A stretch of 64,000 nt of DNA from assembly GCF_020740795.1 (NCBI RefSeq), contig NC_067304.1, positions 3,710,056-3,774,055 on the forward strand, in the 5' to 3' direction. The DNA is from Apus apus (Eukaryota > Chordata > Aves > Apodiformes > Apodidae). Of the stretch, positions 1 to 64,000 are shown in pieces; the stretch's first letter is position 1, and each line of letters starts with the position of its first letter. Under the pieces are notes generated by a model, which did not search any database, was not told where the DNA came from, and saw nothing but the letters and a program-made list of their open reading frames with translations. The translations under genes and the position numbers were made by a program.

Positions 1-2198
1 GCTTCCTCTGCACTGGCTGTGCCCAGGCATGCACAGAAGCACCGAGGAGAGCCTGGGAGTCTCCTCCTGCCACCACTGCCCCAGCGAGGCTGGAGGTCTT
101 TCCCATTCAATCCCTTGGCTGGCCTGGAGCTGCTGAAGGGCATCAATGCATCACCTGCTGTTTTGGAGGGAGCCCTTTTCCTCTGGTCACGCTTCGGGGC
201 AGAGGAGCTGTGCACACATTTGCAGTTATTACTTGGCTGCCTGGTTCAAGATGCAGCTGTTTGGTCACTTGGGGGAATCAGCCAGTCCCCTCCCATGCAT
301 GCAGGGTTGGCAGGAGCTCCCTCCCACCCAGGCAAGGAGCAGGAGTATGACTGCATAAAGCACAGCTAAAGACGGAAGGGCTTAATTTTTGAACAAAAGC
401 TGTGACCAGCTTCAGTGGAGCCAGGAGCAGATTCTACTTGGGAAAAAACAACAAAACCCAACCAAAAACAAAACAACTAACCTTTTCTGCTAGCAACCAT
501 AGTGAAAGGAATGAGATCTGGGTCTTCTGAGCAAACTGCTGGGCCTGGGAGTGCTTGAAAGGTTTCCTAGAGACAACTGTGCAGTGCATGGAAATGTTTT
601 CCATTTGCAAGAGCACTCCTACCTCGTTCTTCTCAGTGCTCCAACCTAAGCATGACCTTTGGGGGTTTGACAGCTAACAACCAGTCCTGGCTCCTGCCAC
701 TTCCTTTGGAGCCTACAATGCCAACTTCTTGTGATTCCTAAAGAAGATTACAAGCCAGAAAGAGCTTGGATAGCCTCTGGATATCAAGACTTATCTTGTA
801 TTCTAAAATGCATGAGAGGAGATGCTAAACCACAAGCTTCAGAGTCAACACCAGTAACGGTTCTTGCAAATTATCCCTAGTCTGCTTGTGGGGGGCTCTT
901 CTGCCTTCCTGAGTCAGCTAATACTGGCCTCTAGCATAGAAAAGGGACTGTTAAATGAACCTTAGGTTTCATCAGCACTGCAATTTCTATTATCTTAACA
1001 AGCTTCCCAGAGAGAATGAGGAGCATTATCCCCTTCACCCAGGTAAGTACAATAAAAAAATCTGTGATAAATGTTCAGTGAAAAGAAAAAGTATATATTG
1101 GAAAAAGCCATGAAGTATCAAGGCTTGGGGATTAGTTTCCTAGCTCTCTTCTGCCTTGCTTGGTAGCCTGGGCAGACCACTTAGCTGCTACATGCCTCAG
1201 TTTCCCTCCAGTCCAAGGAGATAAAGGAGGAACAGAAGCTTCCATTGAGCTCAGCAGAACTGCTGCCAGATACTCCAGAGCACACGTGTGCAAGTGGAAC
1301 TCCAGCACATGCATTTAACCTGCACGTACCTGGCACTAAGCCTGCTCCATTCATATTTAGGTGATTAATCATTAATGATGTGCTTTTATTGTGTTATAGG
1401 TCTTCAAGATGGGAGAAAAAAAAATCCTAGGTGAAAGGTGCTACAAGGTTATACCTTTAAGTCCACAAACATAAGCAAAGGATTTAATTCTTCCTGAAAA
1501 TGACATTGTGCAATGGAATGACTGGATCAGACTCTTGGAAAGGGACGTAGTCATTAATTTGGTGTAAATTAATCAGTTTCAGTCAGTATTTAGAGACTTT
1601 AGTAGCCCAGCTAGCTTTTATAGTGACAACTCCCAGAATGTACTTGGAAGTGGCCTGCCTGCTTGAAGTGGAACAAGCCCCAGGAGTTGGGAACCAACAG
1701 CTTTTATTTGCCTTATGATGGGAACAGAAGCAGCCCCTGCCCTGATGGACACAGGGAGAGACCAAGGAAGTGCCAGCCTCACTAGATAAGGTGGACAAAG
1801 GAGCTGCATGAGAAACTGCCTGCACAAGCAGGGCAAGGACAATCTGGCAACTGGTTTCCTGGGTGAAATTGTGGAAGTTGGGGCTGCTGCCAAAGGGGCT
1901 GTCCTGCTCTCCCTCTGCCTTGCCTCTTCCCTTCCTTGCACAGAGGTTGGTCTTTGTGCTTCCTGCCCTGACCGAGTGAACTTCTGCCAGATCAGGGACA
2001 AGACCTGGCTGGCTGCAGAGCTGCCTTACCAAATGTGCAAGTGCAGGCAGGAAAGCCATGCCGGGGAGAGATTCAGGTTGGCTTTGGCTCAGAATCAGGT
2101 GGGCTTCTCCATTTACTCCATCCGGAGAAAAGCTTTACTCTTTTTATCACACAAAGGCCAGTGTGGTGGCAAAACCACTTACGTATAACTGTACTTCA
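1..2198. other. Intergenic, no gene seen
   Basis: No recognisable exon, RNA gene or repeat family was found. Open frames here are short, overlap on both strands and have no family resemblance or splice context. It may be intergenic or lie within a large intron or upstream region of a gene beyond the left edge; nothing in it decides this. Confidence 0.4.
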
Positions 2199-2352
2199 TA
2201 GAATCACCAAGTGATTTGAAAGGGACCTTAAAGATCATCTCGTTCCAACACTCCTGCCACAGGCAGGGACACCTTCCACCAGACCAGGCTGCTCCAAGCC
2301 CATCCAGCCTGGCCTTGAACACTTCCAGGAAGGGGGCAGCCACAACTTTTAA
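2199..2352 (-). mobile_element. CR1 retroposon 3' fragment
   Basis: The stretch starts with an ATAGAATCA-type motif, followed by the hallmark AAGGGACCTTAAAGATCATC and the segment about a 'caggcagggacacctt' tract and a 'gaccaggctgctcca' tract. This is the reverse complement of the avian CR1 LINE 3' end, so the element is on the minus strand. It is a short 5'-truncated copy, as most CR1 insertions are, with no coding capacity. Confidence 0.85.
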
Positions 2353-5300
2353 CTACTTAACAACTCAATCAAATACTTAAATTAGTATATATTTTACATT
2401 AACATGGTTTATTTTAAGTATGATCATATTTATATCTACTGCTCCGACTATACTGGCAAGTAAACCTCCCAGAGCTCAGAAACAATTTACATTGTTGTTG
2501 GCTTTTTTTTCCTCCCCTTCTTCAATGTTGCTCTAGTGACCCAGCTCTGATTGCCTTTTTAAATTAACTTTTTCTGTGTTTCTTGTAGTTATTTCCTTTA
2601 TTATGGCTATCACTGATGCTTCCAGAATGGCTGCCAGGGCTCTGAAGATCTAGAAGGATCTAGAACAATCTGGGGAAAACAGTAATATTTGCAAGGGCCC
2701 ACAGAGATAACTATCACAGGCTCCACCCCAGCTGGCCCCAAGTCAGCCTGGTACATGGTTCTGAAAGTGCAGCTCCTGGGCTGGTGAGATCTGTCCCTCC
2801 ACCCATCACAGCGTGGCTGGAAACAGCTTGAGAGAAGAAGCCTCAGCAAAACAAGAAACTTTAGAGGATGTTTTTCTGCAAGGAGGCTGGGAAAGTGATT
2901 TTTCTACCTACAGCATGTATGTTGTATACTGCCCAGTTAATCTCCCTTCTTGTTTACCTCAAGGTCATACTGCACTGCCTGTCCTTTGCGGAGTGGGGGA
3001 AGCAGGATTTGGCTGTGATATCAAAAAGGGGAATTTTTACTGAGGCTGCTGGACATAAACACACCCTGTGGTCCCCTCTGTCTGTCCAGGCCCCGTGGCT
3101 GCAGCCCAGACTTACCACAGCGGGTCTCCCTGCGCTGCTGCGGCACCGACTGGAGCTGGGCAGGAAACATTCTTCCCATCCCACAAAAATCTTCCTGCTC
3201 TGCATCAGGATGAACCCAAGACCTTGCAGCAATTTTTGCTTTGTTTTCTAAAGAAACAAGCCACATGTAATCCTGCTGCCTTCTGTCTGTCCTCCCTTTC
3301 CCATAAATTCTCGATCCTTTGGCGCATTTCAGCTAAGACCGACTTGATCAGGCAAGGGTACCAATGGTGCCAACATTCCCACAACTCTCATACAAGCAGG
3401 CAGCTCACGAGGGAAGAGACCCAAATCCCACTTCCAATAGGAAATAGATTCAGTCCTTCACAGACACCAGATAAGGCCCAGGCAAGCTTCAGTTTTGTTG
3501 AAACCAGTTGGGCCTTGTCGTTCTGCTCACAGCAATGATGTCTGGAAAGATCAGGGGCATGACTTGGGACATGGGAGAAGAAAACTCAAGTCCAAGTCTT
3601 TCTTGCTCCTAGCCTTGATTCTCAGTCTGTGCCCAAAGGGGTGCAGCAGGGCTGCCTTTTCTCTGATCCTAATATACTTCCAAGCAGGTAAAGACAAATC
3701 AGCATTTTCTTCCAAACATTCACTGGGGGCTTCAGCCAGCTGCTGGTACAGTGAGCAGAGGGGTGGGCTGCTCATCTCTGCCCACATTTGGTGGAGCAGG
3801 GCTGGGACTTGCACAGAGCCAGGCATTGGTTGGGGGCTGCTCTTTTCCAGCATCCAGCTCATTACACCCTTCACTACACATCACACACCTTGACCCTTTG
3901 GCAAAGCCCCTCCTGCTCCCTGGACTGGGGACACAACATCACACACATCCTTCCACCCCAGCTTTTCACTGCACTTTGCAGAGGAAACATTTTTTTCTCT
4001 CTTCTTGCAGGTCTTTACCAGATCTTTGCAGATGGTGTCTCAATGCCTCAATTCCTAATCATGCATCCCAGCCTCTGCATTATCTAGGCCCTGGAGGCCA
4101 CCCTGCAACATGCATCCCTGCCAGAAAGGTCAGAGATAAGCAAAAGGTTCTTTTGTGCTCCTGTGTCCCTGCCTGGCTTTCTTACAATCCAGCTGCCCTC
4201 AAAAGGAGAAAGACAACAAACAAGTGCATGGGTACAGAGACTGATAATGCTTCAGGAAGCCTCTGGCATTGCCTTTTCATGCCCAGGCAAGAGGGAGAGG
4301 CTGCTTAAAGTATTGGCAGGTTCATATCCCTACACCCAGAGAAGACCAAGAGCAGCAAAGTGGGGGAACGAGCTGACTGCTCTTGCAGAGGTAGCTGTGC
4401 CATCACAACTGCAGGCCAGGCAGATGATCCCCTTGCATAGGAAGATGCATAAAAACAAGAGAATCCACTTGTGTCTGGAAGAGGGAGAGGTGCTTTGCAC
4501 TAGTGCACTGCAACTGCTGCAAACTGCAGGCTGGCAGGAGAGCCTGTAAACAAAAGGAGCATTTAAAGAGAGGAAGATTCATGCAGGTGCTGGGAGCTAA
4601 CACAGAGCCTCAGATGTGCCTCCACACCCCAAGCTGAAGTTGGTGATGGGTGTCTAGGCTAAGGCACTGAGAAAAATCCATTGTAGAGTCTCAATTCTGA
4701 GCTAGGGAGGGTCAGTTGGAGACAGCACCTAGAGGGATGTGTGAACTGGTTGCTGGATGAAAATAACCTGCTTTTAATCAGTGATAAGTTAGAAGGTACT
4801 TTGGTGATGGTAGATGGAGAAGATCATACATACTGAATCACATCTCCCTAGCCTTCCTGTTTTGAAGTGTGATTAACTTCGTTTCCATCACAGCTGCTGC
4901 AAGTTTTGCTCCCAGCACAGGCCAATGATGACAGCTTTGGAAAATCCCATCCCTGCAGCTTAATGATGAATTAGTTAGTACCTGTGAAGTGCTCCAACAA
5001 TGTAGAATCCTCAAGCAGGCAGTGCAAATACTGCTGCTGCTTCTTGATGAAGAAAACACATGGGATACATGTTTAGCCTAACTGGAACAAAACAAATGTC
5101 CCTGCCAATTGTACTGCCTGACCCCTACACTCTCCAAGAGTGGAGGTGAGGAGCATGAATGTCTCAAAACAGCTCTATCAGTTTGTTTGTCCCTGCAGGG
5201 CTAAGGTTCTGCAGGGCCCTCAGCCAACAGGCTCCATGTACCCTGCCTCAGTCTCCCCTACCACAGTACCTTGAGGCTGATGGAAGGAGATACTCAGAAC

Positions 5301-6639
5301 TCAGCATTTTATTTTATTTTTTAGAATTCCTGCATTTTGTGGCTTTTTTTTTTTTTTTTTTAATAATTTCTTGACTGGGCATATAAATACCAGCTGCCCA
5401 GGGCTATAGTGTAGAGAGTCAAAGGCGTATGTCTTTGATTTATGAGGCTTCCATTCAGTTCAGTTTGCCTCCCCCTGTAGTTCCCATGGGAAAAAGTTGC
5501 TCTTCACTTCCTATCCAAAATTTCTTGCATGGTATGGCTGGGAGCTGTTGGACAGCCACCTCTTTCTGCCTTGCTTCAGTTTTCTCAGGAAAGTGAGCTG
5601 GACATGCTGCTTCTCCTTTCTGCTGTGCTCAATTTGTTGAAGAAACAAAAGGTACTGGGGAAATAGGAAATGGAGGCATGAGGGTTTTGCTGAGTAAGGT
5701 GGTGACCAGGTTAAAAATCCTGGTTATTCCATCTAATGCACAGGGTAGAGGAGGAAATCAGCATGTGTAAACACTGATAGAAAACATCCTACCTGCACAG
5801 AGCACCCACCAGTGTGTACAACTGCTATAGCACAACCTACAGAAACAAATATCCAGACCCCTTCTGCTCCCAGAAGAGAGGCTGGTGCCAAAGGCTGGGA
5901 TAGGACTCGAGAGAGGCACATGTGACAAGTCTCTGCCCCCAGACATTTTGCTTTAAAGAGGACCCAATACCTGTTGCTTTGGCTCCCTAAACTCCCCCAG
6001 TAAACCCATTCTGCCTTGTTGTCTGTACAGTGTTTGAAGAGCCATGCTGCTGGGGCCAGGACAGCAAGTGATTGTCAATAAACTCCAAAATTAATATGTT
6101 TATTTCTTTTGGTCTCCACAGGGAAAAGCCTTTTTTTGGTAGAGACTCCTCTGCCAGGGCAACTCCCTTCTCCTACAGCTGTGCTCTTCTCTGTATCAGT
6201 GTCCCCTGCTACTGTGTTATGAAGTGATGCCAAGTGTCTGCCTGAATTGTTTTAGGACAGAGATTATGATCTATCTGAAAGAGGGGAGACATTAATCTAA
6301 GTGTCAGCTATTACTGTGAGCACATCAACCAGAGGCATGAGGAACACTAACTGCATGCCCTGGAAACTCCTCCTTGGGTTAGCAGATTTACTTAGCTCTG
6401 TATACCAATTTAATGCCCATGGAAGCTGTAGATCTTTCATTCTCAGGCATACACTGCTCGAGCTTGATGCTGAACCTATTGAGCTAATGAACTTTACACC
6501 AGGAACTGTGCATTTGTACTTCTGACCCTGATAGGGTTCTCCTCCTAGATGGGTTGAGATGTTGTAAGACAAAGAGCAGACTCCTATCTTTTGCTGTTAC
6601 AACCATCGAAATCCTGGATGATTCTTTTCCTGATGAGAG
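2353..6639. other. Intergenic, no gene seen
   Basis: No exon with family resemblance was found on either strand. A T-rich run lies near 5341-5362. Longer open frames (for example 185 codons at 3751-4308) are low-complexity or overlap equally long frames on the opposite strand, so they look like chance. Confidence 0.4.
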
Positions 6640-6930
6640 CAAGAGCATTTTTTTCAGTGATGTCTAGGGATAGGACAAGGGGCAATGGGTACAAATTGGA
6701 ACATAGGAGGTTCCACCTAAACATCAGAAAAAAAACTTCCTCACTGTGAGAGTGACAGAGCCCTGGGACAGGCTGCCCAGAGAGGTTGTGGAGTCTCCTT
6801 TGCTGGAGACATTCAAACCCACCTGGACACATTCCTATGTGATGTGCTCTAGGTGATCCTGCTCTGGCAGGGGGGGTTGGACTGGATGGTCTTTTGAAGT
6901 CCCTTCCAACCCTTAAGATCCTGTGATTCA
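6640..6930 (+). mobile_element. CR1 retroposon 3' fragment
   Basis: Plus-strand CR1 3' portion. It contains the characteristic GGTTCCACCTAAACATCAG segment, the 'gagtgacagagccctgggacaggctgcccagagagg' type segment, and the terminal 'ggttggactggatggtctttt' type segment followed by CCCTTCCAACCC and a TGTGATTC tail. About 290 bp, 5'-truncated and non-coding. A reverse-strand open frame through it (6584-7018) is a by-product. Confidence 0.9.
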
Positions 6931-9900
6931 GCCCCTGCCCAGGAGCAGGAAGGTCAGCCTGTGGCAGCTGATGGCAGGGCTGCAGGTGCCATCCCCTTGT
7001 GCCAGCAGCTGAGGCCACAAGCTACAGAAGGCAGGGCTGGTACCAGTGATACCCTTGAGACCCCACTGATTTCAATGGGCCCCCACGTGCAGCAGGAAGA
7101 GCTCAGCCCCTTCAGCCCCACAATATGCAAACTTATTTTTACCACCATTACCTGACAAATATGTTAAAAGTATGAATAAGTGTTTATTTACTTCCTGCAC
7201 AGCAAAAGTTAAGGAGAAAATAGATGCTCAGCAACGATCTCTGCTCACCTGCAGAAATTGATGGTTGGATGCACAGCTGAAAACTATGATGGTGCCCTAA
7301 AGACCAACTAGTTTCCACTCCCCATCTCTTGTCACTTCTTGCACCTGCAGATCTGGTTCAGCCAAGGCCTTGTTGGCACAGCTAAGAGCCTAAGGAAGAT
7401 GTATCTGGTTGCACACGTGGATGATGCTTTGAGCTAAACCTGCAAACTACTGGTTTGGAGCAGAGATAGTGTTTTGAGAGCAGAGATTATGCTGGTGGTC
7501 CTCAGCCACCAAAGAGGTCTTCTTTATTTAGGCCCACCCTGCATCCTGTGCTTAACCCTTTAGTTTTGCAAGCAGACAGTTTCAAAGAGCTTTAACAGTT
7601 GCATCAGAGTTGAAAAACAGCTGCAAGTGAGGCAGAAAGCAAATGTGGCACAAGAGCTTTGAAGAGAGACTAACATGAACATTACACAAGGTATCTCAGC
7701 AGCAGTTCCCCTGCACACACTGACACAGCCCTAAGGACACAAGATTTCAGTTCTGGTGCTGTAACCACCACCCTCATCCTCCATTAGCTGGTTGTGTGTC
7801 AGCAGCACCATGATGCCAAACTGATGACATTCCTGACTTGGGGCATCACATCATTCTCTGCATTGATCAAGCCTTGGGACACAAGGCAAGTGACCTACAG
7901 ATCTCCATCCCACCAGGCTAGGGCTAGAGAGGTGGCCTGGACAGCCACTGTGGGCTCTTCTCCTGTGCAAGCTAACAAAAATGCTGAGACAGTTTCTGGG
8001 TAAAGATGAGAAGTGTCACCTCCCTAGATGAAGATTTTGGAGAAATCTCTGCAAAATCTGAGACTTTCTGGGGTATTTCCAGTGGAGAGGCTGACCTGGA
8101 CTCTGACTGTCAATGGAATTAAATATATCAGACCAAAAAACAAAAAAAGGGCAGATCTCCCATATTTATTTTCTGGCTCAGGCTAGAAATCTAAGCAGAG
8201 CTGGTTTGAAAGGTACTTTCCATAAGCCTGGAGTCCATCTGTGCTTGCCTGGGCCCAGCTCCCCCATAAAACATGTGCTTATAGAAACCTGAGCTGTCCT
8301 GAAGAGTGCAAGTCTCTGGATACTTGAGTTTGGGACAGACTGTTTTCAAGTGAAAGGCTCTTGCAAGAGAAAGACCCAACTACATATGGAAAGGAATAAA
8401 AGGGATTGTGCAAACAACTCCTGGGGTAGAACAAGCAGATTAATGGACATCTGCATGAAGCAGGGGACCTGCTCTGCTCTGTCTTGTGCCAGCAAAATGC
8501 CTCCTGGAGACAACTCTGCACACAAGTGCAGGATGGAGCCATCTGCACAGGGATATGTTGCTCCTTGCCTCTCACAATGGTGATAGAAGCCAAATAAAGC
8601 TGATTTGGGCCTTGCCTGATTTTGGAGTTCAGGCACTGGAGCAGGTCTCAGCACAAATCAGCCAGAGACACAAACACTTATTTTGCTGCTTTGCACAAGG
8701 AGTTTGACACAGGCCACCAGCCCCAGAGAGCTGAACCCTGCTCGCAGACAAGATGAGACCAGTGATGCTGCAGTGAGCAGCCAAGAGCAGGCTGCACATG
8801 CAGGGTGGTTGCCCTCTGGTCTGATGCCAAGGATAAAATGGGACCTTTCATCTCACTGGACTCTGTGGCTGCTCCCTGCTCTTTATCTCCCTTTTGCCCA
8901 AGCTTGACTAAATGCAATGGCACAGGGCAGAAGAACACAAGGCAACACTCCTGCACCAGCCTTCCTGCACCAGCTCTGACTTCTGCTCTGAAATAGGAAG
9001 TTGATAAAAACCTCACTTGGTTGCAAAAAGAAAATCAGATTTCAAAACCACTGTCAAAAGGGCTCCACAGTCCTGGCATTAACCCTTTCCAGAAGGCAGG
9101 TCTCTTCCCAGCTGCACCTGGGGATGAGGAGAAGCTGGGGCTGACACCAGATACCCTGGTCATGCCTTGCTCAACTCTTCGGGGGCTTTTTTTCGTCCTC
9201 CCCCCCCCCCCAAGCTGTTGCTTACATTCTCTTGTAACATTGCTTTTATCTTGGGACCTATCACATGTCAAATCTGCTTTCATCGATAACCAGGTTGGAG
9301 AGTGGAGGGAGGGAAGGGGGAGGTTAGGAAAAACTGCTGCCTCAGTTCACATGCTCACCCACTGCAAAAGATGAACAGAGGGAGAAAAAGAAACCCAGTA
9401 CTAGGTTGGATGGCAAAACCCATCACCCTCTCAGCAAAACACTCTGCTCCTGCTGGGAAAACCCGGCTCCTGAGTGATTCCATGAGCTTTCCTAATTCTG
9501 GGTTCCAGCCTCAAAATCCTGATTCTGAGGGATTGCTCAGAAGAGCCAAGTTTTACCTTTCTTTTGAGCTTTGAATATTTTCCACCCAGCTGGGACATTT
9601 CTGCTTGCCAGCCTAACTGAGGGTCACTTCTTCAACTGGGAACAGATACACTGTGACCTGCAGTGCCCTGCTGGCCTGGGGCTGGAGAGGTGCAGTTCAG
9701 GGCCTCCAAGTTCAGCAGAGGAACCCACTGATCCATGCTCAAAAAGCTACTTCATGCACAGGACATCCCAGACAAACAACACCATGTTTGCTCAGAGGAT
9801 CACTGCCATGGCTCTAGCCTGGATCATGGATCTAGCCTGGAGGCTTCAGCTTGGGAATTCATTATTTCAGCATCCGTCCCACTAGATATGGAAAATGCCA

Positions 9901-12084
9901 CTAGAATAGGGCAGTTTAGCTTTTTTGTTGTTCATTTCTTTTGCTGCCCTGGCCTAGAAAGATGGTGCTCAGCCCAACACAGGGGGTAGAGCAAAGAGGA
10001 CTGCAGCAGCAGCCAGAACACAGGACCCCCAGCTCAGCCAGCTCTTCTCCACACATGAGCTGCTGCTGCTTAAGCAGTCTTTAACACACAATTAGGGAGG
10101 AACCTGCTGTTGGGAGGGAAGAGATTTCCTGGTTTCTGGAAGGCACTGGATTAGTTTCAACTCTCAACACACACTTTTCCCACTCCTGCAAATGCCCCTT
10201 TGGAATCCTCCTGCCATGCAATGAATCAATACAAACCCTCCTTGCCAGCCCTGGTCCCTTTACATTTTCCACTCCACTGCCGTGTAGGTTGCAGAAAACC
10301 TTTGCAAAAGGTCCCAACCATCTGACTTTCCCACCCAGGCAGGATCTGGGCAACTCTTTCCCCCCCATGACCTGACCACCAGCTGTGGCTTTCCTGGCCC
10401 ATCAGCCTGGCCCAGCAAGGGCACCCTGCCTGGGGCTGAGCAGGTGCTCTGTGTTTCTCACCTCTTTCCTTTCTCTCCGTGTCCTACATCAGACTGTGAT
10501 TAAATCAAGCCTGTTTAACCGCCACAGCCAGATGTGGGGACCCCCTCCATTTGTTAGAGAAAAGAAAAAAGGAACAGAATGACACGTGGTGACTGTTGTC
10601 TGCACGGGAAACATGGCCTGGAGCCCCCATACCCCCTGAAGCCACAGAACCTTTGCTTGGGCTATGGGAACTCCATGTATCAGACCTTCAGAGACCCAGT
10701 CTTAAATATTTACCCCAAAATAGACCCTGCTGTTGGTGAGGCTGAGGAAATGCATGTTCTATCGGACTCCACATGCCCTCCCATACAACCCTCCCTCTAA
10801 AGCCAAGGCAGATCTCAGTCCTCCTTACCCAAGAGGCCTTCTCCAGCACAGACTGCTCTTCCCTATCTCCATGGACCAATATTAGTCTTGCTGACCACAG
10901 TCTCAGGTCCCCTTCCCTCCAGCCAAACTAGGTAGTTTCACAGCCACAGAAAACTCTTTCCACATCTGCCCCTGGAGCAGCCTTCCTTGCTCCCAGCCCC
11001 AACAACTTCTCTGCCACACAAGCCTGTCACCCTGAGCTGTAACAAATACCCTCTCCATTACACTTCAGTAGGTGTCCCTTGTCATCACAAAGAGGAAGAT
11101 CAGTTCTTAGGGTGATACCAGGATCCTCTTCGCTTGGGGGTCCTCAAAGACAAGCCCAAGTGACACAGTCATACTCTGAAGAAAACTTTGTCCGGGGAAC
11201 ACGGTCCAGGGTGAGCAGTTTCTAGCCACAAACTCTTCAGTCTTTTTTTTGCCTCTTCAAAATTGCATTTCCTAGGACAGAGAATACTATGGGATTTCCC
11301 AGCCCACCATCCCTAGGTGGGGCCCTCAGGACACCAAGGCTACAAGTCCCTAGGCAGTAGAACAACAGAGGGTCATAGAGCACAGCCAAGCCAGAAACTC
11401 TGCCAGGGCAAGTTAAACAGGGGTTATACAGAGACCTTCAGACTTGGAGAGGAAGAGATGGAGACATAAGGGAGGGAGGAAGAAGAAAGGGAGATGATAT
11501 CCATGCCCATGGCCAGAGCAGGGAGGTGAACAGACAGAAGCAGCAGCAAGGCCTATCGTTGTCTCCCAGCTGGTGTGGCTCCCCAGAGCCAGGCTGTGGG
11601 TCACAGCCCCTCAGGACAGGGCTGTCGTCCATATGAAGCTTTATCAGAAGCTGCTTCTTCTTTCTGTCTTGTTCCAAACTCTCAATTTCCAAAAAGGGCG
11701 GGAGATGTCGCAGAATCAGCAACACATCCTGAACAGCTGCTGCCACCCTCTATCTCTGCCTCACCCGTTGTGTCTCTCACTGCTGCTTCTGAAGCCCCCA
11801 GAGAAACAAACTGCTCTGCCTGGCTCATACAAAGGGCCTGGGGACTGACATTACATGAGTCTGGAGGACTGCAGATGTCTGGTGGGTTTCAATTTTGGGT
11901 TCCCATTTGACCTGACTGATTCAAGAGTTCCATAGACCAACAGCCTTTGGGTCAGGCTCCTGTGGAAAGAGCCCCCTGGAGAAAAAAAGGAAGTTGTCCC
12001 AGCTCAGGCTTATTCCATGACATGATCTGGAGCCTCTTTTCTGTCAAGGAGGTGAGAAGAGGCAGGAGAGGCAAGAGAGGTTTT
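6931..12084. other. Intergenic, no gene seen
   Basis: No recognisable exon. A poly-C run sits at about 9200-9212. The sequence is ordinary mixed-composition avian intergenic or intronic DNA with short, unconserved open frames. Confidence 0.4.
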
Positions 12085-12330
12085 TTATTACAGAATCCTA
12101 GAACTGAGGTTGGAAAGGACCTCGAGGATCATGTGGTCCAACCTCTCTAGGTGCTGCTCTAGCTGATGTGAGGGGGCTCAGCACCCTGTCCAGCTGAGAC
12201 TTCAAACTGTCCAATGTGGGGGAATCCACCACTTCCCTTGGGAGACTATTCCAATGTCTGACTGTCCTCATGGTGAAAAATGTACCTTTTGTGTCCAGTC
12301 AGAATCTCCCCAGGAGCAATTTGTGCCCAT
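12085..12330 (-). mobile_element. CR1 retroposon 3' fragment
   Basis: Begins with a CAGAATCCTAGAACTGAGGT-type end, then GGTTGGAAAGGACCTCGAGG and a downstream segment about 'ggtgctgctct' and 'ttccaatgtctgactgtcctcatggtgaa'. This is a diverged CR1 subfamily in reverse orientation. No coding capacity remains. Confidence 0.8.
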
Positions 12331-13424
12331 GAACCCTTGTCTTTTCCATCTGACTCCATGTAAATAGGGAGTCTCCAAGGCTTTTCATGGAGCAACTGGT
12401 GTGAAGGTGGCATGGCTGTAACCCTCACCTGGACAGTGGGATTCTCCCATGGCCACAGGTAGAAGAGGTGTGTACAGACCCATTTACACAAGATCCCTAA
12501 GCATCTAATTCCAGATTCCTCTGTGCTAACAAAAGAAGCACCCTCTGAAGGGTGTTTGATTTTTAGAGACACTAAGCAATGCAGATCCTTTTAAAATCAA
12601 GAAAGGCTATAAAAATAAACAGCTGCTTTGAGGGGAAGGGAAAAGTCCTTGAAAGACAAGTAATGCTATTCAAGTGATTGAACAAGCCTCCCTCTCCTTG
12701 CTCTCCCCATCTCCTATTTCAGGATTTCTTCCCAAGATACCTTACTTTTCCCTTAAGATCCTTTTTCAAACACAGATGAATAAACTTGAGGCTTTGTTCT
12801 TAGGAAAAATCTTTTATCAGCTTCTTGCCCTGATCCTGGCAATTTTCATTTCATCTGAAAATGGGGGTGGGGAGCTGGATTTGATCAAACAAGAATCAAT
12901 CCAAACCCCAAGCTCTAAACTCAGCTTGAAGCTGTTGAGAAGATCCACAGAAATGCCTACATTTCATCCATTGCTACTGCTTCTGTATTTCCAGGATCCC
13001 ACTGGGAAGAAAAAAGTGACTTTCAGACTCTGAGCTCACATTTACAGATAGAGACATTTCTTCCAAGTGCTTTGCTAAGAAACACCAGTATTCTTAAAAT
13101 GACAGATTTAATGAGCAAATAAAGGTGACAGCAGTCCCTCCTATCCCCACTCTTGTGACAGGAGGCAGCTGCCTCACCTGGCACCTCTTCCAGGCAAATC
13201 ACTGATGGTTCTTAAGCCATTTCTCCAAACACAGAAAGGGAAGCATCCTGCTATATACAAAGACCAACAGCAGAGGCAGAACCAGGCCTTCTAAGCCTGA
13301 TGTTCCAGTTGTTGTACCTCAGCAGCAAAGAATCTGGACCACATCACCCATCACTGTGGGAAGCATCTGCAAAAGCCAGTAAAACCCTTCAGTCCAACCT
13401 TGGAAAAGTTTAGCAAGTCATGCC
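12331..13424. other. Intergenic, no gene seen
   Basis: No recognisable gene or repeat family between two CR1 fragments. Confidence 0.4.
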
Positions 13425-13545
13425 ACAGAATCACACAGAATCACAGAGTGGTTTCGGTTGGAAGGGACCTTAAAGATCATCTAGTTCCAACCCCCCTGCA
13501 TGGGCAGGGACACCTCCCATTAGACCAGGTTGTTCAGAGCCCCAG
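13425..13545 (-). mobile_element. CR1 retroposon 3' fragment
   Basis: Two copies of the CACAGAATCA end motif are followed by GGTTGGAAGGGACCTTAAAG, ATCATCTAGTTCCAACCCCC and a 'gcagggacacctcccattagaccaggttg' type stretch. This is the reverse complement of a CR1 3' end, truncated to about 120 bp. Confidence 0.85.
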
Positions 13546-16500
13546 TGTCCATGCATAAGACCCAGCTTATGCATATGGGCTCTTCAGAATCCATCCAAAC
13601 AGTTTCCATGCCCTTTGGAAATAGAGCTCAAAAAAACAAACAAACAAAACAAAACTCAAGCCCAGCTGGGATAGGCAACATCTCACAACCACAGCTCAGG
13701 AGAATTTTCCTAACTTCTGTGTTCTTCTGCTCTGAAGCAGAGCCAGGTCAGTCCACTCACAGCATAGCCATGCAGGAATTACTCATGCTGAATGCTCCCT
13801 GCCAGGGAAAGGGTGGGCAGCTTCATCCTACTCTGGCAGAGGAGACCCACAGCCCATCCTGGAGAAGAGATATCCCACCACCACATCCCTGGGCCTGTGC
13901 ATGGAGGAGCAGGATTCCTTCCCCCACCCCTACCCAGAAAAGACAACACCCACCATGTGGTTTCCTGAACTGATAGCAACTTCTGTCAGCAACAGCAGCA
14001 AGAAACCCAGATGTGGTAAGTGGCCTCTTCTGAGCTGAGAGCTGCTGGTGCTTGTGCTCCAGGGTAAGGCTGTCACCTTGTGGAGCCAGCAGCAACACTC
14101 TGCTCTTTTCCAATATCAAAGGGACATGTGGTGTGGCTCTGGCTCGGAGCAGAGGTGGCTTCATCTGCCAAGCTGTTAGCCACAGAGGGAAGTGTGCAAG
14201 AAACACAGGAGAGACATTGTCCTGGCCTAGCTTTCATGCTGACATCTGCTTTGTAAGAGAGACAGTGCCCACCTTGCTGTGCAGTACTTCCTGACAGCCT
14301 GAAGGGCTGATCTTCTGAAGATGACATTGAAACATCAGGTAGGTACTTGAGGTGGGGAATGGGCTCACAGCCCAAGGCAAGATACACCAAATATTTATAT
14401 AGGGGTAGGGAAACAGGGCTCATTCTGCTTTCACTGCAGTTACATGTTGCATTTGCCACTTCTTGGTCAAGGATGAGCAGGAAGAATTCAAGATTTGAGT
14501 AAGTTTAGGGTCAGACATTTGGCTCTGACTGATCGGTCCATGCTAAGGTCAAGGCAGAGGCACTGTGTCTTCTCCCAGAGATCCTCTAGCTGGTTTTGAG
14601 GGTCCCCAACAGCCTGATCATCATCATCATCCTGTGACAAGACACAAGAGAGGCTGGGCCAGACAAGTACTGGCTCTGCTGAACATACTTTGGCTCTCCC
14701 TGACACCACTGGGAATATTTTGATTTACAGCATCCCTGATACCAAGGGACTGCATCAGTGGCTGTTACATCCAGCATTTAGCATGTCCAGAGCAGCTGCA
14801 AACAGTTTGCCCAAAGCAAGGACGGGAAGTTAGAATGACAGCTTGCAGATAAGATTGGGCAGAGATCTTGTTGTCCTCTCCAGTGCAGGAGGGAAGGAGA
14901 GGATCATTCAGTCTGTGAGAATCTGCACCAGAGAGCATCCCCTAACCCTGGCAGTGTTCCTCTGCCTGTTTTCTCAGCAAACCCTAACATCTGTTCCTCA
15001 GAAAAAAGGTTCCCATCTGACTGGTTGCACAAAAGCAGACTTCACCCAGCTTCTCATCACCTTTGGACCCTAAAGCTTCAGGCAAACAGAGGGATGGAAC
15101 GGAGAAGAACATCCACTGAGTCACTGATGAGGCAGGAGAAGCTGACCAGAGGTCTCCAACAGTTCTCGGCAGCAGAGCCTCTGGACAGCCTGGAGGTGTG
15201 GGTTTACATGCTTGGGGGATTAGACAAGGCACTGACTCAGAAACAGAGCTATGAGCTGGTAGAATGGGAAGGAGCAGTTTTTACATCAGCTAAGTAGAGC
15301 TGGAACAAAAGGCCAAGCAAGTATCCATCACCCCAGACCCGCTCTAAGCAGGAAGGATGCTCTGATATTCCAGTTTGGTCAAGCAGAGCTCCTGGGACCT
15401 TCCTTGCTGTTTTAGGCTCATCCTTCCAGAGCACAACTTGGAAAAGGAGACACTGGGTGGGGGGAGCCTGCCTGAGTGGCAGGGGAGGAGAGCCAGGGAC
15501 CCTGCAGGGTGCAGTTCCAACACAGACACTGCCATTCAGCACCCCCTTCAGAAGGGCCACCAGCACCTGACCCTGCCTGCTCAGGAGCTGGCTATGAACA
15601 AATTTCTGCTGTGTCCAGCTCAGCAGCCTCCAGCTGAACTTCCTTCTGGAAAGACAGCCTTGATTTGGAGCCTCAACATGTTTGGGAGTGTGCTCCACCC
15701 TTCACGAGCCCAATTCCATTCCCCTATGAAGAGATGGATCTTATTTCCTGTTTTCACTGTGCAGACCTGGACTTCCAGCACCTGGATCTTGTTTCAGATC
15801 AAAGAGCCCTCTAGCACCAGTCACCTTCACCCTTGTGGTTATTTATAGGTTTGACTAAACACCTTCAAGCTTTACTCTGAGAAGCTCCACAGCTGGAACA
15901 CCCAACTCACACACTGAGATGCATACTGGAAATTCTTCTCCACCCCCTGTACATGTTACATCTTTTTGAAAGGTAAATGGAAATTCCAGATGCAACTCCT
16001 CAGAGAGCTCATCCCCATCCCCACACCTCACCACCAGCAGGGCAGTTCTTCCCCCCAAGGAGCAGCCTCCTCTACCAAAGAACAAAACCTGTAAGAAACC
16101 TGCAAGGTTTCTATGTCAAGAGGCTTTAATTAACCCACACCTATTGCCAACAACACCACTGCTGTTTTAGAGAGGAGGATAATAACACTAACAAATCATG
16201 TTTCTTAAAATAGTAAATAAAATAATAAAAAAATAGAGGTAACATGGTATAAACCAATATTCTTAGAGGAAAAAACCTAGAACACTCTCAGCTGTGCAGT
16301 TTATTCCCTCCTTGCCCAGCAGTGATTGTCACTGTCACACTGCATGACCAAACCCCTCAGATCAAGGAATTCAGGGAGTTCAGGGGAGCCTTTCAGCAAC
16401 ATCATGGGTGCAGGGAGGATTTTGGTGGCATCCTACAGCTGAGGGGTGTTAAGGATCTCAAGATAATTCACTGGTGGCTTTTTTGTTTTCTGAATGAAGT

Positions 16501-19500
16501 GGCTCAGAAATAAGAACATGCTGGTCCCAACGTGCCCTCTGGTGGCAGTGGTGCTGGGGTGGCTTGGGGCAGACCTGGACCATGCAGGTGGCAGCTCTCT
16601 CCATTCAGGGCTGGGTGCTAGAAGGGAACCAACTTGCAGCAGCCCCATCCTTTGCTCTGGACCTGCCCAAGGCACATCTCTCCGTCAGCCAGAGCCACAA
16701 GGAAATGTATGACACAAGGTCCCTTGGTCTGGCTTCCTAACACATGTTGCAAAATTTCACCCCTACATTCAGCTCAGTAATTTCTATCTGACTAAACACT
16801 TCTCTCCAAGTTGTGATTTGAAAACATCAAGGTCCTACAGCCAGCCTTCTCCAGGCTATTCTGCACCTCCCAGGCTCAAAAAAAAAATAAAAATCACTAA
16901 GCCTTGGGCTCTCCCTACCCAAAGAGTCCAGGGTCATTCTCTCCCATTCAAATTTCTTTTCAAATATGAATTCCAACAAGCTTTACAGCTTCCCCTCTGG
17001 AATTGTACCTATCAAAGAAACTCTTCAGCTGTACCTCAACAAGGTTAATACTCTTCTTGCCTGAGGTCACACAACTGTTTATTGTCAACACACCAGGGAA
17101 CCCCAACTCCTACCTCTTCTTTTAAATAATCTGCATCCATCCAGAGCAAAACCACATTTTTTTCCTACCTCAGTTTGACACCAATGTGAAAGTGTTTGTC
17201 GTTGCTAAAAATGGGAAACAAGAGGAAAGTTTCAATCCTTGGCAACCCACAACTTGCCCAGGAAGGCTCCCAGACTATCACTGCCCTGTGTTTTTTCATG
17301 CTGCTGCCAGATTAATGATTTCACAGCACCCCAGAAGAAACTGGCACATCAAATTGGCAAATCCTTCCAGTGGCAGTGTCATCTCCCACTTCACATGGGC
17401 TCTGAAATAAAGATGCCACCCTCCACCTATGGACACAAACTGCCTGCAGGGCTCCACTTCCAAATTCTGTCCCTTTCAAATTGGAACCCTGGCAACACAT
17501 TTCAGGACAGCTCCGCTTTTGCTAATCCCCTCCTGTCTCGGCTGACTGGGCTCCTCTAGTGGCTGCGAGCAGCTACTTCAGAGCAGCCAGTACTTCAGAG
17601 ACCTGCAAGAAACTCAAACTGGACCTTTTGGGAGGTTTTCTACCCCCACCCCATCAGTCAGAGGGGAGCAACGCACAAGGGAAGAATTATGTACCCACAC
17701 CCTAACAGGGGATGCTGTACCTATAATTTTAGAGCTGTCTGTAAACCTGTGGACTAGTAGATTTCTGCCAGGCTCTGGATACTTGTTATGAGACCAGCAT
17801 GGATTGGGCTGCTCTGGGAAGAGCTTTCCAAGGGTACTTGCCACCAACAAGGATACGTTCATGTCAGATGCTGCTTTTTATCAACTCCACAAGCATCTCA
17901 CAAGGAATGCCAGTAGTTACAGATGGCAAGATGAAATGCAGAAGAGCAGAGACTTGCCTGTGGTTGCTGAGCAGGCTGATTGCAGAGCCAGGACTTGAAA
18001 TCATGAGCTGGGAATTGCTGACAAATAGGGGGGGTCTGAAATCCTGCCTCTGCAGGGCTCTTCCTTTGCTACAAAAATTGAAGGAAAAAAGACTGTGCCC
18101 ATGTTCTCATTAACTGCTCAGGTTCTCCACTTCCCAGTTCCCAGGACAACGCCCCAGGTCTGCTCAGGAGGCCACTGGATGCCCTCCATCTCTATGGAGA
18201 GAAACAACCATTGCACAGGAGAAAAGCTGAGTCTCAAGCAGGGCAGAGAGAAGCTGAGTGACCCTACAGATCAGCAGCTGATGCTCCAGAGCAGAAGGGG
18301 TCTGGGGCTAAGTCAGTATTCTTCAGGATTGTGTCTGTTTTACATGAAGCAGTTAAATGCATAAAGACTCCTGAAGGCAAGGCCTGAAAGCCAGGTCAGT
18401 TTCATTCTGGACAAGTGCTGCAAATATCAGGCTGACAAATGACATTACAAAGTAGTGGAGACAAGAGTCCTTGTCTCAACAGTCCTTCAGACTGTCCTTA
18501 TGCAATAAAACAACCAGGAGTTATAAATTAATTATGTGCTGTACTTATATTGCACACCTCACAATCTCAGTAAGATAACTCAGCTAAGTGATACCCTCAT
18601 CCTCCTGTAGTGAGGGAGTGAAGGAGAGAATCAGCAGCAGAGATAAGAGCAGTCTGGAGGCCTGACCTGCACACATCCACGCTTCTCTGGGCCCCTGCCC
18701 CATCTATCTTCTGTCTGAAACATTTCAGGATTCATCTCCACATCACTAGTCAATTTATTTTTCTTTCCCCCCCTGCTGAGTGTGATGACTGGCAGGTCAT
18801 AGGAAGAAAATGCTGCCTTGCTCACTGCTCGGATGCACACAACACTCATCAGCAAAAGCTCCTCTCCACACTTCCCAGTTTACTCATCTCCTCAGTTTGC
18901 TTCAAGAGCAGCTTGTAAATTGGCTGAATTAACTTGCTGCCAAGCTGAGACCAAGGGACACAGCACCTCCCGTGGTACCACATGTAGTACCAACCAGTCT
19001 GAAAGCCCCCCAGTGCTCCTGAACATGTTTCTGGCTCAACTCAAGCCTGTCTTTGCAGCAGCAGCACAACACCAATGTTTCCAGTCCAGACCTGCCAGCG
19101 TTCACTCCCCTTCCCAGGCACTTCTTTAGAGTCACACAGCAAGTTTCAACCTACTGACATTTAGTGCTCACATCTCCCCTCTTTTAACTTCACCTGCAAC
19201 ATCAGCTACTCACTAGTGTGCAAGACCTCCAGAAGTTCCTCAGCTGGAAGCCACAAGGGCTCAGCATCTCTCTTTTCTCAAGACCTTTGGGGGCTGAGAA
19301 CCTGCCCCACCTCCACCACAAAGCCCTGCACAGACAGATGTCCCTGCTGAGGGGTGACAAAGTGGCTGCTCCACAGTTTGGCAGAACACTGACACCTTGG
19401 GAACTCACACAGGGAAACTGCAGCAACATCCCCTGTCAGCATGAAGCCATTTCAAGGTACTTTTAACATATTTGGCAGAATTCTACCCCACCAGCAGCTT

Positions 19501-20270
19501 TGCCTGTTCCTAAGCACATGAAGCATAAGATTGCCCTCTATTTTCAGTCTCTTGAAACAACATTGCTTCCTACCTTTGATGATCACGAAGTTTGCTTCTC
19601 CAGGCATGTTTGCTTTTACAATCCAGCCTCCACCTTCCTCTGCCTCCTTGCTTTCCCCATCTCTTAACAGATTCTGCTGCTATTGTTGTTGAGGAGCCAG
19701 CAGCATGTGGAAGGTGTGTTGCCATCCAAAACAAATGAGATCAGGACCTTTAATTTCCCAGCAAGGCAGCTGTTGTTTACATCTATTTTTTTTCCACTCT
19801 CACATGCACTAATTGGTTCTTACAATGTACTTGCTCTCCCACACATGTACTCAAACAGGAAGCAAGGGGTGGGAGTTGTAGTGTGGGGGTTTCCTGTTCT
19901 GGCTTTCTGAAACATTTAACTGACACCAAAGCTTTGATCTAAAGATCTAAGCACACAAGCTGGTACATTGAGGTCCAGCTAAGAGTACATACTTCTTACA
20001 ACAGGAAAACCTTAAGTGCTCCCATGGTTACAGGGTTCCTGGCACACCGGTGGTGCTTTTAAAGTTTGTTTAAGTAAATAATTTCCTTATAGGAACTTCT
20101 CCAATGCCACGACACGAGGTTTTCCTTTCCAGGCTGCTCCGCAGAGGCAGGGCAAGGGCTCTGCCCTTAAGGTGAGCCGACAAGAAGCAGAAAAACCACA
20201 AAGCTCCAAGACAGGAGATGAAGGAGGGGTCCCTCTGAGCCTGGAACACGGCGAAATGAACTTCAGAGCC
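13546..20270. other. Intergenic, upstream of TAF8, no gene seen
   Basis: About 6.7 kb upstream of TAF8 with no recognisable exon, RNA gene or well-preserved repeat. Open frames of up to about 157 codons (15375-15848) overlap opposite-strand frames of similar length and match no family I know. TAF8 promoter distal elements could lie here but cannot be identified by eye. Confidence 0.35.
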
Positions 20271-20371
20271 CGGCCCCGCTGGCAGGGCCGCTCGGAGCCC
20301 GAGACCGGCCCCACCCGGGAACGGCTGCGGACACGGGGGGGGCCTCACCCTGCTGGGGGGCACCTCTGAGG

Positions 20372-20466
20372 GGTGCGGGGGGGCAGCCCCGGTGCGGGGG
20401 GGCGGCCCCGGTGCGGGGAACAGGCCCCGGTGCGGGGAACAGGCCCCGGTGCGGGGTCCCCCCCGC
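20372..20466 (+). repeat. 19-bp GC-rich tandem repeat in the TAF8 promoter
   Basis: The core GGTGCGGGG recurs at 20372, 20391, 20410, 20429 and 20448, exactly every 19 bases, giving five units of the type GGTGCGGGGAACAGGCCCC. The last three units are the most alike. It lies about 110-200 bp upstream of the TAF8 start codon and is G-rich on the plus strand. Confidence 0.85.
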
Positions 20467-20480
20467 GCCCCCCCCCCCCC

Positions 20481-20499
20481 ACTACAAACCCCACAATGC
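20481..20499 (+). promoter_or_regulatory. ZNF143/STAF-like site
   Basis: ACTACAAACCCCACAATGC closely matches the ZNF143 (SBS) consensus ACTACAATTCCCAGAATGC as I remember it. It lies 76-94 bp upstream of the TAF8 start codon, a usual place for this factor at housekeeping promoters. Confidence 0.7.
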
Positions 20500-20543
20500 C
20501 CCGCGCGGGACCCGCGGCGCACCAGGCCCCGCCTCAGCACCTG

Positions 20544-20552
20544 GCGCATGCG
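20544..20552. promoter_or_regulatory. NRF1-like palindrome
   Basis: GCGCATGCG matches the core of the NRF1 palindrome GCGCATGCGC. It is 23-31 bp upstream of the TAF8 ATG, beside a YY1-like element that overlaps the ATG. Confidence 0.7.
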
Positions 20553-20574
20553 TGCAGCTTCCTATGGCTCCAAG

Positions 20575-23500
20575 ATGGCCGACACAGCGTCCGGTAGCTC
20601 CGGCACGGTAACGGGGGGGGCCTCACCGAGATGCGGGGCTGTTTAAGAGGGGATTCCCCGCGGGGCAGGGCGGGGGGCGGCGGCGGCAGCTCCGGGCGCT
20701 GAGGCGGCCCCGCGCGGCGCCCGGGCCTTTTGAGGCGGAGGCTGAGGGGAGGGCGGCGCTGATTGGCTGCGTGGCCGGAGGGGGGCGGGGCTCGGTTCTG
20801 CCGCGCGGATTGGCCGGTGAGGGAGCGGCGGGGCGGGGCTGCGCGGGGGGGCGGCTTTTTTAAAGGGGCCGCGGGCCAAAGGGCGTCTGCGCTGGGTGGG
20901 TCTGGGTCTGGGTCTGGGTCTGGGTCTGGGTCTGGGTCTGGGTCTGGGTCTGGGTCTGGGTCTGGGTCTGTCGGTATCCGTGTCTGTCGGTATCCGTGTC
21001 TGTCGGTGTGTTGGTGGGGGTGTGTGGGTGTGTGTATACATGGATGTGTGTGTCTACATGTGTGTCTACACGTGTGTCTGTAGCTGTGTAGCTGTGTAGG
21101 TACGGATCATGTGTGTCTACACGTGTGTCTGTAGCTGTGTAGGTACAGATCATGTGTGTCTACACATGTGTATGTAGATGTGTAGGTATGGATCATGTGT
21201 GCCTACATGTGTGTCTGCATGTGTGTCTACATGTGTGTCTACACATGCATATGTAGATGTGTAGGTATGGGTCATGTGTGCCTACATGTGTGTATGTAGA
21301 TGTGTAAGTATGGATCATGTGTGTCTACATGTGTGTATGTAGATGTGTAGGTATGGATCATGTGTGTTTACATGTGTGTCTACACGTGTGTATGTAGATG
21401 TGTAGGTATGGATCATGTGTGTCTACATGTGTGTCTACACGTGTGTATGTAGATGTGTAGGTATGTGTCATGTGTGTCTACATGTGTGTATGTAGATGTG
21501 TAGGTATGGATCATGTGTGTCTACACGTGTGTATGTAGATGTGTAGGTATGGATCATGTGTGTCTACACGTGTGCATGTAGACATGCAGGTACAGATCAG
21601 CGCCGTTGCCCTGCCCGGTCCCTGCTCCCGGGCGAGCAGAGCTCTGGCCTCGCTGCCGGGTGACACGGTTCGGTGACACGCCGCGGGTGGGGGTGACACG
21701 GAGCTGGTGGCCTCGTGTCCCTGAGCCTTGGGGCGGGTCTGTGTCCGCAGCGCTCGGGCGGCAAGCACCCCAGCACGCCTGCCGACAACTACCACCTGGC
21801 GCGGAGGAGGACCCTGCAGGTGGTGGTCAGCTCCTTGCTCACCGAGGCCGGCTTCGAGAGCGCTGAAAAGGCCGCCGTGGAGACGCTGACCGAGATGTTG
21901 CAGAGCTGTGAGTGTCCTGCTCAGCCACACCCGGCCCCTGGCGTTTCTCTCTCTGCCCCCTGGCCTTCCCTCTTTTGTTTTTGTGTTGGTTTTCCCCCAG
22001 TTTCCTTACCTCGTGTCAGTGACGTTAGCGAGAGGGGAAGGCTAGAGCACAGCCCTGGAGCCACAGATTTCTGTGAGGTGTTTGTCCAAACTCAGAAGTA
22101 CTTGTTTACCTTACTCTGTGGTTACTCATTAGATACTCAGTAGGTATCCTAATAAGCTCCATGTATTGAGATGCTGCCAGAATAAATACAGAAGTAACAA
22201 CGTTCCAGACCTGTGGTTAGTTGAGGCTGTGGGAGTCTTTGGCAGCTCTGTTCCTGCTCCTCTGGGTGATGCACCTGGGCTCTCAGGTGACTTCTTATTC
22301 TGAAATCAAGAGGTTTTGTCCTTTTTTCACACCTGTGATGCAGATTTGCCTTTTGCATTCATGGAAAACATCTGACTCTTTGATCTCTGGTGCATTTTTG
22401 CACACGCTTTAATTTTAAATACGTGAACTGTAGGCACTGGATTCCATGAAGTGTTTTTTCATTCCTGGCTAGGTTTGCTAAAAAATTCAGGTCTCTGAAG
22501 TCAGAGTTGGGCTTACATTTGGTCTCTGTCTGAATCAAATATGCAGTGATGTGGTTTGGTTTTTTTTTTTCCCCCACCAGATATTTCTGAAATTGGAAGG
22601 AGTGCAAAGTCCTACTGTGAACATACAGCCAGAACGCAGCCTACACTCTCAGATATAGTGGTTACTCTTGTGGAAATGGGTGAGTGGTTGACTACTGAGT
22701 TGACTAGTAGTGGACTATTAGGTCCCACTAACTCCAGCTGCCTCCTTTTGTAGAAGATTTTGGGTGTACTGCATTGGTAGGAAAATCTGTCCTCCATATT
22801 TCAGATGCCACTGCTGCAGATCCAGTATGAATATATATGAAGACACTTTCTTTCTCATCTAATTTGGAGCCCTTGGCAAAATTCTGGGGAAGTCTTAAGA
22901 GAAGGGATTTTTTGATAGGATAAGCTCTTGGTGTGATTTCTATTTCCTCTTTTGTGTTTCAGGGTTCAATGTTGAAACACTTCCTGCCTATGCTAAGCGC
23001 TCCCAGAGGATGGTCATCACTGCCCGTACGTGGGAAATCCTTTCTCTTCTTATGGAGGCTGGAAATAATTTGGCATTCCCATCCACTGGCATCCAGAGCT
23101 CCTGCTTTTCTGATGGGTGATGCAGCCCAGTGCTCCTGGATGTGCAGTTTGTGTTAAGGATTCCTGTAGTGACTGTGTGGAGGAAGGTATCCTCTGCCAA
23201 ACGAGTTGCCTTTCCTCATTGCACATGAGAATCCTCAAGACGGTTTTATTCTTCCTGTGTGGAAGAGAAGGGGCAAGTAATCCTTGTTCCCTTTTGGGAT
23301 GCCAAACACAACCTGAAAATATTGCTTGTGGGATGTATTTTATCCTTTGTGTAGGCCCTGGAGGCACAGGTTGTGGATTAAACCAACTCTTGGCAGGATG
23401 AAGCTGGCTGATTTGTGTGTGTGTGTTTGTTTTTTAATTGTAGCTCCTGTGACAAACCAGCCCGTGACTCCCAAAGCCCTGACAGCTGGACAGAACAAGC

Positions 23501-25470
23501 CACATCCATCCCACATTCCTGGCCATTTCCCAGAATTTCCAGATCCTCACACTTACATCAAGACACCAGTGAGTAAAAAATGCCTTCTGTGCTGTTTGGG
23601 CTCTCTCTGAAGTTAGGGACACCAGGAGTGGTGTGTAAATATTTTGACTGTACTCCTGATGTTCTTCATGCAAAACATTGTTTCTCCTGGTTTAATATAT
23701 TGCTTGTTGTTTGTAGATTTCTGGCTGGCTGACACCTGTAGCTCCCTGAAAATCTCTGCATGTTTATGGTCAATCCTTGCATCGCATCCCGTAACCACGT
23801 TCCCATTTTTTTTCCCCCTCCCTGCTCCACAGACGTACCGGGAGCCAGTGTCTGATTACCAAGTGCTGCGGGAAAAGGCAGCATCTCAGCGGCGGGATGT
23901 GGAGAGAGCTCTCACAAGGTTCATGGCCAAGACAGGAGAAACCCAGAGTCTCTTCAAAGATGACGTTAGCACATTCCCACGTGAGTTATCTAGGACACGC
24001 TGTGCTGTCAGTGGCAGATAGGTGCCAAACTGGGTGGACACTGGGTTAGAGTTCTTGCTGCTCCAGGAGGTGAGCCCTGAAGGATCGCGTTGGGTTTGTC
24101 TTTTTGAGGCACTGGAAGGCTGGGGAGTGAGGGAGTGTCTGCTTAAAGCAGGGATGAAGAAGAGATTCAAAGCCAAATGGGAGGCTTCCACCCACACCAA
24201 AAGCTTGCTGTCTTCTGCTGGTGGTGAAGGTCTTGGCTGACAGGTGATAAATTCAAAGCTCATCCCAGAACTGTCCAAGACCCTCTGTAACCTTTCAACA
24301 AGGAATTTCTTCTCTCTTACATTTTTGTGGTAGGCAGTGGTGTTTTTCTCTTTTCTCTGTCTGCAAAGGAGTGATGAGAATTCCCACCTTCCCAGGGTTC
24401 ACTGGCAGCACAGACGCTTCAGCCTGTGAGATTATCTGTGGACTTCAGGAAGGACTTTTTATGTTAGCATGATGCTATGTCCTTGGTTGGAAACATAAAG
24501 TGGCCTCAGAATATAGAGACTGTCATCTCTTAAGGACAACATATTTCATGCCTGATCCTTGGGATCAGCAGGAAAAGTGTGTGTTTAAACCAGAACCAGT
24601 GGAAGTGTTTGGTCCCTAAATATCTGGTTGGCTTTGTGCTGTATCATCTCTGAGTTGAGGAGCTTTCTCCCAGCTTCCTGACTGCGTCCTTTTCCCCACC
24701 CCTAGTGATTGCTGCCAGGCCTTTCACTGTGCCCTACCTGACAGCTCTTCTTCCCTCCGAGCTGGAAATGCAGCAAATGGAGGAAACAGATTCGTCTGAG
24801 CAAGACGACCAGACAGACACTGAGAACCTCCCCCTGCACATGAGCACGGTACGCCCAGCCTGGGAGATCAAGATCTCTGGGGCTTAACTTTCTGAAACAT
24901 ATGAAACTTGGTTCTTTGCCTGTCTGCCTTGCAGATGGGCAGAGTGGGTGGGAAAAGGCAGAGTGGGTGGGAAAAGGCAGAGTGGGTTGCCTTTTACCAG
25001 GTGTAAATGACTAAACATCGTCATGGTTCTTTAACTTTCTGTGGGGTGCAACACAAAATCAGTTTGGATCATCAGCTTTCAGTACAACCTTCATTTCAGT
25101 GTCTGAGGAGAAGAGGATTGTCCCAGAATCCCACTGTTCCTAAAGGGGATCTTCTTATGTTAAAAATCAGGAGTCTTCACCTTTAATGCAGCTCCTTGTA
25201 TGCTGCTGTGTTTCTTGGCTGTTGATTATCTGTATGCCCATAGGTGATGTGGTTTGAACTTCCAAGCCTTGTTTAACCTAACTTTAGTTGCTTGTGTTTT
25301 CATGTTTGTTTGTTTTCATGTGGCAGGATGATTCAGGACCTGAAAAGGAGAATGCTTCTGTGTTACAGCAGAACAGCTCCCTGTCAGGCAGTCGGAATGG
25401 GGAGGAGAATGTGATAGACAATCCCTACCTCCGGCCGGTGAAAAAGCCCAAGATCCGCAGAAAGAAGTGA
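20575..25470 (+). CDS. TAF8: TAF8, TFIID subunit 8
   Basis: Subunit of the general transcription factor TFIID. It pairs with TAF10 through a histone fold and helps build the TFIID core in the nucleus. Coding exons: 20575-20607, 21751-21907, 22581-22679, 22963-23025, 23444-23568, 23833-23980, 24706-24848, 25327-25470. All introns are GT-AG, and the sum is 912 nt (303 aa plus stop); human TAF8 is about 310 aa. The histone fold spans about residues 27-103, starting at DNYHLARRRTLQVVVSSLL. A proline-rich stretch and the conserved segment from YREPVSDYQVLREKAASQRR follow (about 161 onward). The C terminus carries a basic nuclear localisation signal, KKPKIRRKK. The start is the first ATG of the MADTASGSSGT exon, matching the human MADAAATAG-type N terminus. 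The stop comes right after RRKK, so the SLS ending I remember from human is absent. Near-identity to mammalian TAF8 makes the call secure. Confidence 0.97.
20898..20969 (+). repeat. Perfect (GGGTCT)12 microsatellite, TAF8 intron 1
   Basis: Twelve uninterrupted copies of GGGTCT lie about 290 bp inside intron 1. Each unit has a G-triplet, so the plus (transcribed RNA-like) strand can form stacked G-quadruplexes. The array is open in several frames, giving spurious Gly-Leu, Ser-Gly and Thr-Asp/Thr-Gln dipeptide frames that are not genes. It passes into diverged TCGGTATCCGTGTC units to about 21008. Confidence 0.95.
21010..21596 (+). repeat. Roughly 43-bp minisatellite, TAF8 intron 1
   Basis: A long array built from GTGTCTACA(C/T)GTGTGT, ATGTAGATGTGTAGGTA and TGGATCATGT blocks. 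Adjacent copies at 21498 and 21541 are spaced exactly 43 bases. Other units are longer or shorter by whole sub-blocks, indicating a higher-order repeat made from smaller TGTGTCTACA-type pieces. The array ends at the sequence just upstream of exon 2 (21751). Confidence 0.9.
24935..24987 (+). repeat. Short 19-bp tandem repeat, TAF8 intron 7
   Basis: The unit GGCAGAGTGGGTGGGAAAA appears nearly three times in succession about 90 bp after exon 7. It has no apparent function and is likely a small, variable tandem repeat. Confidence 0.8.
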
Positions 25471-27090
25471 GGTGTGGCCAGCTGGCTCCTCGGGGGCACA
25501 GAAACCTGGGGGGATCTCCTCCTCTGCTGGGGGTTAGAAGCATGGAGCAAGACAGGAGAGGCAATCCAGCTGGGTGGTGGAAGCAGAAGACTAATCTTTC
25601 TCATCCCGGTTTGCAGTGCTCCCTCTTTCCCCTCTGCTCTCCTGCTGACTTAGAACAGTTGATGGTCAATTGCCTTAAAAGCTTGGAAGGCCACTGGGTT
25701 ACAGCTGGGAATTGTCTGGTTTGCTTTGGTTTGTTCTCGCTGTCTGCAGGATTTATTTTTGGAAGAGATGGGGACACAAAGGGTCTTGCTGCTCAGTGCT
25801 TCCCAGCAGGCTCAGCAGAACACAAAGGCGTGATGTGTTTGTGGCTGGCTGGCAGGCCAGGAAAAAAAGACACTCCTGCAATCAACCTTGCCTGGCCTTG
25901 CAGTCTAAAGGAGCATGTATTAACAGAGACAGAAAAATCCCAGGGAGGTTTCTTTCTTTGGATTCATGGCAAGTAAAAGCAAACAGACTTTTCTTTTATA
26001 AGCTAAAGGCATCTGATGTGTTGGTTAGAGAGCGAAGGGTAAATACAGAGCTAAGAGGGCATTTTATTCTCACTTTCCTGACTGCAGCTGCACGTGTAAC
26101 TTAAAAGCACTAAGTGTGGTGTTTACCCTGTTCTGCTTTGAGATCACATTTTAGCAGTATGAATAGCAAGACATAACAGCTGCTTCAGGCAATTTGTCAG
26201 TTCTATTGTTAGTTTGACACAGCAGAGCTCCTTTGGGAGTTCACACCTTTGCAGGCTGTTTTGAAAGATGAAAACTTTGGTGTATGGAATAAAGCTGTAT
26301 GGATTGCAGCCTGTGAGGCTGTGCTATTGATGGCACTTTTTTATATTGTCCACTCTCAAATACAGGCTTCTACCAACAGAAGTTGCTCTTTTTTACCCCC
26401 TTTGTTCCCCTAGAGCAGAAGAGTTTATTCCAGCAGTGAAATAACTGGCGATGGGAGTATTGCAATTGTTAGCTGGTTCTGGAGGGCTTTGGTTTAATTT
26501 TATTAACCTCTACTTGGGGAAAATATGGGTTAAACTTCTTTGATAAAAGGCCTTGTGGTTTTGTCCAGTCTCTCAAGCATCTCTTCTGGATGAGAATGTG
26601 CTGGGAGAGGCAGCAAAGTCTGCTGGCTGCAGACTGCCAGGCAGCTTGTGTTTTCCTCGAGTAATAGCTGAGTGCAAGAAGTCTGTTGCAGTTACCAGGG
26701 AGATGAGAGTTATGTGTGTACATGTTCACCTCCCTTTAGTCAAGGAATCCTCCCAGGCCTCCCTCTTTCCCCATCACCCAGGGAGAGGGAAGATAAAAAG
26801 CAGTAATTGTTTCGATGAGAACAAAGATGTTCCTGCCAAATCATTTGAAAATAGTATCTCCAGCAAAAAAGTCCTGCATGTGCCATTGTCACTTCTGCTG
26901 GTGCCTTGGTTGTACAGAATAAAAAAAATGTACAGAGACATTGTGTATGTATGTATATATAAAATTTATATCTTTTTTTTAACTTGAATTAAGCTTTTTC
27001 ATAATAAGAAAATCCCTCGCTGGGTAGGGGAAGAATGTAGAATGAAAGTAGTAATTTCTATGTTCATAATAAATTTTATCTCCTACAAGC
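25471..27090 (+). other. TAF8 3' untranslated region and downstream flank
   Basis: Noncoding sequence after the TAF8 stop. Possible polyadenylation signals AATAAA occur at 26288-26293, 26918-26923 and 27068-27073. The first gives a 3' UTR of about 0.83 kb; the later ones, in an AT-rich stretch, would lengthen it to about 1.6 kb. No other exon is evident. Confidence 0.6.
26288..26293 (+). terminator. Likely TAF8 poly(A) signal
   Basis: AATAAA in the context GTATGGAATAAAGCTGTATG, the first canonical signal after the TAF8 stop codon. Two further AATAAA hexamers, near 26918 and 27068, are alternative sites. Confidence 0.6.
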
Positions 27091-28670
27091 AAAACTGGCT
27101 GAATTCTTAAAGTTTCAGGAGTGGGAAAGCACCTGAATGGTGCCTGAATCAGTTTTCAGTGGGATCTACAAGCAGTAGGAAGATTTGTCCTTCTGCATCT
27201 CTTCCTTTCTTGACATCTGAGAAGGTTTGGAAGTTTCTAACAAAAATTTTGGATCATTAGAAGTCTTTTCAATGAAGACAAAGTGCCTTTGGAAATACCA
27301 TCAGTTTTGCAAAAGCTTTAGTAGAAGGTTTCTCCAATCACAGGTGGAACCTGTGGTTGAGAAGGACTGCAGAATCATAGGTACTGCTTACTTTCTTTTA
27401 CATCTTCTTACTTGTGTATTTTCTCCTGATTAGAAAGCCAAGATGGATTGAGGTGAATTAGTCAGTTTCAGCCATGAAAACAAAGATGAAGCCTTAAAGA
27501 GCTGTAAACCCCAGGTCTTAGGACAGTACAATTTCCAGTGAGTTGTACCCCCTCCTTCAAAAGGCTGCACCAAAAGGGGAAACTGTGGATAAGTAAGTAC
27601 ATCCCTTTTTGACAGCTGCAACAAAGCAGTCTCTTGTGGTTGGGAGGGAAGGGGCCAATGTGCCTAGAAAAGCCAGGTCATGAGCAGCTGTTGTTGTGTG
27701 TATATGAGAGCACTCAAAGGCTGAAAGTGTGAAATTGGAAGAATGTGTTTTGGTTTTATAGCTGAAAATGAGCTAGAGATGAAATTTGCTACAGAAACAG
27801 CAGAGCAGTCCCAGGAAATTCAAGAGCCTGCATTGTGACTGGTTGTTACACTGAGAATTAATGTTGCCTGCTTTTAGTTTTCCCCTGAGATTGAACCAAG
27901 CTTGTGATCAGACTGATTAAGTCTGTGAGAAGGTTTGTAAACATTTCTAGAAATCCCCTAGGGTCCAACTTGTACATTACAGAAACAACTCATTCTAAAC
28001 AGCAGCACCTTTCTGTTTCGGACTAAATTGATGTTTGTGGCCAGAGCATGTTGCTTGTTCCTTGCATGAGAGTATCTCCCTCACGACAGCAGAGTAAAAG
28101 CTAGCAATGCCAGCACGCCTCTTGCAGGCCAGCTGCTCTGACCTGTCCCAGCACAGGCCTTTCCCCAGGGTATTTGCTGTCTGCTACTTTTAAAAAGTTG
28201 CTGGCTGTGCACAGAGCTGTGATGGTCTCTCTGAACATACCTGAGGGCCTTGCACACCCCCGTGTTTCTCAGCTCTCCTCAGGCCGTGGGTGAATCCCTG
28301 GAGCATCTGGTGCTGAGGAGATGGTGGTGACGGGGCTGGGAAAGCAGGTGGTGGCTGAGGAGAAGAGGGTGATGTTCCCTCCCGGCTGCTGAGGAGATGG
28401 GGCAGCAGCCAAGCCACCCTCTGGCTGTGTTGATTTGGCTCCTCTCGGGTGCCAGCAAGGGGCTGGGTTTTGAGAGTAAAAAACCCTGCGTGTGGGGAAG
28501 ACGGGGATGGTGGGGAGGGCAGAGAGGTGAGGGGTTTGCAGGGAAGCAGGGCTGAGAGGTGCTGTGCTCGGGCCCTGGGGCCACCCGGACACCCAGAGAG
28601 GCAGCAGACAACTGGCGTGACACCAGGTAAGCACAACTAGAGGCAAGAGATCCCTCTCTTTTCTAGTGGT
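27091..28670. other. Intergenic between convergent TAF8 and PIFO
   Basis: No recognisable exon. Overlapping proline/serine-rich minus-strand frames at 28190-28646 lie past the PIFO poly(A) signal and are low-complexity, so they were not called. Confidence 0.4.
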
Positions 28671-28676
28671 TTTATT
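28671..28676 (-). terminator. PIFO poly(A) signal
   Basis: TTTATT on the plus strand is AATAAA on the minus strand, 114 bases after the PIFO stop codon. It implies a short 3' UTR and places transcript ends of PIFO and TAF8 tail to tail. Confidence 0.7.
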
Positions 28677-28789
28677 TGAGGAGGCGGGGTGGTGCAGATG
28701 AACGTCTCCACGAGCAGACGGGACGCGGAGGTCTCCATCCCTGAGCTGCCCTGTGGGATGGAGAGGCCTGGTGGGGCAGCCCTGGCTCC

Positions 28790-31734
28790 TCAGCTGTAGT
28801 ATAAACTCAGGTAGGCCAGTCGGTTCCGGTGCTTAATGAAGTCTCTGTCCATGGTCATCTAAAAAACAGCTGCTATCCATTACCTCTTAGCAATGACAAT
28901 TGCTTCAGGAGAGCACAGGAAGGTGTCAGATGGTGTCATGAACATCACCCCATGGGTTCATCCAGAAAGGTTTGCTCTTCAGCCAAGCTACACAGGGAAG
29001 TCTGGGCTCTGGTTCTCTCACTGGGTGGATGGCAAATTTCAGAGCAAATTTCTTAATAGAAATTGTTTTATTTTAGGGACTGTAACCATTTTTGCAAACC
29101 AGCATTTCCTGGTAGGTAATCACTTTGTATCTTGTGCCTCAGGCTGGTACAGCCACATACCCAGAAGGCCATTTAGGAAAAGATGACAAAACATAGTGCA
29201 AATGTGTTGAAGTAATAATCCAATTTCCTTTGTCAGAAGATTTAAGTCAAGAATAACATCCCTTCATCCCTATCCTTACCTTCTGTACCTCCATTTTTAC
29301 CATCCTCTTTGCTGGTGTTGGCACTAAAGACCAGTCTGGAGACCCAAATTTCATTGGCCAAGTGACTTTTTTGGGTAATTTCTTCTCTGCTTTGTAAGTT
29401 CCAGGTCTAAAGAAAACAGGCACAAAATATCTCACTTCTGGAGCTGGTGTATGATGTTTGTAACACAGGAATTTACCAGCCCCAATCCAAGGGAGAAATG
29501 TCTGTTGTGGTATTTTAGGCATCATGCTAAATTAAAGACTAAAGCAGGGGAGCTTTTTGGGGAAAAAAAAGCATTGCTGAGAACTTGGTCATCTGTTTCC
29601 CATTTGCATCTTTGTATTTCTCTCTGCTACTACTACTGCTTATTATTGAAAGTGTAAGAAAATGAGTTACATTACCCAGGGGAAAATTCTTTATCTGAAG
29701 GCTTATCTGGAAATCGTGGTGTCTTACAGGAAAATGGAGCATAAGCAGGCTGGCATTTCCTCTCTTTGGTCCAAAATGATTGATACGTTGCTGGGCCAGG
29801 ACTCCCAGTCTGCAAGAGAGAATATTTTAGTAGGGAAGAATTTGCTGTGCAAATCATTCCTACATGCTCTGATCAGTAGCCAGCTGGGCAGTATGGACCT
29901 GCTGTTCATGTTTTGGGTACTCTGGGAACATAAAAAAATGAGAACAAGAGAGCCATGAGTGTGGTGAAGGGTGTGGATGGGATGACTTAGGAGGAGCAGC
30001 TGAGGTCGCTTGGATGGTTCAGCTTGGAGAAGAGGAGGCTGAGGGGTCACCTCATTGCAGTCTGTGGCTTCCTCAGGAGGGGAAGAGATGGGGCAGGTCC
30101 TGATCTCTTCACTCCTGTGACCAGTAACAGGACTGGGGGAAATGGCAGGAAGCTGAGTCAGGGGAGGTTTAGGCTGGGTATCAGGAAAAGGTTTTTTCAC
30201 CCAGAGGGTGGTGGAGCACTGGAACAAGCTCCCCAGGGAAGTGGTAAAAGCATCAAGCCTGCCTGAGATCAAGAAGTGTTTTGATGATGCTCTCAGGCAC
30301 ATGGTGTGATTCTAGGGGTGCCCTACTCGGGGACAGGAGTTGGACTTGGTGATCCTGATGGGTCCCTTCCACTCAGCATATTCTACGATTCTAAATCAAT
30401 TATGCACCCCCTACTCCTTATCCAGTGTGTCTTGTGTTGTTACTCCTGATAATACTGTTATGTTAGAGAAGATGGACCAGAAAACAGTGTGTTTGCTCAG
30501 TTGGTACAGCTGAGCTCTCTGATTTTGCCTCAGTCTGTTCATTAATGTGTGTGTGACACAAAGGAATGTGTATATACAAATGCACGTGTCAGTGTTACCA
30601 GAGCTCATAGTTCCCACTAGACTGTGTAAGGAGATTTGTAGCTACTCTATATATAAAGTTGGGGGCAGCCCCCAGCAAATGTAATCAAAATTGGTAGCCT
30701 GTGGTGGGAACAGCCTGCAGATCCTTGCAAAGCTGCAGCTCTGCTGCTCTAAAGGTGCTTTTCTTACCTGTGGCTGTAGCGTGGAACGCTGGGCTGTTCT
30801 TGCTCCTATGACATAGCCCTTCTTGCTCAGTGGTTTGCTTTCCAAAGAGTATTTGAGGCTGCCTCTCTGTAATTCAAAAGCAGAAGTGTCATTACTGACA
30901 TTTTTAATACACCATTTGCATCGGGGGAAGGGCAGAAGTACATCAACAGCAGACACTGTTCCTATTGATTCCACTAATTTCTCAGTAACTTAGAGCTCTA
31001 GGGCAGCTGGAGCTTTAGCAGGTACATTTGGAAAGGGAATTTATTTTTCTAGGAATACATGGAGACATTGTAGAATGGGTTTGCAGGGCAGGTGGGGGGG
31101 GGGGGGCGGGGGGCTCTGTGTCTGGCTGGCCATGGTCCTGTTGCTCCTGTGTCTCCTGTGAAGGAAAAGCTCTGAGCAAGGAAACTGAACAACTTACCTT
31201 TTCACTCAGGTAACAGCCTGGTCCAAGCAAAGGGTTACCCCTGATGGCTACCAGCTGGATTCCCAGCCTGTCTGAGGGGTGGTGGAAAGGGAATATTTTC
31301 CGCTCTTGACATGACCCAAATGAGATCTTCTTCTGCACATCTGTGAGACCAGGAGAGAGAAATGCCACCAGAGTGATAAACCCACGTGGAGATGACCACT
31401 TGCTGCTTTTTACCCTCCTTAGGTGTCTGCTGCTCTCTGCCTGTGGCTAACAGTCCCATTATCTTCCAGGTGGGAATTTCCCCTGACTCTGGATACTGGG
31501 GGGAGGGGGGGGCAGGTAGGGAGGGTCAGCCCTTAGGATGCCTGTTCCCTACTTCCACAAAGGCTTCTTTGTCCCCAGCCTGAGTAAGGAGCAGCTCAGC
31601 AGCCCAGGGTGGGGAAGGTTTCTGGGGAAGCCCCATGTTTCAGGGGAGCTGTGCAAGAAGGGAAGCCCAGTATCCACAACCCTGGTGGGTGCAGGAACCT
31701 CGTGTGGCTCACCTCTCAGCTGCCCTGTTGCCAT
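28790..31734 (-). CDS. PIFO: PIFO/pitchfork (CIMAP3), ciliary microtubule-associated protein
   Basis: Homologue of pitchfork, a cilium-associated protein linked to basal bodies and cilium disassembly. Minus-strand coding exons: 31713-31734, 31198-31340, 30768-30866, 29676-29809, 29280-29406, 28790-28858. All are GT-AG with matching phases, total 594 nt (197 aa; human about 191). Recognised segments: FGSCQERKIFPFHHPSDRLG and GPGCY (exon 2), KGYVIGARTAQR (exon 3), APFSCKTPRF (exon 4), TWPMKFGSPDWSLVP (exon 5), and the ending DFIKHRNRLAYLSLYYS (exon 6). Repeated PGxY-type motifs (GPGCY, GPATY, GPGTY) mark the family. Exon 1 (MATGQLR) is the least certain; it was chosen because its GT donor leaves one base that completes the exon 2 codon, it has A at -3 and G at +4, and an X-box-like site lies just upstream. 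PIFO also neighbours CHIA in human. Confidence 0.93.
29960..30393 (+). mobile_element. CR1 retroposon fragment in PIFO intron 3
   Basis: Plus-strand CR1 3' portion of about 430 bp, antisense to PIFO. Hallmarks are GGCTGAGGGGTCACCTCATTG, the segment ending CCAGAGGGTGGTGGAGCACT, GGAACAAGCTCCCCAGGGAA, and the terminal GGGTCCCTTCCACTCAGCAT followed by ATTCTACGATTCT. It lies within PIFO intron 3 (29810-30767) and produces a spurious 192-codon minus-strand frame. It is non-coding. Confidence 0.9.
31094..31113 (+). repeat. Poly-G run in PIFO intron 2
   Basis: A nearly pure G tract interrupted by one C, in intron 2 on the strand opposite to PIFO. It is a likely hotspot for length variation and sequencing error. 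Confidence 0.8.
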
Positions 31735-31785
31735 GCTGCCCTGCCAGACCTCAGGATGTGTGTGTACTCCAGTTGCTATGGACAC
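31727..31785. promoter_or_regulatory. RFX X-box-like motifs at the PIFO start
   Basis: GTTGCTATGGACAC (31772-31785) matches 11 of 14 positions of the RFX palindrome GTTGCCATGGCAAC. It lies 38-51 bp upstream of the proposed PIFO ATG. A second half-match, GTTGCCATG (31727-31735), overlaps the ATG itself. X-boxes bound by RFX factors are typical of motile-cilium genes, as expected for PIFO. Confidence 0.6.
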
Positions 31786-32216
31786 AGAGCAGAGGCTGCT
31801 GGAGGGAAAGCTGGCAACGGCAGTGCCTCAAGGGTGCAGGGAAAACAAGGGGGTTAGTAATGTCCCTGTGGAATGTGATGTGCTGGCTCTGACTCAAAAA
31901 AGCTGTTTTTTTCACACTCTGAAGTCAGCAGAGGAGATGCTGGGGATGCAGACTATAGTTTGTGCTGTCACAACCCTTCTCTGTGATCCCTCTTCTGACA
32001 CAGCCTGATCTACCCCATTGTCTGCTCTCTGGCTTTTCTCTGAGCCTGACTGCCAAGGTAAAATGAAAAATGCCATCCTGAAATTAAGTCCACCTTGTGG
32101 ATTCAGGCCCTTCCTTGAGCACAAGAGTGAGTATCATGAGAGAATCAGGGAGCACCAAAATATTAAAAGCAGGAGGAGTTGAAACAACAAGGGTTGTTGC
32201 GTTTCCATCTCATACA
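31786..32216. other. Spacer between chitin-binding gene and PIFO
   Basis: No exon seen. The part from about 31965 to 32216 aligns by eye with 36290-36545 in the other duplicated copy (shared pieces include GAGAATC, GGAGCA, AAAATATTAA and GAGTTGAAAC), so it belongs to the duplicated block downstream of the chitinase terminal exon. Confidence 0.6.
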
Positions 32217-32222
32217 TTTATT
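32217..32222 (-). terminator. Poly(A) signal of the chitin-binding gene
   Basis: TTTATT on the plus strand (AATAAA on the minus strand) lies 64 bases past the stop codon. The equivalent hexamer is kept at 36555-36560 in the duplicate, so the signal predates the duplication. Confidence 0.75.
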
Positions 32223-32285
32223 TAATAATTCATTTTTCAAGCAATTAGATCAGAAGGTCTCTTTGCTGGTATAGCATTGGTAGCT

Positions 32286-33335
32286 TCATGGTGATTTGCA
32301 GCAGGAGCAGCTGGTATCAAAGACCTGGCCCTCCTTGCAGCTCTGCAGGTGGCTTTCACCATCACTGCACTTGTAGAAGTTCCTCTTGTTGCTTGGATCT
32401 GCGTAGACACCATTGGCCTTCCCAGCACAGAAGTCAGCAAGATGAGTCACTGTTGTAGTCAACAATGTAGTGACCTCTGTTGTAGGCCCATGTGTGTCAC
32501 AGAGAGGAAAAGTGCTAGAAATGGTTGTGGTTGGAGGAGCAGTTGTGGTTGGAGGTCTGGTTGTAGAAGTAAGCTTCCCTGAAAGCCGTCTGGAAGGTGC
32601 ACAATCTGGAAAAAAAAGCAGGAAGGGGTTTATTTTTTGTGTTGGCAGCTTCAGCCCTCCCCTCCCTCCCTGAGAAGGGTTTGGTGGAGTTGTTTGAGAG
32701 GGAGAAAGCACCTACCTATCTGGGCGTTCAGCAGCAGGAGCAGACCTTTCAGGGAAGAAGTGTGGGATTAGTCTTGGAGTTGAGCAATACAAAGCTCCCA
32801 TGCATGACTGGACTCAACTCAATATAACCTGTACCCTAGGTCAGAGTCTCTGAGGGGGGTGCAGACTGAGACAAAGAAGTTATGTTTCATCTAAAGCCTG
32901 ATCTGAATTTTCTTGAGCTTGTTCTTGCCTCTATACAAACACTTGACTATCCAATGCTCAAGAAAGCAGACTATTGTGTGTTATTTCAAGAAAATAAAAC
33001 AGTACATGGCAGGATTTGATACAGAAACAGGAAAAAAAGTAAGTTCACATTGCAGTATTTTGATTTTAGGGGTTTTGCAATCAAAAAGACCTTTTCAATT
33101 TCAACTAGCAAAGCATAAAGCATCAACAGGAGTCATACTGAACAGTGTATCTGTACCTCCTGCAAGTAATTGCTGTGTCTGTTTGTTTCCCAGGAGTGGG
33201 AAACATCTGGACCTCCAAGAGAGCTCTGTGTCACCACCCATGATGATACAGCAAAACTTCCCCAGATCTCATCAGAAAGGCAGAGAATGAAGTTCTGAAG
33301 CAAGACTTACCAGTAAGCAAAATGAGCTTGGCCAT
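32286..33335 (-). CDS. Secreted CBM14 chitin-binding protein derived from a chitinase (no catalytic domain)
   Basis: Three minus-strand exons: 33311-33335, 32716-32745, 32286-32605; 375 nt, 124 aa plus stop. Exons 1 and 2 encode a chitinase signal peptide (MAKLILLTG, then LLLLLNAQI), matching the acidic chitinase start MTKLILLTGLVLILN. Exon 3 joins in phase and encodes a Thr/Pro-rich linker (about 30-75, likely O-glycosylated) and a CBM14 (peritrophin-A) domain at 78-121 with six cysteines (C78, C98, C108, C118, C120, C121). Two extra cysteines (C20, C54) flank the linker. GH18 exons 3-10 are absent; the intervening intron is only 110 bp. Expected role: secreted chitin or glycan binding without hydrolysis. 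A single chitin-binding-domain protein, CBD1, has been reported from chicken egg; orthology is possible but untested here. The family's terminal Trp after the last Cys pair is replaced by KSP. A TATA box lies at 33373-33379. Confidence 0.85.
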
Positions 33336-33372
33336 CTTTGCTTTGGAGGAGCCCCAGGCAGCCTGGTTATGC

Positions 33373-33379
33373 TTATATA
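33373..33379 (-). promoter_or_regulatory. TATA box of the chitin-binding gene
   Basis: TATATAA on the minus strand, 38 bases upstream of the ATG (33335). The homologous position in the duplicate has TATAAAA (40263-40269). The short distance implies a leader of only about 10-15 nt. Confidence 0.7.
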
Positions 33380-33509
33380 CACTTGCCTTGTTTCCTGCCA
33401 GTCTTGTGTCAACAGAAGTGGACAAACATTGCAAAACCCGGTAAAGATCAGTATCAGAAATTGATACCGTTACAATGGGCCTTGGGGTGGCCCTTACAAA
33501 GGGTGAATT

Positions 33510-33704
33510 GTTCCCCTTGTGCTGTCGTGTGTGTGCCCAGAGGTGGCAGGCACTGCCAACCCAGGGTGCTTGACGAGGGGTTTGTCCCCTTGGCTGGGGC
33601 AGCCAGCGAGGCAGGGCTGGGCAGGGCTCAGGTCACAGCAAGGGCCTTTGGGGGACACAAGGACTGGGCTCACTGCTCTGGGCAGCACAGGGTCCTGGGG
33701 GCTT
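33510..33704. repeat. 195-bp duplicated segment, copy 1
   Basis: Matches 40555-40749 over 195 bases with three substitutions and no gap (about 98.5%). It lies about 175 bp upstream of the chitin-binding gene's ATG. It is GC-rich and carries no gene; the open frames it gives are identical in both copies simply because the DNA is. Confidence 0.95.
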
Positions 33705-35659
33705 TGTGAGACCAGCTGTCTCTCCACTTGCCAAGCTGCTTTTCTTCAGAGACAAGCGTTGTTTAGAGGAGGCCAAGCTGTGTGAGGGAGCCCAGGGACA
33801 GGGCATGGTGCAGGCTGCATTTCCTCCCACACTTCTTCCCTGCTCTTCTTTGTCAGCTGTTTGTCTCTTGAACTGAGAGACGTTTGTGATGCCAAGGGTT
33901 CATGTCTTGCTGTGGCTTTCTCTTAAACTCCACAGGGACAAATTACCTGCATCTTCTTTGTTCTATGTGGGCTTGTCAGGCTGTTCTTAAAAAGAAGCAA
34001 CTTATCTGTTTCAGCTCATGTGTCTTGTTTTGTTACTTATAGGATGTATGTTTTCCTTATCTGGATGAGAATTTCTAAAAAGCAGTTGCAGGCACTGAAA
34101 ATGACATTTATAACCCACAAAAGCCTGGCTTCACACTCAGATCTACTGCAAATGCTGCAGTGAGACACAGTGGGCCCATGGCCAGTTGCTCTGCCCTGAG
34201 ATGTTGATTAATTCCTGTTAAGACGTTGTGAAGTGAATTTCCAGGAAGTTACTGAGACTTTGTTGAATGGGAGCCTGGAAAACACCCTCAGAGTTGCCCG
34301 TATCAGCTGCTGGCACTGAAGCCACTGACCTTCCTTTAAAGTTTATTAGACTTCTAGATTTCCTGTATGAAGTGGAGAAACAGAGTCAGTGATGAAGGAG
34401 GTTTGTCAGAGTCAGGCATGGAGCTTGCACAGCTTTGCACCCCTCTCCTGTGAGATGTGTCTGACAACTGAGTCCCATCAAACTCTCTACAAACTGCTCT
34501 TTTCCCCAAAGCCCTTCAGCATCCAGCCTTGCTAACCTGGGTGGGCAGGAGCCACTGCTGAGGGACATGGATTTGTCCTCTGTGCCCTTGCTCTGCAGGT
34601 GGGGCAGGTGACTGTGGAAGGCTGAGCTGGGAAGAAGTGGGAAGGTCAGTGCAATGGCCCCGTGTGTTTGGAGAGCCCTGTCCTGACCCTTGTGTGGAAG
34701 CAGAGGTCTGGGCAGGGGCCTCCTGGTACAGGGAGACTGGAGCTGAGAGCAGAGACAGGGACTTGTGCCAATGGCAGCACGAGGACAGCCCAGGGGCAGG
34801 TTGGCAGCCAGAGAGGTGGATGGGGTGGACGTGCCCTTTGCCTGCTCTGTGTATGGGCAAGATCCAGCTTTGGATTTGCACGTGGAGCGAGGCTGCAGAG
34901 ATGCTGTTGAGCTGCTGTAAATGCAGTTTGGATTTGTTTTGTGGAGCTGAGCAGCTCTGTGACTGTGCCAGTGAAATCCTGGGAGAGCTGTGCCTGCTTT
35001 GGGCTGCTGATGGGATGTTCCTCCCTGCAGGCAGACAGCTACTGCCATGGAGACAATCTGTTGCCAGTTTGGTTGTAGTTAGTGTGTGGGGGTGTTCCTG
35101 GGAATTTCTTGGGAATTTTCCAATGGGAATGTCCCCCAGGTATGTCTGTGTCCACATGTACATGAACAGCCTGTGTTGCCAGAGCTCGTATGATCAGTCC
35201 TGCAGGCCTGGGCTTTGCCCTGGGATTTCCCTGCTGGGATGGGATGTTTGTGGAGATCCAGGACTAGCCCACAATTGGGACTGGTCCGTGTTTGCCTGTG
35301 TATGACAGTGACAAGCACCTAAAGCCCTGCTGCTTTTCCATCTCTCTCTGCTCCTCAAACAGAGTCTGTTTCTGAAAACATGGTTCAGGACCAATAAAGG
35401 GTGAGGAGAAAAAACTGGAGTAGCTGGTGTGTGCAGGTGATGAAAGACTCTTGAGTGACTTCACTGCAGTGTGCATGTTTGCAGGAGCTGTACAGAGGCT
35501 GAGCATGCCGAGGTGCACTGGAGGCTGATGCTCACCCTTCAGCAGGTGCCCCCAGGGCTGCTGTGTCATTTCACTTCTGCTTCTCAGTGGGGTCTGAAGT
35601 GATCTGTGGGGCAGGAGTGCTGTGCATGAATGAACTGCAGCCCCAGCACGTGTGATTGA
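33705..35659. other. Intergenic within the duplicated region, no gene seen
   Basis: No gene recognised. Around 34386-35305 long frames of 215-222 codons are open on both strands simultaneously, one Trp/Cys-rich and the others Ser/Pro-rich, with no family match. Overlap on both strands argues against coding. PIFO exons 4-6 would be expected here if the duplication had been complete; none was found by eye. Confidence 0.45.
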
Positions 35660-35935
35660 AACTGAGAGTCTATGGTGAGAACGGCCTTAGAAACCTGTGC
35701 AGAGCCGGAGCTCTGCTGCTTTGACGTGTGCTTTTCTTGTCTAGTAAAAAACACTGGGCTGCTCTTGCTCCTTCCACAAAGCCTTTATTGCTCCATGGTT
35801 TCTTTCCCAGGGAGTATCTGAGGCATTTTCCCTCTCGTTTAAAAGCAGAATACTCCTCCTGACATTTTTGAGTCACCACTTGCATGAGTGGAAGGGCAGA
35901 AGTGCCTGAGCAGCAGGAGAGATCACTCCAACTCG
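35660..35935 (-). pseudogene. Broken duplicate of PIFO exon 3
   Basis: Aligns with PIFO exon 3 and its flanks (30690-30960). The exon equivalent is about 35742-35833 and still reads RYSLGKKPW, SNKGF and EGARAAQ, against KYSLESKPL, SKKGY and IGARTAQ in PIFO. Relative to the retained AG acceptor it carries a 4-base insertion that shifts the frame, and the GT donor has been lost. No neighbouring PIFO exon was found nearby. It is a relic of the PIFO copy that accompanied the right-hand chitinase. Confidence 0.8.
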
Positions 35936-36554
35936 TTTCTCTCTCTGGGCAGTTGCTTTTTAAGTGACCTTTTGTTGGGAGAGGGGGGAAAATAGTTTTG
36001 TGATTCTGCCTTTAGGCTGCTGCCATGGGGCTTGAGGGACCCTTGTTGCTCAGGCCAGGGAGAGAACTCTTGGGGCTCTAGGACACACCAGGAGTCTCCA
36101 AGTGAATTGGTATGTGCCCAGGGAGACCAGTCCTGCAGGTGGGAGTAACTGATGCTTCATGGCCAGAGCAGCAGGGCTGTGGGACCTTTGAAGACTGTTT
36201 CCTTTGGAAGGTATATTTTCTGGGAGGAGACTGTTTTTTCTGGGTAAATGGACAGGCTTTGCTCAGTGGGGAACCTGTGTCCTGGTTGTGCCACTGTGCC
36301 CCTTCTCTGTGTGCTCTTTCATGGCACAGCCTGGTCTGACCTGACTCATCTGCTGTTTTTTCCTCCTCTCACTGCTGCCCCCCTGGCACAGCCAGAAAGC
36401 CCTGGAAAAGGCCCATTTATAGCTGTTTAAAATACAGCTTATGGATTCAGGCTATTCCCTGAACAAAAGCTGAAGTATCACAAGAGAATCTCGGAGCATG
36501 AAAATATTAAGAACAAAATGAGTTGAAACGAGGCTTGTTGCTTTTGTGGAACAC

Positions 36555-36560
36555 TTTATT
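36555..36560 (-). terminator. Poly(A) signal of the GH18 chitinase gene
   Basis: AATAAA on the minus strand, aligned with the signal at 32217-32222 in the other copy. It lies about 310 bases past the present stop codon in exon 10, past the remnant of exon 11. Confidence 0.7.
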
Positions 36561-36599
36561 TAATCATTATTATTCCAGGCAAGAGGATCAGAGTAATGT

Positions 36600-36702
36600 G
36601 TTTGCTGAACTAGGATTGGTGTCTTCTTGGCAAGTTGTATCAGGAGCAGCTGGTATTGTGAACAAGACTGTCATGGCCTGGACTGTTAATAGATCTTTCA
36701 GC
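36600..36702 (-). pseudogene. Degenerate chitin-binding exon (exon 11 remnant)
   Basis: The minus strand keeps the acceptor (a tract ending TTTCATTTCAG) and the last part of a CBM14 exon: AATACCAGCTGCTCC aligns with GATACCAGCTGCTCC in the intact exon at 32286-32605, but the next codon is TGA where the intact copy has TGC. About 230 bp of linker and chitin-binding sequence between the acceptor and this motif is missing. If spliced, it would be 3' UTR, because exon 10 already stops. Confidence 0.8.
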
Positions 36703-36868
36703 CTGAAATGAAAGCAGGAAATAGTTTTCCTTTGGGAGGGGTTTATGTTTATAATGGATGCCCCTCTCTCCATCCTTCCATGGCCCCATGGCATTAGGAG
36801 CACACCAGCTTTGTACAGCTTATGTCCAAAGAACAAAGCCCATATTGTTCAAATTACTCACCCCTGCT

Positions 36869-39800
36869 TCACTGGCCAAGACCCTTCTTCAGGGTGCTGA
36901 TCAGGGGATATTTGCCCTGATTGCAGAAAGTGCCAGTGAAGTCATCCAAATCAAGGGTCCAAACCATGGCACCTCCAAAGTTGTTCTTCTTCAGCCAGTC
37001 AACCTGTTCAGTGCCAGGGGAGAAATCCCAATTAGTCCCAGGTCCTGCCACTGCAGAAGGCTCCTGCCTCACTGTTGGCACAGCCACACATCCCATCATA
37101 CCTTGAGGTTGAAGCTCTTGACGTTGTCATAGCCAACCCATTCGCTGCCCTTGTAGGCATAGGGGACATCCTCGGGGGCATCCCAAGCCTGGGTGGCTCC
37201 AGAGTTCAGGAATGAGCAGATCTAGGAGAAAAGGGCAGAGAGGGAGAAGTCAGCAATTATCCTACAAAAAATAAAAAAGGCAGCTGGAAGATTCCACAGC
37301 TGAAAAATTCCTTGCTAGGAGGTTTGAGGAACATTTGTGCTGTTCTTGCTGTCTCAGGTGAGAGGGAACACACACCTCATAGTAAGCCAACAATCCAGCC
37401 TCCTGTGTGTAAGTTCCAGCTGGCCCAGGTCCTGTTGCTGGTGCCCCCACAGCAGTGTTGGATGGATTTTGGAGGTTGAAGGTACGTCCATAGGTTGGGA
37501 ATCCAACAAGGAGCTTCTTAGCTGGAGCACCATTGTCCCTCCAATATTTCATAGCATATTCCTATTAAAAAACCCCCCACGATAGTTAAACTCTGTGCTA
37601 GGATCTGTAGACAGGAAGGTGACTTGTGTGGCAGAGGCTCCCAAAATGTACTTACAACACTGAGTTGGGGGTTAGCAGCACTGTGCAGAGGGCTGTTCTC
37701 CCCAGTGCGTCCTTCCCCGGCGCTATGGAAGTCGTAAGTCATCACATGGATGTAGTCCAAGTACCTGTGGAGAACATTGCACACATCTACCTTCTGGCCT
37801 TCTCAGTCACCCAGACCTGCTTGTCCCTCTAGTGCGGGCTGTTTACCCCACCACATCCCTGGCCACGTCCCCACTTTCAGCAAATCTGGGCTCTTCAAGA
37901 CCTTTTTTTAACCTGGCCTTGTAAGTGCTGGAGCCATTTGTCTCCTCCGGAGGAGGGAGGCAGAGGTGAAGGCAGAGTAGGAATTGAGCTGCTGCTCTGG
38001 GAACCCAGAGATGATCTCCAGTAGCCTGGAGTGGCTGGAGCCAGCCTGTCCTTACACTTCCCTTCCCATTGTGTCCCCTTCCCCACCACACAAGCACAAC
38101 ACTCATAGTGTTCTTGCCTTACACAAAGGACTAGGGACCCCACATGGAGAGAGGCTGGTCTGTGCCAGGGAGTGGCAGAGTTTTCTTTACCCATAGGAAG
38201 GAAGAGCTCCTGAGTCACAGAAATGACACCCGAGAGTTGGCTACTCACTTTCCAAGCTCAGCAATCTCGTAGCCAGCCTGAATGGTGGAAAGTCCTGCAG
38301 CAACAGCAGCGGTGACCATGAGCCGGGGCCTGTTGGACTGTCTGGCTTCCTGCTCAAAGGCTGCCACCATTTCCTGCGGGATGCCAAGAAGCAGGTCTCA
38401 GTGTGGATTCTCTGGGTTGAGGCTTTGCAGCCAGAGCTGTGCCGAGCAGAGAGCTTGACCAAACCCTTTTGTTTCAACCCACCTTAACCAGGACAGTGAA
38501 GAGTGTCTTGTCCTGGGCTGGGCTGCCCCTGGACCCAGGGTATTCCCAGTCAAGGTCCAGACCATCAAAGTTATGCTTGCGCAGGAATCTGATAACAGAA
38601 TTGATGAAGGTCTGGCGGTTCTGAGGAGTGGAAACCATTGTGGAGAACCTATGGAAGAAGAGCAGGACAGAGTTGGGGTTTGGTTGGTGGCTTTCTCCTC
38701 TTCTTCCTCCCTTTCCATAGTGCAGTTATGGGAAGGAGATGGTTTGAACTTACTTGGCTGTCCCAAAATTCCATCCTCCAATTGCCAGAAGGGTCTTCAG
38801 ATTTCTGTTCCTGCAAAGGAAGGGACAGGAGCATGTTTCAGGCAACATCTGTTAGTGTGAAACCCAAAGAGCAACTTCACAGCACATTGAGTCACTGTCA
38901 CCATCATCAAAGGACCAGTGCTGGCAGCCTGCCCTGCTCTCCCCAGCCCTCCCCATCACTATCAGCTTCTCCTCCCTGGCATCCCTCAACCTTGGCTTGG
39001 GCTTCCATCGTGCAGAGAACAGCTGCTGAGTAACAGGAAGGAACCCAAGGGGGAGACCAGGGGCTGCCCTTTGCTCCCGGTACCTACTGGTTCTTCAGGC
39101 CATTGAAGGATTTGTAGAGGGTCTCGTCGTTCCATTCGTAAGTTGTGATCTCGTTGTTGTTCATGTTAGCAAAGGCGTAGATCAGGTGGTTGCACAGGAA
39201 GGGGTCGATGTTTTCAGGCATGTACTTTCCCAGGCCAGGCCTGTACTGGGCCCAGTTGGTGAAGTAACATGTCAGCACGTAGGCAGTGCCTGCAGGGAAA
39301 CGGGAGGTGGGGTAGGTTTGAACTGCATTGGAGAGATACTAGTAAATTCAGGCAGAGTGTCATAACTTGCTCTGATGAGAAATGACTGGGCAGTGCTTTC
39401 CTGCAGGGAAAGGATCTCAGAGAAAGTGAAGGAGGGTTGGTTGTCCCCCAGGGAACTGGCTCGCCAAGGAAAAGAAAGGATTTCTTTCTTTCCTACTTTG
39501 TTTCAGGAGATGAGTCAGTCTGGGAGCCTCTTGCACCCTTCAGCTCATGGGTGTGGGTGGTTCTGAGTGCTGGGTCTCTTCCCCAACCTCAGCCTTTCTG
39601 CTTTGCTTTTGCGTAAGGAGGAGCAGAGGCAGGAGGGATCTCTGCTGAAGTGCCTGGGAGGTGGGAGGCTCTTGGTGTGTTGGCTGTGCTGCCTGTTTGA
39701 CCTGCCTGTATGAGCTGATGCTGAAAGGGTTTGGTGGAGTTGTTGCTTGAAGCAGGTACATACCTATCTGGGCGTTCAGCAGGAGGACCAGACCTTTAGA

Positions 39801-40224
39801 GAAAAAAGTTAACGAACAAAAGTTTTAGTGTTTGTACTTAGAAACACAAAGGTCTTGTGCAGGACTGCACTGAACCCAAGATAACCTTATCTCAGGATCA
39901 CTGCTTTTTATTAAAACCATTCAAGAATTTGTGTATTCTCAAGTGTGAGAATACACACTCAACAGCTGAGTGTTTATCTGGAAGTGGGCAGCATTCGTCA
40001 TATTATTGCAGGATAAAATATAGCAACACTGAACAACTGTTCCTTCTGAATGTAACTGCTCTATCTTTCCCTTTAGGAGAAAAGACAGTGCAAGATATCT
40101 AATCCCCAGGAACCCCCCTGCATAAGCACCCAGTATAACAGTGAAAGAGCCACAAACACTCTGTGAAGGCAGAGAACTAAGTTTCAAAGCAGGACTTACC
40201 GGTCAGCAAAGTGAGCTGGGCCAT
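36869..40224 (-). CDS. CHIA: Acidic-chitinase-like GH18 chitinase, catalytic domain only
   Basis: Secreted endochitinase of glycoside hydrolase family 18. Minus-strand exons: 40200-40224, 39764-39793, 39088-39289, 38754-38810, 38483-38648, 38249-38373, 37656-37764, 37376-37561, 37102-37221, 36869-37003; 1155 nt, 384 aa. Signal peptide 1-21, mature start [13 protein letters not shown]. The GH18 motif DGLDLDWE is at 133-140 with Glu140 as acid catalyst, numbering as in human AMCase; MTYD is at 210-213, and the late Trp in [11 protein letters not shown] is kept. Oddities: HGSWEG is HSAGEG (Trp218 lost), the next loop is five residues shorter, and exon 10 stops after KKGLGQ, eight bases before a good GTGAGT donor, so no chitin-binding domain is made (AMCase is about 476 aa). 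The GH18 scaffold and PIFO linkage favour CHIA over CHIT1, but this is a lineage duplicate and the symbol marks the family. Activity is likely but subsite binding may be altered. Confidence 0.92.
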
Positions 40225-40262
40225 CTTTGTCCAGGACTGGTCTGGTGCAGCCCATCTCCCAT

Positions 40263-40269
40263 TTTTATA
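40263..40269 (-). promoter_or_regulatory. TATA box of the GH18 chitinase gene
   Basis: TATAAAA on the minus strand, 39 bases upstream of the ATG at 40224, homologous to the TATA box of the left copy. Further upstream, GATAAAGATCAGTATCA-type sequence is shared with the left copy (40331-40350 versus 33442-33460), so a promoter of about 180 bp was duplicated with each gene. Confidence 0.7.
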
Positions 40270-40554
40270 TGCTCCTCTTGTTCCATGCCAGTCTTGGATC
40301 AACAAAGATGGATAAACATTACGAAATCTGATAAAGATCAGTATCACAAAGCCGTGATACCAGTACAATGGGTCTTAACACTCTTAAACCTCCATCTGGA
40401 GACACCACTATTATCAGGCTGTGCCACGTTGTGGGGCTGCAAGAATAGGGACAAAAAAGGGAAAAGATTAGATGGCTTTACTGTTAGCAGTTGTGTTGAC
40501 AGTGACAGGCTGTGGGTCAACACCAACGATTACACAGTCATGGGTGGCTGAAGG

Positions 40555-40749
40555 GTTCCCCTTGTGCTGTCGTGTGTGTGCCCAGAGGTGGCAGGCACTG
40601 CCAACCCAGGGTGCTTGACAAGGGGTTTGTCCCCTTGGCTGGGGCAGCCAGCGAGGCAGGGCTGGGCAGGGCTCAGGTCACAGCAAGGGCCTTTGGGGGA
40701 CACAAGGACTGGGCTCACTGCTCTGGGCAGCACGGGGTCCAGGGGGCTT
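40555..40749. repeat. 195-bp duplicated segment, copy 2
   Basis: Near-perfect copy of 33510-33704 (three substitutions). Here it is about 330 bp upstream of the chitinase ATG, because roughly 170 extra bases (about 40381-40550) separate it from the shared promoter block. Confidence 0.95.
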
Positions 40750-41825
40750 GTCATCTTCTTTATTATCTTCTCAGGCTTTTAAAACGATTTCCCATGGAAA
40801 TTTACTCCAAATGTGTCTACATATATTTTTATCTGTATAGTTTATGTTGGGAGTAGCTGGGCAAAGCAGTATTTCTGGGAGTAATGGAGATTTACCACAG
40901 GGGCAAACACGGGCGTTGCCATCTCCTGTGTTGTCTTTTTCAGGGTGGTTACTTTTCAAGCTTTGGAGCCTTTTTCTCTCATCTCTTCTCACAACTTGTT
41001 AATATTAACATGGGGAAGCTATTGTTCATAGAACTGTGGACAGTCCATTGAAGCTTGTTTTCTGAAAGTTTCTGAGGAGATAAGACAGACAGGTAAGCTC
41101 TTTCTGCCAGCTTCCTCAATTTCTCCTTCACGTCTTCGGAGAGTAATTTTATTCCATGCTTAAATTCTCTTTAATGGGCTGGAAAAAAAAACAGCTGGAC
41201 ATGAAGGAAATGAGACCGATTAACTTTTCAGTGTGAAGCACCTGAAGGGTTTTGATATGATCTGGCACTAGGGTAAAATGTGATCAACTCTTTCTTTCAA
41301 ACCTATGGTCTATATTTGGCTGGGCAGTGTTTTCTGATACCCTCTGAGAGATCTGCATGGGAACCTCATGTCCTTGCAAGCTGGAAGGGCTGAACCTCCT
41401 AAGAAATCAACATTCTCTCACATAATATGCAGTACATCTTGAGTTTTCAGTTCTTTCATTTTTATCAGCTAGCCTCATAAAAAAAAAAAACAACCTCTCC
41501 CTCCCAACGAATCACCTAATTCCATGAATTAAACAAAGGAAGAAATGGAGTGAAGGGAAGAAGTTTCCCATGCAGCTTCTCGGTTTGCAATTATGTGCAC
41601 CTTGAAAGCCCTGCAGGAGGCAAAATCGAAGCAAAAGAAAAGTATTAGCATGTAGTTGTAACTGAGGAGAGCATCTTCCTCTGGCTTTACAAGAATCTTG
41701 TAGCCAGTAGCTGGGTACTATCAGCAACTAAAATATCCAACAGTAGGTGTCAATGTTGCTTGCTTTTCCCAACCGTGTAGCTGGAGTGCTTTTCTAGCAG
41801 CCTTCTGGTAACATTTCGAGAAGAA
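40750..41825. other. Intergenic, no gene seen
   Basis: No recognisable exon. Composition becomes AT-richer past the duplicated block. Confidence 0.4.
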
Positions 41826-42150
41826 ATCATAGAATCATAGAATGGTTAAGATTGGAAGGGACCTTAAAAATCATCAGGTTCCAACCTCCCTGCTCTAAGC
41901 AGGGACACCTCTCACCAGACCAGGCTGCACAAGCCTCATCCAACCTGACACCTCCAGGGAGGAGGCAGCCACAATCTCCCTGGGAAACCTATTCCAGTGC
42001 CTTACTGCCCTCATGGTCAATAATTTCTTCCTGATGTCTAGCCTAAATTTCCCCTCTTTCAGTTTAAAACCATTACTCCTTGTGCAATCACTGCCCTCTC
42101 TGGTGAAAAGCTCCTCCCCAGCTTTCCTGTAGGCCTCCTTGCAGGCCACA
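41826..42150 (-). mobile_element. CR1 retroposon 3' fragment
   Basis: Starts with the classic ATCATAGAATCATAGAATGG tail in reverse complement, then GATTGGAAGGGACCTTAAAA. The internal segments about 'ctattccagtgccttactgccctcatggt' and 'cctaaatttcccctctttcagtttaaa' follow. About 325 bp, minus strand, 5'-truncated, no coding capacity. Confidence 0.92.
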
Positions 42151-45100
42151 AAGCTTAGCTGCTGTTCCTCTTTGTTTAATCACCAGTAGAGATCTGAGAT
42201 TAACAGGACATTTTTGCCTTGGCACGACACTGATAAATCTGTGCTTTTTGGCTGTCTCAAATGTTTAAGTCACCTGCCTGTATCTCTAACAAAGAATTTA
42301 GGCTCACTCAGGTGTTAAGCAAAGTCAAGCAGGTAAATGTTTGCCAGGATGGCAAGGTTAAAGCTAAGACCTTCTATGAAATAAAACCACCTTTGAGTCA
42401 AGCTGTCCTGGTCCTGCCACAAAAGGTCTCTCACTTTTAGCAAAGGGCAAAGAAAGGGTTACTTCTTGCTGCAAGCATTTATGTACAAAGGGGTTGTTGA
42501 TTTTGTTCTGCTTGCTTTTTGCTGCTCCCAAAGGTTTGATATTTGACACTGCACAGTCTAGGCAGGGCTGTGGGATAGACCATTGACATGTGCTGGCATC
42601 AGAAGTGCATTCTCTTTTACAGGCCCTGGAGCATTAGCTGAACTCCAAAATGATCAAGCGTTAGGTAGAAGTCTGAAGCTGCTTACGAAGTCCAGGATGG
42701 AGATGGCTGCATTTAGATGGAGTTTGCCAGGAAGGATTAGATAAGATTGCTCTGATCTTCGTGATAAAACACTTATCAAGTGCAGAGAGCTTTGAGCAAA
42801 ACTAGGCAGTTGTTAGGAGAACCTGCTGAACTGCTGTCAGGATTTCACATTTATCACTGATGTGAATAATCTGGTGTGACTGCTTTGTTTCATGTTTTGT
42901 CAGTGTGAAAACCTGGGTTTGCTCCACAGCAAAAAAGTGCCCAATAGAAGCGGAAGGTTTGGAAACCATAAACCCATCAGAGATGGTTTGAGATCTCCTT
43001 TTTCTAGCAGATTAATAAGGGACATATCCCAAGGCCACATACAATTTAGGTCTGTGTCACCCAAAGCCACTTGAATAAAACTAGGCATATTGCAGAGAGT
43101 GCACACACATCACATACACTCAGGAAAATCAAGTTTCTGTATTTCAGCTGACTACTCAAGCCCATTTTGCCCTGCAATAAATACTTACTAAGCTTGTAAG
43201 GAAAGGTGGAAGAGACAGAGCTTAAATTCCTTGTCGGAGATATAAGCTCCTATCAAAAGCTTTGGTGATATTGCTGGTCTCTCAATGGCTTAAAAGCTTT
43301 TAATAGCAGAGCTGTCTTTGGGGGCTGCTGACCTTCTTGGAGAACTGTCCCACTCTCTTCAGGAGTCTGACAAGGAATTAAGAAGATACGTCTGCAGTGT
43401 CAGGGCCAAACACGTGAAAATCTAGCTCCACATCCAGCTGGGGATGTATACAGCTGCTTAAGTTACTGCCACTATAAACCCATGCCTGTAAATGGAGCCC
43501 TGAAAAAGGATCTTTTCTACCTCCAAGTCACGTAACCCTTGGACGTGTCCTTCCCTGTGCAGCACAGAGCTGACGGTGGCTGGTGTAACAGTATCTGTGC
43601 AAAGAGGAGACAGCTGGAACGCCCATGGGCCTGGCATCTGCTCAGCTGCCTGCCTGACAGCTCTGAGACTGATTTGGGATCTGTCCTGGTCCCAATCCCT
43701 TTCTGTTCTTCTAAACAGATCATTAGGTATAGCTGAAAGACTCATTGTGCTGCTGCCATGAGAACCATCCTGTGGGAAGCCCAGGCTGAAGAGCCAGCAC
43801 CGTTACCTGTAGCATAGCATGGTCTGTCCAGGGTCACATCATGCACAGAAAAACACTTGGCATCTGTTCCTGGCCAGGGTCACAACAAGAAATGTGGAGT
43901 TTTAAGCTCCTCAGATTCCCTCCTCCGAAAGATCATCACACCATGTCTTGGGTGGGGACTTGGTGCAGAAAGGTGTTCAGGGCACTTGGGCTGTACAGGA
44001 CAGCCAGGACAGACTCAGATCTCTGATTCTTATGACACCAGTTTGTTTTGAAGCCTGCTTTCCCCAGTGCTAACTCCCTGTTACAAAGGCTGGATCTGTT
44101 CTGCTTCACGCCATCTTCCTCTGGCAGTTGATTTGCCTTCTCTCCACAGCTCATTGAGTGGAACTAAAGAACTGCTGATTTTCAGATACCAACCATTCCC
44201 TGCCTCCCGGGGGAAATTCTTGCCTTCTGCATGTACATTCCCAGAATATCATCTGTGACTCACTCTGATTACGAAATGCTGCAGCCATTTCCCCACCTAC
44301 TTCTTCAGAGTGTCATCATTTATTCACCTTTTGTCCCCAGGTATATTTTATAAGGCCTTAGAAGAGTTCTTTTCATGGGGAATTTGATGCAGTACTGCAA
44401 CCACCCCTTGCATGTTCTTTCCTTACAGCACATCTTTCATCTTTCCTTATTCCCTCTTGGCACTAAACTGCTATAATTAGGCGTTGTAAACAAATCTCGA
44501 GCTTCTCTGATGTTGTGAAACACTTCAACTTCATTTCTGATCATCCTGTTCCTCAAATAAACTTTAAATCTGCACTGCAGGGAATCTTACTGACATTCCC
44601 TGGTGATCTGGATTGAGGCAACGTGCTCTCCCTGGTGGTGCTGAACCCGAGGGAACAGGGTGCTAGGAATGGGCTGCAGATCCTTACACCTATCCTTGTA
44701 TCCTAAAAGTGTTAGTCCCAAGGCTTATTTCCTGGTCTGCCAGCAAGTGAGAAAGACCTTTGAAAGGGGCCACATGTGCATAGGATACAGGCTCACAAAT
44801 TGCTCACACAGAAGTATCTGTGCCCAAATGCAGGTGGGCAAAACCTACTGCAAAAAGGTTACATATGTGTGAGTGGACATGCACGTGGGGGTTCTTTCAG
44901 CTAAGGAAATATCACATGAAGAATGCTTTGTTTCAGCTGCTCTGGGGTTTTCTTTTTCTATTTTTATGGCACATGCAAATTTTGTATAGCCTGACCTTTT
45001 AAAAATCAGATTTATTAAAGCGTATAATCTTTAAAAATCCACTTAAGATTGATAATGAATATTAAAGCCTAAACTATTACACTCCATTATTCAGAAAAAT

Positions 45101-46369
45101 ATCAGCACTGAGCCTGCAGATCTGGAACTTCTTCCAGTCAGGATTCAGTGTGGCAGGCTCAGTCAGGCTGCCCCATGTAACACCTCCTGTTTTCCCCATC
45201 CATCTCACCCCAGCAATCCCCGTGACCTGTGAGGGAGGAACCAGATGTGAGCTGAGCTGTGAGCATTGGCTGCTCATCCCTCCCCACGCCTGGGCACTGC
45301 CCTGTGGCCACTGCCTCCCATTTGCATCCAGTGTTCATGAGGTCTGGTTGTTACCAGGAACATAGCAGGGCTACAGGATCTTCCTTTCAGGCTCGTCCTT
45401 TTCCTTCCCAACCCTTCAGAGGAAGCTCTGCCCCCACAACAGCATCCCAGCTCATCTAATTACTTACTAAGCTCTTTTTCTGGTTAGCCCATCTGCTCAT
45501 TTCCAATTAATCCCTGTTCACAAGCTCAATAACCTGAGCCATCTGTATAGGTAAGAGAGATAAGCTTCCCATTAAACATTTACAGGACAGAACAAGAGAG
45601 TATTGAAGCAACTGTTGCTGAGACAAGCCAGGCTGGTGTCTGCGTGCCAGGGAGGAGCTGGTCTTGCTCCTCCAACTGCCATTGAATGTAAGTGTCTAAA
45701 ATTGTCTGTCACCCACCCCAGAAGGGTACATGCTCCTCTAGCTCACGTCCACGATGGTCCTTGCTGCATTAGCATGGTGAAGGCTTTAAAATAATTCAAT
45801 AGCATTTTGGGCCCTAGAAGTTCTAGCAACCAAATAGCCTTTAAATAAAACATTAAGCAGCAGCTCTAGCTGCCCTTTGACCTCAAGCTCTTAAAATAGC
45901 TCAACAGTCAGTCTGACCCCCCCCTGTTTGGCCTTCTGATCAGGGTGAAACGTGTCCTTAATTCGAGGCAGCAACAGTATCTTTGTCCTCACGCTTCATC
46001 AGTAACTGTCCTCGTTTTGACACAGTTTTGTTTCAGAATCTTGCTAGGATGAGGTTTCATCTCCCCCAGTGACTCCATCCATTTTCCCACTCAAGGTTTC
46101 CAGCTCTGGGGCAGCACAAGATCCTTTGCCAAGGTACCCCGTTCCCTCCACGGCCATTAGCACCAAAAGAGGAACAAAACCTTGCCTAAAAATCTCTACG
46201 GAAACCAAGGAGTCTCAGGAAGGAAGTCAAGGCTTTGACAACTTTTTAAGTGTATCTCAAGGTCTGGGGTGAGGGTTGGCAGGTAATCGCTTCTCAGGGG
46301 CCACAAAAGGGGGAGCAGTGACTCCCCTGCTCCCTCAGCAACCCAGGCGAGAGAGGTTCTGAGCTGTGA
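42151..46369. other. Intergenic, no gene seen
   Basis: No gene recognised. AT-rich patches near 44460-44590 and 45000-45080 have the texture of conserved noncoding DNA (TATAATTAGG, TTGATAATGAATATTAAAG), but conservation cannot be judged from one sequence. Confidence 0.35.
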
Positions 46370-46860
46370 AGGAACTTCTCGGGGCTCGGGAGCTCAGAGG
46401 GGTCTCGGTGGCACCGGCAGCGCGGGTCCCTTCCCGGTAACTCCCGCGCGCAGCCACAGGGGGGCGCCACCAGCCCCGGCCCCGCGGGCGGAGCCTGGAG
46501 ACCCCTGCCCGGGGCGGGCACGGGGGGCTGCACATCGGGTCCCAATGGCCTGCACGGGGGGCTGCACATCGCGTCCCAGCCGGCAGCACGGGGGGCTGCA
46601 CATCGGGTCCCAATGGCCTGCACGGGGGGCTGCACATCGGGTCCCAGCCGGCAGCAAGGGGGGGCTGCACATCGCGTCCCAGCCGGCAGCAGGGGGGGCT
46701 GCACATCAGGTCCCCACTGCCTGCACGGGTCCCGGTGGTGGGAGATGATGGGATGACGGGCTCTCCACCTTCCAAGGCGCTGGTGTACTCAACACACAAG
46801 CCTGCTCCCGTCCCCCGTGCAGACCTGTCCCAATCTCTCCGATCAAACATTTGCATTAGT
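46370..46860. promoter_or_regulatory. Orphan CpG-rich island
   Basis: G+C and CpG rise abruptly (GGGCGCCACCAGCCCCGGCC, CCGCGGGCGGAGCCTGG) far from any recognised gene start: about 6 kb upstream of the chitinase and 15 kb upstream of BTG2. It could be a promoter of an unrecognised transcript or a distal element. Minus-strand open frames of 92-173 codons through it derive mostly from the tandem repeat and are not supported as genes. Confidence 0.5.
46518..46722 (+). repeat. 34-bp minisatellite inside the orphan CpG island
   Basis: Six units start at 46518, 46552, 46586, 46620, 46654 and 46689 (34 bases each, the fifth 35). All carry the core GGGGGGCTGCACATC. Two alternating unit types differ in the second half: CCCAATGGCCT versus CCCAGCCGGCA. 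The last unit is more diverged. Confidence 0.92.
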
Positions 46861-49479
46861 AACTTTTCCCCTCGGATGGGGTGGGCTGTCAGCCTGATTA
46901 TTTCACTGCTGAGAGCTTCAGCTCAGTTGCAAGGCTGTGCTAGCTTTACTGTGCTAGCTTTACTTTGTGCTCTGCTGTTTGGGCTGATGCTGAGAAGCAG
47001 AGATCTGGTGTGGTTTGTACAGATCTGTGTGTCCAGTGCCTCACCAGGGTGCTGTGCTTCCAGCTTGCTGTGCTCTCAGCTTGTGCTTACAACGTAGAAG
47101 TTGTACTTCAGTCCAGGAAAAGAAGCACCCAGTGCAAGCCCCTGTCTGCCCCAGCATTTCTAAAGACAAACTGAATTTCTCAAGCCTCATTCTGTGCTGC
47201 TCACTCAGAGCAGATTCAGCAAATCATTCTGAATATTGCAGACATGAGAGAAAACCCAGGTAGGCTGAGGACTGTGGCTAACTTGAAAGCAGGAAAAGTG
47301 AAATTCATCAAAGAAGCTACCAATTAGTTACTTCACTCAGGGACATGCTGCAGGGAAGGAAGCACAAGGTTTCCAGCGTGTGAATACATTTCTGCTCAGC
47401 ACTTGCATTGCTGGGCAGCCTGCTCCGTGGGGCGTGGGAGTGGGGAAGTTGGAGTAAGGGCATTATACTGAATTTAATCTTGTATTCATATCTTTCAGCA
47501 TGGGGACTCTCCTGGGGCTGATCTAGGGCAGAGAGAGCCTTGCAAAGCTGCCAGGTTTGTCTCGGGGGTGGAGGAGGAAGCGGAAGTAGAAGTGTCTGGG
47601 TAAAAGTATCTTGAGCCAGCAATCGTTTCTTCTCATTGATCAGGCAAAGGGAGGGGCTGTGAAGGGGCTTCTCCTCATTTTGCTGCCCCTTTCCTTCACC
47701 CTCAAGGAAATGAACACAGCCTGGTCCCATCCATAGCTGGGACACAGCCACCCCTCTGCACAGACCCGAGACACTCTTCCTTTCCTTCCTCACTTCCAGG
47801 CTGGATGCAGCCCCTCTTCCAAGCATCCAGGCACCCTGAACGAGCTGCTCACCGAGAGCCTTTTGTAGTCCTGCCAATCTCTACGAAAACTTTAACATCT
47901 GCCAGTGCCCACCACAACACCACAACCCCTGCCATTCCTGGCAGCCACACAGCAGGCTCCAGAGGCTGCTACGGTGCTTTTGTGACCCAGGGAAGCAGCA
48001 TGTGGGTTTTCCTTCTTTGGAAGCGTGGCCCTGCTCCACATCCCTGCTCAGCTCTGCCCTCAGTGCAGTGTGGGGGGTTTAACTGGGCTGTGTGGCTGTC
48101 TCCTACGTCACATGTTTTTGAGAAGCTCTTGCCAGCTTCCTGCTGAGGAGCTGATCCTGCTGACGTCTGCAGAGCAGGCCACGTCAGGCACGGCCGGGAA
48201 GGGAAACGCAGTCCTTTTTTGGGTGCAGACTAGAGCAAAGTCTGTTGGTGTGAGCAGAGAGGAAGGCTGAGGCTCAGGAACAGCTGGGCTCTGTCAGGAA
48301 TTCAGCACCAAGAGATTCAACAATGCCCAGGATAAACACACTCCAGGACTGGCAGATCTCCCTCTTTTTCTGAGCTCAGCACAATATTTTCCTTTCTCTT
48401 TTAAAAATGTTATTTCGCTGCTGATAATTAATTGGGGTGGAATGCTTTTCCTGAGTTATATTTAGATTTTCTTCTCTGACTGCACTCCCCCATTCCAGCT
48501 TCTCTAGTGCAGCTCTATCACTGTGCTTTTGAAATGGAAACAGTCCATTTGCCTTCCACAAAACGTAGCAGTATCATGTTCTGAGGCAGCACCTGAACTG
48601 GGGCACTTTTGGGGGTTCAAAAAGGCTGTGCTTGTGGAGAAAGAGAACTTGAGTACCAAAGCAGAACCACTCTGTACCTCCAGCTTTAATCCGGGGGCTT
48701 TCAAGTACCTGGAAAAGATGGAACAAAACACCCCTGGATCAGAGGAGGCTTAAAGTGGCTTGTTATTCAGAGTAGGTTATATATATGTGCATGTATTTGG
48801 AAATTTGGACAGTTTACAAGTTTTTGAGATAGGCATAAGTCAAATCCCCACCTGACTGCTCCTCAGCTTCTGGGAAAACCCGAAGCGAGACACAAGATCC
48901 ATAGCAGGGCACCTTTCCCCAGCACACATGTCCTACCTGCCTGGCAAGGCTTTGCCTTCTCTGCCTTCCCTGCAGCTCTGACGTGGCTGCGTGCTGCAAA
49001 GTTCCTCCTTTCGTGTGGGTGGCAGTGAGATAAGGCTCCGCTCTGCGCCTACGTGGCAGTTCAAAATAAATAAATAAATAAAAGGGGAATTAAAAAAAAA
49101 CCCACCAACAACCAGGCTACCAAGGTGACAGAGCTACGAGGAGGAGATAGTTAATCTGAGAACAGCTTTCTACCCTTGAATAAACAACCCAAAATGAAGG
49201 ACAATTACAGTGCTGCCATTGTGGGCTGGAAAGTCCCTTTACCCTCCAGCCCAGCCTGAGTCCCGGCCCTCCCAGCGCTCCCGCCGGGTGAAGGAGGGTG
49301 TTGCCATGAGGGAGGTTCACACCCAGGTCCCTAATCTTATCGAGCAGGGGTGGAAAACCTGTTCAGCAGGGTCACAGAGCAAGACACAAAGTGGGTCCAT
49401 CAGGAGCACTTCTGTTTTTCTCATCTTGGTCAAGATGTGGTCAGAGTCTTCTCTGTCCCGTGTGTGATGCCTTTCTTTG

Positions 49480-49660
49480 CATAGTTAAGGCTGCATAAAG
49501 TGTAATTAGGCAGACCTATATAATTAAGACAATTAGGTAAGGTAAGCACCCCACAGAGTAATTGTGGCCAATTTTTAGCATACCCAGGGGCACTTACAGG
49601 GCCCAAGGTGGCCCTTCAAATTATTTACCTCCTCACATGTCTTAAAGCGCTTAGCTTAGG
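49480..49660. promoter_or_regulatory. Candidate noncoding element with homeodomain-type cores
   Basis: Within about 35 bp there are three ATTA-type cores (TAATTA at 49503, TAATTA at 49521, AATTAG at 49531), followed by CCAAT-like GGCCAATTTT and a GC-containing stretch. The composition contrasts with its surroundings and resembles developmental enhancers. This is pattern-based only. Confidence 0.25.
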
Positions 49661-52600
49661 TGTGTCTTAGGTGACATCTTTGAAGTGGACATTGTTGCTC
49701 TACTCTTGCTGAGAAACAGCTGGCTGGAGAAGGATTCTTTCTCTCTTCTTCTTCTTTCTAGCAAAAAAAGAAAAAAAAAAGGAGTTTCATATCTTGTTTT
49801 TGTTCTGAAGCAGACTGAAACTCAGACTCTGGATGTGGGTGACCCAGATTCAGAAGAAGGGCTTGATTTTGAGAGCTGTGTCTCTGCAGGGGAGCGTGGG
49901 TTGCTCGAGGCAGAGGCTCACTTGCTTGCTTTCTTCCTCTCTTGCTTTTGGAGGAGAAATTCCAGTCTGGTTCTGAGAAATCTTCCCAATTAAATGGTGC
50001 TGATGTGAAATAAATTCCTTAAAGGTGAGCGAGCTCTGTGAAAGCAGCTCTGGGAGGAGAGGAGAGTAACAACCTTTGGTGCTGCAACACCCCACTCCCC
50101 TGGCTCACCAGGCCTCGTGTTCTGCTGCACTGACATCCATCCAAGAGAGCTCCAAGAAACTCAGTGAATTTCATTTTTTTTGGTAGCTTCTAAAAGGTTT
50201 ATAATCCCAGTGGGTCTTCTGCCCTCTCCCGACCCTAAAACACACATCAACATCCCAAACTGAAATGTGATTTTATCCTTTATTCTTTTTCTCTGCTTCT
50301 TTCAGCTGAGTGCTGTGTTTCAGACCTTAACATAGACCTGCAGAGCCAGTTCATGTTTTCAGTTTTCTTCTTAGAAATTTTAATTAAGAGCTCACCCCTT
50401 GCAGGAGGGAAAGAAAAGCTTCAAACATGAGAAGACTTGTGATGAGATCTCAAAAGCTGGCAACTTTGAGCTGGAATTCCTGATGGTGGAACAGAAGAGT
50501 TTCAGCACAATGTGGTCTTGGTAAAAAAGAGGGAAAACAGCCATTTATGGCAGACAAATGTGTACAATTGCCAAGCAAGGGCCCTCCTGGGCTCTGGAGC
50601 AGGCAGGGTGAAGGGTGCATAGTTATTATTAGCTGCTTTGTATGGTAAAAAGGACCTTCAGCTGCCTGGGCTCTGCAAAAGTTGCTTCACTCAGGAGTAC
50701 TCTTGAGAATCAGGGAGTGGAAAGCAGGAATTTGAGACCCTTTTAAGGTCTGTTTACTCTTCCAACCTCTGCAGATTTCAAGGGCAGTGAGGCAAAGTAC
50801 GTGAGGCAAATCTGAAATGGTTATCACGGGGAGAGCTGCAGGCACAGGAGGGTCTGGAGCTCCCTGGAGCCCTGTCAGCCAGGATTTATGGGGCACATGG
50901 GAATGTTTGCCTGCTCCCAAGGGTTGTTTCCGAAGCAAGGGCCTGTGATCCAGGCTGAGAGTGGCCCCTCTGCAGGGACTGTGAGAAAACAGCCCCGGGC
51001 CTTGTGTTTTCATATGGCTTGTTGCTAGGAGGAAACAGGAAGGTGATTTTCCCCTCCCTTCCCCTCTCACACAGTGTTTTCTGTGAGGAGACCTTCACAG
51101 CATCCATCCTCTTCCTAGCAGGGGGTTGCCTCTCAGCTGCGCTCCCAGCTCTTCCCACTCATTAGAAATGCAACTTTCAGGTTCACAAGCCTCCAGGTGC
51201 TTTCATAATGGGAAGTGAGCCTCCAGGAGACTCCATCAGGAAACTGAGGCACGTACTGAGGAAAAGGGAGTTGCTTTTGCAAACACAGAGCAGGCGGGTG
51301 CCAGCAGCAGCATCAACCCAACTGTGCTTGTTCAGCTGCTTCTCAGGCCAGCAGGGAGGAACACACAGCAGAACTGGGCAGTAAGGGATTTCAACCTGGC
51401 TTCACACCCTAAGATGGGCAGCAGGGATGCAGTTTTGGATTCTGAGAGCCTCCAACAGGCTGCATTGAAATAGAAGACCCTGGTAGATGTTCACAGAGTC
51501 CCACAGTGGAGGTTGCAGAAGCATGTGAGCTACAGCTCTTGTTTTATGCTGCCATAACATCTGCAGTGCTGAGATCCAGATGTCCCAATTGCTGGTGATC
51601 CAAGACACTGTTTAGGGCAGCCCTTTAACAAGATTTCACATCCAGATCTGAGTCTGGTCAGGGTGAACTAACAGCTAGAATGTCAGCAGAAGATCTTGGC
51701 TATAGAGCTGCTGTGCCTCTGCCCAGCTCTGACACAGCAAACTGGGTTTATCTGGTACTGGAGTTGCTGGGGATGCTGTGAGCAAAAGATGGATGAGCTG
51801 GTGGTTAGGAATTTGAGTTTCAGGGGGACACCTCAGGTCAATTCCTGGCTCCATCACAAACTGCTGGCCTGCCTCAGGTATCCCATTCTGCTTCCTGTGA
51901 TTCAGTTTACCTTCTGGGAAGTAGGGGAGAAGAAATAGCACCCAACTTTGTGGCTAGTTTGGGGGGATAGCTATATCCAAAACACCTATGGGAGGGATGA
52001 GTGTGTTGCTGAGCCCACAGTACCCAGGCTGTGAAGGGAATCAGCAGGACATGTGCTGCTCTCAGTGGGGCTCCAATCCCTGCCTGGCACCTCAGTCCCC
52101 TTCCCCTGCCTGTTCTGCTGTCTGGGCTGCTGACAGATTGGGCTGTGCTTTCCCATCCGTGAGGAAGGTTTCCTGACAGAGCCCAGTGAATAATTCACTC
52201 AGCACAGCCTCAGCCAAGGCCCAGCACAGGAAGGGGAAAGTGGGTTATTATTGTTTTTCCAAACCTTTTGTTTTCTAAGAAACGTGGCTGCAAAGCCCTT
52301 CTGCCAAAGCCTCTCTTGAGAGCCCAGCTCTGAGGGTAGGTCTTCCTTGGAGCTGCTGTGCCCAAAAGGGGAATTAGGCCAGCAAGTGAGCTGCATGTTG
52401 TTTCTTTTACAACTCAATAGCTGTTCCCCTGGTGACACTGCTCACCCCGCTCTCCATCCTCCCACACACTGTGGCTGTCACAGATCTTCAGTGCTTCCTT
52501 TGCACAACCTTTTCCTCTGTCACCCCGCAGGGAACAGTGTCCACGTGCTGGGTTTCCAGTCGTTCTTGCCATGTCTTAGCCCCCATGATTGTTTCTTGGT

Positions 52601-55600
52601 CCCTGCTCAAATTCCAGAGGTGCTGAGAGATCTCAGATGGCTTTGCTGATGGGAGACAGGGACATAGCTGTCTGGGGTGGGAGTGGGACCATCCCTGCCA
52701 TTACTGGTGGGTGGGGTGGGGCAGGGCTGGGGTACAACTGGGCTCCCAAAAGCATTAATTATAGTGTGAGGTGGTGATGAGCATGTGGAGGACAATCAGT
52801 CCAAGGAGCTTTGGGGAGCACTGGTCAGCAAGGGTGGACTGAAGCAGCCTGGGCCAGGATGCTGGTCTCTCAGGATCACCCGTGCTCTAGCAGGGTCCTG
52901 GGAGCCTGGTCTTTGGCCATCACATCCCTGTGTGATCACATCTCCAGCCACACGTCAGGGCTGGAGACTATTTCCAGGATACTGAAATTAAGTTTAGCTG
53001 AAGCAGGTTTAAAATTGCCTGTTTCATTCCAAACACAGCTTCTCCATGAAGCTCCTGGGTTTTTGTAAAGCGAGGCCGAAGTCCTGAGCAGAAATTGAGC
53101 AATAGATGAGGGCGTCAAAGGTCTGACCTGAAAAAGGCTCAGGAATCCAACCCCCAGCTCCTCTCCTCAAATGTACACAGATAAAATCACGACTCCCTTA
53201 ATTCCTCTAAATATGAGTGAAAAAATCCCCCCAGAGCCTCTGCTAAAGCCTTGGCTGTTGCTGAAATGCAGAGTACATGAACAGAGCACTTATGTGCTGC
53301 TTCTGTGAGTAATACATGTGGCTCTAACCTGAAATTTGGGATCCAAACCCAGATGAACTCTGTGTGCAATCCAAAGCCATGCCTAAACCCAGATTTTTGA
53401 GCAAATGACCCCTACTTTAATAACTGACCAGCTCCCTCCCTCCCTGCCTGGTTGCACACACCCTGGCAGTGCAGGGTGAGACCCAGCTCTGAAGCCAGAA
53501 ATCTGCTGGGCTCTGGTCTCCCTGACTTGCTTGGAGAACAAAACTTTCTGTAGGACTTCTGTGACAGGCAGAGTGGAGGAAACCTCATCTGCTTCCTCTG
53601 CTGGAGTCTGCAAGACGGGAGGCACAGGTGTGAATGCTGCTATTGAGTCTGTCTGTGCTCTGATGCTCAACTGGCCTTTGGTGGCAGCTACAAAGAAGCT
53701 GTGAAATTGTGGATGGTGAGGAGGTTTGCAAAGCACCGGAGGGTGGATGTGTGTGGTACAGCCCATGCCTGCCTCCCCCTGCCCAGGTGCAGCACCCCAC
53801 CAAAAACCAAGTAGCCAGCTTAGCCAGGGAGGGCAAGGAATCCTTGGGAACAGCCTAGAGCAGTCCTGCAGAGTCCACCTGCTACCCAGGAGGTATCACT
53901 CCAAGCAGGGATCAGCCTGCCTCTTGGGAAAGGGCACCACCCAGACCTAAGCTCTTGTAGGGTGTTGCCCTGCTTTATCTGGGCCTTCTTTGTGCACTAA
54001 TTGATGTTTGCAGGGGTTGGGAGGTTTGCTGGGCTCTGGGAAGCAATGGCTTCTTTCATATTTGTGGGTGTAGCCTGAGAAGAACCCCAAGGATCTTCTC
54101 CCAGTGTCCCTCCTCTCCCACGCTGCAGCCTGGACCATCCACACGTTGCAGCTCTCGCTGGCTGAAAGACAAAAGCCCCCCTGTGGATTTGCAGTCTGGA
54201 CATACAGAGGCCACAGGGGGAGGGATGGATGGGGCAGAGCTTTGTCAGTATAGCAGCTAGAGATTGTGCCTGACATAATCCATCCTTTGGAGTTGAGCTG
54301 GGGACCAAGGAGAGGGCTGGTAGGGAGGCTGGATCCCTATGGCCAGATCCACAGCCTGTGCTGGTAATGAGATTCTGGATTTAGCCTTAACCAGGTCAAC
54401 TTGCCATAAACTAGACTGAGCATGATGTAACAGTGCTGGAGCAGGATGAAATCTAGAAGTCCTAGAGATTCTTGTCTTGTCTTTTGTCAAGGAGCACCTG
54501 CTGCACTGAGCCTTTGAAGCCTGGATGGGGCTGGCTCGATCACTTCAGCCTTGTGGGAAAGAACAGAACTTCCCAGAAAGATCCCATTTTCTGTTAGCCA
54601 CTGTATGTCCTATAAAACCCTCCAGCAAGGGACACTGTGGTGGTAGCTCAGGTCTCTGATGCCACAATAGAAATTGCTTTGATCTGTAACCATCTCCTGC
54701 TCTTCTCCTCTAACGTGTGGGTAAATCAGCTGCTCTTCTCAGGCTTTCAAAAAACACATTCAGGCCCAGCAGAGATCCCCACTCAGTGCTGAGATGTCAG
54801 GCAGCTCTGAACAGGGTCAGTAAATTCACTTCCCAGCTGCTACAGCAGCAGTGGCCTTGGTGCTCTTGCCTTGTTTTTTTGCCGATGACTTGGTTGCTGT
54901 GGCACTGCAACCCACGGGGCCCTGCATTGCTGCTTTATAAGCAATAAAGGCAGATTTGGGCAAAAGTGCTGCCTTGGCAGATCGTCACAACATTGCTCCC
55001 TGCCTGAGCTGGAGTTTGGCAGACAAGTCACATTCTCACCACCTAAAAAATCCTGCCTTGTGGCTTCAGCCAAAGGGTTGCGTTGGGATTTTTTTTTAAC
55101 TTCTCGTTTCTAAGAAAAGAAAAATCCTTTTTTTTTGTAGCATGGCTATAGTGTGAAATCCCTATATATAACCCTCCAGGCTCCCTTAGAAGGAAAGGTG
55201 TGAGATGGACCCAAAGAGGGAAGTCTGACAAGCTCTGGGTGGGGGGAGGAATGCTGGCCCCTCACCCTGCCCAGCTGCAGCGCAGCTCAGGGGAAGGGCC
55301 CTGGATCTTGCCTCTGCTTTGTGGCTTGGAACAAGTCACAGCATCTCTGAGACTCAAGTTTCCTGCTGTCCTGGTTGTTCTATCTCCCACTTTAGACCAT
55401 AACTCCTCAGCTCATGGGGTTGTTCCTGTCTGGTGCTGAGGAGGACTTGGCTCAGGTGTCCTGTGCTATTGGTGGGTTTGCCACCAGAGTTAGTGGTGGG
55501 TTTACCTGTTGCCAGTTGTGGGGAGGGAACTCGTGTTTTGACTGGAGCCAGTATTTATTCTGGGACTTCCTTGAAAAAGAGCAGAGCCTGGGTCAGCAGA

Positions 55601-58600
55601 CACACCCCAGGGTGCTGTGATAAGGGAGAATTACAAGGGGCAATTTGGGCACATCTGTGTCTCACACGTGCTGTTTACCTTGTGCTGGAGACAAGGGCTG
55701 GGGGAAGATTTCATCGCCAAGGGCTGGTGAAGGGCAGAAGGGCTGGAGCAGGACAAGGGGCTGTCCAGGGGCACGTCTTACTGCTGTGTCTCACTCCCAG
55801 AGTCCTGCTGCTCCTTGTTCCATTTCTGAGATAGAGACAGGGCTCTGGACTCTTTATCTCATAAACTAACAAGCCTGTTCCAGGCTTTACAGCTGACAAT
55901 TTTCTCTGGACCCAACTGTGCAAACACCTCCATCCCCACACTGCTCTGGGCCTGTTGCCTTGGTGAGCTGGACCTTTTCTATTGTCCCCTTTCTACTCTC
56001 TCAAGCTTTGTTCGACAGGAACAGGGGTAGGCAGAGGCAGTTACATCCTGCAGAGAGGATGTGGAAAAAAACAATAACTAAATGCAAACCATCTCTGAAA
56101 TCAGTGTGAGGTCATCTACACATCTTCCCCCAACGAGACAGCTTCAGGAGGAAGTGTAGGCTGAGGCTTTGTCTCCTGCCGATAATATTGAGCTTGAAAC
56201 AAATGTCTTCTTACACAAGATGCTGGTCACCATGGGTTCAGCAAGAAGTTAGTAAGGCTGAGGAGAAAACCCCAGAGTGCACTGAAGGCAGCTGGAGCCA
56301 GTGAGTGCTTAGCACCATTGGAAATCTAGGTCCAAAGTCCTAAGGAGTTTGAAGAAAAAACAACTCTTTGTGCTTGCGACTCCCCTGAGTCCAACAATGT
56401 TTGCATCCCAAAATACTTGTGAACAGATGTGACATTCGCAGTGGGTCAGATAACTTGTTTTCCATGAGGAAACATGACATGCAGTGAGGAAAGTGGATCA
56501 GAGGGAGGTCGTTCTGTGAAAAATGGCTCCTAGGAACTACGTGGTCCCTTGTTGAAGCTCGGGGCTTCAGCTACAAAAGCTGCCACGTTCAAGGGCTGTT
56601 GGGAAGAGCACCCACCTCTCAGTCCACATACAAATCCGTTCAGAAGCAGAGGGGAAAGTTTAAAGGTTCCTGATAGTCTACAAAGGAAACTGCCCAGACA
56701 TGCCCAAAATGTGTCCTGACATGTCCTGTCCACAAATCCCAAGGCACTGGGAGCTGGGTGGGGAGTCAGGTTACAGGGGACACAGACCGAACAAAGGACC
56801 AGGCTGATGAAAGACATTCAGGCACCAAAATAGGTGTCGAGGTGCCTAGCAAAGCCCAGTGCCAGGGAGTCACACGGGAGAAGCTTCCAGGAGCTGGGCC
56901 CACCTAGAAGGTGTCTCCTGCTGGTCCTGCCAGTGGTCTAGGCTGCCGGGAATCGATCCGTGCGGTGAATCATGGGCTGCTCGAGCAGCCAACAGGTTAA
57001 AAGGGCTTTGTTTTCTGTCCGTGTCCTCCCTCTCCCCCCAGTTGCATTTCACACGGTTCAGTCAGAGTCTCATTTCACAACTGTGTGTTTTGAAAGGACT
57101 TATTAGTTGTAAGTGTAGGCTGGGCTTTAGACTCTTGCCTTATTGTTTACCCTGCCTGCTAGGCCTGTTCCCGGGGTCAGACCTGGGTTACCAATTACAG
57201 TTGTGATTAAATGTACTAGCCCAGCTTACCCCTGGGTTTTTTTTTTTTTTCCCCTTAAATTCCCAGTAATTGTGTTTAACTGGTGTTAGCAACCAGGTGG
57301 CTGCTGGCACTGCTGTCACAACTGTCTATGCCTTCTCCAGCAGAGCCAGATAATGAGATTTGAACCCTCCCAATACATCTATTATTTTTACAGTTCAGAA
57401 CTGTTCCCAGAGACTTTTTTTTCTCTCCTTAACGTAAAGAAAACCAGCCCTTGGCTTCCCAAATCTACAGAGATAACCTTCAAATCCTTCTCAAATGCTA
57501 GGGTGATTGGGAAGGGACCCACTGGGGAGAAGTGACAGCTAATTTAGCAATCTGTGGGACCCTCTAATCGGGAGGATTTGAATGTTAACTCTGTGTGACT
57601 ATTTTGCTGCTGGTAGCAGGGGGTGCAGATTTACACTGTGGCTGCTTGACTGGCAGCTGACTCTAATGGTATTCGAGGACAGCTTAAAATGCTTTTTGTG
57701 TCTCATGCCTTATGAACTTCAGCCCAGCAGACTAAAAAAGGTTTCGTCACCCCCAAAACCCTAACAAGCCAAACTGTAGCGTGGGAACAGTTGCCTCTTA
57801 GGTGTACATAAAACACCCTGAGTTGCTGACTCTTGAAAAGCATAAGTCCCTGTGAGCAGCTTGGTCTGTCCATGCTGAGTTTTAACCCATGATTGAAAGC
57901 CAAACGTTCCCCTTTTATTGTAAAATTTCCAGCTTAACTGGTTTTGAACCTCATTTGGATAAAGAGGGCCAGAGTGTTTGAAAGCCTATCTGAACTTCTA
58001 ATTCCTGTCAAACCAGTTACAAATCTAGTCTGGCCCATTGCTATGGAGAGGTTTATTGTTTTTTGGGGTGTTTTTTTTAATTGAAATCTAAATGCTCTCA
58101 GCAATTTCCAGCTAAACGCAGGGCGGAAACTAATCTAGTCAGAACAGCCTTAAAACCATCTCTGACTTCTCTTTTTAAGATGAATTTTATTTTCTAATTG
58201 TTCGTTTACTCTGTAGCTCCTCAAAGCAATTTGAAAGCACGTATTAAGTCTTATGCCCTGTCTTTAAGCCTGCAGACTGCTTGTAACAGGGCCAGAAATT
58301 AAGGGCACATAACCCGCTTAGAGATCCTTGAGCTCCACAGGAAATCTCTTATTGGAAGAGCTTAATGAAGACAATCTGATTTTGGGGACCAGGGCCTGTG
58401 TCAGACCATATGAACACACACCAGACAAAGGCCTTAAGCTTCACAATGGGAGCCTTTTAGAATCATGATGATTAAGAATAAATGGAGGATCAGAATTTGG
58501 AGAATGGTGCCACCACTTACTTCATCCCCTTGTGGAGCAGGGGGGACCAGGGGAACCTGCTTGCCAAGGTTAGATCATCAGCAGCACTTAAGGAACACTG

Positions 58601-58689
58601 TTAGCCTTAATGGCAAATAAACCTGCACTTGCTATTAGGGCTATTTTTGGCAGACTGGAGGACAGAAGACCTCTTGCTACAAATATTGT

Positions 58690-58745
58690 CCAGTGAGTCA
58701 GGACTGGATGATATAATCTGAGTACTTTTTAAAGTCCTTCTGTTG
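58690..58745 (+). mobile_element. Possible short diverged CR1 3' end
   Basis: GTCAGGACTGGATGATATAA followed by CTTTTTAAAGTCCTTCTG resembles the CR1 3' segment (GGACTGGATGATCTTTGAAGGTCC type). It is only about 55 bp, so identification is weak. Confidence 0.4.
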
Positions 58746-59859
58746 GATGGGGGAACCAAACCTTCTTCTCTGTGAGCTCTGCTCAGGCCTCCTGTGCTTT
58801 ATTACAGTAGAAAAGTTAAAGAGTTTGGCTTTTTTTTTTTTTTTTTTTAAATTTATTTTGGCTTTTACTGATACATATTCTAGCAGGATGGATTTGCTTG
58901 CTTCCTAATTTGCTGCTGCTGACTGTACCCACGCGTGGTGAGCGTGTCTGCTGGCTGACAGCACCGGCCTCTTTGAAGTGATGAAGCTGTGTGGACAAGC
59001 TTGCTCTGTGTGTTTACACAGCCTCTTCCAGGGGCCTCCGGCTGCTGCTCCAGTAGAAATCACCTCCCCCTGCATTGTGCTGTGCTCTGGGTTTCACATG
59101 CACCCCTGTGCTCTTTCATGTGTGTTGCTGACTTAAAAAAAAAATAAAATAATGCACCACAAAACAACAACAACAAAAAGTCCTTAGACTTTAATCCTTG
59201 GGTTTATTTCAAAGCTTACAAAGGCAGATCTGGTTTATAGCAAGAGATTTGCTTGATTCCTTGTGCTCTGTGGATGAATGGAGTGGCAGATGGAGTGGGG
59301 AGGACTCAGAGACCCCTTGGCTCTGTCGTCTTGCTGGCTTGACCCTACTTGTGTGCCTGCTGCCCAAAGCGCTTTTCTTCTAAGCTGCACAGAACACAAA
59401 ATGGGGTCAGTGCAGCCCTCTGCTTGGGCAGTATCTGTTATATCCAGCTCTTCTACGATTTCAAAAGCTATTTTCTTCCTCTCTGCTCTGGCTTGTTGGT
59501 TACGCATTGCCACACAGCCACGTCTCGTGCTTCAGAAGGCGTGAAATCCCTTCTATAGTGTGTGCACATAGGAATGACAGAGGTGCAAATGAAATGAGCT
59601 GCAGAGTCTGGAAGCGAAAGGCCTCAAAAAATCCTATTACACCCTTGAGTCATGGGAAATAATTGGAGTTTTCAGACCTGCTGTATAAAGGGGTGCTGGG
59701 AAGCCTCCCCCTGCCCCGCCGTGCGAAAAGCCCGTCTTTTGAGGGGGACAGGCAGGCCGGTGCTCTGGCTGCCCTTTACCCAAGTGGGACAGGACTCTTG
59801 AGAGGTTTGGTAAGAGCCGTGGTGAGGTGGAGCTGTGCTGGCAGGAGCAGCTCCTCCTT

Positions 59860-59960
59860 ATCAGGGAGCGCCGCGGCCGCAGGACGGGAGCGGCTCTGTG
59901 GGAACCGGCGGCGGCGCAGCCTCCGCGGGGCTGCTCCTCGGGCACAGGCAAACCCAGATG
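59860..59960. promoter_or_regulatory. Small CpG-rich patch upstream of BTG2
   Basis: A roughly 100-bp block rich in CpG (GGAGCGCCGCGGCCGCAGGA, GGAACCGGCGGCGGCGCAGC) lies about 1.65 kb upstream of the BTG2 ATG, separated from its promoter island. It may be a BTG2 upstream element or an unannotated first exon; no coding evidence. Confidence 0.35.
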
Positions 59961-61270
59961 AGCCAATTCCCTGCCTCGGCTTTTTCCAGCTGCACCCACT
60001 GGTTGTGGAGATGCCAAATGAGGCCTAGGCCATAGGAGGAGAACGTGTTTTTGCTGGGGATCACATTAGAGCTGTGGCTTCAGATCCTCCCCTGGTGCAA
60101 GCCAAGGGAGGCATCTGGGGCTGTGAGACAATGGCTTGAAACAACCCCGGTTCTCTGCCAAGGAATATTAATTCAGAAATCCCATCCTGTTTTGATACTA
60201 ACTCTCTCATGGTTGATCAAAGCAAAGGCAAGAAAAGAGCTTGGCCTCCTACTGTTGCTTTAGCTTCGGGCCAGTTTCAGCAGAAGCTGGGCGAGTGCCT
60301 TTATCCTGGGCAGTGTGGCTGGCAGCTGGGCCAGCTGGTGCAGCTCCCTGTTTTGTAGTGGCTTTAAGGTGCTGCTCACATCTCCCCAACCATCAGGGCC
60401 GTGTGCTGCTCACACTGGTTCTTCTCTGCCCTCCTGCTGGGCTGGACGGAGGCAACTGAGGACGCTTGGTTCTGCTCCATGCTTGCCTTGGCTTGCTTTA
60501 CTTGCTCTGTGATCGAGCACGTCCTCTGCGCTGCTGCCACCTCCTCCTGGATCCCGCTATTCCTCCAGCCTGGCTTTTGGCTGGAGGGAAGCACTGGGGC
60601 CTGGGGTTTCTGCCCTCATTCCTCACCTCAAATGCTCCTCAGGCAGTGAGACAGAAGTGGTTATGGCCGTGTACTCCTCACCTGTCTGGGACAGCGCAGG
60701 CACATTCTCCCTACACGCTTCAGGGATCTCTGGAAACAATTTGGCCCTGTCCAGGGAACAATGATCTGTGAATGTGTCTCAAGGAAGGAAATGTGGTGAT
60801 GGAAACCTGCTGGGGAGTGGGGACCCCCTGTGTAGGGGGCCAGATCCCACCCTGTACTGAAGGCAGGACAGGAAGGGCCAGACAGCAGGGATGGGTGACG
60901 GGTGACTGATCCGAGTCACTCCGGGTCAGCAGGAACGCAGCTCCCCCGCTGCTGGAGCAGCCAGTGCCCGTGCTGGGCCGGTGCCCCGGCAGAACCCCCG
61001 GGAGCGGGGGGCCCGCCGGGTTCCTTGAGCCGCTTGCGGTTCCGTGGACCCGGGAGCAGCCGCGGGACCCCGACATCAGCTTCCCCGCGCCGATCCGCGA
61101 TCTGGAGGGGTTTGTACCCCTCAGGACGTCCCGAGAAGCCCTTGCTCTGTCCTCCCGTCCCAAGGACCGCCACCTCCCGTGGGAACCCGCGACCCACCCC
61201 ACCCCCCCGACACCCGCAGCCCACGGGTGCCGTGGAGCAGGGGGGTGCGGAGAGCAGGGGCGGGCCGAGC
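59961..61270. other. BTG2 upstream region, no gene seen
   Basis: No exon recognised. CpG content rises from about 60940 onward as the BTG2 promoter island begins. Overlapping long frames on both strands at 60720-61605 come from GC-rich, stop-poor DNA. Confidence 0.45.
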
Positions 61271-61274
61271 TGCG

Positions 61275-61345
61275 GCCCCATCCTCCCCCTCCTCCTCCTC
61301 CTCCTCCCCATCCTCCTCCCCCTCCTCCCCGACCACCCCCAAAAT
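61275..61345. repeat. Pyrimidine-rich (CCTCCT)n tract in the BTG2 promoter
   Basis: About 70 bases almost entirely of C and T on the plus strand (repeated CCTCCTC with CCCC runs), 260-330 bp upstream of the ATG. The minus strand is G-rich and could form G-quadruplex or triplex structure. Confidence 0.85.
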
Positions 61346-61390
61346 ACCGCTCCCGTAACTCGCCCCGCGCCGCGCGTGTCATCGCGGCGG

Positions 61391-61497
61391 TGACGTCACT
61401 CCTTCCGCGGGGGGCCAGACGTCATTTGCATACACCGCCCGCTCAGCCAATGGCGGCCGCCCGGCCGATGACGCCTCCCCGCGCTCCCCTATTTAAG
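61391..61497 (+). promoter_or_regulatory. BTG2 core promoter: CRE, octamer, CCAAT, TATA
   Basis: A perfect palindromic CRE, TGACGTCA, lies at 61391-61398. GACGTCAT near 61419 runs into an octamer ATTTGCAT (61424-61431). CCAAT is at 61447-61451, a TGACGC half-site at about 61469, and a TATA-like TATTTAAG at 61490-61497. The TATA-like box is about 105 bp before the ATG, allowing a 5' leader of roughly 80 nt. The set fits an inducible immediate-early gene. Confidence 0.8.
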
Positions 61498-61601
61498 CGG
61501 CAGCCGGAGCCCCCGGCGCAGACCCGCGTCCCGGCGGTCCCGGCGCTGCAGCCGCGCGGTTCCCGCCCCGGTTCCCACCCCCTCGGTTCCCACCTCTCGC
61601 C

Positions 61602-63111
61602 ATGAGCCAGCGACAGAGCTCTCGCCGCGGCGGCTCCCGGCCCGACATGGTGCCCGAGATCGCCGCCGCCGTCGGCTTCGTCTCCAGCCTGTTGCGGACG
61701 CGGGGCTGTGTCAGCGAGCAGCAGCTGCAGGTTTTCAGCGGGGCGCTGCGGGAGGCGCTGGCAGGTGAGGCGAGGGGCTGGGGGAGAGGTTGGCTTTGTA
61801 GGGAGGATGGTCCGAGGTGAGAAAAGTCTCCGCCTGTCCTTCTGCTCCCCATCGGGACTAGGTGTGCACTGGTGTGCTTCCCTGTGTTAACTCCCAGGAC
61901 CTGGTGTCCTTCTGTGGGTGCCCAGCGGTGTCCTCTTGGCTTGGGCACCTATCTGTGTCCTTTCCTGGTGCCCAGCTGTGTCATCCTTGGTGCTGGATAC
62001 CCGTTTCTGCCTTTGGGTGCCCGCTAGGGACTGGCAGACCCCTGTGTGCCTCCCTGGACACTTGCTTGTGTCCCTGTGGGGTCCTGGGCAAACTGTTGTC
62101 TCAGCTCAGACAGGGAGCAGATCCCCTGCCTGGTCTCTGAGGGCTTTGTGCAGCCCATCTGCTTGAAGCCCTTCTTCCTGGGGCTTGATACGAACCATCT
62201 AAAGCTTCTCTGTGTGCCCTGTCCCCTGGCAAGAAGTGCTCAGCCCCTGTGTCAGTGGAGCTTGGTGCCCCCCTCCCTTTGTCTGGGGCTCAGCCCTAAC
62301 TGGGTGGTTCAAGGGTGTCCTCCCAGCCTTGTTATCAGCGCTCAGAAGGGATAGTTTGTTTCTCTCTGCTGAGATAAGGGGTAATGAAGTGCCTCTGAAC
62401 TTAGAGAATGACTTGGATGTTACTCCCTGACCGCTGCTTTGTCGGTGGTGATACGGTATCTTCCCCGGCCACCCCAGTGGTCAGGGCAAGAAGGTGTTTG
62501 GGTCCCAGCACTGCAGCCCCCGTGGCACCATCCTGGCTGAGGTTTCTAGGACCTGAAGAGCTGTGCTTCTCCTCCCTGGAGCAAGCAGCAGCTGGATAGT
62601 TGAGCACTGGGCTCCGGAGCCTCCGTCTGGTGGAGGCAGCCAAAGGAGGGCTCTGTTCCCCCGCCTACAGCGAGGTGTGGGACCCCCTCGGGACTGCAGC
62701 AGGACACAGACCTCCACAGCTGCCGCACGCCTGCTCACCCACCACTCTTCCCTTCTCGCTTCCCTTGCAGAGCACTACAAGCACCACTGGTTTCCTGAGA
62801 AGCCGTTCAAAGGCTCCGGGTACCGCTGCATCCGGATCAATCACAAAATGGACCCCATTATCTGCAAGGCAGCGAGCCAGATCGGACTCAGCCTCCCACA
62901 GCTCTACCAGCTCCTGCCCAGTGAGCTCACCCTCTGGGTGGATCCCTACGAGGTCTCCTACCGCATCGGGGAGGACGGCTCCATCTGTGTCTTGTACGAA
63001 GCAACTGCCACAAAACCTGTGAGCTCCTATGGGATGCTTACCTGTAAGAACCAGATGATGTTAGGTCGCACCAGTCCTTCCAAAAACTACATCATGACTG
63101 TCTCCAGCTAA
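61602..63111 (+). CDS. BTG2: BTG2, antiproliferative BTG/TOB-family protein
   Basis: Adaptor that recruits the CCR4-NOT deadenylase (through CNOT7/CNOT8) and restrains proliferation; in mammals it is a p53-induced immediate-early gene. Exons 61602-61764 and 62771-63111, one GT-AG intron in phase 1; 504 nt, 167 aa plus stop (human 158). BTG box A is around 57-85 ([20 protein letters not shown]), box B around 103-123 ([20 protein letters not shown]), and the C-terminal [12 protein letters not shown] keeps the Ser-Pro site. The CNOT7-contact residues known in human as Y65, W103 and D105 correspond to Y72, W110 and D112. The N terminus [20 protein letters not shown] is seven residues longer than MSHGKGTDMLPEI. 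Start choice: the only in-frame ATG ahead of the conserved domain with promoter spacing; a second ATG at codon 16 would give a protein starting at [10 protein letters not shown]. Two-exon structure matches the family. Confidence 0.97.
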
Positions 63112-64000
63112 ATACTCCTCTTGTCCTTACACTGCCAAGACACAGGCTACTGTATACCTCACCTGAGGATCTATTTTTAAGATGAAGATCTATTTATATT
63201 TTTTAAAAAAATCCAAGAAAATCCAAAATTAAAATGTTGGACACCACTTTGAGCAGAAGTGGTGGTCTAGGTGCCTTTTTTAAAGCTGTTGCAAGCTTAT
63301 GAGTTTTTATTATGAAGCCGATATCTACCTAATTAGTGTTGGATGGCAATTTTGGGCTGGCTTGCTTACTTGGGCAGCTTGGAATGGAGGAAGAGGGGGA
63401 AGAGCCAGGCTGGGAAGTGTGGTTTGGTGGTGGGAGATGTCTGTGTCACCTTGTCACCATCCTGGTACCCAACAGTATTGCTGTATTGCCAAGTATTGCA
63501 GTTCTGTTGGAGAAGGGATGAAGGAGTTGCTGTCTTTCCTCCACTAATTTCTTCACTCTCCAGCTGGTCTGATCTCCCTGGGGCCTGGATATAGTGTTTG
63601 AGAGAACCTTGCCTCAGGGCTGGGGACTCTGGGATCCTTCACCTTTGCTTTTGCACATCTCTGGATGCACTCCATGTTGCAGCTCTGCTCTGCCCCACTC
63701 CCAGCACAAAGCAAGGGGAAGCATGGCCTTTCTGCAACCCCCTCCAACTCTCCTGTCTGCTGCTGGACTGAAGGGGTCATGTAGATCTTGGTGTCCTGTG
63801 AAGTGGAGCAAGGCAGAGATGCATTGGGGGTCAGACTGTGCAGAGGAGGTCCCAAAGATGACTATTGCAGCCACTGTGGTGGCACTGGAGTGCTGTGGTT
63901 GTTCCTGGTGCTCCCCAGTACCTGGTGATCACCAGGGATGTGCACTGAGCTCCAGACCCTGAACCCAGCACTGAACTGCTGTGAATTACGAAGCCTTTCT
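63112..64000 (+). other. BTG2 3' untranslated region (at least its start)
   Basis: After the stop the sequence holds U-rich and AU-rich motifs (CTATTTTTAAG, CTATTTATATTTTTT at about 63169-63205) and an ATTAAA at 63228-63233 that could serve as a proximal poly(A) signal. The mammalian BTG2 3' UTR is about 2 kb, so the transcript may run beyond the window. No other exon is seen. Confidence 0.6.
63228..63233 (+). terminator. Possible proximal BTG2 poly(A) signal
   Basis: ATTAAA, a common variant signal, 117 bases after the stop and just after AU-rich sequence. A distal site outside the window is equally possible. Confidence 0.4.

Follow-up and report, generated by a model that had tools for sequence, protein, structure and literature searches.

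We regard gene fission through duplication and successive losses within the avian BTG2-Chia-PIFO cluster, with one of the resulting genes maintained, as the probable, though far from certain, explanation of two CHIA-PIFO blocks in Apus apus. The blocks lie at positions 28790-40749 of a 64,000-nt window (GCF_020740795.1, NC_067304.1:3,710,056-3,774,055, forward strand), the whole stretch of DNA analysed here and the one to which all positions refer. Each carries a gene on the minus strand: RIGHT encodes a GH18-only protein of 384 aa, and LEFT a CBM14-only protein of 124 aa, so that the complementary loss of domains described in a first-pass annotation holds. A further copy, C3, lies on contig C3.

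Self-BLAST of the whole window returned five collinear same-strand pairs between the LEFT and RIGHT blocks, at 71-97% identity, which confirms the tandem CHIA-PIFO duplication proposed earlier. Four of these, covering PIFO exon 3 (30665-30952 and 35637-35916; 72%, E 9e-33), the 3' end (32091-32317 and 36435-36656; 72%, E 3e-26), exon 2 (32670-32830 and 39721-39887; 71%, E 5e-17) and the promoter (33277-33483 and 40166-40376; 73%, E 7e-28), are 71-73% identical, and with a looser self-BLAST two of the five pairs extend, at 67%. The remaining pair is a 204-bp block upstream of each promoter (33501-33704 for LEFT and 40546-40749 for RIGHT, both minus strand), 97% identical between the two (E 4e-94). 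The window contains no N bases and no assembly gap.

At one end of the pair, an intact gene of six exons (28790-31734, minus strand; exons 31734-31713, 31340-31198, 30866-30768, 29809-29676, 29406-29280 and 28858-28790) has an open frame of 197 aa that ends at 28790. From its sequence we take it to be PIFO (CIMAP3). Its position agrees with a published account in which avian Chia paralogues cluster between BTG2 and CIMAP3/PIFO (PMC13029220). A BTG-domain exon (62725-62997, plus strand), taken as BTG2 by position, would mark the other end of that cluster (PMC13029220). In the RIGHT block, tblastn with the PIFO protein recognised exon 3 alone (35754-35822, minus strand; E 5e-4). PIFO was perhaps duplicated only in part, and a whole second PIFO is not implied. 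Of the share that PIFO was given in the complementary decay, the intact LEFT-side gene stands, but the RIGHT side may be a truncated duplication. A tblastn search of the window with the PIFO and LEFT proteins and the mature part of RIGHT gave no sign of a further Chia copy in the interval from BTG2 to RIGHT at E <0.1, outside the known exons and the PIFO remnant.

RIGHT retains the whole GH18 domain. Its exons 1-10 splice, with AG acceptors and GT donors, to give the 384-aa protein: exon 1 (40200-40224) holds the start codon and signal peptide, exon 2 (39764-39793) ends the signal peptide and finishes in phase 1, and exons 3-10 (36862-39289; individually 39289-39088, 38810-38754, 38648-38483, 38373-38249, 37764-37656, 37561-37376, 37221-37102 and 37003-36862) form a 1107-nt cassette with phase 1 at either end. 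A TATA-like box lies at 40263-40269 and a poly(A) signal, AATAAA, at 36555-36560. The protein has a single GH18 domain (PF00704, E 2e-104, profile positions 2-317 of 317), is ~73% identical to mouse and human AMCase, and keeps the DxxDxDxE catalytic motif (D136, D138, E140) as well as D213; two cleft residues are altered, Trp218 to Gly and His269 to Arg. The C-terminal CBM14 is missing, since an in-frame TGA (36869-36871) comes 7 nt ahead of the former exon-10 donor and the chitin-binding exon persists as a decayed remnant (36625-36702). Judged from its sequence, RIGHT is most likely a secreted GH18 protein, and it may still be an active enzyme, though one whose cleft residues have changed. 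It may instead be inactive, given the two cleft substitutions and the fact that chicken Chia1, another CBD-less protein, was virtually inactive in assay (PMC13029220). Beyond the TGA, the RIGHT frame runs in register into the LEFT terminal exon, as expected if both derive from one ancestral gene. Splicing of RIGHT exon 10 onto that exon by read-through, which would restore a two-domain product, was considered and rejected: although the frame carries on across the junction, the TGA comes before the donor.

Besides RIGHT, genome searches found a single CHIA-type GH18 copy, C3, in which the stop is present and exons 1-2 are missing. C3 is 83% identical to RIGHT over 3.7 kb and 73% identical to the LEFT 3' end. 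Because it has in common with RIGHT the same TGA codon, the CBM-exon remnant and Phe49, the catalytic-only state of RIGHT is older than the RIGHT/C3 split. Across exons 3-10 (365 codons, no indel) the two differ by a dS of 0.201 and a dN of 0.065, with a K of 0.205 in the introns; the GH18 domain of this lineage is under purifying selection (dN/dS 0.32). AMCase and Chil3 have Cys at position 49 and CHIT1 has Ser, while CHI3L1 and CHI3L2 have Phe, as does RIGHT. In AMCase this Cys presumably forms a Cys49-Cys394 bond, and since Cys394 would fall in the lost exon, Phe49 fits a long adaptation of RIGHT to the missing partner. The possibility that C3 represents the excised GH18 exons of LEFT was rejected, as C3 is nearer to RIGHT and carries its TGA and CBM remnant.

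LEFT comprises exon 1 (33311-33335), exon 2 (32716-32745) and a terminal exon (32286-32605) with a Ser/Thr/Pro-rich linker, the CBM14 and a TGA stop. These splice through GT-AG introns into 124 codons without a stop, frameshift or splice lesion, giving a signal-linker-CBM14 protein. With a TATA-like box at 33373-33379 and an AATAAA at 32217-32222, LEFT has both elements, as RIGHT does and as had been noted for each gene; both may be expressed. The protein has one CBM_14 match (38.8 bits against a cut-off of 22.1), and LEFT gave the only CBM_14 match in the genome search (40.5 bits). From 28 to 36 kb the window has no GH18 match, and genome searches with PF00704, 3 kb of RIGHT and 1.5 kb of LEFT returned no GH18 exons assignable to LEFT, in keeping with the first-pass annotation. 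The PF00704 and CBM_14 searches found no two-domain chitinase in the genome.

The deletion left a scar in LEFT intron 2 (32606-32715, 110 nt), where the 5' part of the old intron 2 is joined to the 3' part of the old last intron. The first 78 nt align with RIGHT intron 2, and for the first 70 nt none of 2000 shuffles reached the observed score. The 3' end scores 14.1 against the RIGHT last intron (0/2000 shuffles) and 13.8 against the C3 last intron (2/2000), compared with 5.5-12.6 against the nine other RIGHT acceptors. From this two-part match, the GH18 exons were most likely removed by a cut running from intron 2 into the last intron.

The LEFT module keeps 6/6 chitinase-type CBM cysteines but none of the three residues, Pro451, Leu454 and Trp465, that make up the high-impact class for chitin binding in human CHIT1 (PMC5459812), having Lys, Gln and Ser in their place. 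With all three replaced, it cannot be assumed that LEFT still binds chitin; classical chitin binding by the predicted protein is most likely slight or absent. At the Trp465 site the remnants in RIGHT and C3, judged by eye, carry Leu, so this residue may have gone before the duplication. In the linker, 31 of 57 residues are Ser, Thr or Pro, and there is an extra cysteine, Cys54, next to the orphan Cys20. Some constraint on LEFT is hinted at by the open frame, the intact splice sites, the six cysteines, kept though 24 of 46 sites changed (P 0.008 if changes are random), and the low divergence of exons 1-2 (6/55 against 24%, P 0.013), which is below that of flanking DNA.

In the fission that we favour, a two-domain chitinase of the stomach type would have undergone tandem duplication along with PIFO as far as roughly intron 3. 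The upstream lineage, comprising RIGHT and C3, would have lost its chitin-binding exon, through the stop before the last donor and the disappearance of most of the exon, and would then have persisted under purifying selection as a GH18 protein with the catalytic domain alone. LEFT, the downstream copy, would have lost exons 3-10 later or independently, most simply by one deletion from intron 2 to the last intron; the signal peptide, mucin-like linker and CBM14 stayed readable because the cassette of GH18 exons has phase 1 at both ends. The losses in the two genes were probably separate and successive, in what would be a history of birth-and-death evolution within a fast-changing cluster, with polarity set by comparison with the paralogues and the mouse and human proteins. 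LEFT most likely either drifts to loss or has another role, its present function being doubtful or altered.

The locus had been called a 'clear case of subfunctionalisation by domain partition', in which RIGHT would catalyse and LEFT would bind chitin as a separate secreted protein, both being jointly needed. Such a division would account for the complementary anatomy, the TATA-like boxes in homologous promoters, the retained LEFT cysteines and the failure of the genome search to find a two-domain chitinase. However, the three high-impact binding positions are replaced, the losses look successive, and it is hard to see how a detached module could help: CHIT1 without its binding module has a similar Vmax and a Km about twofold higher, an effect ascribed to its two domains acting together (PMC5271402). 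The description is not supported, and on the sequences we consider joint action of this kind improbable. Nor is the state of RIGHT special to this pair, as a CBD-less Chia paralogue is already known in chicken (PMC13029220).

Within the fission scheme, LEFT may be a pseudogene on its way to loss, its frame still open only because too little time has passed since the deletion, a sub-case with an appreciable chance, short of even. The open frame is no proof of selection, as it could persist neutrally for some time; in simulations an open, spliced LEFT frame survived in 53% of cases at 0.02 substitutions/site, 17% at 0.06 and 4% at 0.10. The binding residues are gone, and CHIA pseudogenisation is reported in birds, penguins having a single, pseudogenised CHIA (PMC9296559). 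Against decay stand the absence of any stop, frameshift or splice lesion, the six cysteines and the modest divergence of exons 1-2. Fold cysteines retained around a changed binding face, with Cys54 beside Cys20 in a Ser/Thr/Pro-rich linker, would also suit a second sub-case, a secreted protein of CBM14 fold that has neofunctionalised, taking on a new ligand or an antimicrobial or mucus-related role, but the same pattern could be early decay and we think this unlikely. It is doubtful that fission has gone to completion here, with selection acting on both a catalytic-only gene and a secreted CBM14-only neighbour that has gained a new ligand or role, and with every two-domain chitinase gone from the genome. 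Unequal exchange between tandem two-domain genes, joining exons 1-2 to a neighbour's terminal exon, would leave the same scar, and at least three copies exist or existed; but the 5' and 3' parts of LEFT are about equally far from RIGHT (71-73%), so that nothing demands two sources, and a hybrid origin seems quite unlikely. That the assembly collapsed or dropped GH18 exons from LEFT we hardly credit, as the window is free of N, genome searches return only RIGHT, C3 and LEFT pieces, and the scar matches two separate introns.

If LEFT is expressed and conserved, the locus would be a vertebrate duplication-degeneration fission with its scar still readable, and a natural test of a chitinase binding module without its enzyme; it would also mean a bird that has no acidic chitinase with both domains, a point relevant to chitin digestion. 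A decaying LEFT would add to the cases of avian CHIA turnover, and its value would lie in steps that can be followed directly in the sequence.

The monkey king (mkg) family of Drosophila, described by Wang, Yu and Long in 2004, is reportedly a product of duplication-degeneration gene fission. The mkg fission is cited from Wang, Yu and Long 2004 in PMC4249797. As in mkg, duplication was followed by partial losses, after which LEFT and RIGHT each hold a different part of a single ancestral gene; unlike that of mkg, their fission is known here from structure alone. The vertebrate GH18 proteins CHI3L1, CHI3L2 and Chil3/Ym1 are not known to carry a CBM, and RIGHT is, like them, a GH18 barrel without CBM14. 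It is nevertheless not a chitolectin by loss of the catalytic Glu, which chitolectins lack (PMC1945033) and RIGHT retains as E140. A vole CHIA copy is also without the CBD (PMC13391239).

The Apus locus has the same flanks as the avian Chia cluster, and likewise tandem Chia copies, but chicken Chia2 and Chia3 keep both domains, unlike LEFT and RIGHT (PMC13029220). The residue pair A104/R269 of RIGHT is that of ruff Chia1, and the chicken Chia1 antibody peptide GQQSSSCLTN, which resembles the AMCase SASC stretch and is on that ground taken as C-terminal, is unlike the GLGQ-stop of RIGHT (PMC13029220). The available part of that account mentions no CBD-only gene in the avian cluster (PMC13029220), and among matches listed by title in a limited open-access literature there was no CBM14-only vertebrate gene or split bird chitinase. 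Single-module CBM14 proteins are represented by tachycitin, Blo t 12 and Der p 23 (PMC4844120). LEFT resembles these three invertebrate proteins in having a CBM14 unlinked to a chitinase, but LEFT has Ser at the site of the conserved Trp that tachycitin retains (Trp55), and it keeps Cys460 and Cys462, which are absent from all three (PMC4844120).

RIGHT, a catalytic-only GH18 gene of CHIA type (40.2-36.6 kb), lies on the minus strand upstream of LEFT, the gene carrying a CBM14 module (33.3-32.2 kb, minus), with PIFO (31.7-28.8 kb, minus) downstream of both. The split anatomy described in the first-pass annotation, with LEFT keeping the CBM14 module beside an intact PIFO, is borne out, as is its origin in two homologous blocks: self-BLAST of the whole window joins these by five collinear pairs (E 5e-17 to 4e-94), and of the proposed limits, 28790 marks the PIFO stop and 40749 the edge of the last matching block. 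A forced global alignment of 1006 sites in six pieces, mostly non-coding but with PIFO exon 3 in one piece, gives 76% identity (K2P 0.29) between blocks; local self-BLAST matches are at 71-73%, excluding one 97% block. This 204-bp block upstream of both promoters (33501-33704 and 40546-40749) has six mismatches and no gap in surroundings only 71-76% identical between copies. It finds no further match anywhere in the genome searched (1.1 Gb in 110 contigs, the window lying in contig C24 of 6.88 Mb), and represents either a recent gene conversion or a recent duplicative insertion. Self-BLAST also picks out minisatellite-like direct repeats (21028-21599 and 46518-46729) and similar short stretches at 2197-2345, 13434-13542 and 41828-41974 (79-82% identical), probably an interspersed repeat.

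PIFO behind LEFT is indeed intact (197 aa), and in the right block only its exon 3 is recognisable, homology stopping in intron 3. The claim that a second PIFO was lost is unneeded, since a duplication ending inside PIFO, as this one may, explains the right block without it.

RIGHT has ten exons, whose spliced product of 384 aa contains a single GH18 domain (Pfam, 2e-104), aligns at about 73% identity with mouse and human AMCase, and ends GLGQ-stop. D136, D138, E140 and D213 are retained; Trp218 has become Gly and His269 Arg. The stop lies seven bases 5' of the old donor, and reading through it the frame stays in register into the terminal exon of LEFT; RIGHT's own chitin-binding exon is a short decayed remnant. 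At residue 49, AMCase and Chil3 have Cys, CHI3L1 and CHI3L2 have Phe, and CHIT1 has Ser. In AMCase the disulphide partner of Cys49 is presumably Cys394, within the SASC stretch, a site encoded by the terminal exon and aligning to Cys20 of LEFT. RIGHT and a third GH18 copy (the C3 copy), both of which have lost this exon, carry Phe49, which fits adaptation to lacking it.

The three exons of LEFT encode 124 aa, comprising a signal peptide, a 57-residue linker (Ser, Thr or Pro at 31) and one CBM14 module. Its intron 2 is a scar (32606-32715). At the 5' end, 78 nt can be aligned to intron 2 of RIGHT, with 0 of 2000 shuffles reaching the observed score in a 70-nt test, while the 3' end matches the last introns of RIGHT (score 14.1, 0/2000 shuffles) and the C3 copy (13.8, 2/2000), against 5.5-12.6 for the nine other RIGHT acceptors. 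Because the GH18 cassette (RIGHT exons 3-10, 1107 nt) is in phase 1 at both ends, its excision preserves the frame, and LEFT likely arose by cutting out exons 3-10 in this way. Unequal exchange between two copies, rather than internal excision, would yield the same scar.

The C3 copy is dispersed on a 157-Mb contig (G000:C3:144.433-144.436 Mb; 4283-6731 of sequence piece L010). Its eight exons, 3-10, have canonical splice sites and no indel relative to RIGHT; exons 1-2 were not found by a search that did recover those of LEFT at 71-73%. It shares with RIGHT a TGA codon before the last donor (preceded in the C3 copy by one in-frame TAG), the same CBM-exon remnant and Phe49, and therefore the catalytic-only state predates their split. 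The two differ by an intron K of 0.205, dS of 0.201 and dN of 0.065. Residue differences number 49, of which 15 fall to RIGHT and 16 to the C3 copy, with 5 fitting both, 12 unpolarised and one stop. Assuming that half of the divergence fell on the C3 branch, neutrality predicts about 85 non-synonymous changes there; thus both copies were under constraint during most of that interval, following CBM loss. The C3 copy was constrained until recently despite the TAG and the unrecovered exons, and keeps the Trp218 and His269 lost in RIGHT. Its flanks at L010 2959-3597 (upstream) and 7558-7718 (downstream) match window 35721-34896 and 34985-34823, as if the transposed piece derived from inside a tandem array. 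Homology begins in intron 2 at L010 ~3885, some 20 bp from the LEFT deletion start (39698 and 39676, respectively, in RIGHT coordinates), through coincidence or a fragile spot.

Subfunctionalisation by domain partition, as first proposed, exceeds this evidence, chiefly because binding-face residues of LEFT are replaced and the two losses may be unconnected. An alanine scan of the CHIT1 module reports high impact for Pro451, Leu454 and Trp465 (PMC5459812), and chitin binding is reported to be absent from a construct without Trp465 and Asn466 (PMC4844120). At the three high-impact positions LEFT carries Lys, Gln and Ser, with 6/6 CBM14 cysteines kept. Read by eye, the Trp465 site is Leu in the RIGHT and C3 remnants, so that the Trp may have been lost before duplication. 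In neutral simulations (1000 runs per rate, indel rate taken from RIGHT/C3 introns), frame and splice sites of LEFT stayed intact in 53% of runs at 0.02 substitutions per site, 17% at 0.06, 4% at 0.10 and 1.4% at 0.15, which does not decide on selection since the deletion is undated. Cysteine retention (P 0.008) and conservation of exons 1-2 (6/55 sites, P 0.013, covering pre-deletion time and both branches) offer weak hints of constraint.

Genome-wide, PF01607 has one match, the LEFT exon (34/34 candidates scored), and PF00704 matches seven exons, of which four belong to RIGHT and three to the C3 copy (11/11 scored); nucleotide queries taken from RIGHT (3 kb) and LEFT (1.5 kb) gave no loci beyond these three. 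Searching exon by exon is not exhaustive, making such absences strong rather than absolute. Among the titles listed by open-access literature searches, none pointed to a CBM14-only vertebrate gene or a split bird chitinase.

The locus is best called a gene fission, produced by duplication and then successive losses within a labile avian cluster; readings of LEFT as a pseudogene or as a gene with a new role fall under this as sub-cases. Its order, BTG2-Chia-PIFO, matches that reported for birds, where Chia genes sit between BTG2 and CIMAP3 (PIFO), copy number turns over, and chicken Chia1 is described as lacking the chitin-binding domain and virtually inactive (PMC13029220); a partial GH18 frame was noted in the chicken cluster (PMC1945033). 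Two chia copies are inferred for the ancestor of 48 bird species (PMC6487185), and penguins are reported to have a single, pseudogenised CHIA (PMC9296559). A CHIA copy without the binding domain is also reported in a vole (PMC13391239), and CHIT1 without its CBM is described as still active, with a Km about twofold higher (PMC5271402).
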